Below, piece after piece: positions 1-64,000 of a stretch of DNA of 64,000 bases. Within the stretch, counting starts at the first letter, position 1; every line of letters begins with the position of its first letter. The stretch comes from Theocolax elegans (lineage: Eukaryota > Arthropoda > Insecta > Hymenoptera > Cerocephalidae): positions 48,679,589-48,743,588 of the forward strand of contig CM047426.1 of NCBI GenBank assembly GCA_026168455.1, given 5' to 3'. A program made the position numbers and the translations under genes. Under the pieces are notes generated by a model. It searched no databases. It was not told the DNA's origin and was given only the letters and a program-made list of their open reading frames with translations.

Positions 1-175
1 TTTAATCAGCTTTTTAATTTTCAATTGCCGTAAATCCTTAAACTGAAACTAATTTCAATTTTTTTATGCTTGCTTTTATATCGTTTGTTATCCTATTCTA
101 ATGTAACAATCATAATATCATCTTTTTCAATTAAAGTTAATATATTAATATAAAGGATTAATTTATAATAATAAC

Positions 176-214
<39 letters not shown>

Positions 215-2105
215 TATTACTAATAACAGTAACAGCAACAATAATAAGAATAATAGTAATAAATTGACGGACTTACAAATTAATTGTTGATTTATTTTTA
301 AAGAATAAATTTATCAATTATAATGAAATTATTATTTCACAACTAACTGTTAGAATGTAATTATATCAAATTCATATCACAACATTAATACTGTACATTT
401 TTATGAAATGTGTATATCTGTGCATACAAATATTTAAGACACTTAATATGAAGGGATATTGGTGGATATACCTTAAGATAACCCATATGCTATTTAAATT
501 ATAGCATAATTTATTAATTTAAACTAATTTTAAATATCAATATTTAAAATATTTAGAATTTTCAATCCACAATTTTCAAAGATACTATGGTCAATCAAAT
601 TTCTTAGTGTAAATAAATAATAAATTTATGTAAATTTTAAAAACGTCATAATTTATTTAATATGATATAAATATCACAAACATACAAAAGAATTTAAGCC
701 CACTGAGAAAAACTGTTTTTGAGGTTTGGTATACCCTAATGTCTACGTTAAGTCAAGGCAAAGAATACAAATAAGCGCAACTAATTAAATCTAAGGTCTT
801 ATTATGTCTATCACTTGATGGTCAAAATCATTTCAGTCACAATTACCTGTTTTATATACTCATAAGATCGCTGTATATATGTAACAATCTAAAAATTCAG
901 ATTGCAGTGTCTTATCAACTTAAATAGTTTTTTAGATTAGATTGTAGGCTTTACCTTTTTATAATACCGAACTTGTTATTTCCAAATTATCTGCAAAGTA
1001 GATTGATTTTACGATTAAATAATCTACCTTTACAATTCCATTAGTGAGATCAGTAAATGTCATGATGCTAGCATCTCGTCTGTTCACTTTTTCCGCATCT
1101 TTGTTCTTTGCTTTCTAAAAATTTATTAATATGTAGAAAATATAATTTTAAGTTAGACATTAGACAATTTACTCTTGTTATTTTCTAAGAAGGTATTTAT
1201 AACTTTCTGAAAGCTAAGCCATGCACTTTTTTCTTTTATATCCTAGTCTCTATAGTATCGATTTTGTTACTTCTAAAATTATCTACAAGGCAGACCTGAT
1301 GCAAAAGACGCACATGTAAAATTTTCATCAAAAATTATTAAATTGTCAAAAAAGTGTCTAAAAATTACAGCTTTTTTCAGTAAAATGGCTATATGCACTA
1401 CAAATTTAAATTTAAGTACCCTCAAGTATAGTAGAGTAAGTAAAAAAGTGGAGATGCTTTTCTACCACTCCAAGATAACTGCATAAATTTTTTTTTAATT
1501 ATCGTGTAAATAAATTTATGGTTATAAGGCAACAAATATGCATTTCTATTAATATTTCGCTCATTTTTCCCAGATATTTTGATCAAAAATGGTCTTAGTA
1601 ATTTACACCCACTTTCGAAATTTATAGGCAGTTTCTGACTGTAAAAAGACATCTTTTAGACAGTATTTGGTTTTCAGAGTCCAAAGCAGAATTGCTGATT
1701 TTCACTATTTAAGGTTAAAATGGTTTACAAGAGTGTAACGGCATACATTTATGACATTAAAAGTATTTTTAATGAAAAATTCAGAAAATTTTACAAAAAA
1801 AGTTTACAAAAAAAATTTTGCAAAAAAGTGTTAATATGTCAACTTTGACTCTCTATAACTTAAAATAATGGCCCCGAAAAAATCGAGAAGAGCTACTGGA
1901 CACCTCTAAAACATATTCCCACTATTATAGCAATATTCATTTTTTCAACTTCGATTTTGCAGAGAACGACCCATATATATATTGAAATGGTCCTTAAAAT
2001 GGCCTATATTTATCACATAAAAATGTAAAAACGTTTGGCAATATAAACAAATAATCTCACGAAGCGGCGTTGCCAGTTGGAAAAAACATTAATGCAGTTA
2101 CAGAA
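1..2105. other. A+T-rich non-coding stretch
   Basis: I see no coding region. The only long open frame (1422-1652, minus, 76 codons) has no recognisable motif and ordinary A+T-rich composition. A TAA microsatellite lies near the left edge. No RNA gene or transposon end was recognised. Confidence 0.6.
165..230. repeat. (TAA)n microsatellite
   Basis: About fourteen consecutive TAA units followed by interrupted TAA/CAA units; read directly from the sequence. Confidence 0.95.
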
Positions 2106-2108
2106 CCC

Positions 2109-2642
2109 CTGCTGGAAATGTGAACTAAAAACTAAGAATTAAAAGTAGTCAGTTAATAGGTTAAATGAAACGTCCATTTAATAGATTGCCGTAACCTCCA
2201 AATATTTTCACTTCACCTTCTGGCCATACATGTATTTAAAACTCCAAATTTTTAAACAAATTGGATCGTTTACTCGAATACTAATACTAATTTACTCTTA
2301 ATTCTGCATTTAAACCAGTCATTTTAAAGTATCATTCAAATTTACAATATTTCCAATTTATTTTCCAAATCTATTTAAAGTGTCATTTAAATAGCTAAGA
2401 AATAGGTATAGTTTCGGTGTCCATTTTATCAAATAATCCGATCTTTTATGGGTTGAAACAAGGACTTAAATGAACATATCGTAATGATTAGCTGTTTTGA
2501 ATCTAAGAAATGGGCGAATTAAAGAGGAAAAAGCGTTTCATTTAACAGTGGTAACAAGCTAGCAGAAGTAGCTATAAAATACGTTAATTTAGTTAATAAC
2601 CTATTATTTGCCGATTTTTAATTTTCTGATTTCTAGCAGGGA
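2109..2642. mobile_element. possible degenerate foldback MITE
   Basis: The left end reads CCCTGCTGGAAAT and the right end is its imperfect inverse ATTTCTAGCAGGG. Further in, AATAGGTTA and TAATAACCTATT, and AAATGAAACG and CGTTTCATTT, pair in the same inverted sense. The arms are interrupted and no target duplication is clear. This fits an old non-autonomous inverted-repeat element, but chance in A+T-rich DNA is not excluded. Confidence 0.4.
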
Positions 2643-5600
2643 CGGTCTTAAATTAAAGGACGCTTAAAGTAAAACAAGATTCGATCAAATCGGTTTAATT
2701 CTTCCGAACATATTAAATTTGAAAGATGGCACGTGTTTGTTGCAAGGCTATGTAGAATGTAACAATAAAAAAATTGATTTTAGTAGATTTTGTTTAATAC
2801 TTTTAGTAAGAGTTTGTTTAATATGATCGTTAGTGTACTTACGCTAGTGTCATTCAGAAAAAATTAATAAAAATAGACAAGCCCATTTTTTAATACCCTT
2901 TTTTAAACAGTATCTCAATTTTTATTTCACCGATTTAGACGTTCTTTTTCTATGGATGCAGAAAAACGAGACAAAGTCAACTACGTGGGTTTTCTTTTTT
3001 AATTGCAGAAACCTACTAAGTTATTGGATCAACTTGATATTCCATTATTTTAAATATTGTTTATAATTAAGGCGACGTCAAAGGCTCTTTAAAAATTAAA
3101 AAATTAAATTTTTAATGCTATACAATAAATCTGTTTATCAATATATGATTAATATAATAAAACAGACTTGTCAATTTATCAATAATTTTAGTCATTTCTA
3201 TGGCGATAGTACATGAATATAGATTTTGCAAATTAATAAATAATAATAAAGGAATTTTTAATTAAGTTATACAAGTAGAAAAGAGATAAATCAATAATAA
3301 TAATAATTAAAAAACAATTTTTTATCCATACTTTAAAAATTAATAGCACTCTCAAAACCATTAAATGAAACACATTAATTTATTTTTATTAATAGTCGAT
3401 TTTTTTACCAGCATAAATTAAAATTCTGAACCTTCGTATGTAATTATTTAAATAATTATTTAAATAATGCATACTTATAATGAACAATGCATAGCCACGA
3501 AGAAAATTATTAAAAACGACTCCAAAATCTTGTTAGAAATTTAAATTTTGCACTCAAAATTTTATCGATTATTCCGTGGCGCCTGTCAGTAACCAAAAAT
3601 ACTCGTTAAATGGATGTATCGAATCGAAAAACACATTTTTCATACAGCAAAGATTTATAAAGAAATATAGATTATAAATAGAATACTTAAATTAATACAT
3701 AGTAGCTTGCATATTAATTTAGAATGTCCATGATCAATTTCTAATTACTAAGACTCAAAAGAAGGATTTTTAATTATTTCTGACTGTTATAAGCTATTTT
3801 ATAAGCTATTATGATGATGAAAATAATGACTTTGTAATGTATTAAACTTTGTTGAAAAAAATTACGTAGGTCAGATCTAGGAAAAACACATTTTACTTAT
3901 GGGCAACGTAATTTTCCTTTTAAATTATTATAGTAGTAAATAACAGATACTTTTGTAACCATTGCACAAGTTGAGAAATGTTAAGAATTTACAAAAAAAT
4001 GCTGAATTTCATGCTACAAATAATCACTAAATAATTCTATTGTCGTAAACATTTGCTATTCATGCTTTTTACGCTTTGACAGAAAAATTAATCCAGTAGG
4101 AATAAACAATATTGATAATCAATACAGCGATCCAAAAATCTTGTAAAACAAGTAGCCGAAATTTTTTTTATTTTACCTTGAAATGATCTTGAGCTTGAAG
4201 TAATAGAAAAATTGAATTTGAGATTCACACTTGGTAACCTCTAAAATTTATGTATTAGGTAATTTGTTTGTTAGGTTAAAATTTTTTTGTGTGACTGATA
4301 CAATGTTTAAATAATTTGGGAATTCTAATATTAGTTTGTCGACTTCATTTTATTATTTATTTGAACAAATAAATAAATTCCAAAATTTATTAATTTTTAA
4401 ATACTTTATTGTTTTCTATAAACTGAGCATTCAAATACTGTTCAAGTAAATAAATAAATAGTTATCAATATTAAATACGTCTTTCTCACACTATATGTAC
4501 ATGAGTTCAACTTCTACTTTATACTTTTACTACATGCAGTCTTGCTCTTCCATATTAAGCATTATGTTGTAGTTAAAAAATATTATTTTTGTAACAATAA
4601 ATATAAGTCTTAATATTATAAATATATGTAAAAATCCGTATGTGCGTGCGTATATCTGAGGTTCACTACGCGTATCTTTATGTGTAGAATTTATAGTAGT
4701 ATGCGTGCGTGCGTACATTCCTATGTCGGGTCTGAAAGTACGTGTGAAATTTGCGTCCGGTTTGTGCATGCATGTTACAAGTGTGCGCGCGGTTGTATAA
4801 ATGTCTGCTAGAGAAAATATTTCAATATGAATATTTGTTTATGCGTGCACTCAACATGAAAATATGAGCATGACTAATTGAATTGTTGGTAAAAAAAAGT
4901 AAGTGTGTGAGAAAACTAGAAATAATTTGTTTCTAGGAAAAAATGGAAACTTAGTCACTGTTTTTACTATTTTTTAAGAAAGTAGTAATTAAGATATTGA
5001 ATAAATGTCCCTAAATCATGTCTAATATAAATCCTAAAAGTTATTTATTTTTTTAGAAATTATGACAGTTTTAAGGTGTATTAATTTATAAGAAAAATAA
5101 ATTTTAGTAAAGATTTCTTAAAATAAAATACTTTACTGAAAATATTTATGTGTTGAGTTAACCTTTCATTTTAAACCATATAAATTTGAAATAATAAATG
5201 CCAATAATAAAAATACTACGTATTTAATTGTTATTACGATACGTAAACCAACACGGTGGTGGAGTGGCGAGTCACATATCCGCCGATCACGAAAGTTAAG
5301 GGAGGTGTGTAAATATGCAAATAGAATGCTTCAATTCATTGTTTGTCTCAAAAGGAAGGTAAGCTCTTTATCACTGGATAGAGAAAAATCACCCTAGTAA
5401 AAAATGTTACGTGAGACAGGATGGAAAAAAGTAAAATATATGAAGCATATATATATATATATATATATTACTATACTATTTTTCTTTATTCCCAGCCAAA
5501 AGCATCTGGGGTTGTCCGCTCGACTTTTAACCGAGGCAAAGTCAAGTATCACATGTAGTAAGTTTAAAAATATAATCGTAAACACTGCAATTTTGAAATT

Positions 5601-6030
5601 TGAAATGTTTTTTAAAGTAGTATATATGTCACTGTAACATTAATTATTACAATTTTGAATACTTTTTCTTCTTTACTCATAGATGATTTTTTAATTGTAA
5701 ATTGATTTTTGTCGTCCACGCAATATGTTTAAGGAGAAGTAGGATTTTCTCGATTTTGATGAACAAACCATGTAATTACTTATTTGGCGACGTTTCGATG
5801 TATATCCTATATCCTCATCAGGCTATATTAATAATATCAAACAACAACTTTTTAGTAAAAATCTTTCCGTACATATCAACAATTTATAGCAAATTATGGT
5901 AATATTACAATTGTACTTACTACTTCGTCATTAGTATAATAATATAATCAAATATAATCAATAGCATTTCTAGTGCGTCGCACTGCAGTAGTTAGGGGGG
6001 CACTATGGCGCACCCAAACAAAGGTGACTC
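2643..6030. other. A+T-rich non-coding stretch
   Basis: No gene recognised. Short open frames at 4530-4769 and 5394-5902 overlap one another on both strands and contain TA-repeat or low-complexity translations, so they are not called. A (TA)n run lies at 5448-5468. A patch of alternating TG/CG steps lies at 4630-4790. The motif CGACGTTTCGATG followed by CCTCATCAGG at 5790-5825 resembles a sequence common in arthropod short repeats. Confidence 0.55.
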
Positions 6031-6034
6031 ATGA

Positions 6035-6296
6035 GGTCAGGCGCTACGACTCGTACGTTTTCGATGACCTAGTAGATGATCCGTCTATGTCTAATCTGCT
6101 GATGGTGCATAGTATCCGATGGTACCTATGACACGTGCCCCTCATCGACACAACTTTTTCACCTCGCTGATAGTGCATAGTATCCAAGGTCAGTCGCTAC
6201 GAATCGTGCGTTCACAATTGTTTTGATGATCCATCTGTGTCTAACATGCTGATAGTGTATAGTATCCGAATTACACGTGTCTCTCATCGACATTAA
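6035..6296. repeat. diverged tandem repeat, about 155-bp unit
   Basis: Two copies of a unit that begins GGTCAGNCGCTACGANTCGT, passes through GATGATCC and ATAGTATCCGA and ends CTCATCGACA, at about 6035-6157 and 6190-6296. A partial third piece (GCTGATAGTGCATAGTATCC) lies between them. The unit is more G+C-rich than its surroundings. Nothing codes here. Confidence 0.75.
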
Positions 6297-7189
6297 CGTT
6301 ACCAATATTTTCTTTAATTTATAACAATAAATTTCATATATTTGGTTGCTTATGGTTTCCTTTCATTAAACCTAAAGTTTATTTCTTAGGTGAAAACAAA
6401 TTTTTTAATTTCATCTGATTTTTCTATTTAATATTTAAAGAAATGTGATTTTGAGCTACTGCGATATCCAGCTATTGGTACTTTTTTACCTTACAATTTT
6501 TTTCTTAACTGAAATTTTGGTTATAAATAACGATTGCGTTAAAGTATCAATTTGAATATTTATATGCACAACGTTTCGAAGACATATTTGTCCCCATGTT
6601 CAGGTGATAAACTTTATTAATAATAATTAATACATCGAATAAGTAGAATCGTCATGAACAAGAAAAGTTTTTTACATTATTATGACATAGCGTTTATGAA
6701 CTTGTCAAGTATTTTTACATGTCATTACATATCTATACAATTCAAATATGTTACTGTTTTTAAGTAATAACATAGCAACAAGACTAAATAATTAATTGAC
6801 AGAATACTCACAAAAATCAGAAATCAATCGAAATCACACTTTTTTCTCTTTTTCATTTTAATTAATAATAATTGATTAAAAGTTAATTAATTTAATATTT
6901 CAATTAAATGTTCATTTAAATTAAGTAAATAATCAAACATCAATAAACATTCAATAAAATTGCGTATAGAACGATACACTCGACTGTAACACAAATATTC
7001 AACTGAACACCTTTTAAAAATTATCACAGAATTTGACTAGAAAAATAATCGATAATGCAGGAAACTATATAATTGTCTAAGAATATGCAATCGGTATTAC
7101 AGATAACTATATCTTTCGCAAATATTTGAATTTAACTTTCATTGAGATATATAAATGATCAAAAAATATTTTAAAAGTTATTTATCTAC
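6297..7189. other. A+T-rich non-coding stretch
   Basis: No gene or RNA recognised. A second CGTTTCGAAGAC...TTCAGGTGATAA motif at 6571-6612 echoes the one near 5790 in the same orientation. Confidence 0.55.
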
Positions 7190-7460
7190 TATTTGGAATT
7201 CGAAATATTGAGCAGAATATAAAGTGACTGAAAATTTTATTACTTTCGAAATAATGATCATTCTATTTCTCTTAGTAGGAATTAAAGAAACTGCAATTCT
7301 AATTTTAAAAATTTGAAATATCGCACATATTTTTAATAAGTCTTCGTCAAATTGGATCCCACCTAATATTACTTTATAATAAAAAAATTACGTACATTTA
7401 TTAGTAGTATCGGCATCGTCTGTTTCACACGGTATGGTCTTATTTTTACAGTATTGAAAT
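7190..7460 (-). repeat. inverted copy of exon 3 plus adjoining MITE
   Basis: Read on the minus strand, 7460-7370 matches the end of the acidic exon at 8550-8605, its GTACGT splice donor and the following intron. 7370-7190 matches the foldback sequence at 8629-8830. The match runs through exon, donor and intron, so this is a duplication at the DNA level and not a retrocopy. The 76-codon open frame 7369-7599 is a by-product. Confidence 0.8.
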
Positions 7461-7844
7461 TCCTTTTTTTTTTATATTTTAACAATAAATTCCTATACAT
7501 CGTAAGTTTATACTGTAAGGTAATAAGTTTCGTGTCTTGAGCTTTTGAAAACAACATGAACGATGTTTTAAAACTTAGCTGTTTTAATTTCTCAATCACT
7601 CGTTTATAATAAAATTGTACGATACGATGAATCAGTTAAGATGACAAGGCGGGTATATTTTCTTCAAACGTAAAATATATAAATATTCAGCAGTTGTCGA
7701 GTGTCTATTTCAAAGTATATAATGTATATTATATGTTACGAAGCTATTCAATCAGTTCTTCTGCAAAAGTCATGGAACGCGTAACAAAGCTTCATGCGAT
7801 TAGCGTGGTTTTTTGTGTTCTTCATATCGTGATCAAATGAACCT

Positions 7845-8138
7845 ATGATTCGTACTATAGCGCAAAATATGAAAAGAAGCGATTTGTATTCTTTACCAAC
7901 GAACGTGATTTTAAACAAATTGAAATCCATATTGTTACATTGTCGTTTAACTACTATAAAGAAATTATATACATTAGGCCTTTTTCAAAACCAATATATT
8001 TTAGAAATTGTGATAAATGATATTAAACGTTTGTATCCTCAAGGACATCCTGAAGCAAATGAGAATTTACAAAAATATAGTAAGTACCCATCGAGATTCT
8101 TCGACATTATTACGCTGAATTTATATGTGTCAGAGTAA
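7845..8138 (+). CDS. hypothetical 97-residue protein
   Basis: Open from ATG to TAA, with no stop over 97 codons in A+T-rich DNA. The product is basic and leucine-rich in its first half (NKLKSILLHCRLTTIKKLY), with KRLYPQGHPEANENLQKYSKYPSRFFD in short pieces later, which reads like real protein and not low complexity. It lies 40 bp upstream of the acidic exon array and may be an upstream exon of that gene or a separate small gene of the Polinton-like element. I recognise no family. Confidence 0.4.
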   Translation: MIRTIAQNMKRSDLYSLPTNVILNKLKSILLHCRLTTIKKLYTLGLFQNQYILEIVINDIKRLYPQGHPEANENLQKYSKYPSRFFDIITLNLYVSE

Positions 8139-8179
8139 TTTAACGACAAATTAATTATATTTACGTAGTGTTACTTCAA

Positions 8180-9134
8180 ATGGAGGAGGATTTAGAAGGT
8201 GATAGTTTAATATCAAAATGTGATTTAGAATATGGTAATTTAAAAGTGTTTCATATTTATTAAATATATTTAAAAGTGTTAGTAAATCACTTTATTTGTA
8301 ATTATTTACAGTGAAAGATAATAAACCATCGACAAGTAGAACATCGTAAGATGATAATTTAATATCGGAATGTGCTGTAAAAAATGGTAATTTAAAAACG
8401 TTTTACATTATTTAATATATTTAGAGGTCTTAGTAAATTTTTTTATAATTAATTATAGTACGAGATATTAAACTGGCATCAAGCAGAGTATGTACGGAGA
8501 TTATTGAACTATCATCAGATAGTGATAGCAGTGAAAGTGAAACAGAAGTCTGTAAAAATGAGACCAAACCATGTGAAACAGACGATGTCGAGAATACTAA
8601 TGAAGGTACGTAATTTTTATTATATAGTAATATTGAGTGGAGTACAATTTGTCGAAGACTCATTAAAAATATGTGCAATATTTCGAATTTTAAAAATTAG
8701 AATACACAATAATATACAAAATAATGTATTTACTACTTGGAATTCGAAATATTGAACTAAATACAAAATAACTGAAGATTTTATTACTTTCGAAATAATG
8801 ATCATCCTATTTTTCTTGGTTCAAATGAAAGAAACTGTACTTTTAATTTTTAAAATTCAAAATATCGCACATATGTTGAATGAGGCTTCGACAAATTCAA
8901 CCCAAACCCGGTAATATTTATACCGTAAAAATTTTAAATAAATTATTGAGAGGTGTTAGTAAGTAATTTTTATAATTAATTACAGTACGAGTTATTAAAC
9001 CATCGGTAAGTAAAGTATGTATGAACAATATTGATCTGTCATCATCGGATAGTGATAGCACCGAAAGTGAAAGGAAGATTGCGGAAGTGAAACAGAATCA
9101 TGCCAAACCGACGATGATGATATTAATAACAAGC
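8180..9134 (+). CDS. array of four repeated acidic exons, probable 5' part of a spliced gene
   Basis: Four exon-like units: 8180-8234 (starts MEEDLEGD), 8312-8386, 8459-8605 and 8986-9134. Units 2-4 begin after an AG acceptor with the pattern V(R/K)xxKP/LxSS; units 3 and 4 share an acidic Ser/Asp/Glu run (SSDSDSxESE). Donors are GTAATT or GTACGT. Exons 1-3 all end after the first base of a codon (phase 1). Introns 1 and 2 are near-copies of each other, so the array grew by tandem duplication. Exon 2 holds one TAA stop and exon 4 has an indel that shifts its phase, so the gene is decaying. The next good acceptor, also phase 1, is at 9549 and opens the DNA polymerase exon. The function of the acidic segment is unknown. 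Confidence 0.55.
8629..8918. mobile_element. foldback MITE in the intron between exons 3 and 4
   Basis: 8629-8705 and 8847-8918 are inverted copies of one another (for example AATTTGTCGAAG against CTTCGACAAATT, with a shared TTTTAAAATTC tract). The loop is about 140 bp. There is no coding capacity. Part of the same unit is present in inverse orientation at 7190-7370. Confidence 0.7.
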
Positions 9135-9549
9135 GTACGTAATTCTCAAATTGTAAAATGTATTTGTAAACAATTTTTAGAATAAAAAGTTATTCAATTT
9201 ACTTAAAATTTCATATACTGATTCTTCAGAACCAAACCCTAATTTAAAATGTGATTTTTCTGTAACATGAAATTAATTTTTCAATTTTTGATATTATTCA
9301 GAATTTTCTATGTCAGTTAAGAAAAATTTGTAAGATAAAAATGTACCAATAGTTTGTAAATTTATAACTAAAAAAAAGACAAAATTTTATATTTGTATAA
9401 TATATTGTGACACAATTATTTTGACGTTGCTGCGAACCAGTGAATTACTAGTCGTCTTTTTTAATAGCTATGAAATCATTTTTAAATTTAGATTGAAAAA
9501 CGTTAAATGCTTACTGTTATCTTTAAAGAAGTAATTAAAAAATTTTCAG

Positions 9550-12500
9550 AAAGTGAAATACAAAACGGACATGGTGGTGGTACCAATAATCCACGATTTT
9601 TAATCCAAAGTGAAACGTCACATTTTTATCAACGTTTTGGATTAGAAGGTGTTGAGATTCAAGGACGTATAGCTAATGTTCCAGAAAGATACAATATTTT
9701 AGAATGGTTGGAAAGTGCAGTAAGAGAATTGCATACAAAACTCGTCAATGGTCGTACTGCCACCAATTTTATCGGTATCACGATGGACTCGAATAGTCTC
9801 AACCACGGACCTCTTTGGTTATCTTATAGACCTATTCATGCTTTTAATGCAGACGAATTATGGAGCAGAATTTGGTATGGACAACCTATTGATTTTTAAA
9901 TGCAATATTGTGAATGACGTGAGAGGTGCAGGTCGCGTAGCATTAAACGAAGAATCGGTAAACAAAAGATCAATTTTATCCATCAAGAATGATGACAATC
10001 TGTGTTTACCGCGTTCGCTCGTTACAAGTTACGCATACCATGTTAGAGGCCAAATTCGTTCAGGGGAATTGCATGAACGTTGGAACAGTATACGCCGAAG
10101 TAATAGCAGTGTACAAAAAAAAGCAGCTGCGGATCTAGTACGACAGGCAAACGTAAATATTCCGTCGTCAGGATGTGGACTCGACGAAATTCACAATTTT
10201 CAAAAGTTTTTTGCTCCGCTCGGTGTAGCTGTAGTGATATACTCTTTTAGACATTTTGGTCTTGGATATTCACCAATTTATGATGGAACGAAATTTGTCA
10301 TAGATATAAATAAACAGATTAATTATACTTTAAGGATTAAGTACTATGAAACATCGAGGCATTATCAACCTATTTTGAATTTACTAGCAGTAAGCGGGTC
10401 CAGAGATTATTGCATTCCTTGCAACAAAACGTACAAAAATGTTGAGGATCATACATGTTCCAATGTTATAAATGTATGAAAATTCCGGCTTGCGAAGTAA
10501 TTAATGTTACAAAAAAATGTTTGACGTGTTTGAGAGATTTTTTTGGAGATCATTGTGTCGAAAATCATTTAAGAAAAAATTCATTTAATAAATAGTCAAG
10601 TATTTGTGAAATGATTAGAAGATGCGAAAAATGTTTACAAACTGTACATTCTAAAAATCGTAATAAGAAACACGAATGTAATGTCACTTTTTGTAAATTA
10701 TGTAAAGAGTATTTAGTATCAAATCATTTTTGTTACATAAAAACGATTACAAATGATCAATTAAACGCACCCAAAAATTTGTATTTCTTTTATGATTTTG
10801 AAACACAGCAAACATTGCCGGTAGCGGGTGATGAAAATAAAAAGATACACGTCGTAAATTTAGGTGTAGTTCAACAATGTACTTTATGTCTCCAAGATAC
10901 CGAAATTACACATATGTGCAGCTATTGCGGTATAAGGGAATACGTATTTACTAGAGATCCTGTAAAAGAATTTGTAGAGTTGGCGGTTACCAGACGAAAC
11001 ACATTCTCAAAAATTGTTTGCAGCGCTCACAATTCTCAAGGTTTCGACGCTCAATTCATTTTTAAGTATCTTGTAAAGAATTATTGTGACAGGGTTACAC
11101 CTGCCGTCATCCTGAACGGATCCAAAATTATTTCGATGACCATTATGAACGTTAAATTCATTGATAGTTTAAATTTTTTTCATATGCCCTTAAGCAGTCT
11201 ACCTAAAGCATTTGGATTACCAGGAATCGAAAAAGGAATATTTCCACATTTTTTTAATACACCAGAAAACGAAAACTATGTGGGTCCTCTTCCACCTACA
11301 TCAGCATATGGTGTCGATACTATGGGTGACAAAAAAAGAGCAATTTTTTTGGAGTGGTATACCACGCAAACCCAAGTTGGATACGTTTTTAATTTTAAAG
11401 AAGAAATTGTAAAATACTGTAAGCAAGATGTAAACATTCTGAGATTGGCATGTCTGACCTTTCGAGAGATGTTTATAGACTACAGTGTCGATCCTTTTAT
11501 TGACTGTACGACCATAGCAGCAACTTGTTTGCGTGTATATCGAAAATTTTTTTTGAAAGATAATCAAATAGGTGTCGTACCAAGTGGTGGTTATCGAAGA
11601 AAAGACAATCTGTAAAAGCCATACAATGGTTGTATTGGATGGAACAAAAAGTTTTAAAACGAAGAGTCATACATGCAGAAAAATCACGCGATAAAAGGCT
11701 TTTGGAAGGTATTTTGGTTGATGGATATTGCGAACCAAATCAGAATGACCAACATCGTGGAATAGTTCTTCAATTTCACGGATACTTTTGGCATGGTTGT
11801 CCTCATTGTCACAGGACTAATAGAGATAAGCTTTTATCAACCGGCGAAACAATGGATAAACGGTACGAAAAAACTTGTTTTACCAGTGAGAGAATTAAAA
11901 CACACAATTATGAATTAATCGAAATTTGGGAGTGTACTTTCCAAGAACAGATTTCGAGCAACGATGAAATGAAAAATTTTTTAAAAGGTATTTCATCAAC
12001 AATTTTACGAAAACCTCTTGATCCTCGTGACGCATTCTTCGATGGACGTACAGATAATAACGTAAAAATATGTGATTGCAAGCCGATGGAAAAAATTAAA
12101 TACGTAGATGTTCGCTTTATTCTTACATATGTATAAGAGGAAAATACCCATTGGGTCATCCAACGATATATGTGGGTGAAGAAGAATGTTACAAATTCAT
12201 AAACAGTAAAACTGACATTTCCAAAGTTGACGGTCTTATAATGTATGATATATTACCACCTCGGAACTTATACCACCCTGTCTTACCAGTAAGAATACAC
12301 GGTAAATTATATTTTCCGTTGTGTCGAATGTGTTGCGAAAAGTTGGTAAAGATGATTGCCCACACGTTGATACAAAAGATAGGGTCTTAAGTGGTACATG
12401 GGTATCCGAAAAAGTCAAGAAAGCTATAGAAATGGGGTACGTGATAATCCACGTCTATGAAATTTGGGAATATGAAATGACGCAGTATGGCCCATCTACC

Positions 12501-13375
12501 AAAACAGGAGGGATTATTACTGAATATATAAATGAATTTTTTAAACGGAAAACGGAAGCATCAGGATATCCTCCAGAATGTTTAACAACAAATACGGAAT
12601 AAAAACAAAATAAAATTTAATCTGGCTTTAAGGTATCTGGCCAAATTATGTTTAAATTACCTTTGGGGTAAGTTAGCACAATGAGAAAATATGTCGAAAA
12701 CAGAAGTTATTAAAGATCCTAAAGAATTAGTCAATTTATTAGTTGATCCGTAAATAAGTGTAAACAGTATCGTACCCGTTAATGATGAAACGGTTTATAC
12801 ATCCTGGTGCTATAAAAATGATAATTTTGATTCTGTCACGGCAACCAACGTTGTCGTAGCGGCGTTTACAACAGCTCAAGCCAGATTAAAATTATTTGGA
12901 TATTTACACGAGATGGGAACTTCCGTATTATATTATGACACGGACTCTGTTTTTTTATGTTAGTAAACCCGGTGCAAATGATTTACCAACTGGCTCGATG
13001 CTCGGAGATCTAACGGATGAAATGTGAGAATACGGTATAGGTACGTACATTACATCTTTTATATCGGGAGGCCCAAAATTTCACGCGTACAAATATAAGA
13101 CAACCGCCGGAGATGAAAATTTTACATGCAAAGTAAAAGGTATTAGACTGAATTACAATGCAATGCAGTTGATCAATTTTAGAACTATTCGTCAGATGAT
13201 AGAAGGTGACAGAGAGAGGATAAACGTAAATACTCAATCGATACGTCGTACAAAATATCACGATGTTATTTCGCAACCTGAAACAAAAATGTGCAGACCA
13301 GTTTATGGAAAAAGCAAATTTATTGGTTTAGATAAAAGTTTACCTTATGGTTATACGGATTCAAACGATACATAA
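9550..13375 (+). pseudogene. polB: Polinton-type protein-primed family B DNA polymerase, broken
   Basis: This would encode the replicative polymerase of a Polinton/Maverick or adintovirus-like element. The N-terminal part (9550-10479) has a GITMDSN/GPLWLSYRP segment and a Cys-rich finger (CIPCNKTY). The 3'-5' exonuclease (10611-11615) keeps motif I FYDFETQ, motif II HNSQGFDAQ and motif III YCKQDVN. The region around 12,099 keeps KYVDV of palm motif A, but the rest of that motif is altered and a stop follows. Palm motif B is recognisable near 12,640-12,685, and motif C YYDTDSV at about 12,930. The thumb runs to 13,375. Frames change near 9.9, 11.6, 12.14 and 12.36 kb and again between 12.6 and 13.16 kb, and several stops are present, so no full-length product can be made. 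The 5' boundary at 9550 is a TTTTCAG acceptor. ATPase and small basic genes follow on the same strand. Confidence 0.85.
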
Positions 13376-13581
13376 TTTAACTCTTGCCTGAACAGCAGAG
13401 TACAGTGTGAAGCGCGAGTCGACCGGTTCGAGACGCTTGAGCAGTAGGCAAAGCGCTAAACGCTAGTTTGCGAGAGACCGCGCGTAGGAGAGACAAGCCG
13501 CGGTGACCGAGTTCCTCGACAGAGGTATAGCCAAATAAGATAAAATGTTGAATTTTCTGGTAGATTTCATCAGTAGGAAAC
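13376..13581 (+). other. G+C-rich spacer upstream of the ATPase
   Basis: About 120 bp of this spacer (13,380-13,520) is distinctly more G+C-rich than the flanks and rich in CG dinucleotides. It ends in an A+T-rich leader before the ATPase ATG at 13,582. It may hold the ATPase promoter; I see no certain TATA box. Confidence 0.4.
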
Positions 13582-14264
13582 ATGGATACAAGATGGCAAC
13601 ATCCATTCACATCAATTTTAAACGGTCTCACGGGTAGTGGCAAGACGGTGTTTGTTAAAGAATTTATTAAAAACATCAACTACATGTGCGATACGAAAAT
13701 CGAGCGAAAGATCTTTTATTACACAGAATGGCAGTCCGGATATAGAGATTTAGGCAACGATATAGAATTCCGTGAACGGCTACCACAGAGCGCCGACTAC
13801 GCTAATGATCCTCGACTGAAATTGATAGTAATCGACGACTTGATGCGCGAATCGTCTTCCGATGGCGGTGCGATCGTTAATTTATTTACAAAAGGAAGTC
13901 ATCATAACAATTTAAGCATCATATTTATAACGCAAAATATTTTTCATCAAGGTAAGGGTCAACGTGATATATCATTGAACGCTCATTATATTGTACTATT
14001 CGGAACTTGCGCGATCGTGCACACATAAATTATCTGGTACGCCAAATATATCCAATAGATACACGATTTCTCAGAGAAGCCTACGGAGATGCAACTTATC
14101 AACCATACGGTTATCTTTTACTTGATTTGAAACAAAATACGCCCGACAATTGTCGGTTTCGGACATCCATCTTCCCCGACGATTCTTACCATTTCGTGTA
14201 CGTGCAACGAAAAAAAATAAAACACGGTGATTATGCGAATCAGTTACCAGTCGTCTCTCTATGA
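13582..14264 (+). pseudogene. A32/FtsK-HerA-like genome-packaging ATPase, one frameshift
   Basis: In Polintons and related viruses this ATPase pumps DNA into the capsid. The first open part (13,582-14,028) has the Walker A loop GLTGSGKT about 15 residues in, a Walker B strand LIVIDDLM near residue 80, and a TQN-type sensor (IFITQNIF). After an indel close to 14,010 the reading continues in another frame (14,007-14,264) through NYLVRQIYP, YGYLLLDLKQ and the C-terminus. The size, about 220 residues, is normal for the family. Without the frameshift the gene would look intact, so loss is recent compared with the polymerase. Its end overlaps the start of the next gene by 4 bp, as in a compact viral genome. 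Confidence 0.85.
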
Positions 14265-14632
14265 TGGCATCGAAAACTCGTCGACGAACACCATTCAACA
14301 CTAAGACTGCGATTGTTCTGAGAGCATTGTACCATTTGACCAACGAACAAAGAAAAGCGTTCCTTGCGAAAGCTGACTCTAAACTAGTTAAACATATTTG
14401 TGAATGCGCTTTAAACGTGTTGGCTGGTAACGTACCTCTTAGTAAAGATCATAAATCGCGAATACGTAAACACGCGCCGATTTTACGCAAGTTAGTTGAA
14501 CGTGATGTTAATTTGACACGTAAGAAGAAACTAATTGTTCAACGAGGAGGCTTTTTACCTGCACTTTTAGCACCTTTAATCGGGACTAGTGTAGTGAAAA
14601 ATTTTGCATCTGTATTTAAAGCATTAAATTGA
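14261..14632 (+). CDS. small basic protein, probable adenovirus pX-like core protein of Polintons
   Basis: An intact frame of 123 codons. The N-terminus is strongly basic (SKTRRRTPF). The middle is helical (LTNEQRKAFLAKAD, HICECALNVLAGN) and is followed by RKLVERDVNLTRKKK. The C-terminus is QRGGFLPALLAPLIG, a glycine/hydrophobic tail after an RGG motif. This order (basic, helical, RGG plus hydrophobic tail) and the place directly after the packaging ATPase are typical of the small core-like proteins of Polintons and adintoviruses. Its role in condensing or releasing virion DNA is inferred from adenovirus pX. It is the only gene of this element without a visible lesion. Confidence 0.6.
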   Translation: MMASKTRRRTPFNTKTAIVLRALYHLTNEQRKAFLAKADSKLVKHICECALNVLAGNVPLSKDHKSRIRKHAPILRKLVERDVNLTRKKKLIVQRGGFLPALLAPLIGTSVVKNFASVFKALN

Positions 14633-14765
14633 ATTTTATGTCCATTATTATTATTGAGTACACATTTAAAAATTTTATGAGTTTTATCAGGAATGAGTAA
14701 ACTAATACACATTCTTTCAAGTTATATTCACAACTTTTTTTTGCGCACGGAAAAAATATATATAT

Positions 14766-17063
14766 ATGGCTCATTCCAATACTTTTTTGTAAATCGGTCC
14801 GAGGGGGGTCAATCAATCGGGCTAAAAATTTAGTATATTACTATACTATAAAAAAAAGTAAGTGAGCCAAAATTGTAGCCTTCTAAATCAATTAAGGACG
14901 TATGTATGCGATTTTAAACATTCAAAAATAGGCTATTTTTCATCATTTTTTAACATTTTTCAAACTTTATTACGACTTATCGGATTACTGCAAGGCCTAA
15001 AATGTCTTGTATTTTGAGTGTTATCAGAGGTAACATCCATACTATAGGTAATTTTTAAAACTAATAGGAATATAGTTTAATGAAATTATTATTTTTATTT
15101 TTATATAACAATTTTTGGCCTGTTTTCGCTATTTTACTCGTTTTTGTACATTTATCATTACAATGCGTCGAAAACTTGTCATTTGTACAATAGCAAAAAG
15201 GTTTGTGATTGCGTCACAAACATTTTGTGTATTTACGTTTTTTAAATTGGCACAACAGATTTTGGGATTTTTGTACAAAAACTGATTTTATGGAATTGTA
15301 AAAAGTGTCAAAGCTTAAACATATTACTGCAGGTTTAAAATAAACCTCGTATTTTATAATATCATGTCAATATTACAGGTGACTTTCAAAATTAACACGG
15401 TATTATAGTTAAAAGAAATTTTTATTCTTTCTGACAATCGATTAATCATAATTTTGTATCATGCATTATATACTGATGTTTTCATAATTATTTATAACTT
15501 TTAAATTAAATAATTTAAAGTATATTGTTTGTACGAATCTTTTATGGTACCTACTTTTAATCTAATACATAGAATTACACGCATTATTTATAACATTTCA
15601 AATAGATCGTTTAAAATAGATAAGTACTTGTCGATATGAAAATCGGGCTGAAGAGAATAAGAAACGGAAATGGAATGCGGTATCAGCCTGGATTAATTCA
15701 AGCCTCAATTATTAATTTTAACCTAAAGCTTATTTATTATTGTTTCTTTGACATTTTTATATTAAGCACACCATCATGGGATACATATAATATTAATAAT
15801 AATACAGAAGGCACGGGCTAAAAGATTCGTACAAACAATATACTTTAAATTATTTAATTTAAAAGTTATAAATAATTATGAAAACATCAGTATATAATGC
15901 ATGATACAAAATTATGATTAATCGATTGTCAGAAAGAATAAAAATTTCTTTTAACTATAATACCGTGTTAATTTTGAAAGTCACCTGTAATATTGACATG
16001 ATATTATAAAATACGAGGTTTATTTTAAACCTGCAGTAATATGTTTAAGCTTAGACACTTTTTACAATTCCATAAAATCAGTTTTTGTACAAAAATCCCA
16101 AAATCTGTTGTGCCAATTTAAAAAACGTAAATACACAAAATGTTTGTCACGCAATCACAAACCTTTTTGCTATTGTACAAATGACAAGTTTTTCGACGCA
16201 TTGTAATGATAAAGGTACAAAAACGAGTAAAATAGCGAAAACAGGCCAAAAATTGTTATAAAAAAATAAAAATAAAAATTTCTTTAAACTAGGTATATTC
16301 CTATTAGTTTTAAAAGTTACCTATAGTATGGATGTTACCTGTGATAACACTCAAAATACAAGACATTTTAAACCTTGCAGTAAACCGATAAGTCTTGCGC
16401 AAGAAGGCAAAAAAAATATATTCAAACGTTAATAAACGTGTACCAAGGTCAAATATCCATTGCAGTAACTACGGGATCATTTTCTACCTACAAAAACCGA
16501 GTTTCACCCAAATTTTGGTAAAAAAAAATTTAGGCAGACCGACGTTGTGAGCATTAGAAAATACCAAAAAACGTGTTTTTTTGAATTTTAGGTCACATTT
16601 AAATAAGCATAACTTTAAGCCAAATTAACTTTTTGTAGTTAACCTCGAACAAAAAGAAAGCTTATACCAATACAAATCTAACCGCGTTGGGTTTTTTTAA
16701 AAACATCAAAAACTGTTAATTTGGTAGCATTTAGAAAATGTGCAAAATTTGAAAAAACAAGTGTTTATATTTAGCTGCGTCAAAATTTTTGTTCACAAAC
16801 TAATTGTATTCTATATAGCTTGATTAAAAGTCTATAGTAATACGAAGACATTGCCGTGGACTGGATAAAAAAATACTAATTTCTCGAATTTTGGTGCTAC
16901 TTTGAAAAATGTTAAAAAATGATGAAAAATAGCATATTTTTGAATGTTTAAAATCGCATACCTACGTCCTTAATTGATTTAGAAGGCTAAATTTTTAGCC
17001 CGATTGATTTACCCCCCCCCCCCCCCCCGGACCGATTTACAAAAAAGTATTGGAATGACCCAT
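14766..17063. mobile_element. 2.3-kb foldback (palindromic) DNA element
   Basis: The left end GGCTCATTCCAATAC (14,768) and the right end GTATTGGAATGACCC (to 17,061) are inverse copies. Pairing continues inward: 14,880-14,960 with 16,905-16,990; 15,000-15,540 with 15,822-16,400. The central loop (15,543-15,821) is about 280 bp. The right arm has about 500 bp (16,402-16,903) that the left arm lacks. A run of 18 C (17,011-17,028) sits opposite a run of six G on the left. The flanks are TATATATA on both sides, consistent with a TA target. No transposase frame is seen; 15,636-15,821 is a short open frame in the loop without a motif. A non-autonomous TA-target element is likely. Confidence 0.85.
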
Positions 17064-17088
17064 GTATATATTAAATAAATTTTCTACC

Positions 17089-17109
17089 GCGCGCACACAC
17101 ACACACACA
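17089..17109. repeat. (AC)n microsatellite
   Basis: GCGC followed by nine AC units, lying between the foldback element and the LINE. Confidence 0.9.
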
Positions 17110-17111
17110 GA

Positions 17112-18952
17112 TTAATGAAGAGAGGGTTTACCTGGAAAGTTAGTAATCGCTACATGTAGAGCGACCATCAAGCACTCGTGTACCAGCTGCAATCGACGAT
17201 TAACAGAGCAGCAGGTCTGAACAAAAGCTTCCAATACAAGAGCTGGGTACCGTCTACCTTCAACCGAGAAATGTTCGTCTGCTCCATAGCAGAAGTCGCT
17301 GTCAAAGGAAAACCGGAAGAACGAGCCGAAGAACTCACGCGTGCCATTATAGCGGCTTACGATATCTCTATGGCCGGAAAATCCATCCCTCGTGGCCGTC
17401 CACCTATTTACTGGTGGAATAAGAATATCGCAAAATTACGCCGTGAGTGTCTGCGGAATCGGCGATTGCACCAGAGAGCTCGAAACCAGCTGCGGTACCA
17501 AAAACTAACCGCGTGTGTGAGGAAGTGGACCGTGATCCCTGGGGTAAGCCCTACAAAATGGTGATGAATAAGATCAAACCCAGGGGAGCCTCAATGCCAT
17601 CGTATCCACATTTTCTTGACAGAGCGGTGCGCCTCCTATTCCCACAACATCAGGAACGGGCAGCCGAGTCAGGTCTAATGGGGACCGACAGTGCAGTCGC
17701 GCCGCCAGGCATTAGCATAACCGAGCTGAAAAGGGCTGCAAGGAGAATATCCATCCGTAAAGCTCCAGGGCCGGATGGAATACCTGGTCTTGTCATTAAG
17801 ACCGCTGCGCTGAATGTGCCACAAATTTTTGCGGACACATTTAGTGCATGTTTTCAATTAGGATGCTTCCCAGCAACGTGGCATGTACAGAGGCTGGTGC
17901 TCCTCCCAAAGGGGAGCCGACCACCGGAGAACCCTTCCTCGTACCGGCCACTCTGTTTGTTGGATATAGCTGGGAAGCTATTCGAGCGGGTCATTTGTGC
18001 CAGACTACAAGCAGCCATTGCACAGGCAGGCGATCTGTCCGACAGTCAGTTCGGTTTTCGGAAAGGGCGCTCAACTATTGACGCTATAAGTCAAGTTGTT
18101 GAGCTGGCCACCAATGCCATCGGTGGTACTAGGAATTCTAGGCGCATGTGTGCTATCATCGCACTGGATATCCACAATGCCTTCAACTCGGCTCGGTGGG
18201 AACAATATTATGTTGTCCTTGGAACAATTAAAGGTGCCGCTCTAACTACGCAAAGTCGCGCACTCCTATAACATCACCGGAGGCGTGCCGCAGGGTTCGG
18301 TCTTGGGACCTCTTCTTTGGAACGTCATGTACGACGGAGTGCTTAAGCAGCAGCTTCCACAAGGAATCTCGATGGTGGCTTTTGCGGACGATGTGGCTTT
18401 GGTCGTCGTCGCAAAGAGCATCGATGAGATAGAATATCTCGGAGATGTCTCTATCGTGGTAGTGGCTGCATGGTTGAGCATCCATGGGCTGTGTGTGGCG
18501 GCCGAAAAGACCGAGGCGGTACTTATCTCCAGAACGAAGCAAAGAAGGTACGCCACCTTTACTGTAAATGGTACTTAGGAGTCATCTTGGATGCGCGGCT
18601 AACATTCAAGGAACACTTACTGAGTGCAGGGTCGAAAGCCGCAGAAGTGGCTAGAGCTTTGTCGGGCATAATGCCCAATATCGGAGGGCCAAAGCAGCCA
18701 CGTCAAGCCCTCTTAGCGACAGTAGTAAGCTCGGTAATTTTATATGGAGCCCCGATTTGGGCAGATGCCCTAAGAAGTAGCATAAACTACGGTGCATACT
18801 GTCGGCGAGCCTGCAGAATAGCCGCACTAAGGGTGGCTCATACTTATAGAACCGTTTCAGATATAGCCCTCTCGGTGATCGCGGGAATTCCTCCCATCGA
18901 TCTTTTAGCGATAGAGAGGGCTGATACGTACAGAAAAGCTCGGCGTCGATAG
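17112..18952 (+). pseudogene. R1-like LINE fragment: endonuclease end and reverse transcriptase
   Basis: A 5'-truncated, frameshifted non-LTR retrotransposon. It opens in the last part of the APE endonuclease (SDHQAL near 17,150, then PPIYWWN before a basic linker). The reverse transcriptase follows: RKAPGPDGIPG (17,757), SYRPLCLLD, QFGFRKGRSTIDAI, a palm aspartate in LDIHNAFNSA (18,166), GGVPQGSVLGP (18,280), and FADDVAL (18,380). YLGVILD and the post-RT region run to the stop at 18,952. A frame change lies near 17,560, a deletion removes part of the palm after 18,200, and another shift is near 18,570. The motif set and the C-terminal extension fit the R1 clade; the exact family is not established. 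No poly(A) tail or target duplication was found. Confidence 0.85.
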
Positions 18953-18983
18953 GATCAAGTCGACTAGCCGGGATAATTGCGAA

Positions 18984-19320
18984 TGGTAGCGCAGTGGTGA
19001 GGCTTCTGCCTCGCGCTCCCGGGATCGTGGGATCGCGCCCCGATACCTTTGTTGATTTTTTATTCCTTATATTCAATCCGTACCCTGTTACAACAGGCGC
19101 CGAACACATGAGTTTCCTTGGGATAGGGAAAATTGTTGCAATTGACAACCATATCGTGAGTTTCCTCGGGATAGGAAAAATCTTTTCAATTGAATTTTCG
19201 ACTTCGTACGTTGTTACACATATAAACCGCAACGAGTGGTTGCGAGTACGTTGCGAGTTCGTCGCGACGAGCACATGTAAACAACAACACGAGTCGAGTA
19301 CAATCGAACATAATTCTTAG
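18984..19320 (+). mobile_element. tRNA-derived SINE-like unit
   Basis: GGTAGCGCAGTGGTGAGG (18,985) fits a polymerase III A box, and GGATCGCGCCC (about 19,030) a slightly diverged B box, 30-40 bp apart as in tRNA heads. The following body contains a short tandem pair, TGAGTTTCCTTGGGATAGG and TGAGTTTCCTCGGGATAGG (19,109 and 19,159). The 3' limit is uncertain; the unit gives way to A+T-rich sequence and then the satellite. Confidence 0.55.
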
Positions 19321-19422
19321 AATTCACTAGTAATAATACTTCTTATTTTTGTATATTTTTGTTATTTCTATACTTTCTTATAACATATAAAAATTTTATA
19401 AACAAATCAAAGTTTCTCCAAA

Positions 19423-22400
19423 TTGAAAATGTTTGTTCAAATTTTCAAAATTTTTCAGTTTTCAATTTTTTCAATTTGTCAAATTTTTCAGAATTTTTCA
19501 ATTTTTTCAAATTTTTCAAAATATTTGAATTTTTTCAAATTTGCCGGACGTTTTCAAATTTGTCAAATTTTTCAGATTTTTCAAATTTGTCAAATTTTTC
19601 AGATTTCTCAAATTTGTCAAATTTTTCAGAATTTATGAATTTTTTTAAATTTGTCAAATTTTTTAAAATTTGTCAAATTTTTCAGAATTTTTCAAATTTT
19701 TCAGAATTTTTCACATTTTTCAAATTTGTCAAATTTTTAAATTTTTAAAAATTTTTGAATTTTTTCAAATTAGTCGGACGGTTTCAAATTTGTCAAATTT
19801 TCCAGATTTTTCAAACTTTTCAAATTTTTCAAATTTTTCAGAATTTTTGAATTTTTTCAAAATTTTTGAATTTTTTTAAAATTTTTGAATCTTTTCAAAT
19901 TTGTTAAATTTATCAAAATTTTCAAATTTTTCAAGTTTTTCAAACTTTTCAAACTTTTCTAATTTTTCAAATTTTTCAGAATTTTTTAATTTTTTTAAAA
20001 TTTTTCAATTTTTTCAAATTTGTCAAATTTTTCAGATTTTTTCAAATTTTTCAAATTTGTCAAATTTTTCAAAATATTTGAATTTTTTCAAATTTGCCGG
20101 ACGTTTTTAAATTTGTCAAATTTTTCAGATTTTTCAAATTTGTCAAATTTTTCAGATTTCGCAAATTTGTCAAATTTTTCAGATTTTTCAAATTTGTCAA
20201 ATTTTTCAGATTTCTCAAATTTGTCAAATTTTTCAGAATTTATGAATTTTTTAAATTTGTCAAATTTTTCAGAATTTTTCAAATTTTTCAGAATTTTTCA
20301 CATTTTTCAAATTTGTCAAATTTTTAAATTTTTAAAAATTTTTGAATTTTTTCAAATTAGTCGGACGGTTTCAAATTTGTCAAATTTTCCAGATTTTTCA
20401 AACTTTTCAAATTTTTCAAATTTTCAGAATTTTTGAATTTTTTCAAAATTTTTGAATTTTTTAAAATTTTTGAATCTTTTCAAATTTGTTAAATTTATCA
20501 AAATTTTCAAATTTTTCAAGTTTTTCTAACTTTTCAAACTTTTCTAATTTTTCAAATTTTTCAGAATTTTTTAATTTTTTTAAAATTTTTCAATTTTTTC
20601 AAATTTGTCAAATTTTTCAGATTTTTTCAAATTTTTCAAATTTGTCAAATTTTTCAAAATATTTGAATTTTTTCAAATTTGCCGGACGTTTTTAAATTTG
20701 TCAAATTTTTCAGATTTTTCAAATTTGTCAAATTTTTCAGATTTCGCAAATTTGTCAAATTTTTCAGATTTTTCAAATTTGTCAAATTTTTCAGATTTCT
20801 CAAATTTGTCAAATTTTTCAGAATTTATGAATTTTTTAAAATTTGTCAAATTTTTCAGAATTTTTCAAATTTTTCAGAATTTTTCACATTTTTCAAATTT
20901 GTCAAATTTTTAAATTTTTAAAAATTTTTGAATTTTTCAAATTAGTCGGACGGTTTCAAATTTGTCAAATTTTCCAGATTTTTCAAACTTTCAAATTTTC
21001 AAATTTTCAGAATTTTTGAATTTTTCAAAATTTTGAATTTTTTAAAATTTTTGAATCTTTTCAAATTGTTAAATTTATCAAAATTTTCAAATTTTTCAAG
21101 TTTTTTCAACGTTTCAAACTTTTCTAATTTTTCAAATTTTCAGAATTTTTTAATTTTTTAAAAATTTTCAATTTTTTCAAATTTGTCAAATTTTTCAGAT
21201 TTTTCAAATTTTTCAAAATTTGTCAAATTTTTCAAATATTTGAATTTTTTCAAATTTGCCGGACGTTTTTAAATTTGTCAAATTTTTCAGATTTTTCAAA
21301 TTTGTCAAATTTTTCAGATTTCGCAAATTTGTCAAATTTTTCAGAATTTATGAATTTTTTCAAATTGTCAAATTTTTCAGAATTTTTTCAAATTTTTCAG
21401 AATTTTTCACATTTTTCAAATTTGTCAAATTTTTAAATTTTTAAAATTTTTGAATTTTTTCAAATTAGTCGGACGGTTTCAAATTTGTCAAATTTTCCAG
21501 ATTTTTCAAACTTTTCAAATTTTTCAAATTTTTCAGAATTTTTGAATTTTTTCAAAATTTTTGAATTTTTTTAAAATTTTTGAATCTTTTCAAATTGTTA
21601 AATTTATCAAAATTTTCAAATTTTTCAAGTTTTTCTAACTTTTCAAACTTTTCTAATTTTTCAAATTTTTCAGAATTTTTTAATTTTTTTAAAATTTTTC
21701 AATTTTTTCAAATTTGTCAAATTTTTCAGATTTTTCAAATTTTTCAAATTTGTCAAATTTTTCAAAATATTTGAATTTTTTCAAATTTGCCGGACGTTTT
21801 TAAATTTGTCAAATTTTTCAGATTTTTCAAATTTGTCAAATTTTTCAGATTTCGCAAATTTGTCAAATTTTTCAGATTTTTCAAATTTGTCAAATTTTTC
21901 AGATTTCTCAAATTTGTCAAATTTTTCAGAATTTATGAATTTTTTAAATTTGTCAAATTTTTCAGAATTTTTCAAATTTTTCAGAATTTTTCACATTTTT
22001 CAAATTTGTCAAATTTTTAAATTTTTAAAATTTTTGAATTTTTTCAAATTAGTCGGACGGTTTCAAATTTGTCAAATTTTCCAGATTTTTCAAACTTTTC
22101 AAATTTTTCAAATTTTTCAGAATTTTTGAATTTTTTCAAAATTTTTGAATTTTTTTAAAATTTTTGAATCTTTTCAATTTGTTAAATTTATCAAAATTTT
22201 CAAATTTTTCAAGTTTTTCAACTTTTCAAACTTTTCTAATTTTTCAAATTTTTCAGAATTTTTTAATTTTTTTAAAATTTTTCAATTTTTTCAAATTTGT
22301 CAAATTTTTCAGATTTTTTCAATTTTTTCAAATTTGTCAAATTTTTCAAAATATTTGAATTTTTTCAAATTTGCCGGACGTTTTTAAATTTGTCAAATTT

Positions 22401-25400
22401 TTCAGATTTTTCAAATTTGTCAAATTTTTCAGATTTCGCAAATTTGTCAAATTTTTCAGATTTTTCAAATTTGTCAAATTTTTCAGATTTCTCAAATTTG
22501 TCAAATTTTTCAGAATTTATGAATTTTTTAAATTTGTCAAATTTTTCAGAATTTTTTTCAAATTTTTCAGAATTTTTCACATTTTTCAAATTTGTCAAAT
22601 TTTTAAATTTTTAAAATTTTTGAATTTTTTCAAATTAGTCGGACGGTTTCAAATTTGTCAAATTTTCCAGATTTTTCAAACTTTTCAAATTTTTCAAATT
22701 TTTCAGAATTTTTGAATTTTTTCAAAATTTTGAATTTTTTTAAAATTTTTGAATCTTTTCAAATTTGTTAAATTTATCAAAATTTTCAAATTTTTCAAGT
22801 TTTTCTAACTTTTCAAACTTTTCTAATTTTTCAAATTTTTCAGTTTTCAATTTTTTCAATTTGTCAAATTTTTCAGAATTTTTCAATTTTTTCAAATTTT
22901 TCAAAATATTTGAATTTTTTCAAATTTGCCGGACGTTTTCAAATTTGTCAAATTTTTCAGATTTTTCAAATTTGTCAAATTTTTCAGATTTCTCAAATTT
23001 GTCAAATTTTTCAGAATTTATGAATTTTTTAAATTGTCAAATTTTTTAAATTTGTCAAATTTTTCAGAATTTTTCAAATTTTTCAGAATTTTTCACATTT
23101 TTCAAATTTGTCAAATTTTTAAATTTTTAAAATTTTTGAATTTTTTCAAATTAGTCGGACGGTTTCAAATTTGTCAAATTTTCCAGATTTTTCAAACTTT
23201 TCAAATTTTTCAAATTTTTCAGAATTTTTGAATTTTTTCAAAATTTTTGAATTTTTTTAAAATTTTTGAATCTTTTCAAATTTGTTAAATTTATCAAAAT
23301 TTTCAAATTTTTCAAGTTTTTCAAACTTTTCAAACTTTTCTAATTTTTCAAATTTTTCAGAATTTTTTAATTTTTTTAAAATTTTTCAATTTTTTCAAAT
23401 TTGTCAATTTTTCAGATTTTTCAAATTTTTCAAATTTGTCAAATTTTTCAAAATATTTGAATTTTTTCAAATTTGCCGGACGTTTTTAAATTTGTCAAAT
23501 TTTTCAGATTTTTCAAATTTGTCAAATTTTTCAGATTTCGCAAATTTGTCAAATTTTTCAGATTTTTCAAATTTGTCAAATTTTTCAGATTTCTCAAATT
23601 TGTCAAATTTTTCAGAATTTATGAATTTTTTAAATTTGTCAAATTTTTCAGAATTTTTCAAATTTTTCAGAATTTTTCACATTTTTCAAATTTGTCAAAT
23701 TTTTAAATTTTTAAAATTTTTGAATTTTTTCAAATTAGTCGGACGGTTTCAAATTTGTCAAATTTTCCAGATTTTTCAAACTTTTCAAATTTTTCAAATT
23801 TTTCAGAATTTTTGAATTTTTTCAAAATTTTTGAATTTTTTTAAAATTTTTGAATCTTTTCAAATTTGTTAAATTTATCAAAATTTTCAAATTTTTCAAG
23901 TTTTTCTAACTTTTCAAACTTTTCTAATTTTTCAAATTTTTCAGAATTTTTTAATTTTTTTAAAATTTTTCAATTTTTTCAAATTTGTCAAATTTTTCAG
24001 ATTTTTCAAATTTTTCAAATTTGTCAAATTTTTCAAAATATTTGAATTTTTTCAAATTTGCCGGACGTTTTTAAATTTGTCAAATTTTTCAGATTTTTCA
24101 AATTTGTCAAATTTTTCAGATTTCGCAAATTTGTCAAATTTTTCAGATTTTTCAAATTTGTCAATTTTTCAGATTTCTCAAATTTGTCAAATTTTTCAGA
24201 ATTTATGAATTTTTTAAATTTGTCAAATTTTTCAGAATTTTTCAAATTTTTCAGAATTTTTCACATTTTTCAAATTTGTCAAATTTTTAAATTTTTAAAA
24301 TTTTTGAATTTTTTCAAATTAGTCGGACGGTTTCAAATTTGTCAAATTTTCCAGATTTTTCAAACTTTTCAAATTTTTCAAATTTTTCAGAATTTTTGAA
24401 TTTTTTCAAATTTTTGAATTTTTTTAAAATTTTTGAATCTTTTCAAATTTGTTAAATTTATCAAAATTTTCAAATTTTTCAAGTTTTTCAAACTTTTCAA
24501 ACTTTTCTAATTTTTCAAATTTTTCAGAATTTTTTAATTTTTTTAAAATTTTTCAATTTTTTCAAATTTGTCAAATTTTTCAGATTTTTTTCAAATTTTT
24601 CAAATTTGTCAAATTTTTCAAAATATTTGAATTTTTTCAAATTTGCCGGACGTTTTTAAATTTGTCAAATTTTTCAGATTTTTCAATTTGTCAAATTTTT
24701 CAGATTTCGCAAATTTGTCAAATTTTTCAGATTTTTCAAATTTGTCAAATTTTTCAGATTTCTCAAATTTGTCAAATTTTTCAGAATTTATGAATTTTTT
24801 AAAATTTGTCAAATTTTCAGAATTTTTCAAATTTTTCAGAATTTTTCACATTTTTCAAATTTGTCAAATTTTTAAATTTTTAAAAATTTTTGAATTTTTT
24901 CAAATTAGTCGGACGGTTTCAAATTTGTCAAATTTTCCAGATTTTTCAAACTTTTCAAATTTTTCAAATTTTTCAGAATTTTGAATTTTTTTCAAAATTT
25001 TTGAATTTTTTTAAAATTTTTGAATCTTTTCAAATTTGTTAAATTTATCAAAATTTTCAAATTTTTCAAGTTTTTCTAACTTTTCAAACTTTTCTAATTT
25101 TTCAAATTTTTCAGAATTTTTTAATTTTTTTAAAATTTTTCAATTTTTTCAAATTTGTCAAATTTTTCAGATTTTTTCAAATTTTTCAAATTTGTCAAAT
25201 TTTTCAAAATATTTGAATTTTTTCAAATTTGCCGGACGTTTTTAAATTTGTCAAATTTTTCAGATTTTTCAAATTTGTCAAATTTTTCAGATTTCGCAAA
25301 TTTGTCAAATTTTTCAGATTTTTCAAATTTGTCAAATTTTTCAGATTTCTCAAATTTGTCAAATTTTTCAGAATTTATGAATTTTTTAAAATTTGTCAAA

Positions 25401-26280
25401 TTTTTCAGAATTTTTCAAATTTTTCAGAATTTTTCACATTTTTCAAATTTGTCAAATTTTTAAATTTTTAAAAATTTTTGAATTTTTTCAAATTAGTCGG
25501 ACGGTTTCAAATTTGTCAAATTTTCCAGATTTTTCAAACTTTTCAAATTTTTCAAATTTTTCAGAATTTTTGAATTTTTTCAAAATTTTTGAATTTTTTT
25601 AAAATTTTTGAATCTTTTCAAATTTGTTAAATTTATCAAAATTTTCAAATTTTTCAAGTTTTTCAAACTTTTCAAACTTTTCTAATTTTTCAAATTTTTC
25701 AGAATTTTTTAATTTTTTTAAAATTTTTCAATTTTTTCAAATTTGTCAAATTTTTCAGATTTTTTCAAATTTTTCAAATTTGTCAAATTTTTCAAAATAT
25801 TTGAATTTTTTCAAATTTGCCGGACGTTTTTAAATTTGTCAAATTTTTCAGATTTTTCAAATTTGTCAAATTTTTCAGATTTCGCAAATTTGTCAAATTT
25901 TTCAGAATTTATGAATTTTTTCAAATTTGTCAAATTTTTCAGAATTTTTTCAATTTTTCAGAATTTTTCAAATTTGTCAAATTTTTAAATTTTTAAAAAT
26001 TTTTGAATTTTTTCAAATTAGTCGGACGGTTTCAAATTTGTCAAATTTTCCAGATTTTTCAAACTTTTCAAATTTTTCTAATTTTTCAGAATTTTTGAAT
26101 TTTTTCAAAATTTTTGAATTTTTTTAAAATTTATCAAAATTTTCAAATTTTTCAAATTTGTCAAATTTTAAAATTTTTCAAAATTTTTGAATTTTTTAAA
26201 ATTTATCAAAATTTTCAAATTTTTCAAATTTGTCATTTTTTAATTTTTTCAAAATTTTTGAACTTTTTCAAATTTGTCGG
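19423..26280. repeat. T/C-rich satellite array with about 585-bp higher-order period
   Basis: The array is built from short blocks such as TTTTTCAAATTTG, TCAAATTTTTCAGA and AAATTTTTGAATT. The marker GCCGGACG recurs at 19,543, 20,096, 20,681, 21,258, 21,789, 22,373, 22,928, 23,475, 24,060, 24,645, 25,231 and 25,819. A second marker, AGTCGGACGG, follows 200-270 bp after each. Intervals are 531-588 bp with most near 585, so about twelve higher-order units. Variants differ by loss or gain of whole short blocks and by single-base indels. Long open frames on both strands (FSNLSNF, KFDKFEK translations) are products of the repeat. The array is cut at 26,280 by the LTR element and resumes at 49,419. 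Confidence 0.95.
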
Positions 26281-27035
26281 TGTTAGGAGTGAAGGGTCAG
26301 TATTTCCGGATTCTAGCGGGTAACCGTTGGCTCACTCGGACGAAACCTAGTGAGCTTAGGCGAAGGAGGATTGGGATGAATGAACGGTAGGACTCAGATG
26401 TAAATTGAATACTGGATTTATTCGATACTTTAGGTACGAAAGAGAGATGCTAAGTTACTAGGTGCAACGACGAGTCCGGTCTATTCTCAATGGGTTGATT
26501 GGCGTATTGGCTAGTTGGTTGGCTGATTGGCTGATTAGCGGTTGAAGATGATTGAATGGTTGGATGATGATTGTAGTGGATCGTTGGTCACGCTGGAGTC
26601 TTCGTGTTAATGGAAGTGGAACTCTGTCCCAAATCTAGGGAGGGATCGTTCCTTCGTTCGTCGTCTGATTAAGCGTGGCAAGAGGGTAAGAGTGTTAAGA
26701 GGGGGCCTCCGTGGGCGAATCACCCCTTCTTATAGCCTCGTTGTGTGACATCCCCTCTTTCGATAATTATTGGTGGGAGCTTAATTTCCACGTGTTGCAC
26801 CTAGTATCTATGTGAATTTTGTCAATGTGTAGATATGATTTTTTCGCGGGTGCTGACGCTGAGAGTCAGCGCTTCTTCGCGAGAACGCTCGAGAACTGGC
26901 GTGAGCGGATGTAACATATCATATTACGCTTCGTGTCTTAACTTCAGAATGCTTTCTTATTCTACTTTATATTTTGGGCATTTATAAAACTAATTATCTA
27001 TTAATATAATAATCAATATGTTACCACTCGTAACA
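26281..27035 (-). repeat. 3' LTR of Gypsy-A
   Basis: Starts TGTTAGGAGTG and ends CACTCGTAACA on the + strand, giving TG...CA termini. It contains a small internal run of TTGGCTGATTGG-like repeats at 26,500-26,545. It is the same length as the other LTR (755 bp). No clear polypurine tract lies next to it at 27,036. Confidence 0.95.
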
Positions 27036-27367
27036 CGTCTGAGGCCGCGGTAACGTCGTCATCGACGTTTACAAAATACCTCCTAAGGCGAGAAGATAAA
27101 AAAAATGATTCTATACAATACAAATTCTTAAAAATTTTGTTTTTTCTGCCAGATTCTCTAGATAAAGGATTTTATTGTTTATAATTATAATTGTTAGCGA
27201 GAGTGTACCTATCAAATACATTCTAAATTGCTCTCTCTTTCGTAATATACATTATTATTTCGTAATATTATTATTATTAAACATATGATATTAATGATGA
27301 TCAAGAACAATTACTTGTTATAATATGTGTTAATTGATTATGTGCATTTAATTTTTATATTGATAAT

Positions 27368-29589
27368 TTATGGTATTTCTTGAAATATTATACGCTCTTC
27401 ATTCAATTCGGGGTTATCCCCTTGATTTGGGAGAAACTTGATGTAGCGGGTCACAAATGGCTCATGTTGTGGCGCGTCCAGTATGTTTGGTAAACTGCAA
27501 GACAGGTTGGATTGCTGTGCAAGATGTGTTATAGGTTGATTGAATCCCGCCGGAGCTACTTGAAAAGTTGCTTGTTGGTGATCTGAAATCAATCTATTCT
27601 TTTTAAAAATGGGGAGCCCCCCTATGGCTGGAGCCTTCCAGATTAAAAATATTATAACTATAATTGTAATTATGCCCGAGCTAGAATAAGTAACTGACGA
27701 AGGAAGTACATGACCTCCGGGAAACGGATCTCATCCTAACTTTGGTATGTCTTTTATAATATAAAAATATGAAGAAAGCCAAGTTATCTCTTGCCAATGG
27801 CCACTTTTACGGAAGTTATTCGACATCCAATAATAATAGCAGTAAAAATTACTTCCAAATCGATCGCTTATAACTCGGAAACAAATAAAGATAAACAATC
27901 GAACCAAAAACCAGAAGAAAGTTGAGTTCAAGTAGATATGGTTTGAAAAAAAAGAAGCTTAAATTGCTTAATTTAAAGTAAAGTTATGAAGAAAATAAGA
28001 AATTGAAGATTATTAGGTCAAAAGAAACAATAAGTTTTTCATATTAAATTTTGGTTAAAATTTCTTCAATTTTTTATTTTCTTCATAACTTTGCTTCAAA
28101 TTATGCAATTTGAGCTTCTTTTTTTTTAAACCATATCTACTTGAACTCAAATTTTTTCTGGTTTTTGATTGGATTGTTTATCTTTATTTGTTTCTGAGTT
28201 ATAAGCGAACGAATTGGAAGTAATTTTTACTGCTAGTATTATTGAATGTCGAATAACTTCCGTAAAAGTGGCCATTGGCAAGAGATAACTTGGCTTTCTT
28301 CATATTTTTATATTATAAAAAACATACCAAAGTTAGGATGAGATCCGTTTCCCGGAGGTCATGTACTTCCCTTGTGAGTCCTTTAGATTTGAAAATTGTT
28401 TACGAACTGCATGGTATTCTCCTATGTTTCGCGCTTTATCAATGATTTCGCGAAAATCATTTCCCGCTTTCAATGACATAGCTGACATCGATTTTGTTGA
28501 CCTAATATGGAGTAATTCATTATTATTCAAAATATTATTAACGAATGGTGTGTAAATTTCATATGTTTTATTTAATATGCATGTTATGTTTAGTTGCGCT
28601 TCCGAAAATAATTGTTTTGTGTAATTTGATATTACTTCACGCGTCGCGACCAAACGAGTATTATCTGTTTGCGCGGTGGAACCCGACGGCAGATGCAATA
28701 GTCCCATACCTGTAATAGAAAAGGACCGATCAGCTGACTGTTTGCAACTCTCAGATATGCGCTCGACTTCTTAGTGGAGAAGAGCCAAGTATTTGGAGCA
28801 TTGGTACGTGCCCAATAAGTATTTTGTAACCTAATTATTTTTATTTTGCATTTTGAAAGGTCAACGAAATTACTACCGATACTTAGTTTTACTTCGCAAG
28901 GTGTAGAATCATCAATAATTCTCAACGGTTCCATCTCTTTACAGATTCGCAGTTTTCGTAGGGTCTTACAATTATCTAAAGTATTTAAGGGCACGGGGGT
29001 TATAGGCGTCTCGATTTTCGCTTAATGCGAAGTGTAGGATGTCTGGCCAAATGTAAGCATAAGAGTTCGTAACATTAATAGATTCCTGCCATACGGGTAA
29101 CGGCGTTGCTTTGAGTAACATGTATCTACCGTAATCCAATAAGGGTATACCTAAATGGTAGATCAAGTGTCCTTCGACTAGTAAAACTGTTAACTCGGAT
29201 ATCTTAATTATTTCGGCTATAGAGGCCGTTGTCTGTGATGCAGGAAAGGTAGCGACCGAGACCGATTCGGCTACTTTATTTGCCGTTTCTTCAATTCGTT
29301 CCGGGCTAATAATACGGGGGTGTATCATCCCTTGTGTAGCGAAAAGTATCGCGTCGGTTAAGATCTGGGTATCAATCTCATACTGCAAAACGTTCTCTAC
29401 GAATAATTGAATGGCTGTCATGAAATTTGAGCGTTTTTCGACTATTTCCTGCACACTTGCTAATTTTTGAATCGCTTCCTCGAGTTCTTTGGCTTTTTCA
29501 TGCATTGTTCCAAATTCAGTGTATATTAACTCTGTTTGATTTGCAAGTAATTTGGCTAGTTCCGTCCGCTTAAGATATAATGATTCCAT
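27368..29589 (-). pseudogene. env: envelope protein (baculovirus F-like / errantivirus Env), 5'-truncated and interrupted
   Basis: It would mediate membrane fusion of an enveloped particle. The upstream segment (29,589-28,972) has coiled-coil heptads and the patterns DAILFATQGMIHP and ELTVLLVEG, followed by IPLLDYGRYMLLKATPLPV, as in the fusion subunit of F-type proteins. The next (28,994-28,632 and 28,707-28,333) has spaced cysteines, NTYWARTNAPNTW and LHLPSGS. Two frame changes separate the three parts. A 0.67-kb palindrome (27,702-28,370) then interrupts the gene just before the membrane segment SGIITIIVIIFLIW (about 27,685-27,640). The cytoplasmic tail (27,592-27,368) ends IIFQEIP. Signal peptide, cleavage site and fusion peptide are not found; the N-terminal third is missing next to the insertions at 29.6 kb. 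Confidence 0.8.
27702..28370. mobile_element. 0.67-kb palindromic MITE inserted in env
   Basis: The arms 27,702-28,003 and about 28,060-28,370 are inverse copies (for instance GGAAGTACATGACC against GGTCATGTACTTCC, and CTAACTTTGGTATG against CATACCAAAGTTAG). The loop is about 56 bp. The arms differ at scattered positions. There is no coding capacity. The palindrome separates the Env ectodomain from its membrane segment. Whether the outermost 30 bp of each arm belong to the MITE or to a duplicated piece of env is unclear. Confidence 0.85.
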
Positions 29590-30184
29590 TAAGCATTATT
29601 ATATTGTATATAATTGTTTTTCTTTTTTTTTTCAATTAAAATTTAATCTGCAAGCACAAGTCAATTTTCTGTCGATTCAATTCCCTAATTCTATCGTCTT
29701 CCTGGTTTTCCTACAGATTTAAGTTATATACAAAAAAAAAATAATGGAAATATACTGTTTAACTTTTTAAGAAATTATAGTTCTTTTCCTAACTTTTCTT
29801 CCATCTGCTTAAGTGAAATATTAATAATTAACTTTAGATTGTGGATATATGTATATTTATTGTTTTGTAATGGTGATAGGTAATAATTTATAGCCTAACT
29901 TGCACTAAGATGGCTAATGCAGATGACACTTTTTCTTCGACGATGAGTACGAGATCCCAATTTTAATTATTTTTTTTCTCAAAAACTATTGATCCTACAG
30001 AAATTTTCAAAGAGACCTTTTTTGTTACTATTTGCCTATAGAATCACTCAGTATTTTTTATTTTGCCCTAACTCTTATGGTTAAAAAGTCGATTTTTGGA
30101 CCTAAACACTGAGTGGGGTGAAAATGGCATTTAAACACCTTGCTCATTATTTAATGGCTGGTGCTGATTTCTAGTGTTACCTAA
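29590..30184. other. non-coding stretch between env and mitochondrial insertion
   Basis: A+T-rich with pyrimidine and purine runs; no open frame of note. A short inverse pair, CACTCAGT (30,046) and ACTGAGTG (30,107), is present. The missing N-terminal part of env should lie here but is not recognisable. Confidence 0.5.
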
Positions 30185-30519
30185 TGGTAAACTAGATTGA
30201 AATTCAATTTATTTTAATATTTATTGGGGTAAGTTTAACATTTTTCCCTCAACATTTTTTTTTTTTATTTAAGAGGGTTACCACGATGTTGTTCAGATTA
30301 TCCTGATATTTTTTGTGCCGGAGTATATTTTCATCTTTTGGATTAATAATTTCTTTAATTAGAATATTTATTTATTATTTTTTTTTATGAGATGGATTTG
30401 TATCAAAACGTGTAGTAATTTATTATAAAAATTTAAATGTTTCAATTGAATGATTAATACCTTATCCAAGAAGGTTACATAGATTTAATGAAATTCCTAA
30501 AGTTATAATTAATTTTTAA
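30185..30519 (+). pseudogene. cox1: NUMT: C-terminal part of mitochondrial cox1
   Basis: Nuclear copy of mitochondrial cytochrome c oxidase subunit I. Read with the invertebrate mitochondrial code (TGA = Trp, ATA = Met), the segment gives IQFILMFIGVSLTFFPQHF, GLPR followed by SDYPD, then FVSKR and SIEW and FNEIP before a TAA at 30,517. This is the expected COX1 C-terminus. TGA inside SIEW is a stop in the nuclear code, so it cannot be a working nuclear gene. One TAG and some drift in the SSFG region show decay. It is directly followed by trnL and cox2 in insect order. Confidence 0.85.
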
Positions 30520-30583
30520 AGTGGCAGATTAGTGCAATAAATTTAAATTTTATATATATATATAATTAAAATTATCTTTAAAA
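30514..30583 (+). pseudogene. trnL2: NUMT: mitochondrial tRNA-Leu(UUR)
   Basis: TGGCAGATTAGTGCAATAAA (30,522-30,541) is the D-arm and anticodon-side part of insect mitochondrial tRNA-Leu(UUR). The ends TTTTTAA and TTTAAAAA can pair as an acceptor stem. A (TA)n run has expanded in the variable/T-arm region. It lies between cox1 and cox2 as in the ancestral insect mitochondrial genome. Confidence 0.75.
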
Positions 30584-31190
30584 ATTATATTATGAGGACA
30601 ATTAAGATTACAAGATGAAAATTCATTAAATATATTAAATATAGTTTTATTTTATGATTATATTATAATAATTATTATAATAATTGTATTTATAATTATA
30701 TATATATTAATTTTTATATTTAATAATAAATTTTCTAATCGATTTTTATTAGATGTTCAGATAATTGAAATATTATGAACTATTATTCCTATTGGAATAT
30801 TAATGTTTTTAGTTATTCCTTCATTAAAGATTTTATATATAACAGATGATTTTGATAAACCTAGGTTTATAATTAAAATTATTGGAAATCAATGATATTG
30901 AATTTATGAATATGAAAATTTATTTGGTGATTTTCGTTTATTAGATGTAGATAATCGAATATTGATTTTAAAAAATTTAAATATTCAATTATTAATTACA
31001 TCAAATGATGTAATTCATTCATTTACAGTTCCTTCATTTGGTTTAAAAGTAGGTGTAGCTCCGGGGCGATTGATAATAATTAATTATGTTTTTTTTTCTA
31101 TGATGTTATTTTGTTTTTTATATAATTTCACATATATTTCATTTGTTTATATAGTATGGTTTAAATTTATTTATTTAAATGTTAAAGTTA
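30584..31190 (+). pseudogene. cox2: NUMT: mitochondrial cox2, 5' two thirds
   Basis: With the mitochondrial code the region reads WGQLRLQDENS at its start, a hydrophobic N-terminal helix, WTIIPIG (TGA for Trp), then IIGNQWYWIYEYE, DVDNR and [22 protein letters not shown]. These are COX2 hallmarks, including the aromatic WYW segment and the HSFTVPS copper-site region. After GVAPGR (near 31,070) the copper-binding Cys motif is not recognisable, and the similarity fades by about 31,190. The open nuclear-code frame 30,962-31,195 is a part of this copy and not a gene. Confidence 0.9.
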
Positions 31191-33422
31191 CTTAAACAGT
31201 TATGTATATACATATATATATTTGCCAAAAGATATGTCTGTAAGTTAACAGGTTGGCGCGTAGCTCACACGTATTTATGTATAAAAGTGTTGAGTCCTGC
31301 GCCTCGCGTTTCCGTGTGTGGGTTTCAGGTGTCGTACGTATACACGTTTTCTCGCTCACCCGGTGAACTTTGTGTTAGTAAAATAGTGACGCGCCTCCAA
31401 ATGTAAAGGTAATGTACAGTTCCTTTCTTTTGTTAGTTTTATTTTACTGTTAATTGCTAAAATTTTTTTTTGTCATTTAATACTCTTATTAAATGTTGTA
31501 TTTGTGTCTTCTCTTTTGGGGGGTATTCGTTGTAATTTCGTATATTGAAGTATGTGGCCCTCTTTATTTATTTATGGTTGTTGTTATGTTAAAAGTCGAA
31601 AATGTTAATTGCTATAACTTTTGATCTATGGCCTCTATTGCTCGCGGAGAGGTGTCGTATTACTCGTACAGTGAAGAATTTTCATTTTTCGAGTAAAAAT
31701 TGTTATTACTGTTTGCTTTCATCTTTTTGGGTTTTTTTATGTGTGGATTTGGTTTAGCACGTGCCCGACATGTTAATTTTACTATTATAACAATTTATTT
31801 TTCAGTAGTTGCAAAATTGTACGTATTTTTAGAAAATATTTTCGAATTTGTGGAAACAAAGTACCCATGATTTTGCAAATAAGGTTGGTGATTATTATTT
31901 TTGATAAATGAGATTTTTGAAATTTTGTTAACAATAATTATCAAATTGTTTATATTTTTGCTCTCTTATTTGGCTAGAGTTTTTCTTCGATTTTGAATTG
32001 CTCGTTGAATGTGTAATTCGAAATTATACAGGTGTTTTCGTTGTGCGGTCGATTTTGTTAATTAACAAATTCATATCTCGGTTTCTATCCGGACTATGAT
32101 GGTGTGTTTTGGTGAACTTTGTTAACTAAGGGTAAGGTTTTTATTTTTACAAAAAGAAATCCTTAGTTAATTTATTTATTTATGTTATTTAATTTATTTA
32201 TAAATTTGTTTATTATAACTAGGGTATATTTTTATAAATATGGATTGTTTGGTATGCAAGCTCTATAAAACTATATGGGTAATTTGTTCGAGTGTTTATA
32301 ATTGTTAGTTAACAAATTGATATCTCAGTAACTAATGGTTTCATGGTAACAAAATTTGATTAGATTTTGTTAACTAAGGTTCCGGTTATTATATTTCTAA
32401 GTATAACCGTTTTGGCGATTTATTTGTTGATGGGATTTAATTTATTTATAATTTGTTTATGATGAGGATGACCTGTTATTCTGATTTTGGATTGTTTATT
32501 GCATAAATTATTAATCAGTTGTGAATGCCCATGGTGCGTCCGTTAGCCGCGCTAATAGGACCGCACTACAGTTCGTTAACCGCCGAATTCTTATTCCTTA
32601 TATTATGCGAGTCGTCTGAGGGCCGCGGAGAAAAAAAAACAAATATAAAAATCTTATCCAACTTAATTAATATACTAGCAACAAATACCTCGGTCGCTAA
32701 CGCTCCCTCGGTTGATTTAAACTTTTGATTTATTTTGTTGTATCAATATTAATTATTAGGAAAACATTTAATCTATATAAAGTTATAAAGTTATTAGATT
32801 TAATTTTTCATTTTCAAAGTTTAGATAACTATAATATATTAATACTAAGTAATAATAATCTTACTTATTTGTTAACATTTATTATTGTCTATTTTTTAAT
32901 GCACATAATTACAATAATAATTGGATTTTATTATTCTTCAATTAAAACACTCTTTGATTTTATATTATTATTATTATTCTTATGGCGTGTCCAATCTTAT
33001 TTCCTTTGTAATTATTATATGTGAAAAAATAAATAAAATTACAATTGTATGAATACAATATAAAAAGATAATTAGGTAACCTTTAATTTATGCACATTTA
33101 CATTTTACATGTATATATGGTTCTCGTAAATTGATCATGTCAAAAAATAAAAATCATGAAAAATAGAAAATTTTATTAAATAAAAATTTAAAATAAAATA
33201 TTATTTATAATTATTAATGATTGATTTTCACCCATCGATTGCTTAACATTTGGAGGATAAAAGTTCTATATATATATAAAAAAAAAAATTAAAGTTAATT
33301 TATTATTTTTTAATTTATTTATTTATTTATTTATTTTTTATTATTTTTTTCAAATAAATTAAATATTAAAAATATATAATAGAAAAAATTAAAGTTAAAG
33401 TTAAAGTTAAATAAAAATTAAA
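31191..33422. other. unassigned stretch inside Gypsy-A
   Basis: No gene recognised. A G+C-richer patch at 31,245-31,410 contains TATAAAAG (31,279) and could be a promoter region of an unidentified element. A second G+C-rich patch lies at 32,525-32,640. The open frame 32,725-33,024 gives a hydrophobic low-complexity product. The interval is A+T-rich with ATTT and TTTA runs at 33,300-33,345. Confidence 0.45.
32050..32465. repeat. degenerate tandem duplication
   Basis: 32,056-32,210 and 32,303-32,465 share a unit that starts GTTARTTAACAAATTSATATCTC, passes through TTTGTTAACTAAGG and ends in ATTTAATTTATTTATAA with TTTGTTTAT. The copies have diverged by substitutions and indels. Confidence 0.65.
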
Positions 33423-33605
33423 TTCCATCAAAAACCTTTCTCCCTTTCTGTGACGTCAATCTATTTGTATGACGTAATTGTCGAAGTGACGATATTTTTT
33501 GATAAATAGATGTATCACATGTTTTTTGACGCACTGTTGGGGGTTATTGTTTTTAGTTGCTTTTTTAAAAGGGGTAAAATTTGAAGGGGGAAGGGGTGGT
33601 GGTAT

Positions 33606-34262
33606 GGGGTGTACCCTGACCACCTAGACATCGTCTTCAGGAAGTGACAATTTTTATTGCATATTCAAGCAGGGTGGCACACTAATTACCAGTAGACGAT
33701 GTCCAGATGACCCGGAGGTCACCCTGACCACCTGGACATCGTCTTCAGGAAGTGACAATTTTTTTTGCATATTCAAGCAGGATGGCATACTACTTACCAG
33801 TAGACGATGTCCAGATGACCCGGAGGTCACCCTGACCACCTGGTCATCGTCTTCAGGAAGTGACAATTTTTTTTTGCATATTTAAGCAGGGTGTTACACT
33901 ACTTACCAGTAGACGATGTCCAGATGACCCGGAGGTCACCCTGACCACCTGGATATCGTCTTCAGGAAGTGACAATTTTTTTTTGCATATTCAAGCAGGG
34001 TGGCACACTACTTACTAGTAGACGATGTCCAGATGACCCGGAGGTCACCCTGACCACCTGGACATCGTCTTCAGGAAGTGACAATTTTTTTTTGCATATT
34101 TAAGCAGGGTGGTACACTACTTACCAGTAGACGATGTCCAGATGACCCGGAGGTCACCCTGACCACCTGGATATCGTCTTCAGGAAGTGACAATTTTTTT
34201 TGCATATTCAAGCAGGGTGGTACACTACTTACCAGTAGACGATGTCTAGATGACCCGGAGGT
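33606..34262 (-). repeat. left 108-bp tandem array, about six units
   Basis: Each unit carries an internal hairpin, GACGATGTCCAG and CTGGACATCGTC separated by about 25 bp, followed by a spacer with GCATATTCAAGCAGG. The period is 36 codons, so reading frames stay open through the array (33,654-33,866 and 34,071-34,310). The translations are repeat products and not proteins I would call. Confidence 0.9.
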
Positions 34263-34289
34263 AAAAAAAAATAAATCAACAACATAACA

Positions 34290-34670
34290 ATTCAAAAATT
34301 GAAGCAGCACCTTTAAAGCGTAGCGCTAATATAGCTAAGTTTTTAACAAAGCGTTAAAAATAAATTAATTAATAAAGAAAATCATATCTAAAGTGCACAC
34401 TTAATTCAAATATTTCCAAATATATATATAAGCAGCACCTTTAAAGAGTAGCGCTCAAAATTTTAAAATGAATCATCAATAGAACAATTCAAAAATTGAA
34501 GCACCACCTTTAAAGCGTAGCGCTAACATTGCTAAGTTTTTAACAAAGCGTTAAAAATAAATTAATTAATGAAAAAAATCATATCTAAAGTGCACACTTA
34601 ATTCAAATATTTACATATATACATATAAGCAGCATCTTTAAAGAGTAGCACTCAAAATTTCAAAATAAAT
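34290..34670. repeat. tandem pair, about 190-bp unit
   Basis: 34,290-34,478 and 34,482-34,670 are near-identical copies: AACAATTCAAAAATTGAAGC, then CACCTTTAAAGCGTAGCGCT, then ATATCTAAAGTGCACACTTA and a final TTTAAAGAGTAGC. There is no coding signal. Confidence 0.85.
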
Positions 34671-34996
34671 GAACAATATATATTAAACAAAATATATGAA
34701 CAATATATGTCAGTTCCAAGCCTGTAATCGCAGAGGGAAAATGTAATTAAACAAAAAAATTATAAAACAAAAAAATAATGTCACTTCCCGAGGACGATGT
34801 CCAGGTGGTCAGGATGACCTCCAGGTCAACTACCCATCCTCCTTTAATTCCCTCACCTTACCCTATTTTAACTCTTTTTAAAAAACTCAAGTTCATGATA
34901 ATGAGTCAATAAATGAAAATGCTACTCCTCATTTAAAAAAAAAAAATTAGATGTTATTGCAGAACTTAAGAGTAAACAAAAAAAAATAAAAATAAT

Positions 34997-35200
34997 ATGT
35001 ATGATGGTAAAATAGCAAATAATTATTTTAATGAATCTTTAATAATTGAAAATTATTTAGGTACAATGTCTGAAATTTGTAATTATTGCCATGCAAAACA
35101 TTTTTCATGTGAATGTAATAAAAATAAATTATTTTCTAGTTGTTGTCAAATGGGTAAAGTAATGCTACCTGACAATGCTACATGGGTGAAAATCATCTAA
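34997..35200 (+). pseudogene. Helitron-like helicase fragment (N-terminal Cys/His segment)
   Basis: The short frame contains LGTMSEICNYCHAKHF, then CCQMGKV and a Leu-Pro. This order (LGxM, paired cysteines, His-Phe, CC, GKV, LP) is the conserved segment ahead of the replication initiator domain in many arthropod Helitron proteins. Nothing of the HUH or helicase domains is present. It lies in the core of the foldback element. A partial 108-bp unit is at 34,787-34,835, about 160 bp upstream. The identification rests on one short motif. Confidence 0.55.
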
Positions 35201-35372
35201 CGTGAACATTTGACGTTGTGATATGCAAGAAAACAAAATGAAAAAAATTATATATTTTTGGTTTCTCTGGACCAATTACAGTTTCTAGAGTACCTGTTTA
35301 CAGTGGGCATACAGGGTCAGTTGATTTACTCAACGTATTGAAGATTTTTAATTTTTACATTCCAGGGGAATT

Positions 35373-35915
35373 CGTAACCGGACATTTTGCCGTATGACAC
35401 TTCGCCGTCGGACCCTTCGCCGTAAACATTTCGCCGTATGAGACCTTTTGCCGTATAACATTTCGCCGTATGAGACATCTCGCCGTATAACATTTCGCCG
35501 TATGAGACACTTTGCCGTACGCGATTGGGTTATAGGGTTATAGGGTTATTGGTTGAGCAGGGGGTTTGGGGGGTGCAGCCCCCCATTACACTTTTGTTGT
35601 TACACACATACAGTATCGGTAAATTATTTGTAATTATAACTAGACTATAATAACAAACAATTTTTCAATTTCAATATATGATTTTGTTTACACTCAAAGT
35701 TAATCGCCTAAGTACTTGTGATTAATTGATTAGTTATCATTCGTTTTTCATAAATATTTTTTCCTACTTTACGGCGAGAAGTTCCTTACGGCAAAATATC
35801 ACATACGGCAAAATTCCATACGGCGAAATGTCCCACACGGCGAAAAGTAACACGGCGATTTGTCCGACGGCGAAGTGTCCAACGGCGAACTGTCATACGG
35901 CAAAGTGTCATGGAA
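35373..35915. mobile_element. small foldback element with CGCCGTA subrepeats
   Basis: Nine units of TTCGCCGTATGAGAC type (35,383-35,525) on the left face nine inverse units of ACGGCGAAATGTC type (35,770-35,912) on the right. Between them are about 245 bp. CCAGGGGAATT stands immediately outside both ends (35,362-35,372 and 35,916-35,926), which fits a 9-11-bp target duplication. Arms of tandem subrepeats plus such a duplication are typical of FB-like, MULE-related elements. The open frames at 35,726-35,968 are repeat translations. Confidence 0.8.
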
Positions 35916-35967
35916 CCAGGGGAATTACATATATTTTGATATATAAAACATAAACATCTTGAATACA

Positions 35968-36104
35968 TCCCTAATACAAAATCTCACGTGAGATCTCAAG
36001 TGAGATTTCATGCCAAAATCTCATGTGATATTTCAATTGGAGAGGTGTTTAAATTTGCTAAATAATAAAAAATCAATTTCTCACGTGAGATTTTGTAATA
36101 GGGA
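35968..36104. mobile_element. 137-bp MITE
   Basis: TCCCTAATACAAAATCTCAC at the left and its inverse (one mismatch) at the right, with internal palindromes CTCACGTGAG. It is too short to code and no target duplication is obvious. Confidence 0.7.
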
Positions 36105-37809
36105 TAGAAAATTTTAATAAACATATTTTATGGAGTATACATTGAATATAACTATACCTAATTGATAATAACAATAAAAAAAATTAATTAACAAATTCTT
36201 CCATTTATAAAATATATGCAATGTTTCCATATAATCAATTTAACATAATTTTTATATTTGTAATATAAATTATATATTTTTATTATTTCTTTTAGTAGTG
36301 ACTTCTTTTATCTTAAATAACAATTTTACTCTTTTTCTGAGTTTTATTTTCGTACGAGATCGACCCTAATTGATAATGTTCACATTGTCTATTCAAATTA
36401 CATTCGTAACAACTTACTTCATTAAAATTAATTTTTTGGGGCTCACATCTACTCCATTTCCATTGATGGACTTGCATAGTACCTTTGAATGGAGAAAACA
36501 ATTGTTAAGAAATAATGTTTATTTTTAGTCAAAACAGTAAAGCATGTAATGATCAGCATCGATTATTTGTTATAAAAGAAATTTGGACAGGGGATGTTAC
36601 ATGCCAGGGGAGTTTACATAGATTGTTTTTTAAATTTTGTTACGTTAACATTTAAAATTTCCACATCGGAATAATACTGTTTTTATGTAGTTACTTTATC
36701 TGAAATTTACTCTATGAATTGGTTTTAAAAAATTTATTAGTTTTCCAATTATCCTCTACCAGAGGAATTACATTAAAAAAGGTAATCGCTGAATTACCAC
36801 AACAACATGCCCGTATTTTTTGCTTAACATCATGAAATATTAAAAATAAAATTTTTACCTCTAAAGTAAACCAAAAGTTAACAATTTCACCTGGTCAGAA
36901 AAATGTTTTATGTTTACAATTAATTTTAAAGACATTAATCATAACACAGCTATTATTAATAACAAGTTTGTTACAAAGTTCAGCAAGTTCAGTGCACTTC
37001 AAAAATCAGTAAATGTTCAGATTTTCAACTTAATTTTAATTGTGATTATCAAAATGAACAATTAAGTTTTGAACCCGTTTTTGAAATAAAGAAATACGCC
37101 TATAATCGCACCAGTTAATATGCGATTATGGCCTTCTTACAGCCAGGGGACGTTACATTTCAAACTTTAAGCAACTTAAACTTGGCAATAAAATCAACTT
37201 TTATCAAGTTTCACGGCTGACTTACATTAAATTACATATATTGTACTTAGAATATATTATTCGTAATTTTATATATGATATAATGGGATATATTTCACTA
37301 TTACACAATTGTGCGCGTTAGATGATTTTCACCCACATATCCAAAAGAATTAAAAAATTTGGTTATAGGTAATTCGAAATATAGTACGAATTTTCGTCAA
37401 AACATAAGACAATACAACAATTCTTTAGCATAAATTATTATCCTCATTAATGCGTTCATTAATTAATGAAATACTAAAATCAGACAATGTATGTTGACAA
37501 TATTGTAGCAATATGACATTATTCCAACAATATCGCTGCAATATGAAGTGCTGTCTGGGTAGGAATGTATCTATTCCTTTATACCTAATGAGTATTTTCT
37601 TAACCTTGCATTTTTTTAGAAAAGAAAGTTTTGGAAACAAGATTGTACTCTATTCTCATTTAAGGGAAAAAAATTATAGTGTATTTGGTATTTATTACTC
37701 AAAGTACTATTAACACAAATCACATTTTTATATTTTCGGTTTGGAAACTTTACATTTTAACCTTTAGACTACCGAAATTTTAGAAATGAAATCGTCCTTT
37801 AAAAGTTTC
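36105..37809. other. core of the foldback element, no gene recognised
   Basis: A+T-rich. A motif, CCAGGGGNNNTTACAT or near variants, recurs at about 36,590, 36,605, 36,758 and 37,143, and is also what the small FB element inserted into. The minus-strand frame 36,313-36,501 has CYECNLNRQCEHYQLG, a Cys/His cluster I cannot assign. Confidence 0.5.
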
Positions 37810-39178
37810 TGAATTGCCACCCTGCTTGAATATGCAAAAAAAATTTTCACTTCCCGAAGACGATGTCCAGGTGGTCAGGGTGACCTCCGGGTCATCTGGA
37901 CATCGTCTACTGGTAAGTAGTGTACCACCCTGCTTGAATATGAAAAAAAATTGTCACCACCCGAAGACGATGTCCAGGTGGTCAGGGTGACCTCCGGGTC
38001 ATCTGGACATCGTCTACTGGTAAGTAATGTGCCTCCCTGCTTGAATATGCAAAAAAAATTTTTACTTCCCGAAGACGATGTCCAGGTGGTCAGGGTGACC
38101 TCCGGGTCATCTGGACATCGGCTACTGGTAAGTAGTGTGCCACCCTGCTTGAATATGCAAAAAAAATTGTCACTTCCTGAAGACGATGTCCAGGTGGTCA
38201 GGGTGACCTCCGGGTCATGTGGACATCGTCTACTGGTAAATAGTGTGCCACCCTGCTTGAATATTCAAAAAAAATTGTCACTTCCTGAAGACGACGTCCA
38301 GGTGGTCAGGGTGACCTCCGGGTCATCTGGACATCGTCTACTGGTAAGTAGTGTGCCACCCTGCTTGAATATGCAAAAAAATTGTCACCACCCGAAGACG
38401 ATGTCCAGGTGGTCAGGGTGACCTCCGGGTCATCTGGACATCGTCTACTGGTATGTAGTGTGCCACCCTGCTTGAATATGCAAAAAAATTGTCACTTCCT
38501 GAAGACGACGTCCAGGTGGTCAGGGTGACCTCCGGGTCATCTGGACATCGTCTACTGGTAAGTAGTGTGCCACCCTGCTTGAATTTGCAAAAAAAATTGT
38601 CACTTCCTGAAGACGATGTCCAGGTGGTCAGGGTGACCTCCGGGTCATCTGGACATCGTCTACTGGTAAATAGTGTGCCACCCTGCTTGAATATGCAAAA
38701 AAAATTGTCACTTCCTGAAGACGATGTCCAGCTGGTCAGGGTGACCTCCGGGTCATCTGGACATCGTCTACTGGTAAGTAGTGTGCCACCCTGCTTGAAT
38801 ATGCAAAAAAAATTGTCACTTCCTGAAGACGATGTCCAGGTGGTCAGGGTGACCTCCGGGTCATCTGGACATCGTCTACTGGTAAATAGTGTGCCACCCT
38901 GCTTGAATATGCAAAAAAAATTGTCACTTCCTGAAGACGATGTCCAGGTGGTCAGCGTGACCTCCGGGTCATCTGGACATCGTCTACTGGTAAGTAGTGT
39001 ACCACCCTGCTTAAATATGCAAAAAAAAATTGTCACTTCCTGAAGACGATGTCCAGGTGGTCAGGGTGACCTCCGGGTCATCTGGACATCGTCTACTGGT
39101 AAGTAGTATGCCATCCTGCATGAATATGCAAAAAAAATTGTCACTTCCTGAAGACGATGTCTAGGTGGTCAGGGTACA
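37810..39178 (+). repeat. right 108-bp tandem array, about twelve units
   Basis: This is the same unit as the left array in opposite orientation, with twelve occurrences of CATCGTCTACTGGTA (one as CATCGGCTACTGGTA). Homopolymer A runs of 6-9 bases at the unit joints vary. Because 108 is divisible by three, long frames are open on both strands (37,951-38,421, 38,489-39,043, and 38,413-39,036 minus), giving 36-residue repeats such as LPEDDVQVVRVTSGSSGHRL. Single-base A-run changes break the frames, so I do not call these as genes. Confidence 0.9.
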
Positions 39179-39414
39179 CCCCATACCACCACCCCTTCCC
39201 CCTTCAATTTTTACCCCTTTTAAAAAAGCAACTAAAAACAGTAATCCCCAACAGTGCGTCAAAAAACATGTGATACATCTATTTATCAAAAAATATCGTC
39301 ACTTCGACAATTACGTCATACAAATAGATTGACGTCACAGAAAGGGAGAAAGGTTTTTGATGGAAGCAGCTTAATATAATATAGATTTGACTGGGCTGTA
39401 CCACTGCGTGCTGG

Positions 39415-40555
39415 TTATTGTTTATTTTCGTGACCTAGTTTCCCTATAGGAATAGGAATTGGCTTTGGTAATTCATAACTATGCTTCAAGAGATCCATGT
39501 GGACTGTTCTTGTCTGATCTGTTTTTTTTGTTTTTACATTATGAGTTTCCTGATTCGTTTCTATAACTTCATATGGGCCTACATAATCATTGTCCATTTT
39601 TCCACTTTTAGGTTTCCTAATGACATATACCATTTCGCCCTCTCTAAAGTGTACCACTTTACGTTTCTGATCGTAGTAAAATTTTGACCGATACTTAGCT
39701 TGAACTAAATTCATAGCTGCGAGCGTACGTAACTGAGCCAATGCTTCAGTTGTATCGCTAAAATAAGAGTCATACGTTAACAATTCTTCTTTTGGTGGAA
39801 AACTCGATGGCATCCTTGCCTTTTGACCAAATACAATTTCGTGTGGGGTGTATCCGGTAGCTTCATGCACGTGTGTATTGTAAGAGTGTTGTGCTAAGGG
39901 CAACAGTTCGTCCCATTCGACGCAGTTTTCTAAATACATTTTTAGGTATTCATTTAAAACTGAATTTTGTCTCTCTATACTGCCTTGCGATTGCGGCCTA
40001 TAAGCGCTTGAACAAAATTTATTTATTTTAAAGATTTCGGCAAACTTTTCGAGTAATTTATTAATAAAGTGTGAACCTTGGTCTGAAATTAGGGTCACGG
40101 GGGAACCAATGTAACATATTAATTTTTCAGTGATCGCGCGTGCTACTTCATGCGCTGTAGCGTGCTTAACCGGTACTAGTACACAAAATTTACTTAAATT
40201 ATCCTGCATAGCCAGAATGTATTGATTCCCTGCTTTTGTAGGTGCCTTTGGGCCAACAAAGTCTATTGACCATTTGGTAAATGGTTTAGAGGCTGTATCC
40301 GTAATTAACATTGGTAACCTAGTTTTTACGAGCACTAATTTTTGAGTTTGGCAATTTGGACAACCACGAACGTATTGACGTACGTCTGCCTGCATATTTC
40401 TCCAGTAGTATTCGTTCGAGAGTCTTGTGTATGTCTTAGTCATACCTTTATGACCGCCCATTGCTGATTCATGGTATTCTTGAATTAAACGATAACAATC
40501 CTCTACTTTAGGGATAGGTAAATTATTTTTAAAAAATACTATTACAATGTCTCTA
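39415..40555 (-). pseudogene. pol: Gypsy-A pol: integrase
   Basis: This part would join cDNA to chromosomal DNA. Open from 40,593 down to the stop at 39,415. The HHCC zinc finger is seen as GGHKGMTKTYTR...YYWRNM...CPNCQ. The catalytic D,D,E core follows: WSIDFVGP, LISDQGSHF and PQSQGSIERQN, with the expected spacing. The C-terminal domain has YDQKRKVVHFREGEMVYV and a GPYEVIE barrel strand. All key residues are intact. It continues in the same frame as the macro-like and OTU segments upstream, from which only a TGA at 40,594 separates it. The stop lies about 50 bp before the foldback insertion. Confidence 0.9.
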
Positions 40556-40899
40556 CCCCGAAACTGTTTATTGCACAGATCGATGAAGTAATTTCATTCT
40601 GTAAGCGACAAAACTGCAAGATTCCTAATAATTCCTACGGATTTTATATCAAACTTTGCAACCAATGCCTTTAAAGCTTTTATGCATCGTTTTAAATCAG
40701 GTCTAACTAGCTTGCTATTTATATTCTGTTTTATAACCATTCCAAACAACCTTACGCCTTTCGTCTCAGACATTATAATTTCCCCTACTTCGCGTGACAT
40801 GCTTCTCAATTAATCCTCAGATATATATTGACGTTCTATAAGTGCCTCTAAAATGTCAGTTTTAAGAAATATATCAGCCGTTAATAAGTGTACTAGATT
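40555..40899 (-). pseudogene. pol: Gypsy-A pol: macrodomain-like segment
   Basis: A segment of about 115 codons between the OTU domain and the integrase. It begins DNLVHLLTADIFLKTDI, has VGEIIMSETKG and LFGMVIKQ, then a helix (PDLKRCIKALKALVAKF), then DIKSVGIIR and NYFIDLCNKQF. This alternation (NLVH/AD start, strand, K-rich strand, long helix, IKSIxI strand, final helix) resembles ADP-ribose-binding macrodomains of the Poa1 kind. A TAA (40,810) and a TGA (40,594) interrupt it in frame; the TGA stands directly before NYF, where a single-base change from TGG would explain it. The diagnostic glycine-rich phosphate loop is not clear, so this is a fold-level suggestion. Confidence 0.45.
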
Positions 40900-41640
40900 A
40901 TCCTTGTATGCAAAAGGATGCTCGTCTAAGACTTGTACTGTTGTGAAAGGATGAACTTCGCTATTATCTCCTACCCATGGCGGCGTAACATAAAACGGTC
41001 GTGCTTCAGCTACTAGGTATCGTGCCATGGCTTCTCTACGCTTTGGCCTGTTATCCTGAGTATCTATGTCACTAGAATTATTTTCGTTATGCATTTCAGG
41101 ATACGTTAGTTCGCTTAAATTTGGTGTATCTGTGGCTATTCTGTTTGGCGTCATTGGCCCTATAAGGATAGTACTATCGTTCATTGATGTTATGTAAGGT
41201 GTAAAGTGTCGGTCTATAAGATGTAGATGAATATATGCCGCGTTGTCATCCGCCTTGCAATAACAGTAAATAAGACCACTCGGAAGGTAATAATGGATAC
41301 AAACGTTAATGTTAAAATGTTGTGAAAAAACATAAACGCAATCTATATCGGCAAATTCGATATCGGAGGCTAATATTTTACGTGCCTCTTCCGGTACACC
41401 ACAGTTTTCAAGGGCTGGGCTTTTTAGTAAGCAATCGCGCAACTGACGTGGAGTATAATTAAAATTTAATATTTTTATTACTGAGTGGAAAAAACAATTA
41501 CCGTCACCTGGAATGTCGGTGTCGTGTTCCTTGGGTAATTCAGGTTGAGCACATTCTGTGTGCTGCGAATATACATAAAATCTCTCTGCTAGAGTATCTA
41601 ACGCATTTTCGTTCGTTCTGCTTACGTTTAAGGAATGCAT
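40810..41640 (-). CDS. pol: Gypsy-A pol: OTU-like cysteine protease domain
   Basis: An open frame of 276 codons within the pol frame. Residues 42-52 read DIPGDGNCFFH, the OTU signature with Asp46 and the nucleophile Cys49. Residues 138-149 read HLHLIDRHFTPY, giving catalytic His145. The spacing of 96 residues and the intervening VYVFSQHFNINVCIHYY strands fit an OTU fold. OTU enzymes cleave ubiquitin or ubiquitin-like conjugates. Here the domain follows a charged linker and precedes a macro-like segment and integrase. All three catalytic positions are intact. It could process the polyprotein, remove ubiquitin from retroviral or host proteins, or block immune signalling; the sequence does not say which. 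A TAA at 40,810 ends this frame. Confidence 0.8.
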   Translation of the reverse strand: MHSLNVSRTNENALDTLAERFYVYSQHTECAQPELPKEHDTDIPGDGNCFFHSVIKILNFNYTPRQLRDCLLKSPALENCGVPEEARKILASDIEFADIDCVYVFSQHFNINVCIHYYLPSGLIYCYCKADDNAAYIHLHLIDRHFTPYITSMNDSTILIGPMTPNRIATDTPNLSELTYPEMHNENNSSDIDTQDNRPKRREAMARYLVAEARPFYVTPPWVGDNSEVHPFTTVQVLDEHPFAYKDNLVHLLTADIFLKTDILEALIERQYISED

Positions 41641-41665
41641 GTCTTCCTCATGAATATGTGTTTCT

Positions 41666-42114
41666 GGAGCCGCGGTGGCTCATGGGTAGAGCTCCCGACT
41701 CTCACACCGAGGGTCGTGGGTTCGATCCCAGACGTGTACCTCTGAAAATTTTTTCATGTGCATTTTTCGAACACCGCGACTCAGTGGCTCGGCGTGTCAC
41801 TATAATGTGACGCCAGTTCGGGTGCACATGCGTTTCGTGCACTTGTCAGTGCATGAGAGGCACGGGCATCTGAACTATAGGGAACGTTAGGGACGCGACG
41901 ATGTAAAGAGGATCGCGGTGGTTCCATCGGGAGGACAGGAAACTGTAATTATTAGACTAATTACAGTGACCGATGATATCTTCCGATGAACACAAGCACC
42001 ACTGTTTCAACTACATGTGCTTTGTTTACAGACACACCGTTCACCTCCGTCGCTGATTAGCCCTGGCAGCATAAATAGAGCGACGTTAAATAACATAAAA
42101 AAAAAAAAAAAAAA
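41666..42114 (+). mobile_element. tRNA-derived SINE inserted in pol
   Basis: The 449-bp unit starts GGAGCCGCGGTGGCTCATGG, with an A-box-like TGGCTCATGGGTAG and a perfect B box GGTTCGATCCC (41,719). It ends in a run of about 18 A. AATATGTGTTTCT stands before it (41,653-41,665) and after it (42,115-42,127), a 13-bp target duplication typical of LINE-driven insertion. Insert plus duplication is 462 bp, a multiple of three, so the pol frame resumes in phase on the far side, although the SINE itself contributes stops. Confidence 0.95.
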
Positions 42115-42127
42115 AATATGTGTTTCT

Positions 42128-42912
42128 AGGATCTCAGGTGTAATAATTTGATTGTAACTCGGATTATCGCTTTCCATACTTATTTCTTCGTCTTCCTCCA
42201 TGGGTAGTATATGATAATACTCCGTTCGTGGCGCGACGTTTATTGTTTTACGCGGTGTATTTGGTGAACTTACTTCAATATTATCGCCAGGTGATTGCAT
42301 TGGTACTGCCTGCGTATCTGGAACATTGCCACTTTCAGACCTAGGGTTATCAAAGTTTTTCGGGTCACCATTTTGATCGTCGCCTTTATTCTCCTCATTT
42401 TCCCAAATATCAATACGCAAACCTGTTTTACCTTGACTATTTTGCTTTTGCAATTCCATGAATAGGTTTATTTTATCACCTATTTCTTCTCCGAATAATT
42501 TTCCTTGTAAATTATGTAATGATTGCTTAGTATTTGTTGACACATTTTTTAATAGTTGCTTAGCTGATTCTGATTGTTTGGGCGCAATCTCCATGGACGA
42601 ATCATAGTTAACGTCAGCCGTGAAGTTTACTCTTTCATCTTGCTTGCTTGCATTTGTTTCCGAGTTAACTATTGATTTTTGATTGTCTACACAATCTGCA
42701 TAATCGTGTTTATCAGCTTTGATTGAGGCTATTAATATCTCCATTATGCGTTTTTCTTCAACTGGTGATAATAAGTATTGTCCGGTTGATTTCTGATCCA
42801 ATTTTACGTTTGTTAGTACGCAAGCGAGTTCTACTGAGTCTATGTAATCGAGTTTATAATTATTTGGTTCGACTGTAGAACGTGTGAGCCATTTGATTGG
42901 GGCTTCGTTCAT
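42128..42912 (-). pseudogene. pol: Gypsy-A pol: linker with BAH/Tudor-like segment (second part)
   Basis: It starts after a TAG (42,913) that interrupts the pol frame. The first 80 residues (EAPIKWLTRST, NNYKLDYIDSVELACVLTNV, EKRIMEILIASIK) continue the folded segment begun before the stop. The rest is acidic and low in complexity, ending at the SINE. Together with residues before the stop (GEFLAIRNANEDFYLCLTL) it has the strand pattern of a small chromatin-binding barrel such as BAH or Tudor. No family can be fixed by eye. Confidence 0.45.
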
Positions 42913-43974
42913 CTATTCCGACACATCGGCCAAAGTCAAACATAAATAAAAATCTTCATTCGCATTTCTAATTGCTAAAAATTCCCCTTTCTTGTAGATT
43001 ATGTTATCCCTTGATTTGGACAGGTTGGTATTTTTACTCTGATCAACTTTTATTTTTGCATCTTTGGGTTGCGATTCGAGATCTGTAACGGCTCCTAAAC
43101 TATTACTATGTGTACTTGAAACTTCCGATAAATTTTCTTTAAATTCTGATTTATGCGGCTTCAATGTATTTTTGTGTATTCCCTTTTTGGGCAATTTTCG
43201 AATTATTTTGTCCTTAGAAGGTCTAGGTGTACTCACAATACAAATTTCGTCTCTCATATTAACTTCCTTCCGTATATAAGGGAGTCGTTTATTAGATTCT
43301 GCTTGGCTTAATATCGGTTCATTGGCTGGATGATTGATATTATCGGAAATTCTATTGCAAATAGGAAACTTCTGACCCGTCTGGGTTTTTGATTTCTTTA
43401 TATACTTTCTTTTAGTCCTTATTTTTGACAATTCTTCGTTATCGTCGGATTCGTTAGTTGAATCTAAATCGGAATCTCTTTCAATTTGTTTTGATAACCG
43501 AGGAACCTTAGGGTCTTCGTCCGAACCTGATGACGTCAATCGCGTTCTTTTTCGAGTTTTTGGCTGCCCGTATTTTCTTGTACGGAAGGTGTATAATACT
43601 TTTGCCGGTGATTTTGATTGAATAAAAACATCTTCTTCTTCTTGTTTATCTGCTAATGCATACAATTCGGCTTTTGAACATTCTGGATTTACTTCTCCTT
43701 CTAATATTACCGGGTTCCGGGATAACGCGTCCGCGTTCGTATTACGTGGACCTGGGCGATACACTACTGTAAAGTCGCAGCCTCGTAACTCCGCCTTGAG
43801 TCTATTGAACCTTAGGTCAGGTTTCTTTGTGTTGTGGAAATGTTTTAATGGCTCATGATCAGTGACCACGGTGAATTTTCTACCGTATAAATATGGCTGA
43901 AATTGATCTTTGGCGAATACCACCGCTAGTAGTTCTCGATCATATGTAGAATAACGAAGCTCTGGACCTATCAA
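42913..43974 (-). CDS. pol: Gypsy-A pol: RNase H end and charged linker
   Basis: The first 95 residues complete RNase H: YSTYDRELLAVVFA (catalytic Asp/Glu region), VVTDHEPLKHF and the terminal NTNADALSRNP. About 200 residues of highly charged, Ser/Lys/Glu-rich linker follow, including basic clusters (KTRKRTRL, RTKRKYIKK) that could bind nucleic acid or act as nuclear import signals. The end turns into a folded segment (GEFLAIRNANEDFYLC). Ordinary Gypsy elements have little between RNase H and integrase; here the insert is more than 700 codons. It is in frame with upstream pol after a TAA at 44,002. Confidence 0.85.
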   Translation of the reverse strand: MIGPELRYSTYDRELLAVVFAKDQFQPYLYGRKFTVVTDHEPLKHFHNTKKPDLRFNRLKAELRGCDFTVVYRPGPRNTNADALSRNPVILEGEVNPECSKAELYALADKQEEEDVFIQSKSPAKVLYTFRTRKYGQPKTRKRTRLTSSGSDEDPKVPRLSKQIERDSDLDSTNESDDNEELSKIRTKRKYIKKSKTQTGQKFPICNRISDNINHPANEPILSQAESNKRLPYIRKEVNMRDEICIVSTPRPSKDKIIRKLPKKGIHKNTLKPHKSEFKENLSEVSSTHSNSLGAVTDLESQPKDAKIKVDQSKNTNLSKSRDNIIYKKGEFLAIRNANEDFYLCLTLADVSE

Positions 43975-44001
43975 GCAACGAGAGGCATACGCGCAAGCAT
44001 G

Positions 44002-45900
44002 TTATTTGCCAAGCTCTCCTTGCCCTAATATTGCACCTATGGCGTAGTCGCTCGCGTCGGTCGTCAATATAAACTCCTTCGTTAAATCGGGGGCTACTAC
44101 TACAGGTGCTGTGATTAAAATCTCGCGTATTTTATCAAATGCTTGTTGTTGTTCTTCTCCCCATCTTATTTCTTTATCTGTTGTTTTTCTTGTCAGCTGC
44201 GACAATGGGTACGTAATCTTCGCGAAATCCTTTATGAACCTTCTATAATAGCTAGCAAAACCGAAGAATTGTTTTATTTTTTTCTTTGTCGTAGGCACCG
44301 GATATTTTGCTACAGCTTCTAATTTCTTGGGATCGGGACGAATTTTTCCTTTGCCGACAATATGTCCTAATACTTTAGCTTCTTTTTGCAGGAACTGACA
44401 TTTACCAGGTTCAATCGTAAGATTTGCGTCGTCAAGTCTTTTCATTAGACGACGAAACCTTTTACCATGTTCTTCGAGATTTGATGCAAAAACTATGATG
44501 TCATCGAGGTATACATACAATTCTTGTCCTTGCAATCCAACTAGGATTAAATCCATAAGTGATTGAAATGTAGCCGGGGCATTTTTCAAACCCATTCCCA
44601 TTCTTGTATATTCATAATGACCATACGGCCCTACGAATGCCGTCTTTTTCGCATCGTCTGGGTCCATAGGAACCTGATAAAAACCCGTCTTTAAATCTAC
44701 TGCCGTTATGTAATTTGCTGACGCAACCCCTTCTATTATATCAGTCATTATTGGAATTGGATAGCTATTGCCTATTGTTATCTCATTCAGTTGTCTAAAA
44801 TCGGTCACCATGTGCCAACGTTTTTCACCATTTTTGCCCCTCTTTTTTGGCACTACCCACATCATTGAGGAGTATGGACTCTCCGAGGGTCGTATACTTC
44901 CTGCCTCCAGATTTTGTTGAATCAATTTTTGCATTTCTTCGCGAATCGTTGCTGGGTGTCTAAATTTCTTTGAGCGTACTGGGATGTCAGTGGTCGTTAA
45001 AATCTTATGCGTAACTAAATGAGTGGCTTTTAATCTCTCTCCGGGTAAGCCAAATAAATGTGGTCGTTCCCTAATCAACTCTTTTATATGTTCTATTTCT
45101 TCCTCGTTATTATTACTTAAAGATTCCTGATCTAATTGTTCAAATACTAACGTGGCCCGATCCTTTTCTTCGTTCTCAAAAATTCTTAAAATGTTTGCAC
45201 GGCTTTCTATATTCCCTTCACTCTCGATATCTTTATCTAAATCGAATTCCCCGGTTTCCTTAATTGTTTCACAGGGTTCTAACACTACTTCTGGTGGCCC
45301 TATTTCTAAAACTTTATCACTTTTATTAATACAAAGGGCATACGCTTTCCCTCCTTGATTCTCGGTTACGAAATTACCGAATAAAATGTCCGAGCCTAAG
45401 TCTAGGAGTGGCACAAAACCTACTTTTTCCTCATTTAGCACGCGAGCATAAATAACTTGACTAGTGCGAGGGGGAATAACAAAACATTCATCTTTAACGA
45501 AGGGGATTACCAAGTCATGAAATTGTATACATTTTTGGGCCGCGTTGACTAAACCTTTATATTTAACAAACACATCCCAACCTAATAATCCATCAGTATC
45601 TATCGGGAAATCATTGGGCATAACATGCATTTCGCATAATAAATCATTTAACTTCAACTCTACTTTACCTAATGTTACGCATTCTCCAGGGGTTACACCA
45701 CTAATCGCGACCACGTGGCTAGTATCTACATAATTATCTGCCCTTACGCAATCTAGTTTTATTATAGATAAATCCGCACCAGTATCGGCATAAAATCGTC
45801 CTACTCCGCCTTTTAATTGTTTACTATGTAAGTCTACCGTGGGTGGTTTACGGCCGGTTTGCGTGAAGCGAATTGCACAAACACGCAACGATTCATGCAT
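44002..45900 (-). CDS. pol: Gypsy-A pol: protease, reverse transcriptase, start of RNase H
   Basis: The aspartic protease has YADTGADLSII near residue 38 and GLLGWD further on. The reverse transcriptase runs from RSKKFRHPATIREE through WVVPKK, DFRQLN, DLKTGFYQV (first palm Asp) and YLDDIIVFA (catalytic pair, near 44,510) to the connection, FFGFASYYRRFI. RNase H begins at LTTDASDYAIGAIL and is cut by a TAA (44,002), nine codons before the next open part in the same frame. The true start is probably by -1 frameshift from gag, since the pol frame is open upstream of the ATG at 45,900 into the gag overlap, with a slippery-looking A/T run at 45,896-45,912. Confidence 0.9.
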   Translation of the reverse strand: MHESLRVCAIRFTQTGRKPPTVDLHSKQLKGGVGRFYADTGADLSIIKLDCVRADNYVDTSHVVAISGVTPGECVTLGKVELKLNDLLCEMHVMPNDFPIDTDGLLGWDVFVKYKGLVNAAQKCIQFHDLVIPFVKDECFVIPPRTSQVIYARVLNEEKVGFVPLLDLGSDILFGNFVTENQGGKAYALCINKSDKVLEIGPPEVVLEPCETIKETGEFDLDKDIESEGNIESRANILRIFENEEKDRATLVFEQLDQESLSNNNEEEIEHIKELIRERPHLFGLPGERLKATHLVTHKILTTTDIPVRSKKFRHPATIREEMQKLIQQNLEAGSIRPSESPYSSMMWVVPKKRGKNGEKRWHMVTDFRQLNEITIGNSYPIPIMTDIIEGVASANYITAVDLKTGFYQVPMDPDDAKKTAFVGPYGHYEYTRMGMGLKNAPATFQSLMDLILVGLQGQELYVYLDDIIVFASNLEEHGKRFRRLMKRLDDANLTIEPGKCQFLQKEAKVLGHIVGKGKIRPDPKKLEAVAKYPVPTTKKKIKQFFGFASYYRRFIKDFAKITYPLSQLTRKTTDKEIRWGEEQQQAFDKIREILITAPVVVAPDLTKEFILTTDASDYAIGAILGQGELGK

Positions 45901-45905
45901 TTTAT

Positions 45906-48162
45906 TTAATTTACCCGTGGGCTGCTCGACTCCACCGGTTGTTGGCGTCGAGCATCCTGGGAGTTTAAAGAATCTCCGTGATTTTGATCATCGAATGAAA
46001 CGCGATTAATTGATCGGTCCCGCGAGTCGTTACTTCTATTATAACTAAAGTCATCGTTGTATCTTCTACCCATTTGACCTCTATTTTTTGTTTGAGTTTC
46101 TGTAATTATTACGCTCATTCCTCGAGTTCCCGTTATTGTAATTTCTGTTAAAATTTCTAGAATCATCAAACGATCCTTCGTACCGCTTATCAGAAAAGTT
46201 TCGATTTCGGGAAGCATAATTCGTTACATTATTATTATTATTACTATTACGACCATGATTTGAACGGTTGTTATAATTTATAGAATTTTGTAAGTTATAA
46301 TTCCTATTACGTTTCATATTATCGCGAGAAAAGTTGGATCTTCTTACATCACGAGGTGTTTCGGAATACATTTGCGTCATCGGCAGTACTGGGTACGGCG
46401 CGTAAACTACCGGAGTTGGATTAACTTGCTGAGTCGGGATTACCGATTGTTCTATTTTTTCTTTGCTGATTCGGCCGCTTTTTACCGCGTTTTGTAAAGA
46501 ATAACATTGCTCGAAACTGTGACCGACGATGTGGCAATATTCACATAATTTATTTTCGTAAATTCTCCTGTGACAATTTTGGGCGGTATGTCCACTAACT
46601 CTATATTCGCTGCAAATTTCTTCTGCAGGTGCTCTGTGGATTTTCGCGGAATCTTGGGCTTGATTAGAAACATTTAACGAGGCCACGTGAGATACTAGGT
46701 TTTTAAGGATATTTTCAAATTGAGCGACACTATTAACTGTTTGATTTTCGTATTCAGCGCGACGTGCTCCCGTTTTTTGTTCAAAATTTACGGCTTCAGC
46801 TATCGCATTACGTAAATCGGCCGGGTTTCGTGAGCGTACTTGGTGTTGTATTTCTCCGACAAGACCGAACAAAAATTGATCTAACGCTTCCCGATCAGCT
46901 TGTGTTTTATACGTGAATCTTTCGAAATCGTGCAAGCTACTATTTGCGTCATAGATATTTAATAGACGGTTATGCAACGTTTGTACACGAAGCCCGTAAT
47001 CTCCTACTCCTTCGCCCGGACTTTGACGAATAACCTTTAACTCAGCTAAAACCTTGTCTGCTCCTCCAATATTGCTATATTGCATATTAAGGTCAGCTAA
47101 CAGACCTTCGATCGCATGATATTGAGTCAATCGCGTAGTGTAACCATCAGCAGCTCGTCCCCGGAATTTAGTTGCTAAGGAATTTAATACCCACCGTTCT
47201 GATTGAGGGCCAAATTCACGTACTACATCTCGAACTGCTCGACAAAATAATGCTAACATGTCGGGGTTCCCATCATATGTCGGTATTGTACCTATAGCCT
47301 GATGTAAGGAAAACGTCCAATAAGAGTCTTTCGTTTTTTCATTCCGTGTATTATGGCTTGAATTATGCATATTCATTACGCAGTTGTCAAATTCCCGTTT
47401 TAAATATTTATCCGTATTAAATTCGTAACCGCCTACATTTTGACCAATAATGTCATTACACACGTCCACGGTATTTAGACTAGAGGAACGATATTTATTA
47501 TAATTGCTAAAATCAAAATGGCCGCAAGAACTAGACGAATTACCTTGATCTGAGATGGCTACTGGTGAACGAAAAATTACTGAGTTTTGCGCGATTGATA
47601 TGCCGGAATCATTTACAGTTTCACTTTTCTCGCCCGTTTCTTTAATGACTGGGGTGCTCGCGTACTTTAATTCATATTTAGAGGAGTCTTGTGCGTCATA
47701 ATTCCTCTTTGTATTATTTAAGGTAGCTTCGACGGCAGCTCGAGCTATAATCTTTGCTTGCGCGTTTTCCCGTTCGATTTTCTCAATATGTTGTAACTCT
47801 TTCAGGCGTTTAATTGAATTTTCTACACGAACCTTTGTACGCTGGAGTAATTGTAAATCTTCCGGGGGAAAAATTTTTGAGTCAAATACCTCGATACTTT
47901 TCATTTTATTTAAAGCATATTGTAACGTATCTATACTAGAACCAGCGAGAGCCACATCGGCGGCGGTAAGTGCATAACGTAAGTCCACGTAAGGTTTATT
48001 TTTCGGCGTAATAGGGATATTTATATCGGCAGCGATACTTGGTACGCTGGGCATAATTTCGCCAATAGGCGTAACAACCGGCTCCTTAACCTTCTTTGAG
48101 GAATCGTCTTTCGAAGTATTACCGAAAAGACTAATTTTAAACTCGTTTTCTCTGTTTGCCAT
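45906..48162 (-). pseudogene. gag: Gypsy-A gag, one frameshift
   Basis: The main frame runs 48,162-46,081 (693 codons). The N-terminal region (residues 110-170) is rich in charged heptads (coiled coil). The middle, around IGTIPTYDGNPDMLALFCRA, matches the capsid-like domain of Gypsy Gag. Two zinc knuckles follow: the first has lost one cysteine (CSEYRVSGHTAQNC), the second, CEYCHIVGHSFEQC, is intact. The C-terminus is Asn/Arg-rich and probably binds RNA. Near 46,085-46,200 an indel moves the reading to another frame that continues to 45,906 (ending SSSPRVN) and overlaps the start of pol. The start ATG is 0.5 kb inside the 5' LTR, a normal leader length. Confidence 0.85.
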
Positions 48163-48227
48163 TTTATAATATCTTACCTTTACAAATTCGATATAGCGGA
48201 ACTATTTACGCGTTTGCAAGCTTTGGG

Positions 48228-48258
<31 letters not shown>

Positions 48259-48663
48259 TTTTTATAAATAAAGCAAAGTATCATGCAGTAATAGTTGGAA
48301 TCCGTATATTGTAAAATAGTTGGAATTAAATAAAAAATGTAAACTCAATTATTATGATTTAACAGGTTTAGCAATAAAAGCGAGTTTTAAATCTCGATAA
48401 ATATAATTTTGTGATCAAAAAATGTCTTGTGCTCTTAGCAGTCAGTATTAAGTAACTAAAGACAAACCAGATATTTATATTACAAAATCACGGAAGGCTT
48501 CCAGCGGACGCGAATCCCCTCGAAGGACAGAAATAATCAGACAAGTAAAACTTTACTTACCATAATAATCCAGCGATGGTAGCTAATGTTGTCGGATACA
48601 CCCTTCCTTCCTTCAAACGATACACCCCACACTTAGCACCACTTTTTATATAATATTATTATA
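48163..48663 (-). promoter_or_regulatory. Gypsy-A leader with candidate primer-binding site
   Basis: The untranslated leader between 5' LTR and gag. On the minus strand TGGTGCTAAGTGTGGGG (48,641-48,625) begins with the TGG expected to pair with a tRNA 3' CCA. It resembles, with mostly C/T differences, a tRNA-Lys primer site used by some insect Gypsy elements. It stands 22 bp from the LTR edge, farther than usual, so the call is tentative. A (TA)n run is at 48,238-48,258. Confidence 0.4.
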
Positions 48664-49418
48664 TGTTACGAGTGAAGGGTCAGTATTTCCGGATTCTAGC
48701 GGGTAACCGTTGGCTCACTCGGACGAAACCTAGTGAGCTTAGGCGAAGGAGGATTGGGATGAATGAACGGTAGGACTCAGATGTAAATTGAATACTGGAT
48801 TTATTCGATACTTTAGGTACGAAAGAGAGATGCTAAGTTACTAGGTGCAACGACGAGTCCGGTCTATTCTCAATGGGTTAATTGGCGTATTGGCTAGTTG
48901 GTTGGCTGATTGGCTGATTAGCGGTTGAAGATGATTGAATGGTTGGATGATGATTGTAGTGGATCGCCGGTCACGCTGGAGTCTTCGTGTTAATGGGAGT
49001 GGAACTCTGTCCCAAATCTAGGGAGGGATCGTTCCTTCGTTCGTCGTCTGATTAAGCGTGGCAAGAGGGTAAGAGTGCTAAGAGAGGGCCTCCGTGGGCG
49101 AATCACCCCTTCTTATAGCCTCGTTGTGTGACATCCCCTCTTTCGATAATTATTGGTGGGAGCTTAATTTCCACGTGTTGCACCTAGTATCTATGTGAAT
49201 TTTGTCAAAGTGTAGATATGATTTTTTCGCGGGTGCTGACGCTGAGAGACAGCGCTTCTTCGCGAGAACGCTCGAGAACTGGCGTGAGCGGATGTAACAT
49301 ATCATATTACGCTTCGTGTCTTAACTTCAGAATGCTTTCTTATTCTACTTTATATTTTGGGCATTTATAAAACTAATTATCTATTAATATAATAATCAAT
49401 ATGTTACCACTCCTAACA
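48664..49418 (-). repeat. 5' LTR of Gypsy-A
   Basis: 755 bp, TGTTACGAGTG to CACTCCTAACA on the + strand. It differs from the other LTR at ten positions that I could see, without indels. Confidence 0.95.
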
Positions 49419-50008
49419 GTCGGACGTTTTCAAATTTGTCAAATTTTGAAATTGTTCAAATTTTTTAAATTTTTCAAATTTTTCAGATTTTTCAAATTTG
49501 TCAAATTTTTCAAATTGTTCAAATATTTTAAATTTTTCAAATTTTTCACATTTGTCAAATTTTTTCAAAATTTTTAAGTTTTTCAAAACTCAAATTTTTC
49601 AGATTATCAAATTGGTCAAAGTTTTCAGATTTTTCAAATTTGTCAAATTTTTCAGATTTTTCAAATTTGTCAAATTTTTCAGATTTATAAATTTGTCAAA
49701 TTTTTCAAATTGTTCAAATATTTTAAATTTTTCAAATTTTTCACATTTGTCAAATTTTTTCAAAATTTTTAAATTTTTCAAAACTCAAATTTTTCAGATT
49801 ATCAAATTGGTCAAATTTTTCAAATTTATCAAATTTTTCTAACTTTTCAGAATTTTTCAAATTTATCAAAATTTTTGAATTTTTTTAAAATTTTTGAATT
49901 TTTACAAAATTTTTGAATTTTTTCAAAATTTTTGAATTTTTTCAAAATTTTTGAATTTTTTCAAAATTTTTGAATTTTTTCAAAATTTTTGAATTTGTCA
50001 TATTTTTA
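49419..50008. repeat. satellite array, right part
   Basis: This resumes the array cut at 26,280, starting with the duplicated GTCGG and continuing GGACGTTTTCAAATTTG. It contains a roughly 190-bp internal duplication (49,498-49,615 and 49,690-49,805) and ends in six near-perfect units of TTTTTCAAAATTTTTGAATT. It joins a Gypsy fragment directly at about 50,008. Confidence 0.9.
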
Positions 50009-50874
50009 GCGCGCAGATTTCCCGGACTGTTCGGGAACGCGAACAGGAGCGGTTGAAAAGGATCGTTCCCGTTCCTGCCCCACGTAAGACCCAATCAGAT
50101 ACCTCAATTACAGCGGAGCGCTGTAAGGAGAGCTCGGCGATAGAAGAGTCGTCGGATGTGCCGACGACATCGGCTGAGCACGAGAGATCTAGCAGTTGTA
50201 TTAGCCCGAATTTAGTAGGATCGACAGAAAGGTCGGATCAACACCAAATAGTAGCCGCTACTAGAGACCAGGACGATAGGATCGGAGGTGAAGTCCCTCC
50301 GAGTGAGAAGGAAACTCGTTGGTGGGTCCAAGTAGGCATTGCTGGCTACCGCGTACGCGCCTTTTTCGAAACTGGAGCATCGCGCACGGTAATGGTTTCG
50401 ATAGGTCTACAATTGGCCACGGCCTGCGGCTGTCCACTCATCCCGAGCAATGGAAGAAAATCGAAAGTGCCAGGAAACCAGACGGTGGTGATCGCTGGTT
50501 ACGTAGACCTGCCTTTCGGGGTTGCCGAGATAAAGCGAGATATTCGCGTAGCCGTACTTCCAGACGATCATATCGAATGTTACGTCGGAGCGGACTTCAT
50601 CCGTGGATTTGGCGCAGTTTTGGATCCGAACCAGAATAAACTTTGGGTCAAAGCGGTCAACAAGACCGTCGACGTGGAAGTAGCAAGCATATCGCGAATC
50701 AATGTATTTGAAATAGCATCAATCGGATTAGCAGACTTATTGCCAGAGGAGCAAGAAAGACTGAAAACACTGGCTGACCGATACCTGCGTACAACGAGGA
50801 GGCCGTTGGGATGTACATCTCTGATTGAGCACGCGATCGACGTGGGAAATATTATCCCGTCTCTAAGCGAATAG
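50009..50874 (+). pseudogene. pol: Gypsy-B: gag end and aspartic protease
   Basis: A different Gypsy lineage from Gypsy-A: G+C-richer and without similarity in the linker regions. Reading starts at the satellite edge with a charged helix (REREQERLKRI), so the 5' part is lost. The protease is seen as VRAFFETGASRTVM near 50,360, with ETG in place of the usual DTG, then VVIAGYVDLPFGV and CYVGADFIRGFGAVLD. A frame change at about 50,875 separates it from the reverse transcriptase. Confidence 0.8.
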
Positions 50875-51568
50875 AGGAAGAGATGCACACCCAGGAGTGA
50901 TTGAGCCGTCGACCAGTGGGTGGTCAAGCCCCGTAGTGATGGTCCGTAAACCTAACGGAAAGTATTGGTTCTGTATTGACTATCGTAAGGTCAATGCAGT
51001 ATCGAAAACCGATGCTTACCCGCTGCCTAACATGGACGGCATACTACGGAAGCTTAAAAACGCGAGTTACATTAGTACGCTAGACTTGAGTGGCGCGTAC
51101 CACCAGATACCGCTAAGACCAGAGTCAGCGGCTATAACCGCGTTCACAGTACCTGGGTTAGGCTTATTTCAATTTAAAAAGATACCTTATGGCCTATCCC
51201 AGGCGAGAGCCATGTTCTAAAGGTTAGTGGACAAAATCATAGGGCCTGAGCTCGAACCCTACGCATTTTCGTACCTCGGTGATATAATCATCGCCACAGA
51301 GACTTTTGAGGAACACGAAAAGTGGCTAAAGTATGTCCTGAAGAGAATCAACGAGGCTAGTCTCTCAGTGAATCGGGATAAAAGTGTAGTTGGACGTACT
51401 GAGGTGAGATATCTCGGAGTGCTGGTGAATCGCGATCGAATCAGACCAGACCCCAAAAAAATCGAGCCGATCATCAATTATCCGGCGCCCAAGTATCTAA
51501 AACAACTTAGAAGATTCCTTGGTATGGGTTCGTGGTACCGGAAATTCTTACGAGACTTTGCTACCTAG
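50875..51568 (+). pseudogene. pol: Gypsy-B: reverse transcriptase
   Basis: Motifs: SGWSSPVVMVRKPNGKYWFC, DYRKVNAVS, STLDLSGAYHQIP (first palm Asp) and FKKIPYGLSQARAMF. A TAA (51,218) follows, then the palm box YLGDIIIA, where the first Asp of YLDD is Gly. GMGSWYRKFLRDFAT ends at a TAG (51,566). Apart from the two stops the frame is continuous to RNase H. The altered catalytic residue shows this copy is dead. Confidence 0.85.
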
Positions 51569-52447
51569 GCCGGGCCGCTGATAAGGCTTACCAAGAAGGA
51601 CCGTAAGTTTGAATGGCTTGAGGAGCAGCAACAGGCATTCGATCAGATTAAAGCGCTGATCGCAACTGCTTCCGTCCTAATGAGGCCGAAGTTCGACGTG
51701 CAGTTTGTTATACAGACGGATGCAAGCGACACTGGCATTGGTGCAGTACTTCTCCAGGTGATTAATGGAGAAGAGGCAGTACTGGAATTCGCCAGTAGGA
51801 CGTTAAACCAGGCCGAACGCAATTATAGCGTTACGGAACGAGAGTGCCTGGCGGTTATATGGGCGATTGACAAATATAGACCTTATATAGAAGGCTACCA
51901 TTTTCGCGTTATAACCGACCACAGTAGCTTACGTTGGCTGCGTAGCTTACACAGCCCAATGGGTAGATTAGCGCGATGGGCACTAGAGTTGCAGGGTCAC
52001 AGTTTTGATGTGGAGCACCAGAAGGGCGCCCTAAACTACGTACCCGACGCGCTATCGCGGATGAGCGAGGAGGAGGCCCTCGCCATCGACGCAATATTTT
52101 GGGTAGAGGATTCCCAAGACGAGTGGTTTCAGAATTGGTTGCAACGAGTAAAGTCTAGTCCAAGAAATTTCCCTCGTTGGAAGTGTGTCGGAGGACGACT
52201 ATACTTCCACAAGCCAAACAAGTTAATCGATGAAACACTCGGAGACGAGGACGCGTGGAAGTTAGTGATTCCAAAGGAACACCGAAAGACGGTCCTCGAA
52301 GAAAGCCACGACTCTCCTACATCTGGCCATGCCGAACGTGAGAAGACGTTTGCCAGTCTGGCTGAGTATTATTACTGGCCAGGTTATTATGCCGCTGTCT
52401 CATCTGTCAACAATGCAAGGTGGATCAGCGACCACCTGCAGGACTGA
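51569..52447 (+). pseudogene. pol: Gypsy-B: RNase H and start of integrase zinc finger
   Basis: RNase H: FVIQTDASDTGIGAVL, NYSVTERECLAVIWAI, VITDHSSLRWL and YVPDALSRMS. The following linker has GGRLYFHKP. The HHCC finger begins ESHDSPTSGHAEREKTF and YYYWPGY. A frame change near 52,400 then removes the cysteine pair from this frame; CQQC is found in the next frame. 52,026-53,057 is repeated in inverse orientation at 54,686-55,713. Confidence 0.85.
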
Positions 52448-53057
52448 TGGGAAAACGCACGGTCGAACGTCCCTGGCAAGTCGTGGCAGGGGATATCACC
52501 GAACCCTTTGTACGGAGCAAGGGCGGATACGAATACATCCTCGTATTCTTGGATCTATTCACCGGGTGGGCGGAGTGTGTACCAATTCGCAAAGCCAACG
52601 CGAAAACCATTCTCAAGGAGTTCAAAGAGAGAATAATTTTACGGTATGGTACTCCTGAGGTATTTCTGCCGGATAAGGGTACCGAATTCAAGAATAAGGC
52701 CGTCGACGAATACCTACATGAGGTGGGGATACATCATACCACCAATCCGCCATATTTTTCCCAAGCGAACCCGGCTGAACGTGTCAACCGAACGTTGAAA
52801 ACCAGGATTGTGGCTTTCATAGAGGAAAATCACAATACCAGGGACGAGAAATTACCGGAGCTTGTATTCTCGCTGAACAACACCGTACACGAATCAACGG
52901 GTACAACTCCGACAATGTTGAATTACGGACGACAGCCTATGCCTCCCGGTACCATCAAGAGGAACCAATACCGAGCCGGCATTGAAGTGGAGCAGTGCAC
53001 TAAAATAGGGCTGTTGCAAAAGCGACTTAAAAAGCTCAAAGAAGTAGATGAGTCTGC
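52405..53057 (+). pseudogene. pol: Gypsy-B: integrase, 3'-truncated
   Basis: The catalytic core is present: VVAGDITEPF, LPDKGTEFKN and NPAERVNRT (D, D, E), then PELVFSLNNTVHESTGTTP. The reading breaks at KEVDES, 53,057, where the sequence changes abruptly to A+T-rich DNA of another element. The inverse copy at 54,686 continues past this point, which shows that the break is a rearrangement breakpoint. Confidence 0.85.
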
Positions 53058-53998
53058 TTATAATAAAAATTATAATCATATAATATAGTATATGATTTTT
53101 TATCAAAATATTTTTTAAAATCCATATAATAATGCATTAATATTCAATAATAGCTAAGTATTCTTGTAGTTTTAAAAATTTTATTCCTCTTTTTATAAAG
53201 AAACTGATTCTTGAAGTTGATTTTCTGTTATTTTAGATAATACATGTATATTAAAAAAATATACTGAGTATTATATTAATAAAACCAGAAAAAAGTCATT
53301 ATAAACCTATTAAATATATATATTATTAAGATTATATTTATATAAATTGTATGATACCTGAAGAATACGGTATTAGAATTATAAAATAAGTAAAACTTTA
53401 AATCTAATAAGTGAAACTTTAAATGCATTTATCGCATTAATGGTTTTTTTTATCATTTTAGCTTACTTGCCGCAGGATATTTCAGAGCCAGGTTGATAAA
53501 TCACTTTGAAATTTTGGGAAAAATTTTAAAATATATATTTCTATGGACTTATGTTGCCCAATTTTCAAAAAGATAAGTTTTAGGTAAATGTTATGTACGT
53601 ATACGTACATAACATTCACTATTTTTCTTATTATTATCAACTTTTATATTTAATACATTGTTATTAATTTTTTTTTTCAGAAAAAGAAAAACATAAGTCT
53701 GTAAACATATGTTCCATGAACATTTTAAGACTTATTAGACATTAGAAGATGCATTCAGTGCTTCAATATCCTGCGGCAACTGTAAAAATTGATCAATTTT
53801 TTAATATCATTATAAGTTTAATAACCAGGATTAAAAATGCATAATAAACATTTTTCATATTGATAACTATAAAGTATAATGTATATATATTATGTAAAAA
53901 AAATAAATTTGTAAGAATTAAAAAAAAAATTTATTCTAATAATAATTGTTTATTTATTTAAAACATTTAACCCAGGCTTGACCCCTTAATGTAATCCG
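53058..53998 (-). mobile_element. TTAA-flanked DNA transposon, separated end piece
   Basis: A+T-rich, non-coding. Its upper edge, read on the minus strand, is TTAAGGGGTCAAGCCTGG (54,000-53,982), directly abutting the Gypsy-C RNase H fragment. The same terminal sequence in inverse orientation ends the piece at 57,885. A local inverse pair, TTGCCGCAGGATATT (53,467) and AATATCCTGCGGCAA (53,764), lies inside. Confidence 0.75.
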
Positions 53999-54505
53999 CA
54001 ACTTCGGCGTAGAATCGTGGTCAATAATAATTCTGAGTCACGCGTGCGAATGTCTTCTCCCTTCCGAGATGTCCAGCTGAAGGGTCATCGTGGCACTCTC
54101 TCAGAATAGAGTGACGATTCTCTATGGGTACGACGAGCTTCCATGCTTGCTCGTCATCCATCACTTCTTCCAGTTCTTTGTCGAGACGATAGATTTAGGG
54201 ATCCAGAGATCCTCAGTTGTTTGAGCCCAAGATATTGCTGCTATCGTAGGCTCGTCATCTTCATACATGCGAGATAGGGCATCGGGAACAGAGCTCATTT
54301 TCTGTGCTCGACGAGAAAGTGACGAGCTTGAAGCTCTTGAGCCCATCTGGCTAGTCGGCTGGTTGGATTTCTCATATTACACAACCAGCGAAGACTACTG
54401 TGATCCATTATCACTTTGAAGTGGTACCCTTTGATGTAAGGTCTGAACTTATTAATAGCCCAGACCACGGCCAAGCATTCCTCTCCGTAACGCTATAATT
54501 GTTCT
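53999..54505 (-). pseudogene. pol: Gypsy-C: RNase H fragment
   Basis: Related to Gypsy-B but diverged. In pieces the minus strand gives CLAVVWAINKFRPYIKGYHF, HSSLRWL, RLARWAQELQA and the finger start GHLGREKTFARV. Stops and shifts are frequent. It is joined without a spacer to the Gypsy-B copy at about 54,505, and stops at 53,999, exactly at the TTAA of the transposon. The rest of the same gene is at 57,886 on the other strand. Confidence 0.75.
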
Positions 54506-55713
54506 CTGATGCTGTGAGAATACGACTGCCTTTGGAGCCAGCTTAGCCGAAATACCTTGAGCTGTCGAGGATAAGACTGTATTCTTTTTCCACACCAGGT
54601 CTCCTACGGTGAAAGGTGTGTCCCTCCTTTTGGCGTTATAATAGCTGGCTTGTCGTTCATGTTGTTGATCTGAGCGTGCGCCTGCAGACTCATCTACTTC
54701 TTTGAGCTTTTTAAGTCGCTTTTGCAACAGCCCTATTTTAGTGCACTGCTCCACTTCAATGCCGGCTCGGTATTGGTTCCTCTTGATGGTACCGGGAGGC
54801 ATAGGCTGTCGTCCGTAATTCAACATTGCCGGAGTTGTACCCGTTGATTCGTGTACGGTGTTGTTCAGCGAGAATACAAGCTCCGGTAATTTCTCGTCCC
54901 TGGTATTGTGATTTTCCTCTATGAAAGCCACAATCCTGGTTTTCAACGTTCGGTTGACACGTTCAGCCGGGTTCGCTTGGGAAAAATATGGCGGATTGGT
55001 GGTATGATGTATCCCCACCTCATGTAGGTATTCGTCGACGGCCTTATTCTTGAATTCGGTACCCTTATCCGACAGAAATACCTCAGGAGTACCATACCGT
55101 AAAATTATTCTCTCTTTGAACTCCTTGAGAATGGTTTTCGCGTTGGCTTTGCGAATTGGTACACACTCCGCCCACCCGGTGAATAGATCCAAGAATACGA
55201 GGATGTATTCGTATCCGCCCTTGCTCCGTACAAAGGGTTCGGTGATATCCCCTGCCACGACTTGCCAGGGACGTTCGACCGTGCGTTTTCCCATCAGTCC
55301 TGCAGGTGGTCGCTGATCCACCTTGCATTGTTGACAGATGAGACAGCGGCATAATAACCTGGCCAGTAATAATACTCAGCCAGACTGGCAAACGTCTTCT
55401 CACGTTCGGCATGGCCAGATGTAGGAGAGTCGTGGCTTTCTTCGATGACCGTCTTTCGGTGTTCCTTTGGAATCACTAACTTCCACGCGTCCTCGTCTCC
55501 GAGTGTTTCATCGATTAACTTGTTTGGCTTGTGGAAGTATAGTCGTCCTCCGACACACTTCCAACGAGGGAAATTTCTTGGACTAGACTTTACTCGTTGC
55601 AACCAATTCTGAAACCACTCGTCTTGGGAATCCTCTACCCAAAATATTGCGTCGATGGCGAGGGCCTCCTCCTCGCTCATCCGCGATAGCGCGTCGGGTA
55701 CGTAGTTTAGGGC
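54506..55713 (-). pseudogene. pol: Gypsy-B inverted copy: RNase H end and integrase
   Basis: 54,686-55,713 is an inverse duplicate of 52,026-53,057; I see only about three base differences. 54,506-54,685 continues the integrase beyond the point where the first copy is cut (NAKRRDTPFTVGDLVW, then STAQGISAKLA), before the joint with Gypsy-C. The upper edge at 55,713 (in the KGALNYVPDALSR region) is abrupt. The open frame 55,294-55,803 extends past this edge into unrelated DNA. Confidence 0.9.
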
Positions 55714-55960
55714 GCAGTAAAAGAATGCAGTAAAAACAAATACTGTTTGACAGTTGTGTACAATATCTCTTTCTCTCTCTCTCTCACATGACAAGTCTTC
55801 CATAAGATTATTGATTTTTCGGATAGCCTTGTCACGTGATAGAGAAAGAGAGAGGCATATATAGTGTTACAGCTGTTAATGGAAGTGTGCACCAGCCACA
55901 CGTTTGTAGTTCAGTTTTGAGCTATTATAATATCAAGTAGAATTATATATCAATTATAAT

Positions 55961-55998
<38 letters not shown>

Positions 55999-57885
55999 AT
56001 TATATAGTATCTAAATAAAATAAGTAACAGAAATAAGGGGTTTATAAAACTGCATGAACAAATTATATCAGATAAGTATTTGCATAACCTTAAATTTATA
56101 TTTTGTTTATGTCAAGAAATTGATTCTTTGTTTCTCCATTTCAGCATAACCAATGTGTGAACACTTAGATATACATTATTTGCAGTATAGGGATAAAATT
56201 ATATCAACAAGTGTTTTCTTATGTTCACTGTATTTGTGCTTAGTGTGATATTATGTGGTTGAAGTTATTTTATTTGTATTTGTGAAAGTTTTACAAACCT
56301 CAATATGCTCCAGTGGAATAAAAATCATCTTTTCCATAAGGTTTGACATCGCACAAAGCTTTATAAACTTTGGAGTCTCCATCTCCAATATAATTAGCAT
56401 ATTTTATGCCATAAAGTGATTCAGCTCTTTGAAACATTTCTACAATTCCATCTACTTCCATCTTGCCAGAACTACCAGTGTGGTTCGCAGAGCAATTAGT
56501 TTGATGTATGTTGTATCATTCTCTATATTCTTCTGTGCCTTCTTCTGGTCGCAATTCACATGCTCTGCAAATAGATTGCTTTGGAGAAACGTCAATTCCT
56601 TTTCCATTCTCATGCAGTGTCAAACTTGCAACACCTTGAAGAGAATTGGATCCTCGCTTCCACCAAGAACTATCATCTGATACACTTATATGGCAATTCT
56701 GACTCGTTGAATCATATATTTGCTCGATAGCTGCTTTCATAGACTCTTTACCAACTTCTTTACAAATATTTTCTATCTCTGTATTAATAATGTCATAATT
56801 ACTGTGAGAATTATATAATAATACTCGGCAAATCCATATTTCCACGAAAAGTAACCAGCATGCCCATGACCAAGAGTTCTCATTATGTGCACTATACGCC
56901 AATTTATTTCATAAGCATTACTTTCTCTTCAACTTTTCTGCTCGAATCAATAACAAATACCTTATAACAGTTTGTACTTGTTATTATTTTATTTCCCAAA
57001 CCTCTCACATCAAATTTAACTGTACCATGACAATCTGACAAACTAAAAATTCTTCTAATATTGGGAAAAGTAGTGATATATCCATAATTCTATTTTGTGT
57101 GCTACTTTCTTCAATGGTATCAGTTTTTAACTTTTTACTTGATCTGGATTGTAGCTTTGGTGTTGTGAATTCCATCGATGTTGATGGAAGTGCATCGTAG
57201 CTGATTCTTACTGATGTTGATAATTTTTTTATGAGCAGATGTACCAGGTATTCTATTCCTTGAGTCTGGCATTTTTTTACTGCTCCTTTTTTGTATAAAT
57301 TTATAATTAATTTTTTAAAACTAATAAAATTTATAGTCAAAAATATACTTTTAATTTAAAATCCACTGAGTATTTACTAAAATAATGTAAATACTTTATC
57401 AATGCAGACAATATTTACTTCAAATAGAACTGTACGTATTTGTGCATGTATATTTAAGGAATCATTTATTTATTATTTATATTAAGTTTAATATAAATAA
57501 TAAATAAATGATTTGATTATTTATATTTATATCATTTATTTATATTAAGGAATCATTTATTTATTAACTGTTATATTTGAATCGTATGGTAAAGTAGATT
57601 TCTACTTTACCAAACTCTACGCTTGATAGTTGCTTCGTTTAATATACTTGTATATAAACGTCGAAAACCTCGCAATTATTATTTTAGTTAAATTAAAATA
57701 AAATGTTTTTTTGCAAAAATAATTTTAGAGAAAAAATGTCCATTAATGCTTACTTTATTCAATTATAAGTTGTGAAAAAATTTTTTTTTTTTTCAAATTT
57801 TGGGATAATGTTTTATATAAGAAATACTTTTAAAAAAGTTAATAAAAAAAAATCGATTTTTTGAGCAGTTAAGCCAGGCTTGACC
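55714..57885 (-). mobile_element. TTAA-flanked DNA transposon, main piece
   Basis: It starts at the inversion breakpoint and ends CCAGGCTTGACCCCTTAA (57,868-57,885). The terminal inverted repeat GGGGTCAAGCCTGG (with flanking TTAA) matches the end at 53,998. A transposase remnant lies on the minus strand. CT-rich and GA-rich inverse runs (55,766-55,787 and 55,842-55,856) and a (TA)n run (55,967-55,993) are present. A TTAA target and G-starting ends fit Kolobok-type elements better than piggyBac. Confidence 0.7.
56290..57340 (-). pseudogene. transposase of the 'Mutator-like transposase domain' family, broken
   Basis: Segments in different minus-strand frames follow in order: an N-terminal part with Ser/Lys-rich sequence (57,340-57,060); LSDCHGTVKFDVRGLGNK; RTLGHGHAGYFSW; the core HISVSDDSSWWKRGSNSLQG (56,730-56,640) with an acidic pair followed by W-x-RG; SICRACEL; then NCSANHTGSSGKMEVDGIV and YIGDGDSKVYKAL near 56,350. 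This series (SDDxxW-RG-SLxG, CxxC, SGxME, GDGDSK) is that of transposases common in arthropods and often annotated as Mutator-like. At least four frame changes and several stops are present, and the C-terminal part is lost. Confidence 0.7.
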
Positions 57886-58838
57886 CCTTAAGCTATGTGT
57901 GCCAGCAATGTAAGGTCGAGCAACAAGCTCCCACAGGTTTAATGGGTCACCGTCAATCCGACAGACCATGGCTGGTGGTAGCAGAAGATATCACCGGCTC
58001 GTTTCCACGTTCTAGCCGAGGATACGAATACATCCTAGTATTCCAGGCTTTATTCACCCGCTGGATTCAAGTAATCCCGATAAGAAAAGCTAACACGAAG
58101 ACAATAGTACGCGAGCTTCACGAACGAGTGCTAAACCGGTTCGACATTTCGGAAGTTTTTCATTTGGACAACGGGACCGAGTTTAAAAATAAACTCATAC
58201 ACGAATACCTCGAAGCCGAGTCTACCATTCGACGATACCTCCTTATCACGCACAGGCCAATCCAGTCGAGAGGGCCAATCGGACTCTGAAGACAATGGTG
58301 GCGTCGTATATCCAGGATAAGCTCAGCGACTGGGACGACAAGCTGCCAGAGTTAGTCTTTCCACTAAACACAACGGCGCAAAGTTCTACTGGGTGGGCCC
58401 GGCTATGCTGAACTACGGTCGCCAACCCGAAGCACCTAGTACAGCTCGTCGAGAGCAAGACCGGCTTGCCCAGCAACAATTTGAATTCCAGAAGCTGCAG
58501 GATTGGAACGACAAAATCAAACAGTTGCCAAGACTGCACGAGAATGCAAATTGTCAATCGGTTGCCAGTAAAGCTCGGCAAGTCGAAATCTTCAACTCGC
58601 GACCAAGGCCAGCACAATTCGAGGTAGTAGATCTGGTGTGGAATCGCAACAGGATCTTCTCGTCCAGCGCACAAGATATCTCGACAAAGCTGGCTCTCAG
58701 GTATACGGAACCATATATGATCAAGGAGACCAAGAAGTATCTCATGTAGAGCATTTGAAGAGATTTGTCCCCGAAGCAGATGCTGAGTCAACAGGTGACG
58801 AGCAATGTGAGCAATCTCAGCTGCCGAGGGATCAATAG
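57886..58838 (+). pseudogene. pol: Gypsy-C: integrase
   Basis: It starts at the TTAA with the cysteine half of the HHCC finger (VCQQCKVEQQAPTG). The core has VVAEDITGSF and HLDNGTEFKN (two catalytic Asp); the third, Glu-containing region near 58,255-58,290 is in a shifted frame. After another shift, AMLNYGRQPEAP and the C-terminal domain (FEVVDLVWNRNRIFS, ISTKLALRYTEPYMIKE) follow. The last open part ends VEHLKRFVPEAD...SQLPRDQ at a TAG (58,836-58,838). Adding the minus fragment at 53,999-54,505 would give the gene's RNase H, so one gene now lies on both strands. Confidence 0.8.
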
Positions 58839-59300
58839 GCGATATGCGACTAGCCTGTAGCGAGAGAATCCTCCCCGGCGAGGGAGAATAATCCGTGCGA
58901 GACGTCGCGTACGTCCTTAGATAGGCCCCGCGCTCCCATACCACCACGTGGTCGTTTCTGGAAAGCAAACGCGATCATGAAACGCCGATGCCCAGTAAGG
59001 CAACATACTGATGTATAGCCTGAAAAGGTTTGCCTAAGACGAGGACGGGTGCGTCCTTCTGAAGGCTAAGCGAAAATAGACCGTTTGACACAATGTACCA
59101 TAGCCTGAGATTTTTAGTTAGTTCCTTAGAAAGGCTTCCCCTGCACGATTCAACACAGCTGAGCGCCATACAACTCCACTCCTTTATTCCGCCCACGTAA
59201 AGTACGGATGACCGGGACTATCTCGGCCATAAAAAAAACTGAGCTAGGTTGATGCCTAACACATTGATCGCTGCTGACGTACCTCGCCTCTGGCATACCG
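58839..59300 (+). other. probable 3' non-coding or LTR part of Gypsy-C
   Basis: Moderately G+C-rich and not coding. GAGGGAGAATAA (58,880) could be a degenerate polypurine tract. No second copy exists in the window, so an LTR cannot be confirmed. Confidence 0.35.
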
Positions 59301-59982
59301 GCGGTCGTCCTTGTCACGTCTTTTTTACTTTTCTTATGTCTTCCTTGTCTTGACTGTGACGGTTTTTTGGACTACAGAAATTTCCAGAGTTCACATGTAT
59401 CTATCTCTTTTCTTGCGATTCAACTCTTTCTATGTTCTTGCTTGTTGTTTCGGTTTTATTTTTTATTTTTGTTCATTTTCTCTTTTGTTTCTTATTTCTT
59501 TATACTTTTTAGGGAAGTACGACATCCTACTCTTCATTCTTCTCTCTTGTCTCTTCCTTGTCTTCCTACTCTTCCTTCTTCTCCCTTCTTCTACTAGCCC
59601 TACTTTTACCTTATGTCCCTTTATTTACCTACTCTAAAAGAAGGAGTTTCTATCTAGCGTCCTTTCATAATTTCTTTAGTTCTTTCTCTTTCATCGTCAT
59701 TCATTGTTCGATCGTTCCATTGTCATTTTTCCTTTTTCATCGTCATTCATTCTCCTCAATTACTTTTTTCCTAAGAAGATTTGTTAGTTTCTATCCTATC
59801 GCTTTGTGCGAGAATTTACCTTGATTATCTCTGTATCTATTTCCTTTCCTATTCATCCATTTATTAATTTCAATGAAAGCTCTTTCTATCCTAGCTATTT
59901 TCATTTACTCCCTTCTCCTTTATGCTTTTCCTTTTTCTCTTATCTACTTTACTTTCCGGAATATTATGTATCTCTACTCTTC
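59301..59982 (-). other. pyrimidine-rich stretch, likely 3' UTR of the LINE
   Basis: Long C/T runs (TTCTTCTCTCTTGTCTCTTCC type). The overlapping open frames (59,311-60,051) give Ser/Leu/Phe-rich low-complexity products and are not called. On the minus strand this is an A/G-rich trailer directly after the LINE reading frame. Confidence 0.5.
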
Positions 59983-62827
59983 TCACTCATTCTCTTCCCT
60001 GATCGCTTCTATTTGAGTTTTCTCCTCAATTTCTACTATATCAGCAACTAAGTCTCGTTCTAAGATTTCCGTAGCATCCTTTGCAAGCAAGATTTCTTTT
60101 GTCATCCTTGTCAGACTGTTAGTCCCTTCCTTTGTTTCCAGTAAGGCTTTAACATTTCTCTTTTCTGCCTCTATCTCCTGCAGGTGTTTTAGTCTTATGT
60201 GTTTGTACTTCACGCATTTCCATATTGCGTGTTCTGGGGAGTCTACTTCTCCGCAGCTGCATAGGTCCGACTCGACAAAGTTAAATCTCTCTATAAAATG
60301 AAAAATTCCATGTCCGCTAAGAATTTGCATTAAGAATTTGCTAGGTTTAAGCCACGTCTTGTTCTTTCTTTCTTCTACGTTTGGCATAATCTCATATGTA
60401 TGTCTGCCCTTTATCGAATTACCCCACCTAGACTGCCATTCTTTCCTCACTTCCTTATCCAATTCGCATCTTGCTATATATTTTCTCCTCTAATCCTTGC
60501 CTGGTAGCGGGTTCTCCACCGTCTGGTATGTATAATCCATGTATTGACAGTTCCTATTCTTTCTTATATAATATATTCCTATTCTTTTCTCATATTCCAG
60601 ATCTGTCGGTAGGTGTCCCGTTATCTGGTTCTGTACGCTCCAGTTGTTTTCATTAGAGCAAATCATTGAGACATTATGAGTTTTTTCTTTTGGACATTAC
60701 TTGCGAGTTTAAACCAGCCTGCTGCTGCTGCGTATGTTATGATTGGGATGTAGACCCTTTTATATATTATTTCTAGAGAGCGATAGCCTAAACCCCATTC
60801 GTCTCTGGCTAGTTTTGCCAGCTTTTAGAAAATTCCTTTGGTTTTCATTGAGATCTCCGTAACATGATGTTGCACATTGAAACCTTTGCCAAATGAAACC
60901 CCCAGATACTTGGCTGGTTCTTGTCTTTTAATGCTCTTTCCATTTATCTTAATACTGGGTAACATTTTTCGTGAAATGTTCCCTTGGCTAAAAACATGTC
61001 ACATTTATCTGGTGCATGTTTCATTTTGACCTTTTTGTTCTATTTCTCAATCATGTCAATTGCAACTTGTTCTCTTAGTCCCAATTCTCTCCTGGAGTCT
61101 CCTTCTACTATTATTGCCTGATCATCGGCATAGGCTATCGTCTCATGTCCTTCTCTTTCTAATGCGTGAAGTATTTCATCAAACACTATGTTCCATAAGA
61201 TGGGTCCCAATAGGGACATCCTTTTGTCACTTCTTTACTTGCAAAGTTGGCACCTTCGGATATAATTACTTTCCTATTACAGAGGTAATCCCTAATTATT
61301 CCGTACAGTCTCCAGGGGTATCTCATATCTCTTAGCTTTTCCAGTACTCCTGGCCACCATACGTTAACAAACGCTCCTTTAATGTCAAGAAACATTATCA
61401 TGACGTATTTCTTATTGAATTGCTTAACTTTATTAACTACATAGACTATCGCATCTTCTGTGAATCTGTTCTTCTTAAATCCATATTTGTCTTGTCTGAA
61501 AGGCTTGGCTCTACGATTTTTTCCAATTTCTTAATAATTAGCCCTTCCAGTATTTTGCCTAGTATTGACAAGAGACATATTGGTCTATACAAACTTAGGA
61601 GATTTGGGTCTTTGTCGTTTGCTTTCTTTAATGTAATGACTTTTCGGATTTTCCACATATTCGGAAAAAGGCCATTTTTTAAACAGCTATTGTATATCTT
61701 TAGCAGATACTCGCCGACTACGTCCAGAGCGATTCTAACAATGTCAGATCGAAACAGTCTATTCCCGGAGCTGTACCTGGCTTCATTTTCTTTACCACTT
61801 GTGCCATTTCTGTTACTATAAATTCCTCCGCTCCTCTGTATTCGTCTGTGTACCTATTGTTTTGCAGCCATATATTTGCTTGCTCTTGTTTTCCTGTGTT
61901 TAATTCATCGCCCGGAAACAGTCGGTCGAGTATCTGTTTTGCCGTTTCTTTCCAAGTCAATGTGTATCCATTGTCTGTCAAAATATAACTTGCGATGTCT
62001 CTAATCCTTGCCTTTTTAGCAGCCAGTTTATATGGTAAGCTCCATGGGTTGTCATTGCCTTGTTTGGTTACGAACTCTTCCCATTTATGGGCTTTTGTCG
62101 AGTCAATTAGTCTTGTATACTGCCTCTTGGCAGATTTATATATCCATTTCCTATTTTCTATCTGTTCTGGATTTCTCCCCTTTTGAAATTGCCTCCTCAG
62201 TATATTTGTGTATTTTTTGGCCAGTGTCAGTTCTTCATTCCACCACGGGACTTTCTTGTTCGATGTGTTTTTAATGGGTATGGTTTTGTCACATGCCATC
62301 TTTATCCCGTTAGTCATGCTTCTCAAGCTGGCGATCGTCGAGCCTGTATCGTGATAGTTTAGAATTGGTTTCCAGTTTTCTGTCAGAGTGTTTACAAATA
62401 AACCCCACTTTGCCGTGCTTACCATGTAACGCCTCATATTTTCACGATTTCTGTATCTACCACCTGTAGTTATTTCGCCTATTTTGAACGTTATGGTTCT
62501 ATGATCGCTGGAGGTCCAATTCTTTTGAACTTTCCAGTTATGTATTCTTTCGGTCATATTAGGCGAGGCTATTGTTACATCAACATATCCATCTCCAACC
62601 TCGTTTGCAACAGTTGCAATACTATTAGGGTCATTTATTACACTCCGATTATTCTGGATTATAAACTCTTCTAGTTTTTCTTTTTTTGCGTCAGTTTCAA
62701 CTGGACCCCACAGGGCAGATCTGGCATTAGAATCAATACCAATTTTAAAGTTTTTTCCTTGCAGTGCATTTATTATTGTTTGCAGCGTATTAGAGAGATT
62801 CCACAGAACTTTTGACTTTAAGGTCAA
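59983..62827 (-). pseudogene. R1-like LINE: endonuclease end, reverse transcriptase, C-terminal region
   Basis: The top frame (62,827-61,718) has the end of an APE endonuclease (GIDSNARSALWG, TSSDHRTITF), VPWWNEELTLAKK, and the RT entry KPGTAPGIDCFD. Next come YRPICLLSILGKILEGLI (61,446-61,658), the palm Asp in FLDIKGAFVNV (61,390), and AYADDQAI near 61,130. The C-terminal part (60,462-59,983) has LSGHGIFHFIERF followed by a CCHC-like finger (CSCGEVDSPEHAIWKC). At least four frame changes break the gene. The 5' end is lost at about 62,827, typical LINE truncation. It differs from the LINE at 17-19 kb. Confidence 0.85.
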
Positions 62828-64000
62828 AAGAAAATTGAAAATTTATTTTAAAGGCACATCTTTGAAACTTATCGAACCATTTCTAAATAACAGTAGTAGC
62901 ATAAAAAACATGGGGCCCCTCATTTTTTTTAAAAAATTTTTTTGTAAAAAATCAAAAACAATTATTTTAATGTAAAACATACTACTTTTCATCAAAAAAA
63001 TAAAATTTTACATTTTTCTTTTAAGTTTAAGGTAAAATGTTGAAAAATTTGATAAAATATGTAGCATAATATGTGTTGGAAAGAAAAATTTTGTAACACA
63101 AAAATATCATTATAATAAAATTTTATTTTAAGCAATTAATAATTTTTCAAACAAAAGAAATGTAACAAAATATATAATATATACAAACATTGTAACTAAT
63201 ACAAAGATTTTTTGAATTATAATTCCTACCTTTAATTTAAGTTCCATTAATGTGTGTGTATTTGTGTTTAAGTATTACAATTACAAATATTTACTATAAG
63301 ATGATTAAATACCTTATTTTCTCGAAAAGTAAGAATTTCATTTTGTTACATTTTTCGTAAGTTCGTTTCAGGCAAACAAAGAAGAATTTTATGTAAAGTA
63401 TTTTAAAACATGTTTTTTAAAAGGTTAATAAAAAAGAGCAATAACTTTTATAACCATTGATAACATACTATCGATGTGCTGACGAAAAGTACGATTTTTT
63501 TCAATGGGGGGCGCATACGTGTACCCAACTTTGCGAGGGTACAATTTTTTTTCTGTAAGTAGCACACTTACAAACCAAACGCGATTTTATTTGTCTGCTC
63601 AATAAATGTCATTTTCCATGAAGAAAATTTATGAGAATAATTAATTTTTTTTTTTCAGAGCTAAAAGTAAAATAAATTAGTTTTTTTTAAATAGTGGTTA
63701 CGGATATTCATAAAATAAATTAATCTATGTAGGTTGAAGCACACCTCTAAAACTTTTACATTATATTCTGTGATATGTGAAGATTATATTAAAAATTATC
63801 CAAACCATTTTTAATAAAAGTTTTTTTTTATATAAACCTAATAAAGCAAAAAAGTAGAGTGAGTAACACAAAGAATTAATTAAAATGCGATAAATTATAA
63901 TTTTTTTAAGTAATATATTATATATTATTAATATAATAAATAACGGTTACTATACTTTGTGACTTTTTTCTACAAGGAATGATTTTTTTAATATGATGAA
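62828..64000. other. A+T-rich non-coding stretch
   Basis: No gene or RNA recognised. Only homopolymer runs and a short G+C-richer patch near 63,505-63,540 (GCGCATACGTGTACCC). Confidence 0.6.

What the first reader, a model, noticed from the sequence alone, without database searches (positions are those of the whole stretch)
39415..45900. Retroelement pol with OTU protease and macro-like segment between RNase H and integrase
In one minus-strand frame the order is protease, RT, RNase H, charged linker, barrel-like segment, OTU domain (DGNC motif, His 96 residues later), macro-like segment, HHCC integrase. OTU and macro enzymes remove ubiquitin and ADP-ribose in several virus groups, so an env-carrying retroelement with both suggests counter-defence or self-processing built into the polyprotein. 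The OTU call is firm by motif; the macro call is fold-level; the function is inferred.
Basis: partly seen in the sequence, partly recalled or inferred. Interest (0 to 1): 0.87.

Follow-up and report, generated by a model that had tools for sequence, protein, structure and literature searches.

The report
Retroelement Pol with OTU and macrodomain
A broken virus-like jumping gene carries, in its polymerase protein just before the integrase, two extra domains that look like erasers of the host tags ubiquitin and ADP-ribose, and relatives in other sequence sets carry the same pair in the same order.

Summary
Window 26281-49418 (minus strand) is an LTR retroelement with a baculovirus-F-type env remnant. 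Its pol is about 800 residues longer between RNase H and integrase than one Gypsy-like comparator. The extra part holds an OTU fold (the 42 PDB matches at E<=0.001 are all OTUs) and a macrodomain of the TARG1/DarG class (trimmed profile vs PDB: TARG1 E=3.1e-6, next 0.81; E=6.1e-5 without window rows). It is not private: of 62 fetched relatives, 8 hold OTU then macro, 9 macro then integrase, 1 all three. The window copy is dead (stops, SINE-like and transposon inserts, broken env). Where covered, OTU Cys and His are invariant (24/24, 25/25); the TARG1 catalytic Lys is kept in 16/17 but its Asp partner is Ser in 11/12, as DarG also keeps only the Lys. Best reading: a de-conjugating module travelling with integrase. 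Activity and purpose are inferred; Pfam calls neither domain in the window, and the macro model is weak. Eight paper searches aimed at this combination listed no report of it.

The parts
48664..49418 (-). 5' LTR (755 bp, TG...CA), flanked by CCGAC
   Evidence: blastn: 755 bp at 98.7% to 26281-27035; ends and 5-bp duplication read
26281..27035 (-). 3' LTR, flanked by CCGAC
46081..48162 (-). gag-like ORF, 693 aa, with a CX2CX4HX4C knuckle by eye
   Evidence: ORF list; no Pfam family above cut-off
44002..45900 (-). pol: retropepsin-like (DTGA), RT (YLDD), start of RNase H; in-frame stop at 44002
   Evidence: PF00078 E 2.8e-30, PF17919 E 1.5e-14, retropepsin families below cut-off
43785..43974 (-). 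pol: second part of RNase H
   Evidence: PF17917 E 1.9e-16
42128..43784 (-). pol: charged linker and barrel-like segment, interrupted by a stop at 42913; fold untested
   Evidence: translations; no family above cut-off
41653..42127 (+). SINE-like insertion including both copies of a 13-bp duplication; poly-A end, tRNA-like head by eye
   Evidence: sequence, duplication; ARAGORN calls no tRNA in 26000-49500
41173..41589 (-). OTU domain; Cys at 41494-41496, His at 41206-41208
40948..41172 (-). linker with a RYL-A-EARP-type motif shared by relatives, between OTU and macro
   Evidence: alignments
40531..40947 (-). TARG1/DarG-class macrodomain, interrupted by stops at 40810 and 40594; Lys at the TARG1 Lys84 position at 40729-40731
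   Evidence: profiles; Foldseek; VIA; conservation
39415..40491 (-). integrase: H2C2 finger, DDE core (D-35-E), GPY motif
   Evidence: PF17921 E 1e-19, PF00665 E 1.9e-14; D-35-E and GPY read by eye
28635..29589 (-). env remnant of baculovirus F type, in two frames
   Evidence: PF12259 E 3.4e-9 and 6.3e-6, both above cut-off

Best explanation
A Ty3/Gypsy-type, env-bearing LTR retroelement lineage has a de-conjugating module in Pol between RNase H and integrase: an OTU cysteine protease followed by a TARG1/DarG-class macrodomain that leads directly into the integrase H2C2 finger. Shown: anatomy, OTU fold, macro class by profile, recurrence of the order in relatives, conserved Cys/His and Lys. 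Inferred: after Pol maturation the module stays on or near integrase in the particle and pre-integration complex, where the OTU removes ubiquitin (or a related tag) from Pol or host proteins and the macrodomain removes or binds ADP-ribose on proteins or on the cDNA, so that neither host degradation nor PARP-type marking stops integration.
Confidence: 0.5

Rival explanations
1. Reader module: OTU and macro have lost full catalysis and only bind ubiquitin and ADP-ribose, steering the integrase to modified chromatin or repair sites.
For: Asp125 position not kept; Asp at Cys-3 absent in 12 of 24 rows; some Gypsy elements carry a chromodomain on Pol (passage of PMC12440569; its targeting role is recalled).
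Against: OTU Cys and His are invariant where covered (24/24, 25/25), which a pure binder would not need; DarG is active without the dyad partner.
Confidence: 0.22
2. Polyprotein processing: the OTU is a second protease that cuts Pol and frees integrase, with the macrodomain as scaffold.
For: OTU lies inside the polyprotein near the integrase; tymovirus OTU proteases both process polyprotein and deubiquitinate (recalled); the best viral-library fold matches include many RNA virus replicase and polyprotein entries (top 50 of 378 seen).
Against: A retropepsin-like stretch is already present (below cut-off, DTGA by eye); it does not explain the macrodomain; related OTUs occur outside this Pol context, beside a DRLWW motif (9 of 62).
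Confidence: 0.13
3. Captured passenger without function, kept by chance in a few copies.
For: The window copy is interrupted in the macrodomain; the fetched relatives are short proteins, some visibly truncated or rearranged.
Against: Relatives at 27-47% identity to the window OTU and 39-64% between window macro pieces and P0006 keep domain order and key residues.
Confidence: 0.08

Closest known systems
Ginger1 DNA transposons with C-terminal OTU (PMC2836005, passages seen)
   Same: Gypsy-type integrase (H2C2, DDE, GPY/F) linked to an OTU domain; a ubiquitin role in transposition was proposed there
   Different: No RT, LTR or env; OTU after the integrase, not before; no macrodomain in the passages seen
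Helentrons/Helitrons with OTU ORFs (PMC4067079, passages seen)
   Same: Mobile element with an OTU cysteine protease; the OTU relatives here include a group with a DRLWW motif, two of them named from Nasonia and Cephus, that may be of this kind (recalled lead, not tested)
   Different: Rolling-circle elements, OTU as an additional ORF
Nairovirus vOTU (PDB 7jms, 6oat, 3phw and others)
   Same: Closest solved fold; solved in complex with ubiquitin or ISG15
   Different: About 15-20% identity; RNA virus L protein; similarity of fold only
TARG1/OARD1 and DarG macrodomains
   Same: Profile match over the whole domain, best fold matches, catalytic Lys
   Different: Asp125 position is Ser (DarG lacks the partner too); inside a retroelement Pol
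Insect env-bearing Gypsy elements (errantiviruses)
   Same: LTRs, gag-pol-env, Baculo_F-type env
   Different: GPY motif present in integrase (the Troyka paper says errantiviruses lack it); extra OTU-macro module

Membership tests
OTU cysteine protease | OTU fold | tested here: met
OTU cysteine protease | catalytic Cys in GNC motif and C-terminal His | tested here: met
   24/24 and 25/25 of the rows that cover them (in P0056 the His lies in a divergent tail)
OTU cysteine protease | Pfam PF02338 gathering score | tested here: not met
   no hit in the window; 2 of 30 rows weakly, best E 0.018
OTU cysteine protease | third triad residue Asp/Asn at His+2 (as in OTUB1 and yeast Otu1, recalled) | tested here: not met
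   Thr in 24 of 25 rows, window included, Lys in one; some OTUs use other arrangements (recalled)
OTU cysteine protease | deubiquitinase activity | not testable with these tools
   -
ALC1-like (TARG1/DarG) macrodomain | sequence profile similarity over the domain | tested here: met
   E 3.1e-6, 6.1e-5 with non-window rows only; weaker with untrimmed profiles, 0.18-0.49
ALC1-like (TARG1/DarG) macrodomain | a Pfam macro family match | tested here: not met
   no macro family in the window or in 21 relatives
ALC1-like (TARG1/DarG) macrodomain | macrodomain fold | tested here: inconclusive
ALC1-like (TARG1/DarG) macrodomain | catalytic Lys (TARG1 Lys84, DarG Lys80) | tested here: met
   16/17; position from the alignment, chain numbering offset of 6 worked out
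ALC1-like (TARG1/DarG) macrodomain | TARG1 Asp125 (Glu125 in the review; not kept in DarG) | tested here: not met
   Ser 11/12, Tyr 1/12
Ty3/Gypsy (Metaviridae) LTR retroelement | LTRs with target-site duplication; PR-RT-RH-IN order; GPY/F in integrase | tested here: met
   (retropepsin below cut-off); GPY read by eye
Errantivirus | env of baculovirus F type | tested here: met
Errantivirus | integrase without GPY/F motif (per PMC12440569) | tested here: not met
   VGPYEV present
Errantivirus | place in an RT tree | not tested
   no reference RT set at hand
Ginger1 transposon | integrase-type transposase with TIRs and OTU at the C-terminus | tested here: not met
   RT and RNase H in the same frame, LTRs, OTU before the integrase

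The most novel reading that the evidence does not exclude
The retroelement carries a DNA de-ADP-ribosylase joined to its integrase: a Lys-only, DarG-like macrodomain that strips ADP-ribose from its own cDNA or its ends, paired with a deubiquitinase. This would imply that the animal host marks reverse-transcribed DNA with ADP-ribose as a defence or repair signal.
Probability: 0.22. Interest if true: 0.9.

Novelty: new variant of a known kind. Interest (0 to 1): 0.74.

Why it matters
LTR retroelements are usually described with the same few enzymes. A conserved pair of eraser-type domains for ubiquitin and ADP-ribose, next to the integrase, would suggest that both tags act on retroelement replication. 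It gives a direct test of whether ADP-ribosylation restricts reverse-transcribing elements, and whether OTUs move between unrelated mobile elements.

Tried and rejected
Private insertion at this locus: rejected, as relatives carry the module. A chance DGNC motif: rejected by fold. Errantivirus proper: not filed, because of the GPY motif. Six viral-contig scans gave no confirmed relative, nor did one genome-contig scan; phage records had no match for OTU or integrase. Four plasmid records matched the integrase; I fetched three of the four, leaving out the weakest, as comparators. Of these three, none matched the OTU or macro profile at E<=10. RNase H to integrase is 297 nt in L001; it could not be measured in L002 and L003, where RNase H gave no match and RT to integrase is longer than in L001, so the length comparison rests on one comparator.

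The local OTU and macro profiles were built from rows taken from the window and from the 62 proteins, so hits in the window and in those rows are partly by construction, and some of the matches counted are short (for example 15 residues of OTU in P0003). Rows for the trimmed profiles were picked by hand: A7 has 9 rows; A9 keeps 5 of them and leaves out two window pieces and two relatives. Alignment A5 left out the short hits P0060 and P0062. The OTU tree (29 of the 30 rows of A5, P0034 left out as under 75 residues) puts the window on a long branch between the Pol-linked and the DRLWW-linked OTUs without starred support; P0001, Pol-linked, also lies on a long branch there; one origin is not ruled out.

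Papers: ten searches. Eight aimed at OTU or macrodomain in retroelements; one was on TARG1, one on errantiviruses. I saw listings (titles, abstract starts), and passages of PMC2836005, PMC4067079, PMC11943222, PMC12440569, PMC12992720, PMC7050489 and PMC9411070. Other listed papers, such as PMC12721341 (polinton-like viruses), were not opened. Subscription papers, preprints and Repbase are not covered.

Full report
WHAT IS THERE. The finding lies inside an LTR retroelement on the minus strand, 26281-49418. The two LTRs are 755 bp and 98.7% identical, begin TG, end CA and are flanked by CCGAC on both sides. Between them lie a gag-like ORF (46081-48162), pol, and a baculovirus-F-type env remnant (PF12259 in two frames). 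The copy is broken: pol has in-frame stops at 44002, 42913, 40810 and 40594 and a SINE-like insert with a 13-bp duplication; between pol and env lie a transposon-like insert with 98% complementary arms and a stretch that by eye reads as mitochondrial COX genes.

POL ORDER. Pfam finds RT, both parts of RNase H, the H2C2 finger and the integrase core, with retropepsin families below cut-off. From the same RNase H point to the integrase start the window has 3156 nt, or 2694 nt without the 462-nt SINE unit, against 297 nt in one Gypsy-like comparator (L001; coordinates, arithmetic mine): about 800 residues more.

RELATIVES. Three protein searches gave 62 distinct proteins. Scored with local profiles, 7 are OTU-macro, 8 macro-integrase, 1 OTU-macro-integrase, 19 macro only, 17 OTU only, 9 OTU with a DRLWW motif, and 1 has none; some matches are short. 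The search admits only proteins of similar length to the query, so these are fragments and not frequencies. Of the 36 hits of the macro search, 9 carry a precomputed integrase Pfam domain. The DRLWW group includes named proteins of Nasonia vitripennis and Cephus cinctus; none of its 9 members has a macro match. It may be another mobile element, possibly a Helitron (recalled, untested). An OTU tree keeps the Pol-linked and DRLWW groups apart, with the window between them on a long branch.

HOW IT MOST LIKELY WORKS. Shown: a Pol with two extra domains of eraser-type families, conserved in order and in key residues. Inferred: the module travels with integrase and removes ubiquitin and ADP-ribose, on Pol, on host proteins or on the cDNA. 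The position beside the integrase and the DarG-like, Lys-only macrodomain make DNA or the integration complex attractive substrates. Counter-defence, repair control and targeting cannot be told apart here.

NOVELTY. OTU in mobile elements is known (Ginger1; Helentrons). An OTU plus a TARG1/DarG-class macrodomain inside an LTR retroelement Pol was not in the listings of eight searches aimed at it. I file it as a new variant of a known kind, with high interest because the macrodomain class is specific and the order recurs.

LIMITS. The host genome could not be searched (11 calls unanswered), so copy number, intact copies and dN/dS are open. The host is not established by any search; the env type, the mitochondrial-like insert and the wasp and sawfly OTU relatives point to an insect (inference).

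Noticed in passing
window 33423-39365: A DNA transposon-like insert with 98% complementary arms built of about 108-bp tandem repeats, starting some 50 bases after the pol stop.
   Followed up: partly
window about 30196-31192, + strand: Reads by eye as mitochondrial COX1 end and COX2 under the invertebrate mitochondrial code: a probable nuclear mitochondrial insert inside the retroelement, between pol and env. No database search was made.
   Followed up: partly
window 27693-28379: A near-palindrome of about 680 bp at 91% next to the env remnant.
   Followed up: no
window 52026-53057 and 54684-55715: Inverted repeat arms of 1032 bp, 99.7% identical: perhaps a young DNA transposon or foldback.
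   Followed up: no
window about 24058-25988 and 49408-49960: TTTTTCAAATT-type short-period repeats on both sides of the retroelement, so it seems to have inserted into a satellite array.
   Followed up: no
P0052, P0053 and seven other proteins: OTU proteins with a downstream DRLWW motif, two named from Nasonia and Cephus, related to the retroelement OTU: possible exchange of OTU between mobile elements.
   Followed up: partly
L001, L002, L003: Gypsy-like integrase and RT in records labelled Wolbachia or Bacillus licheniformis plasmids: probably eukaryotic contamination (my reading).
   Followed up: no
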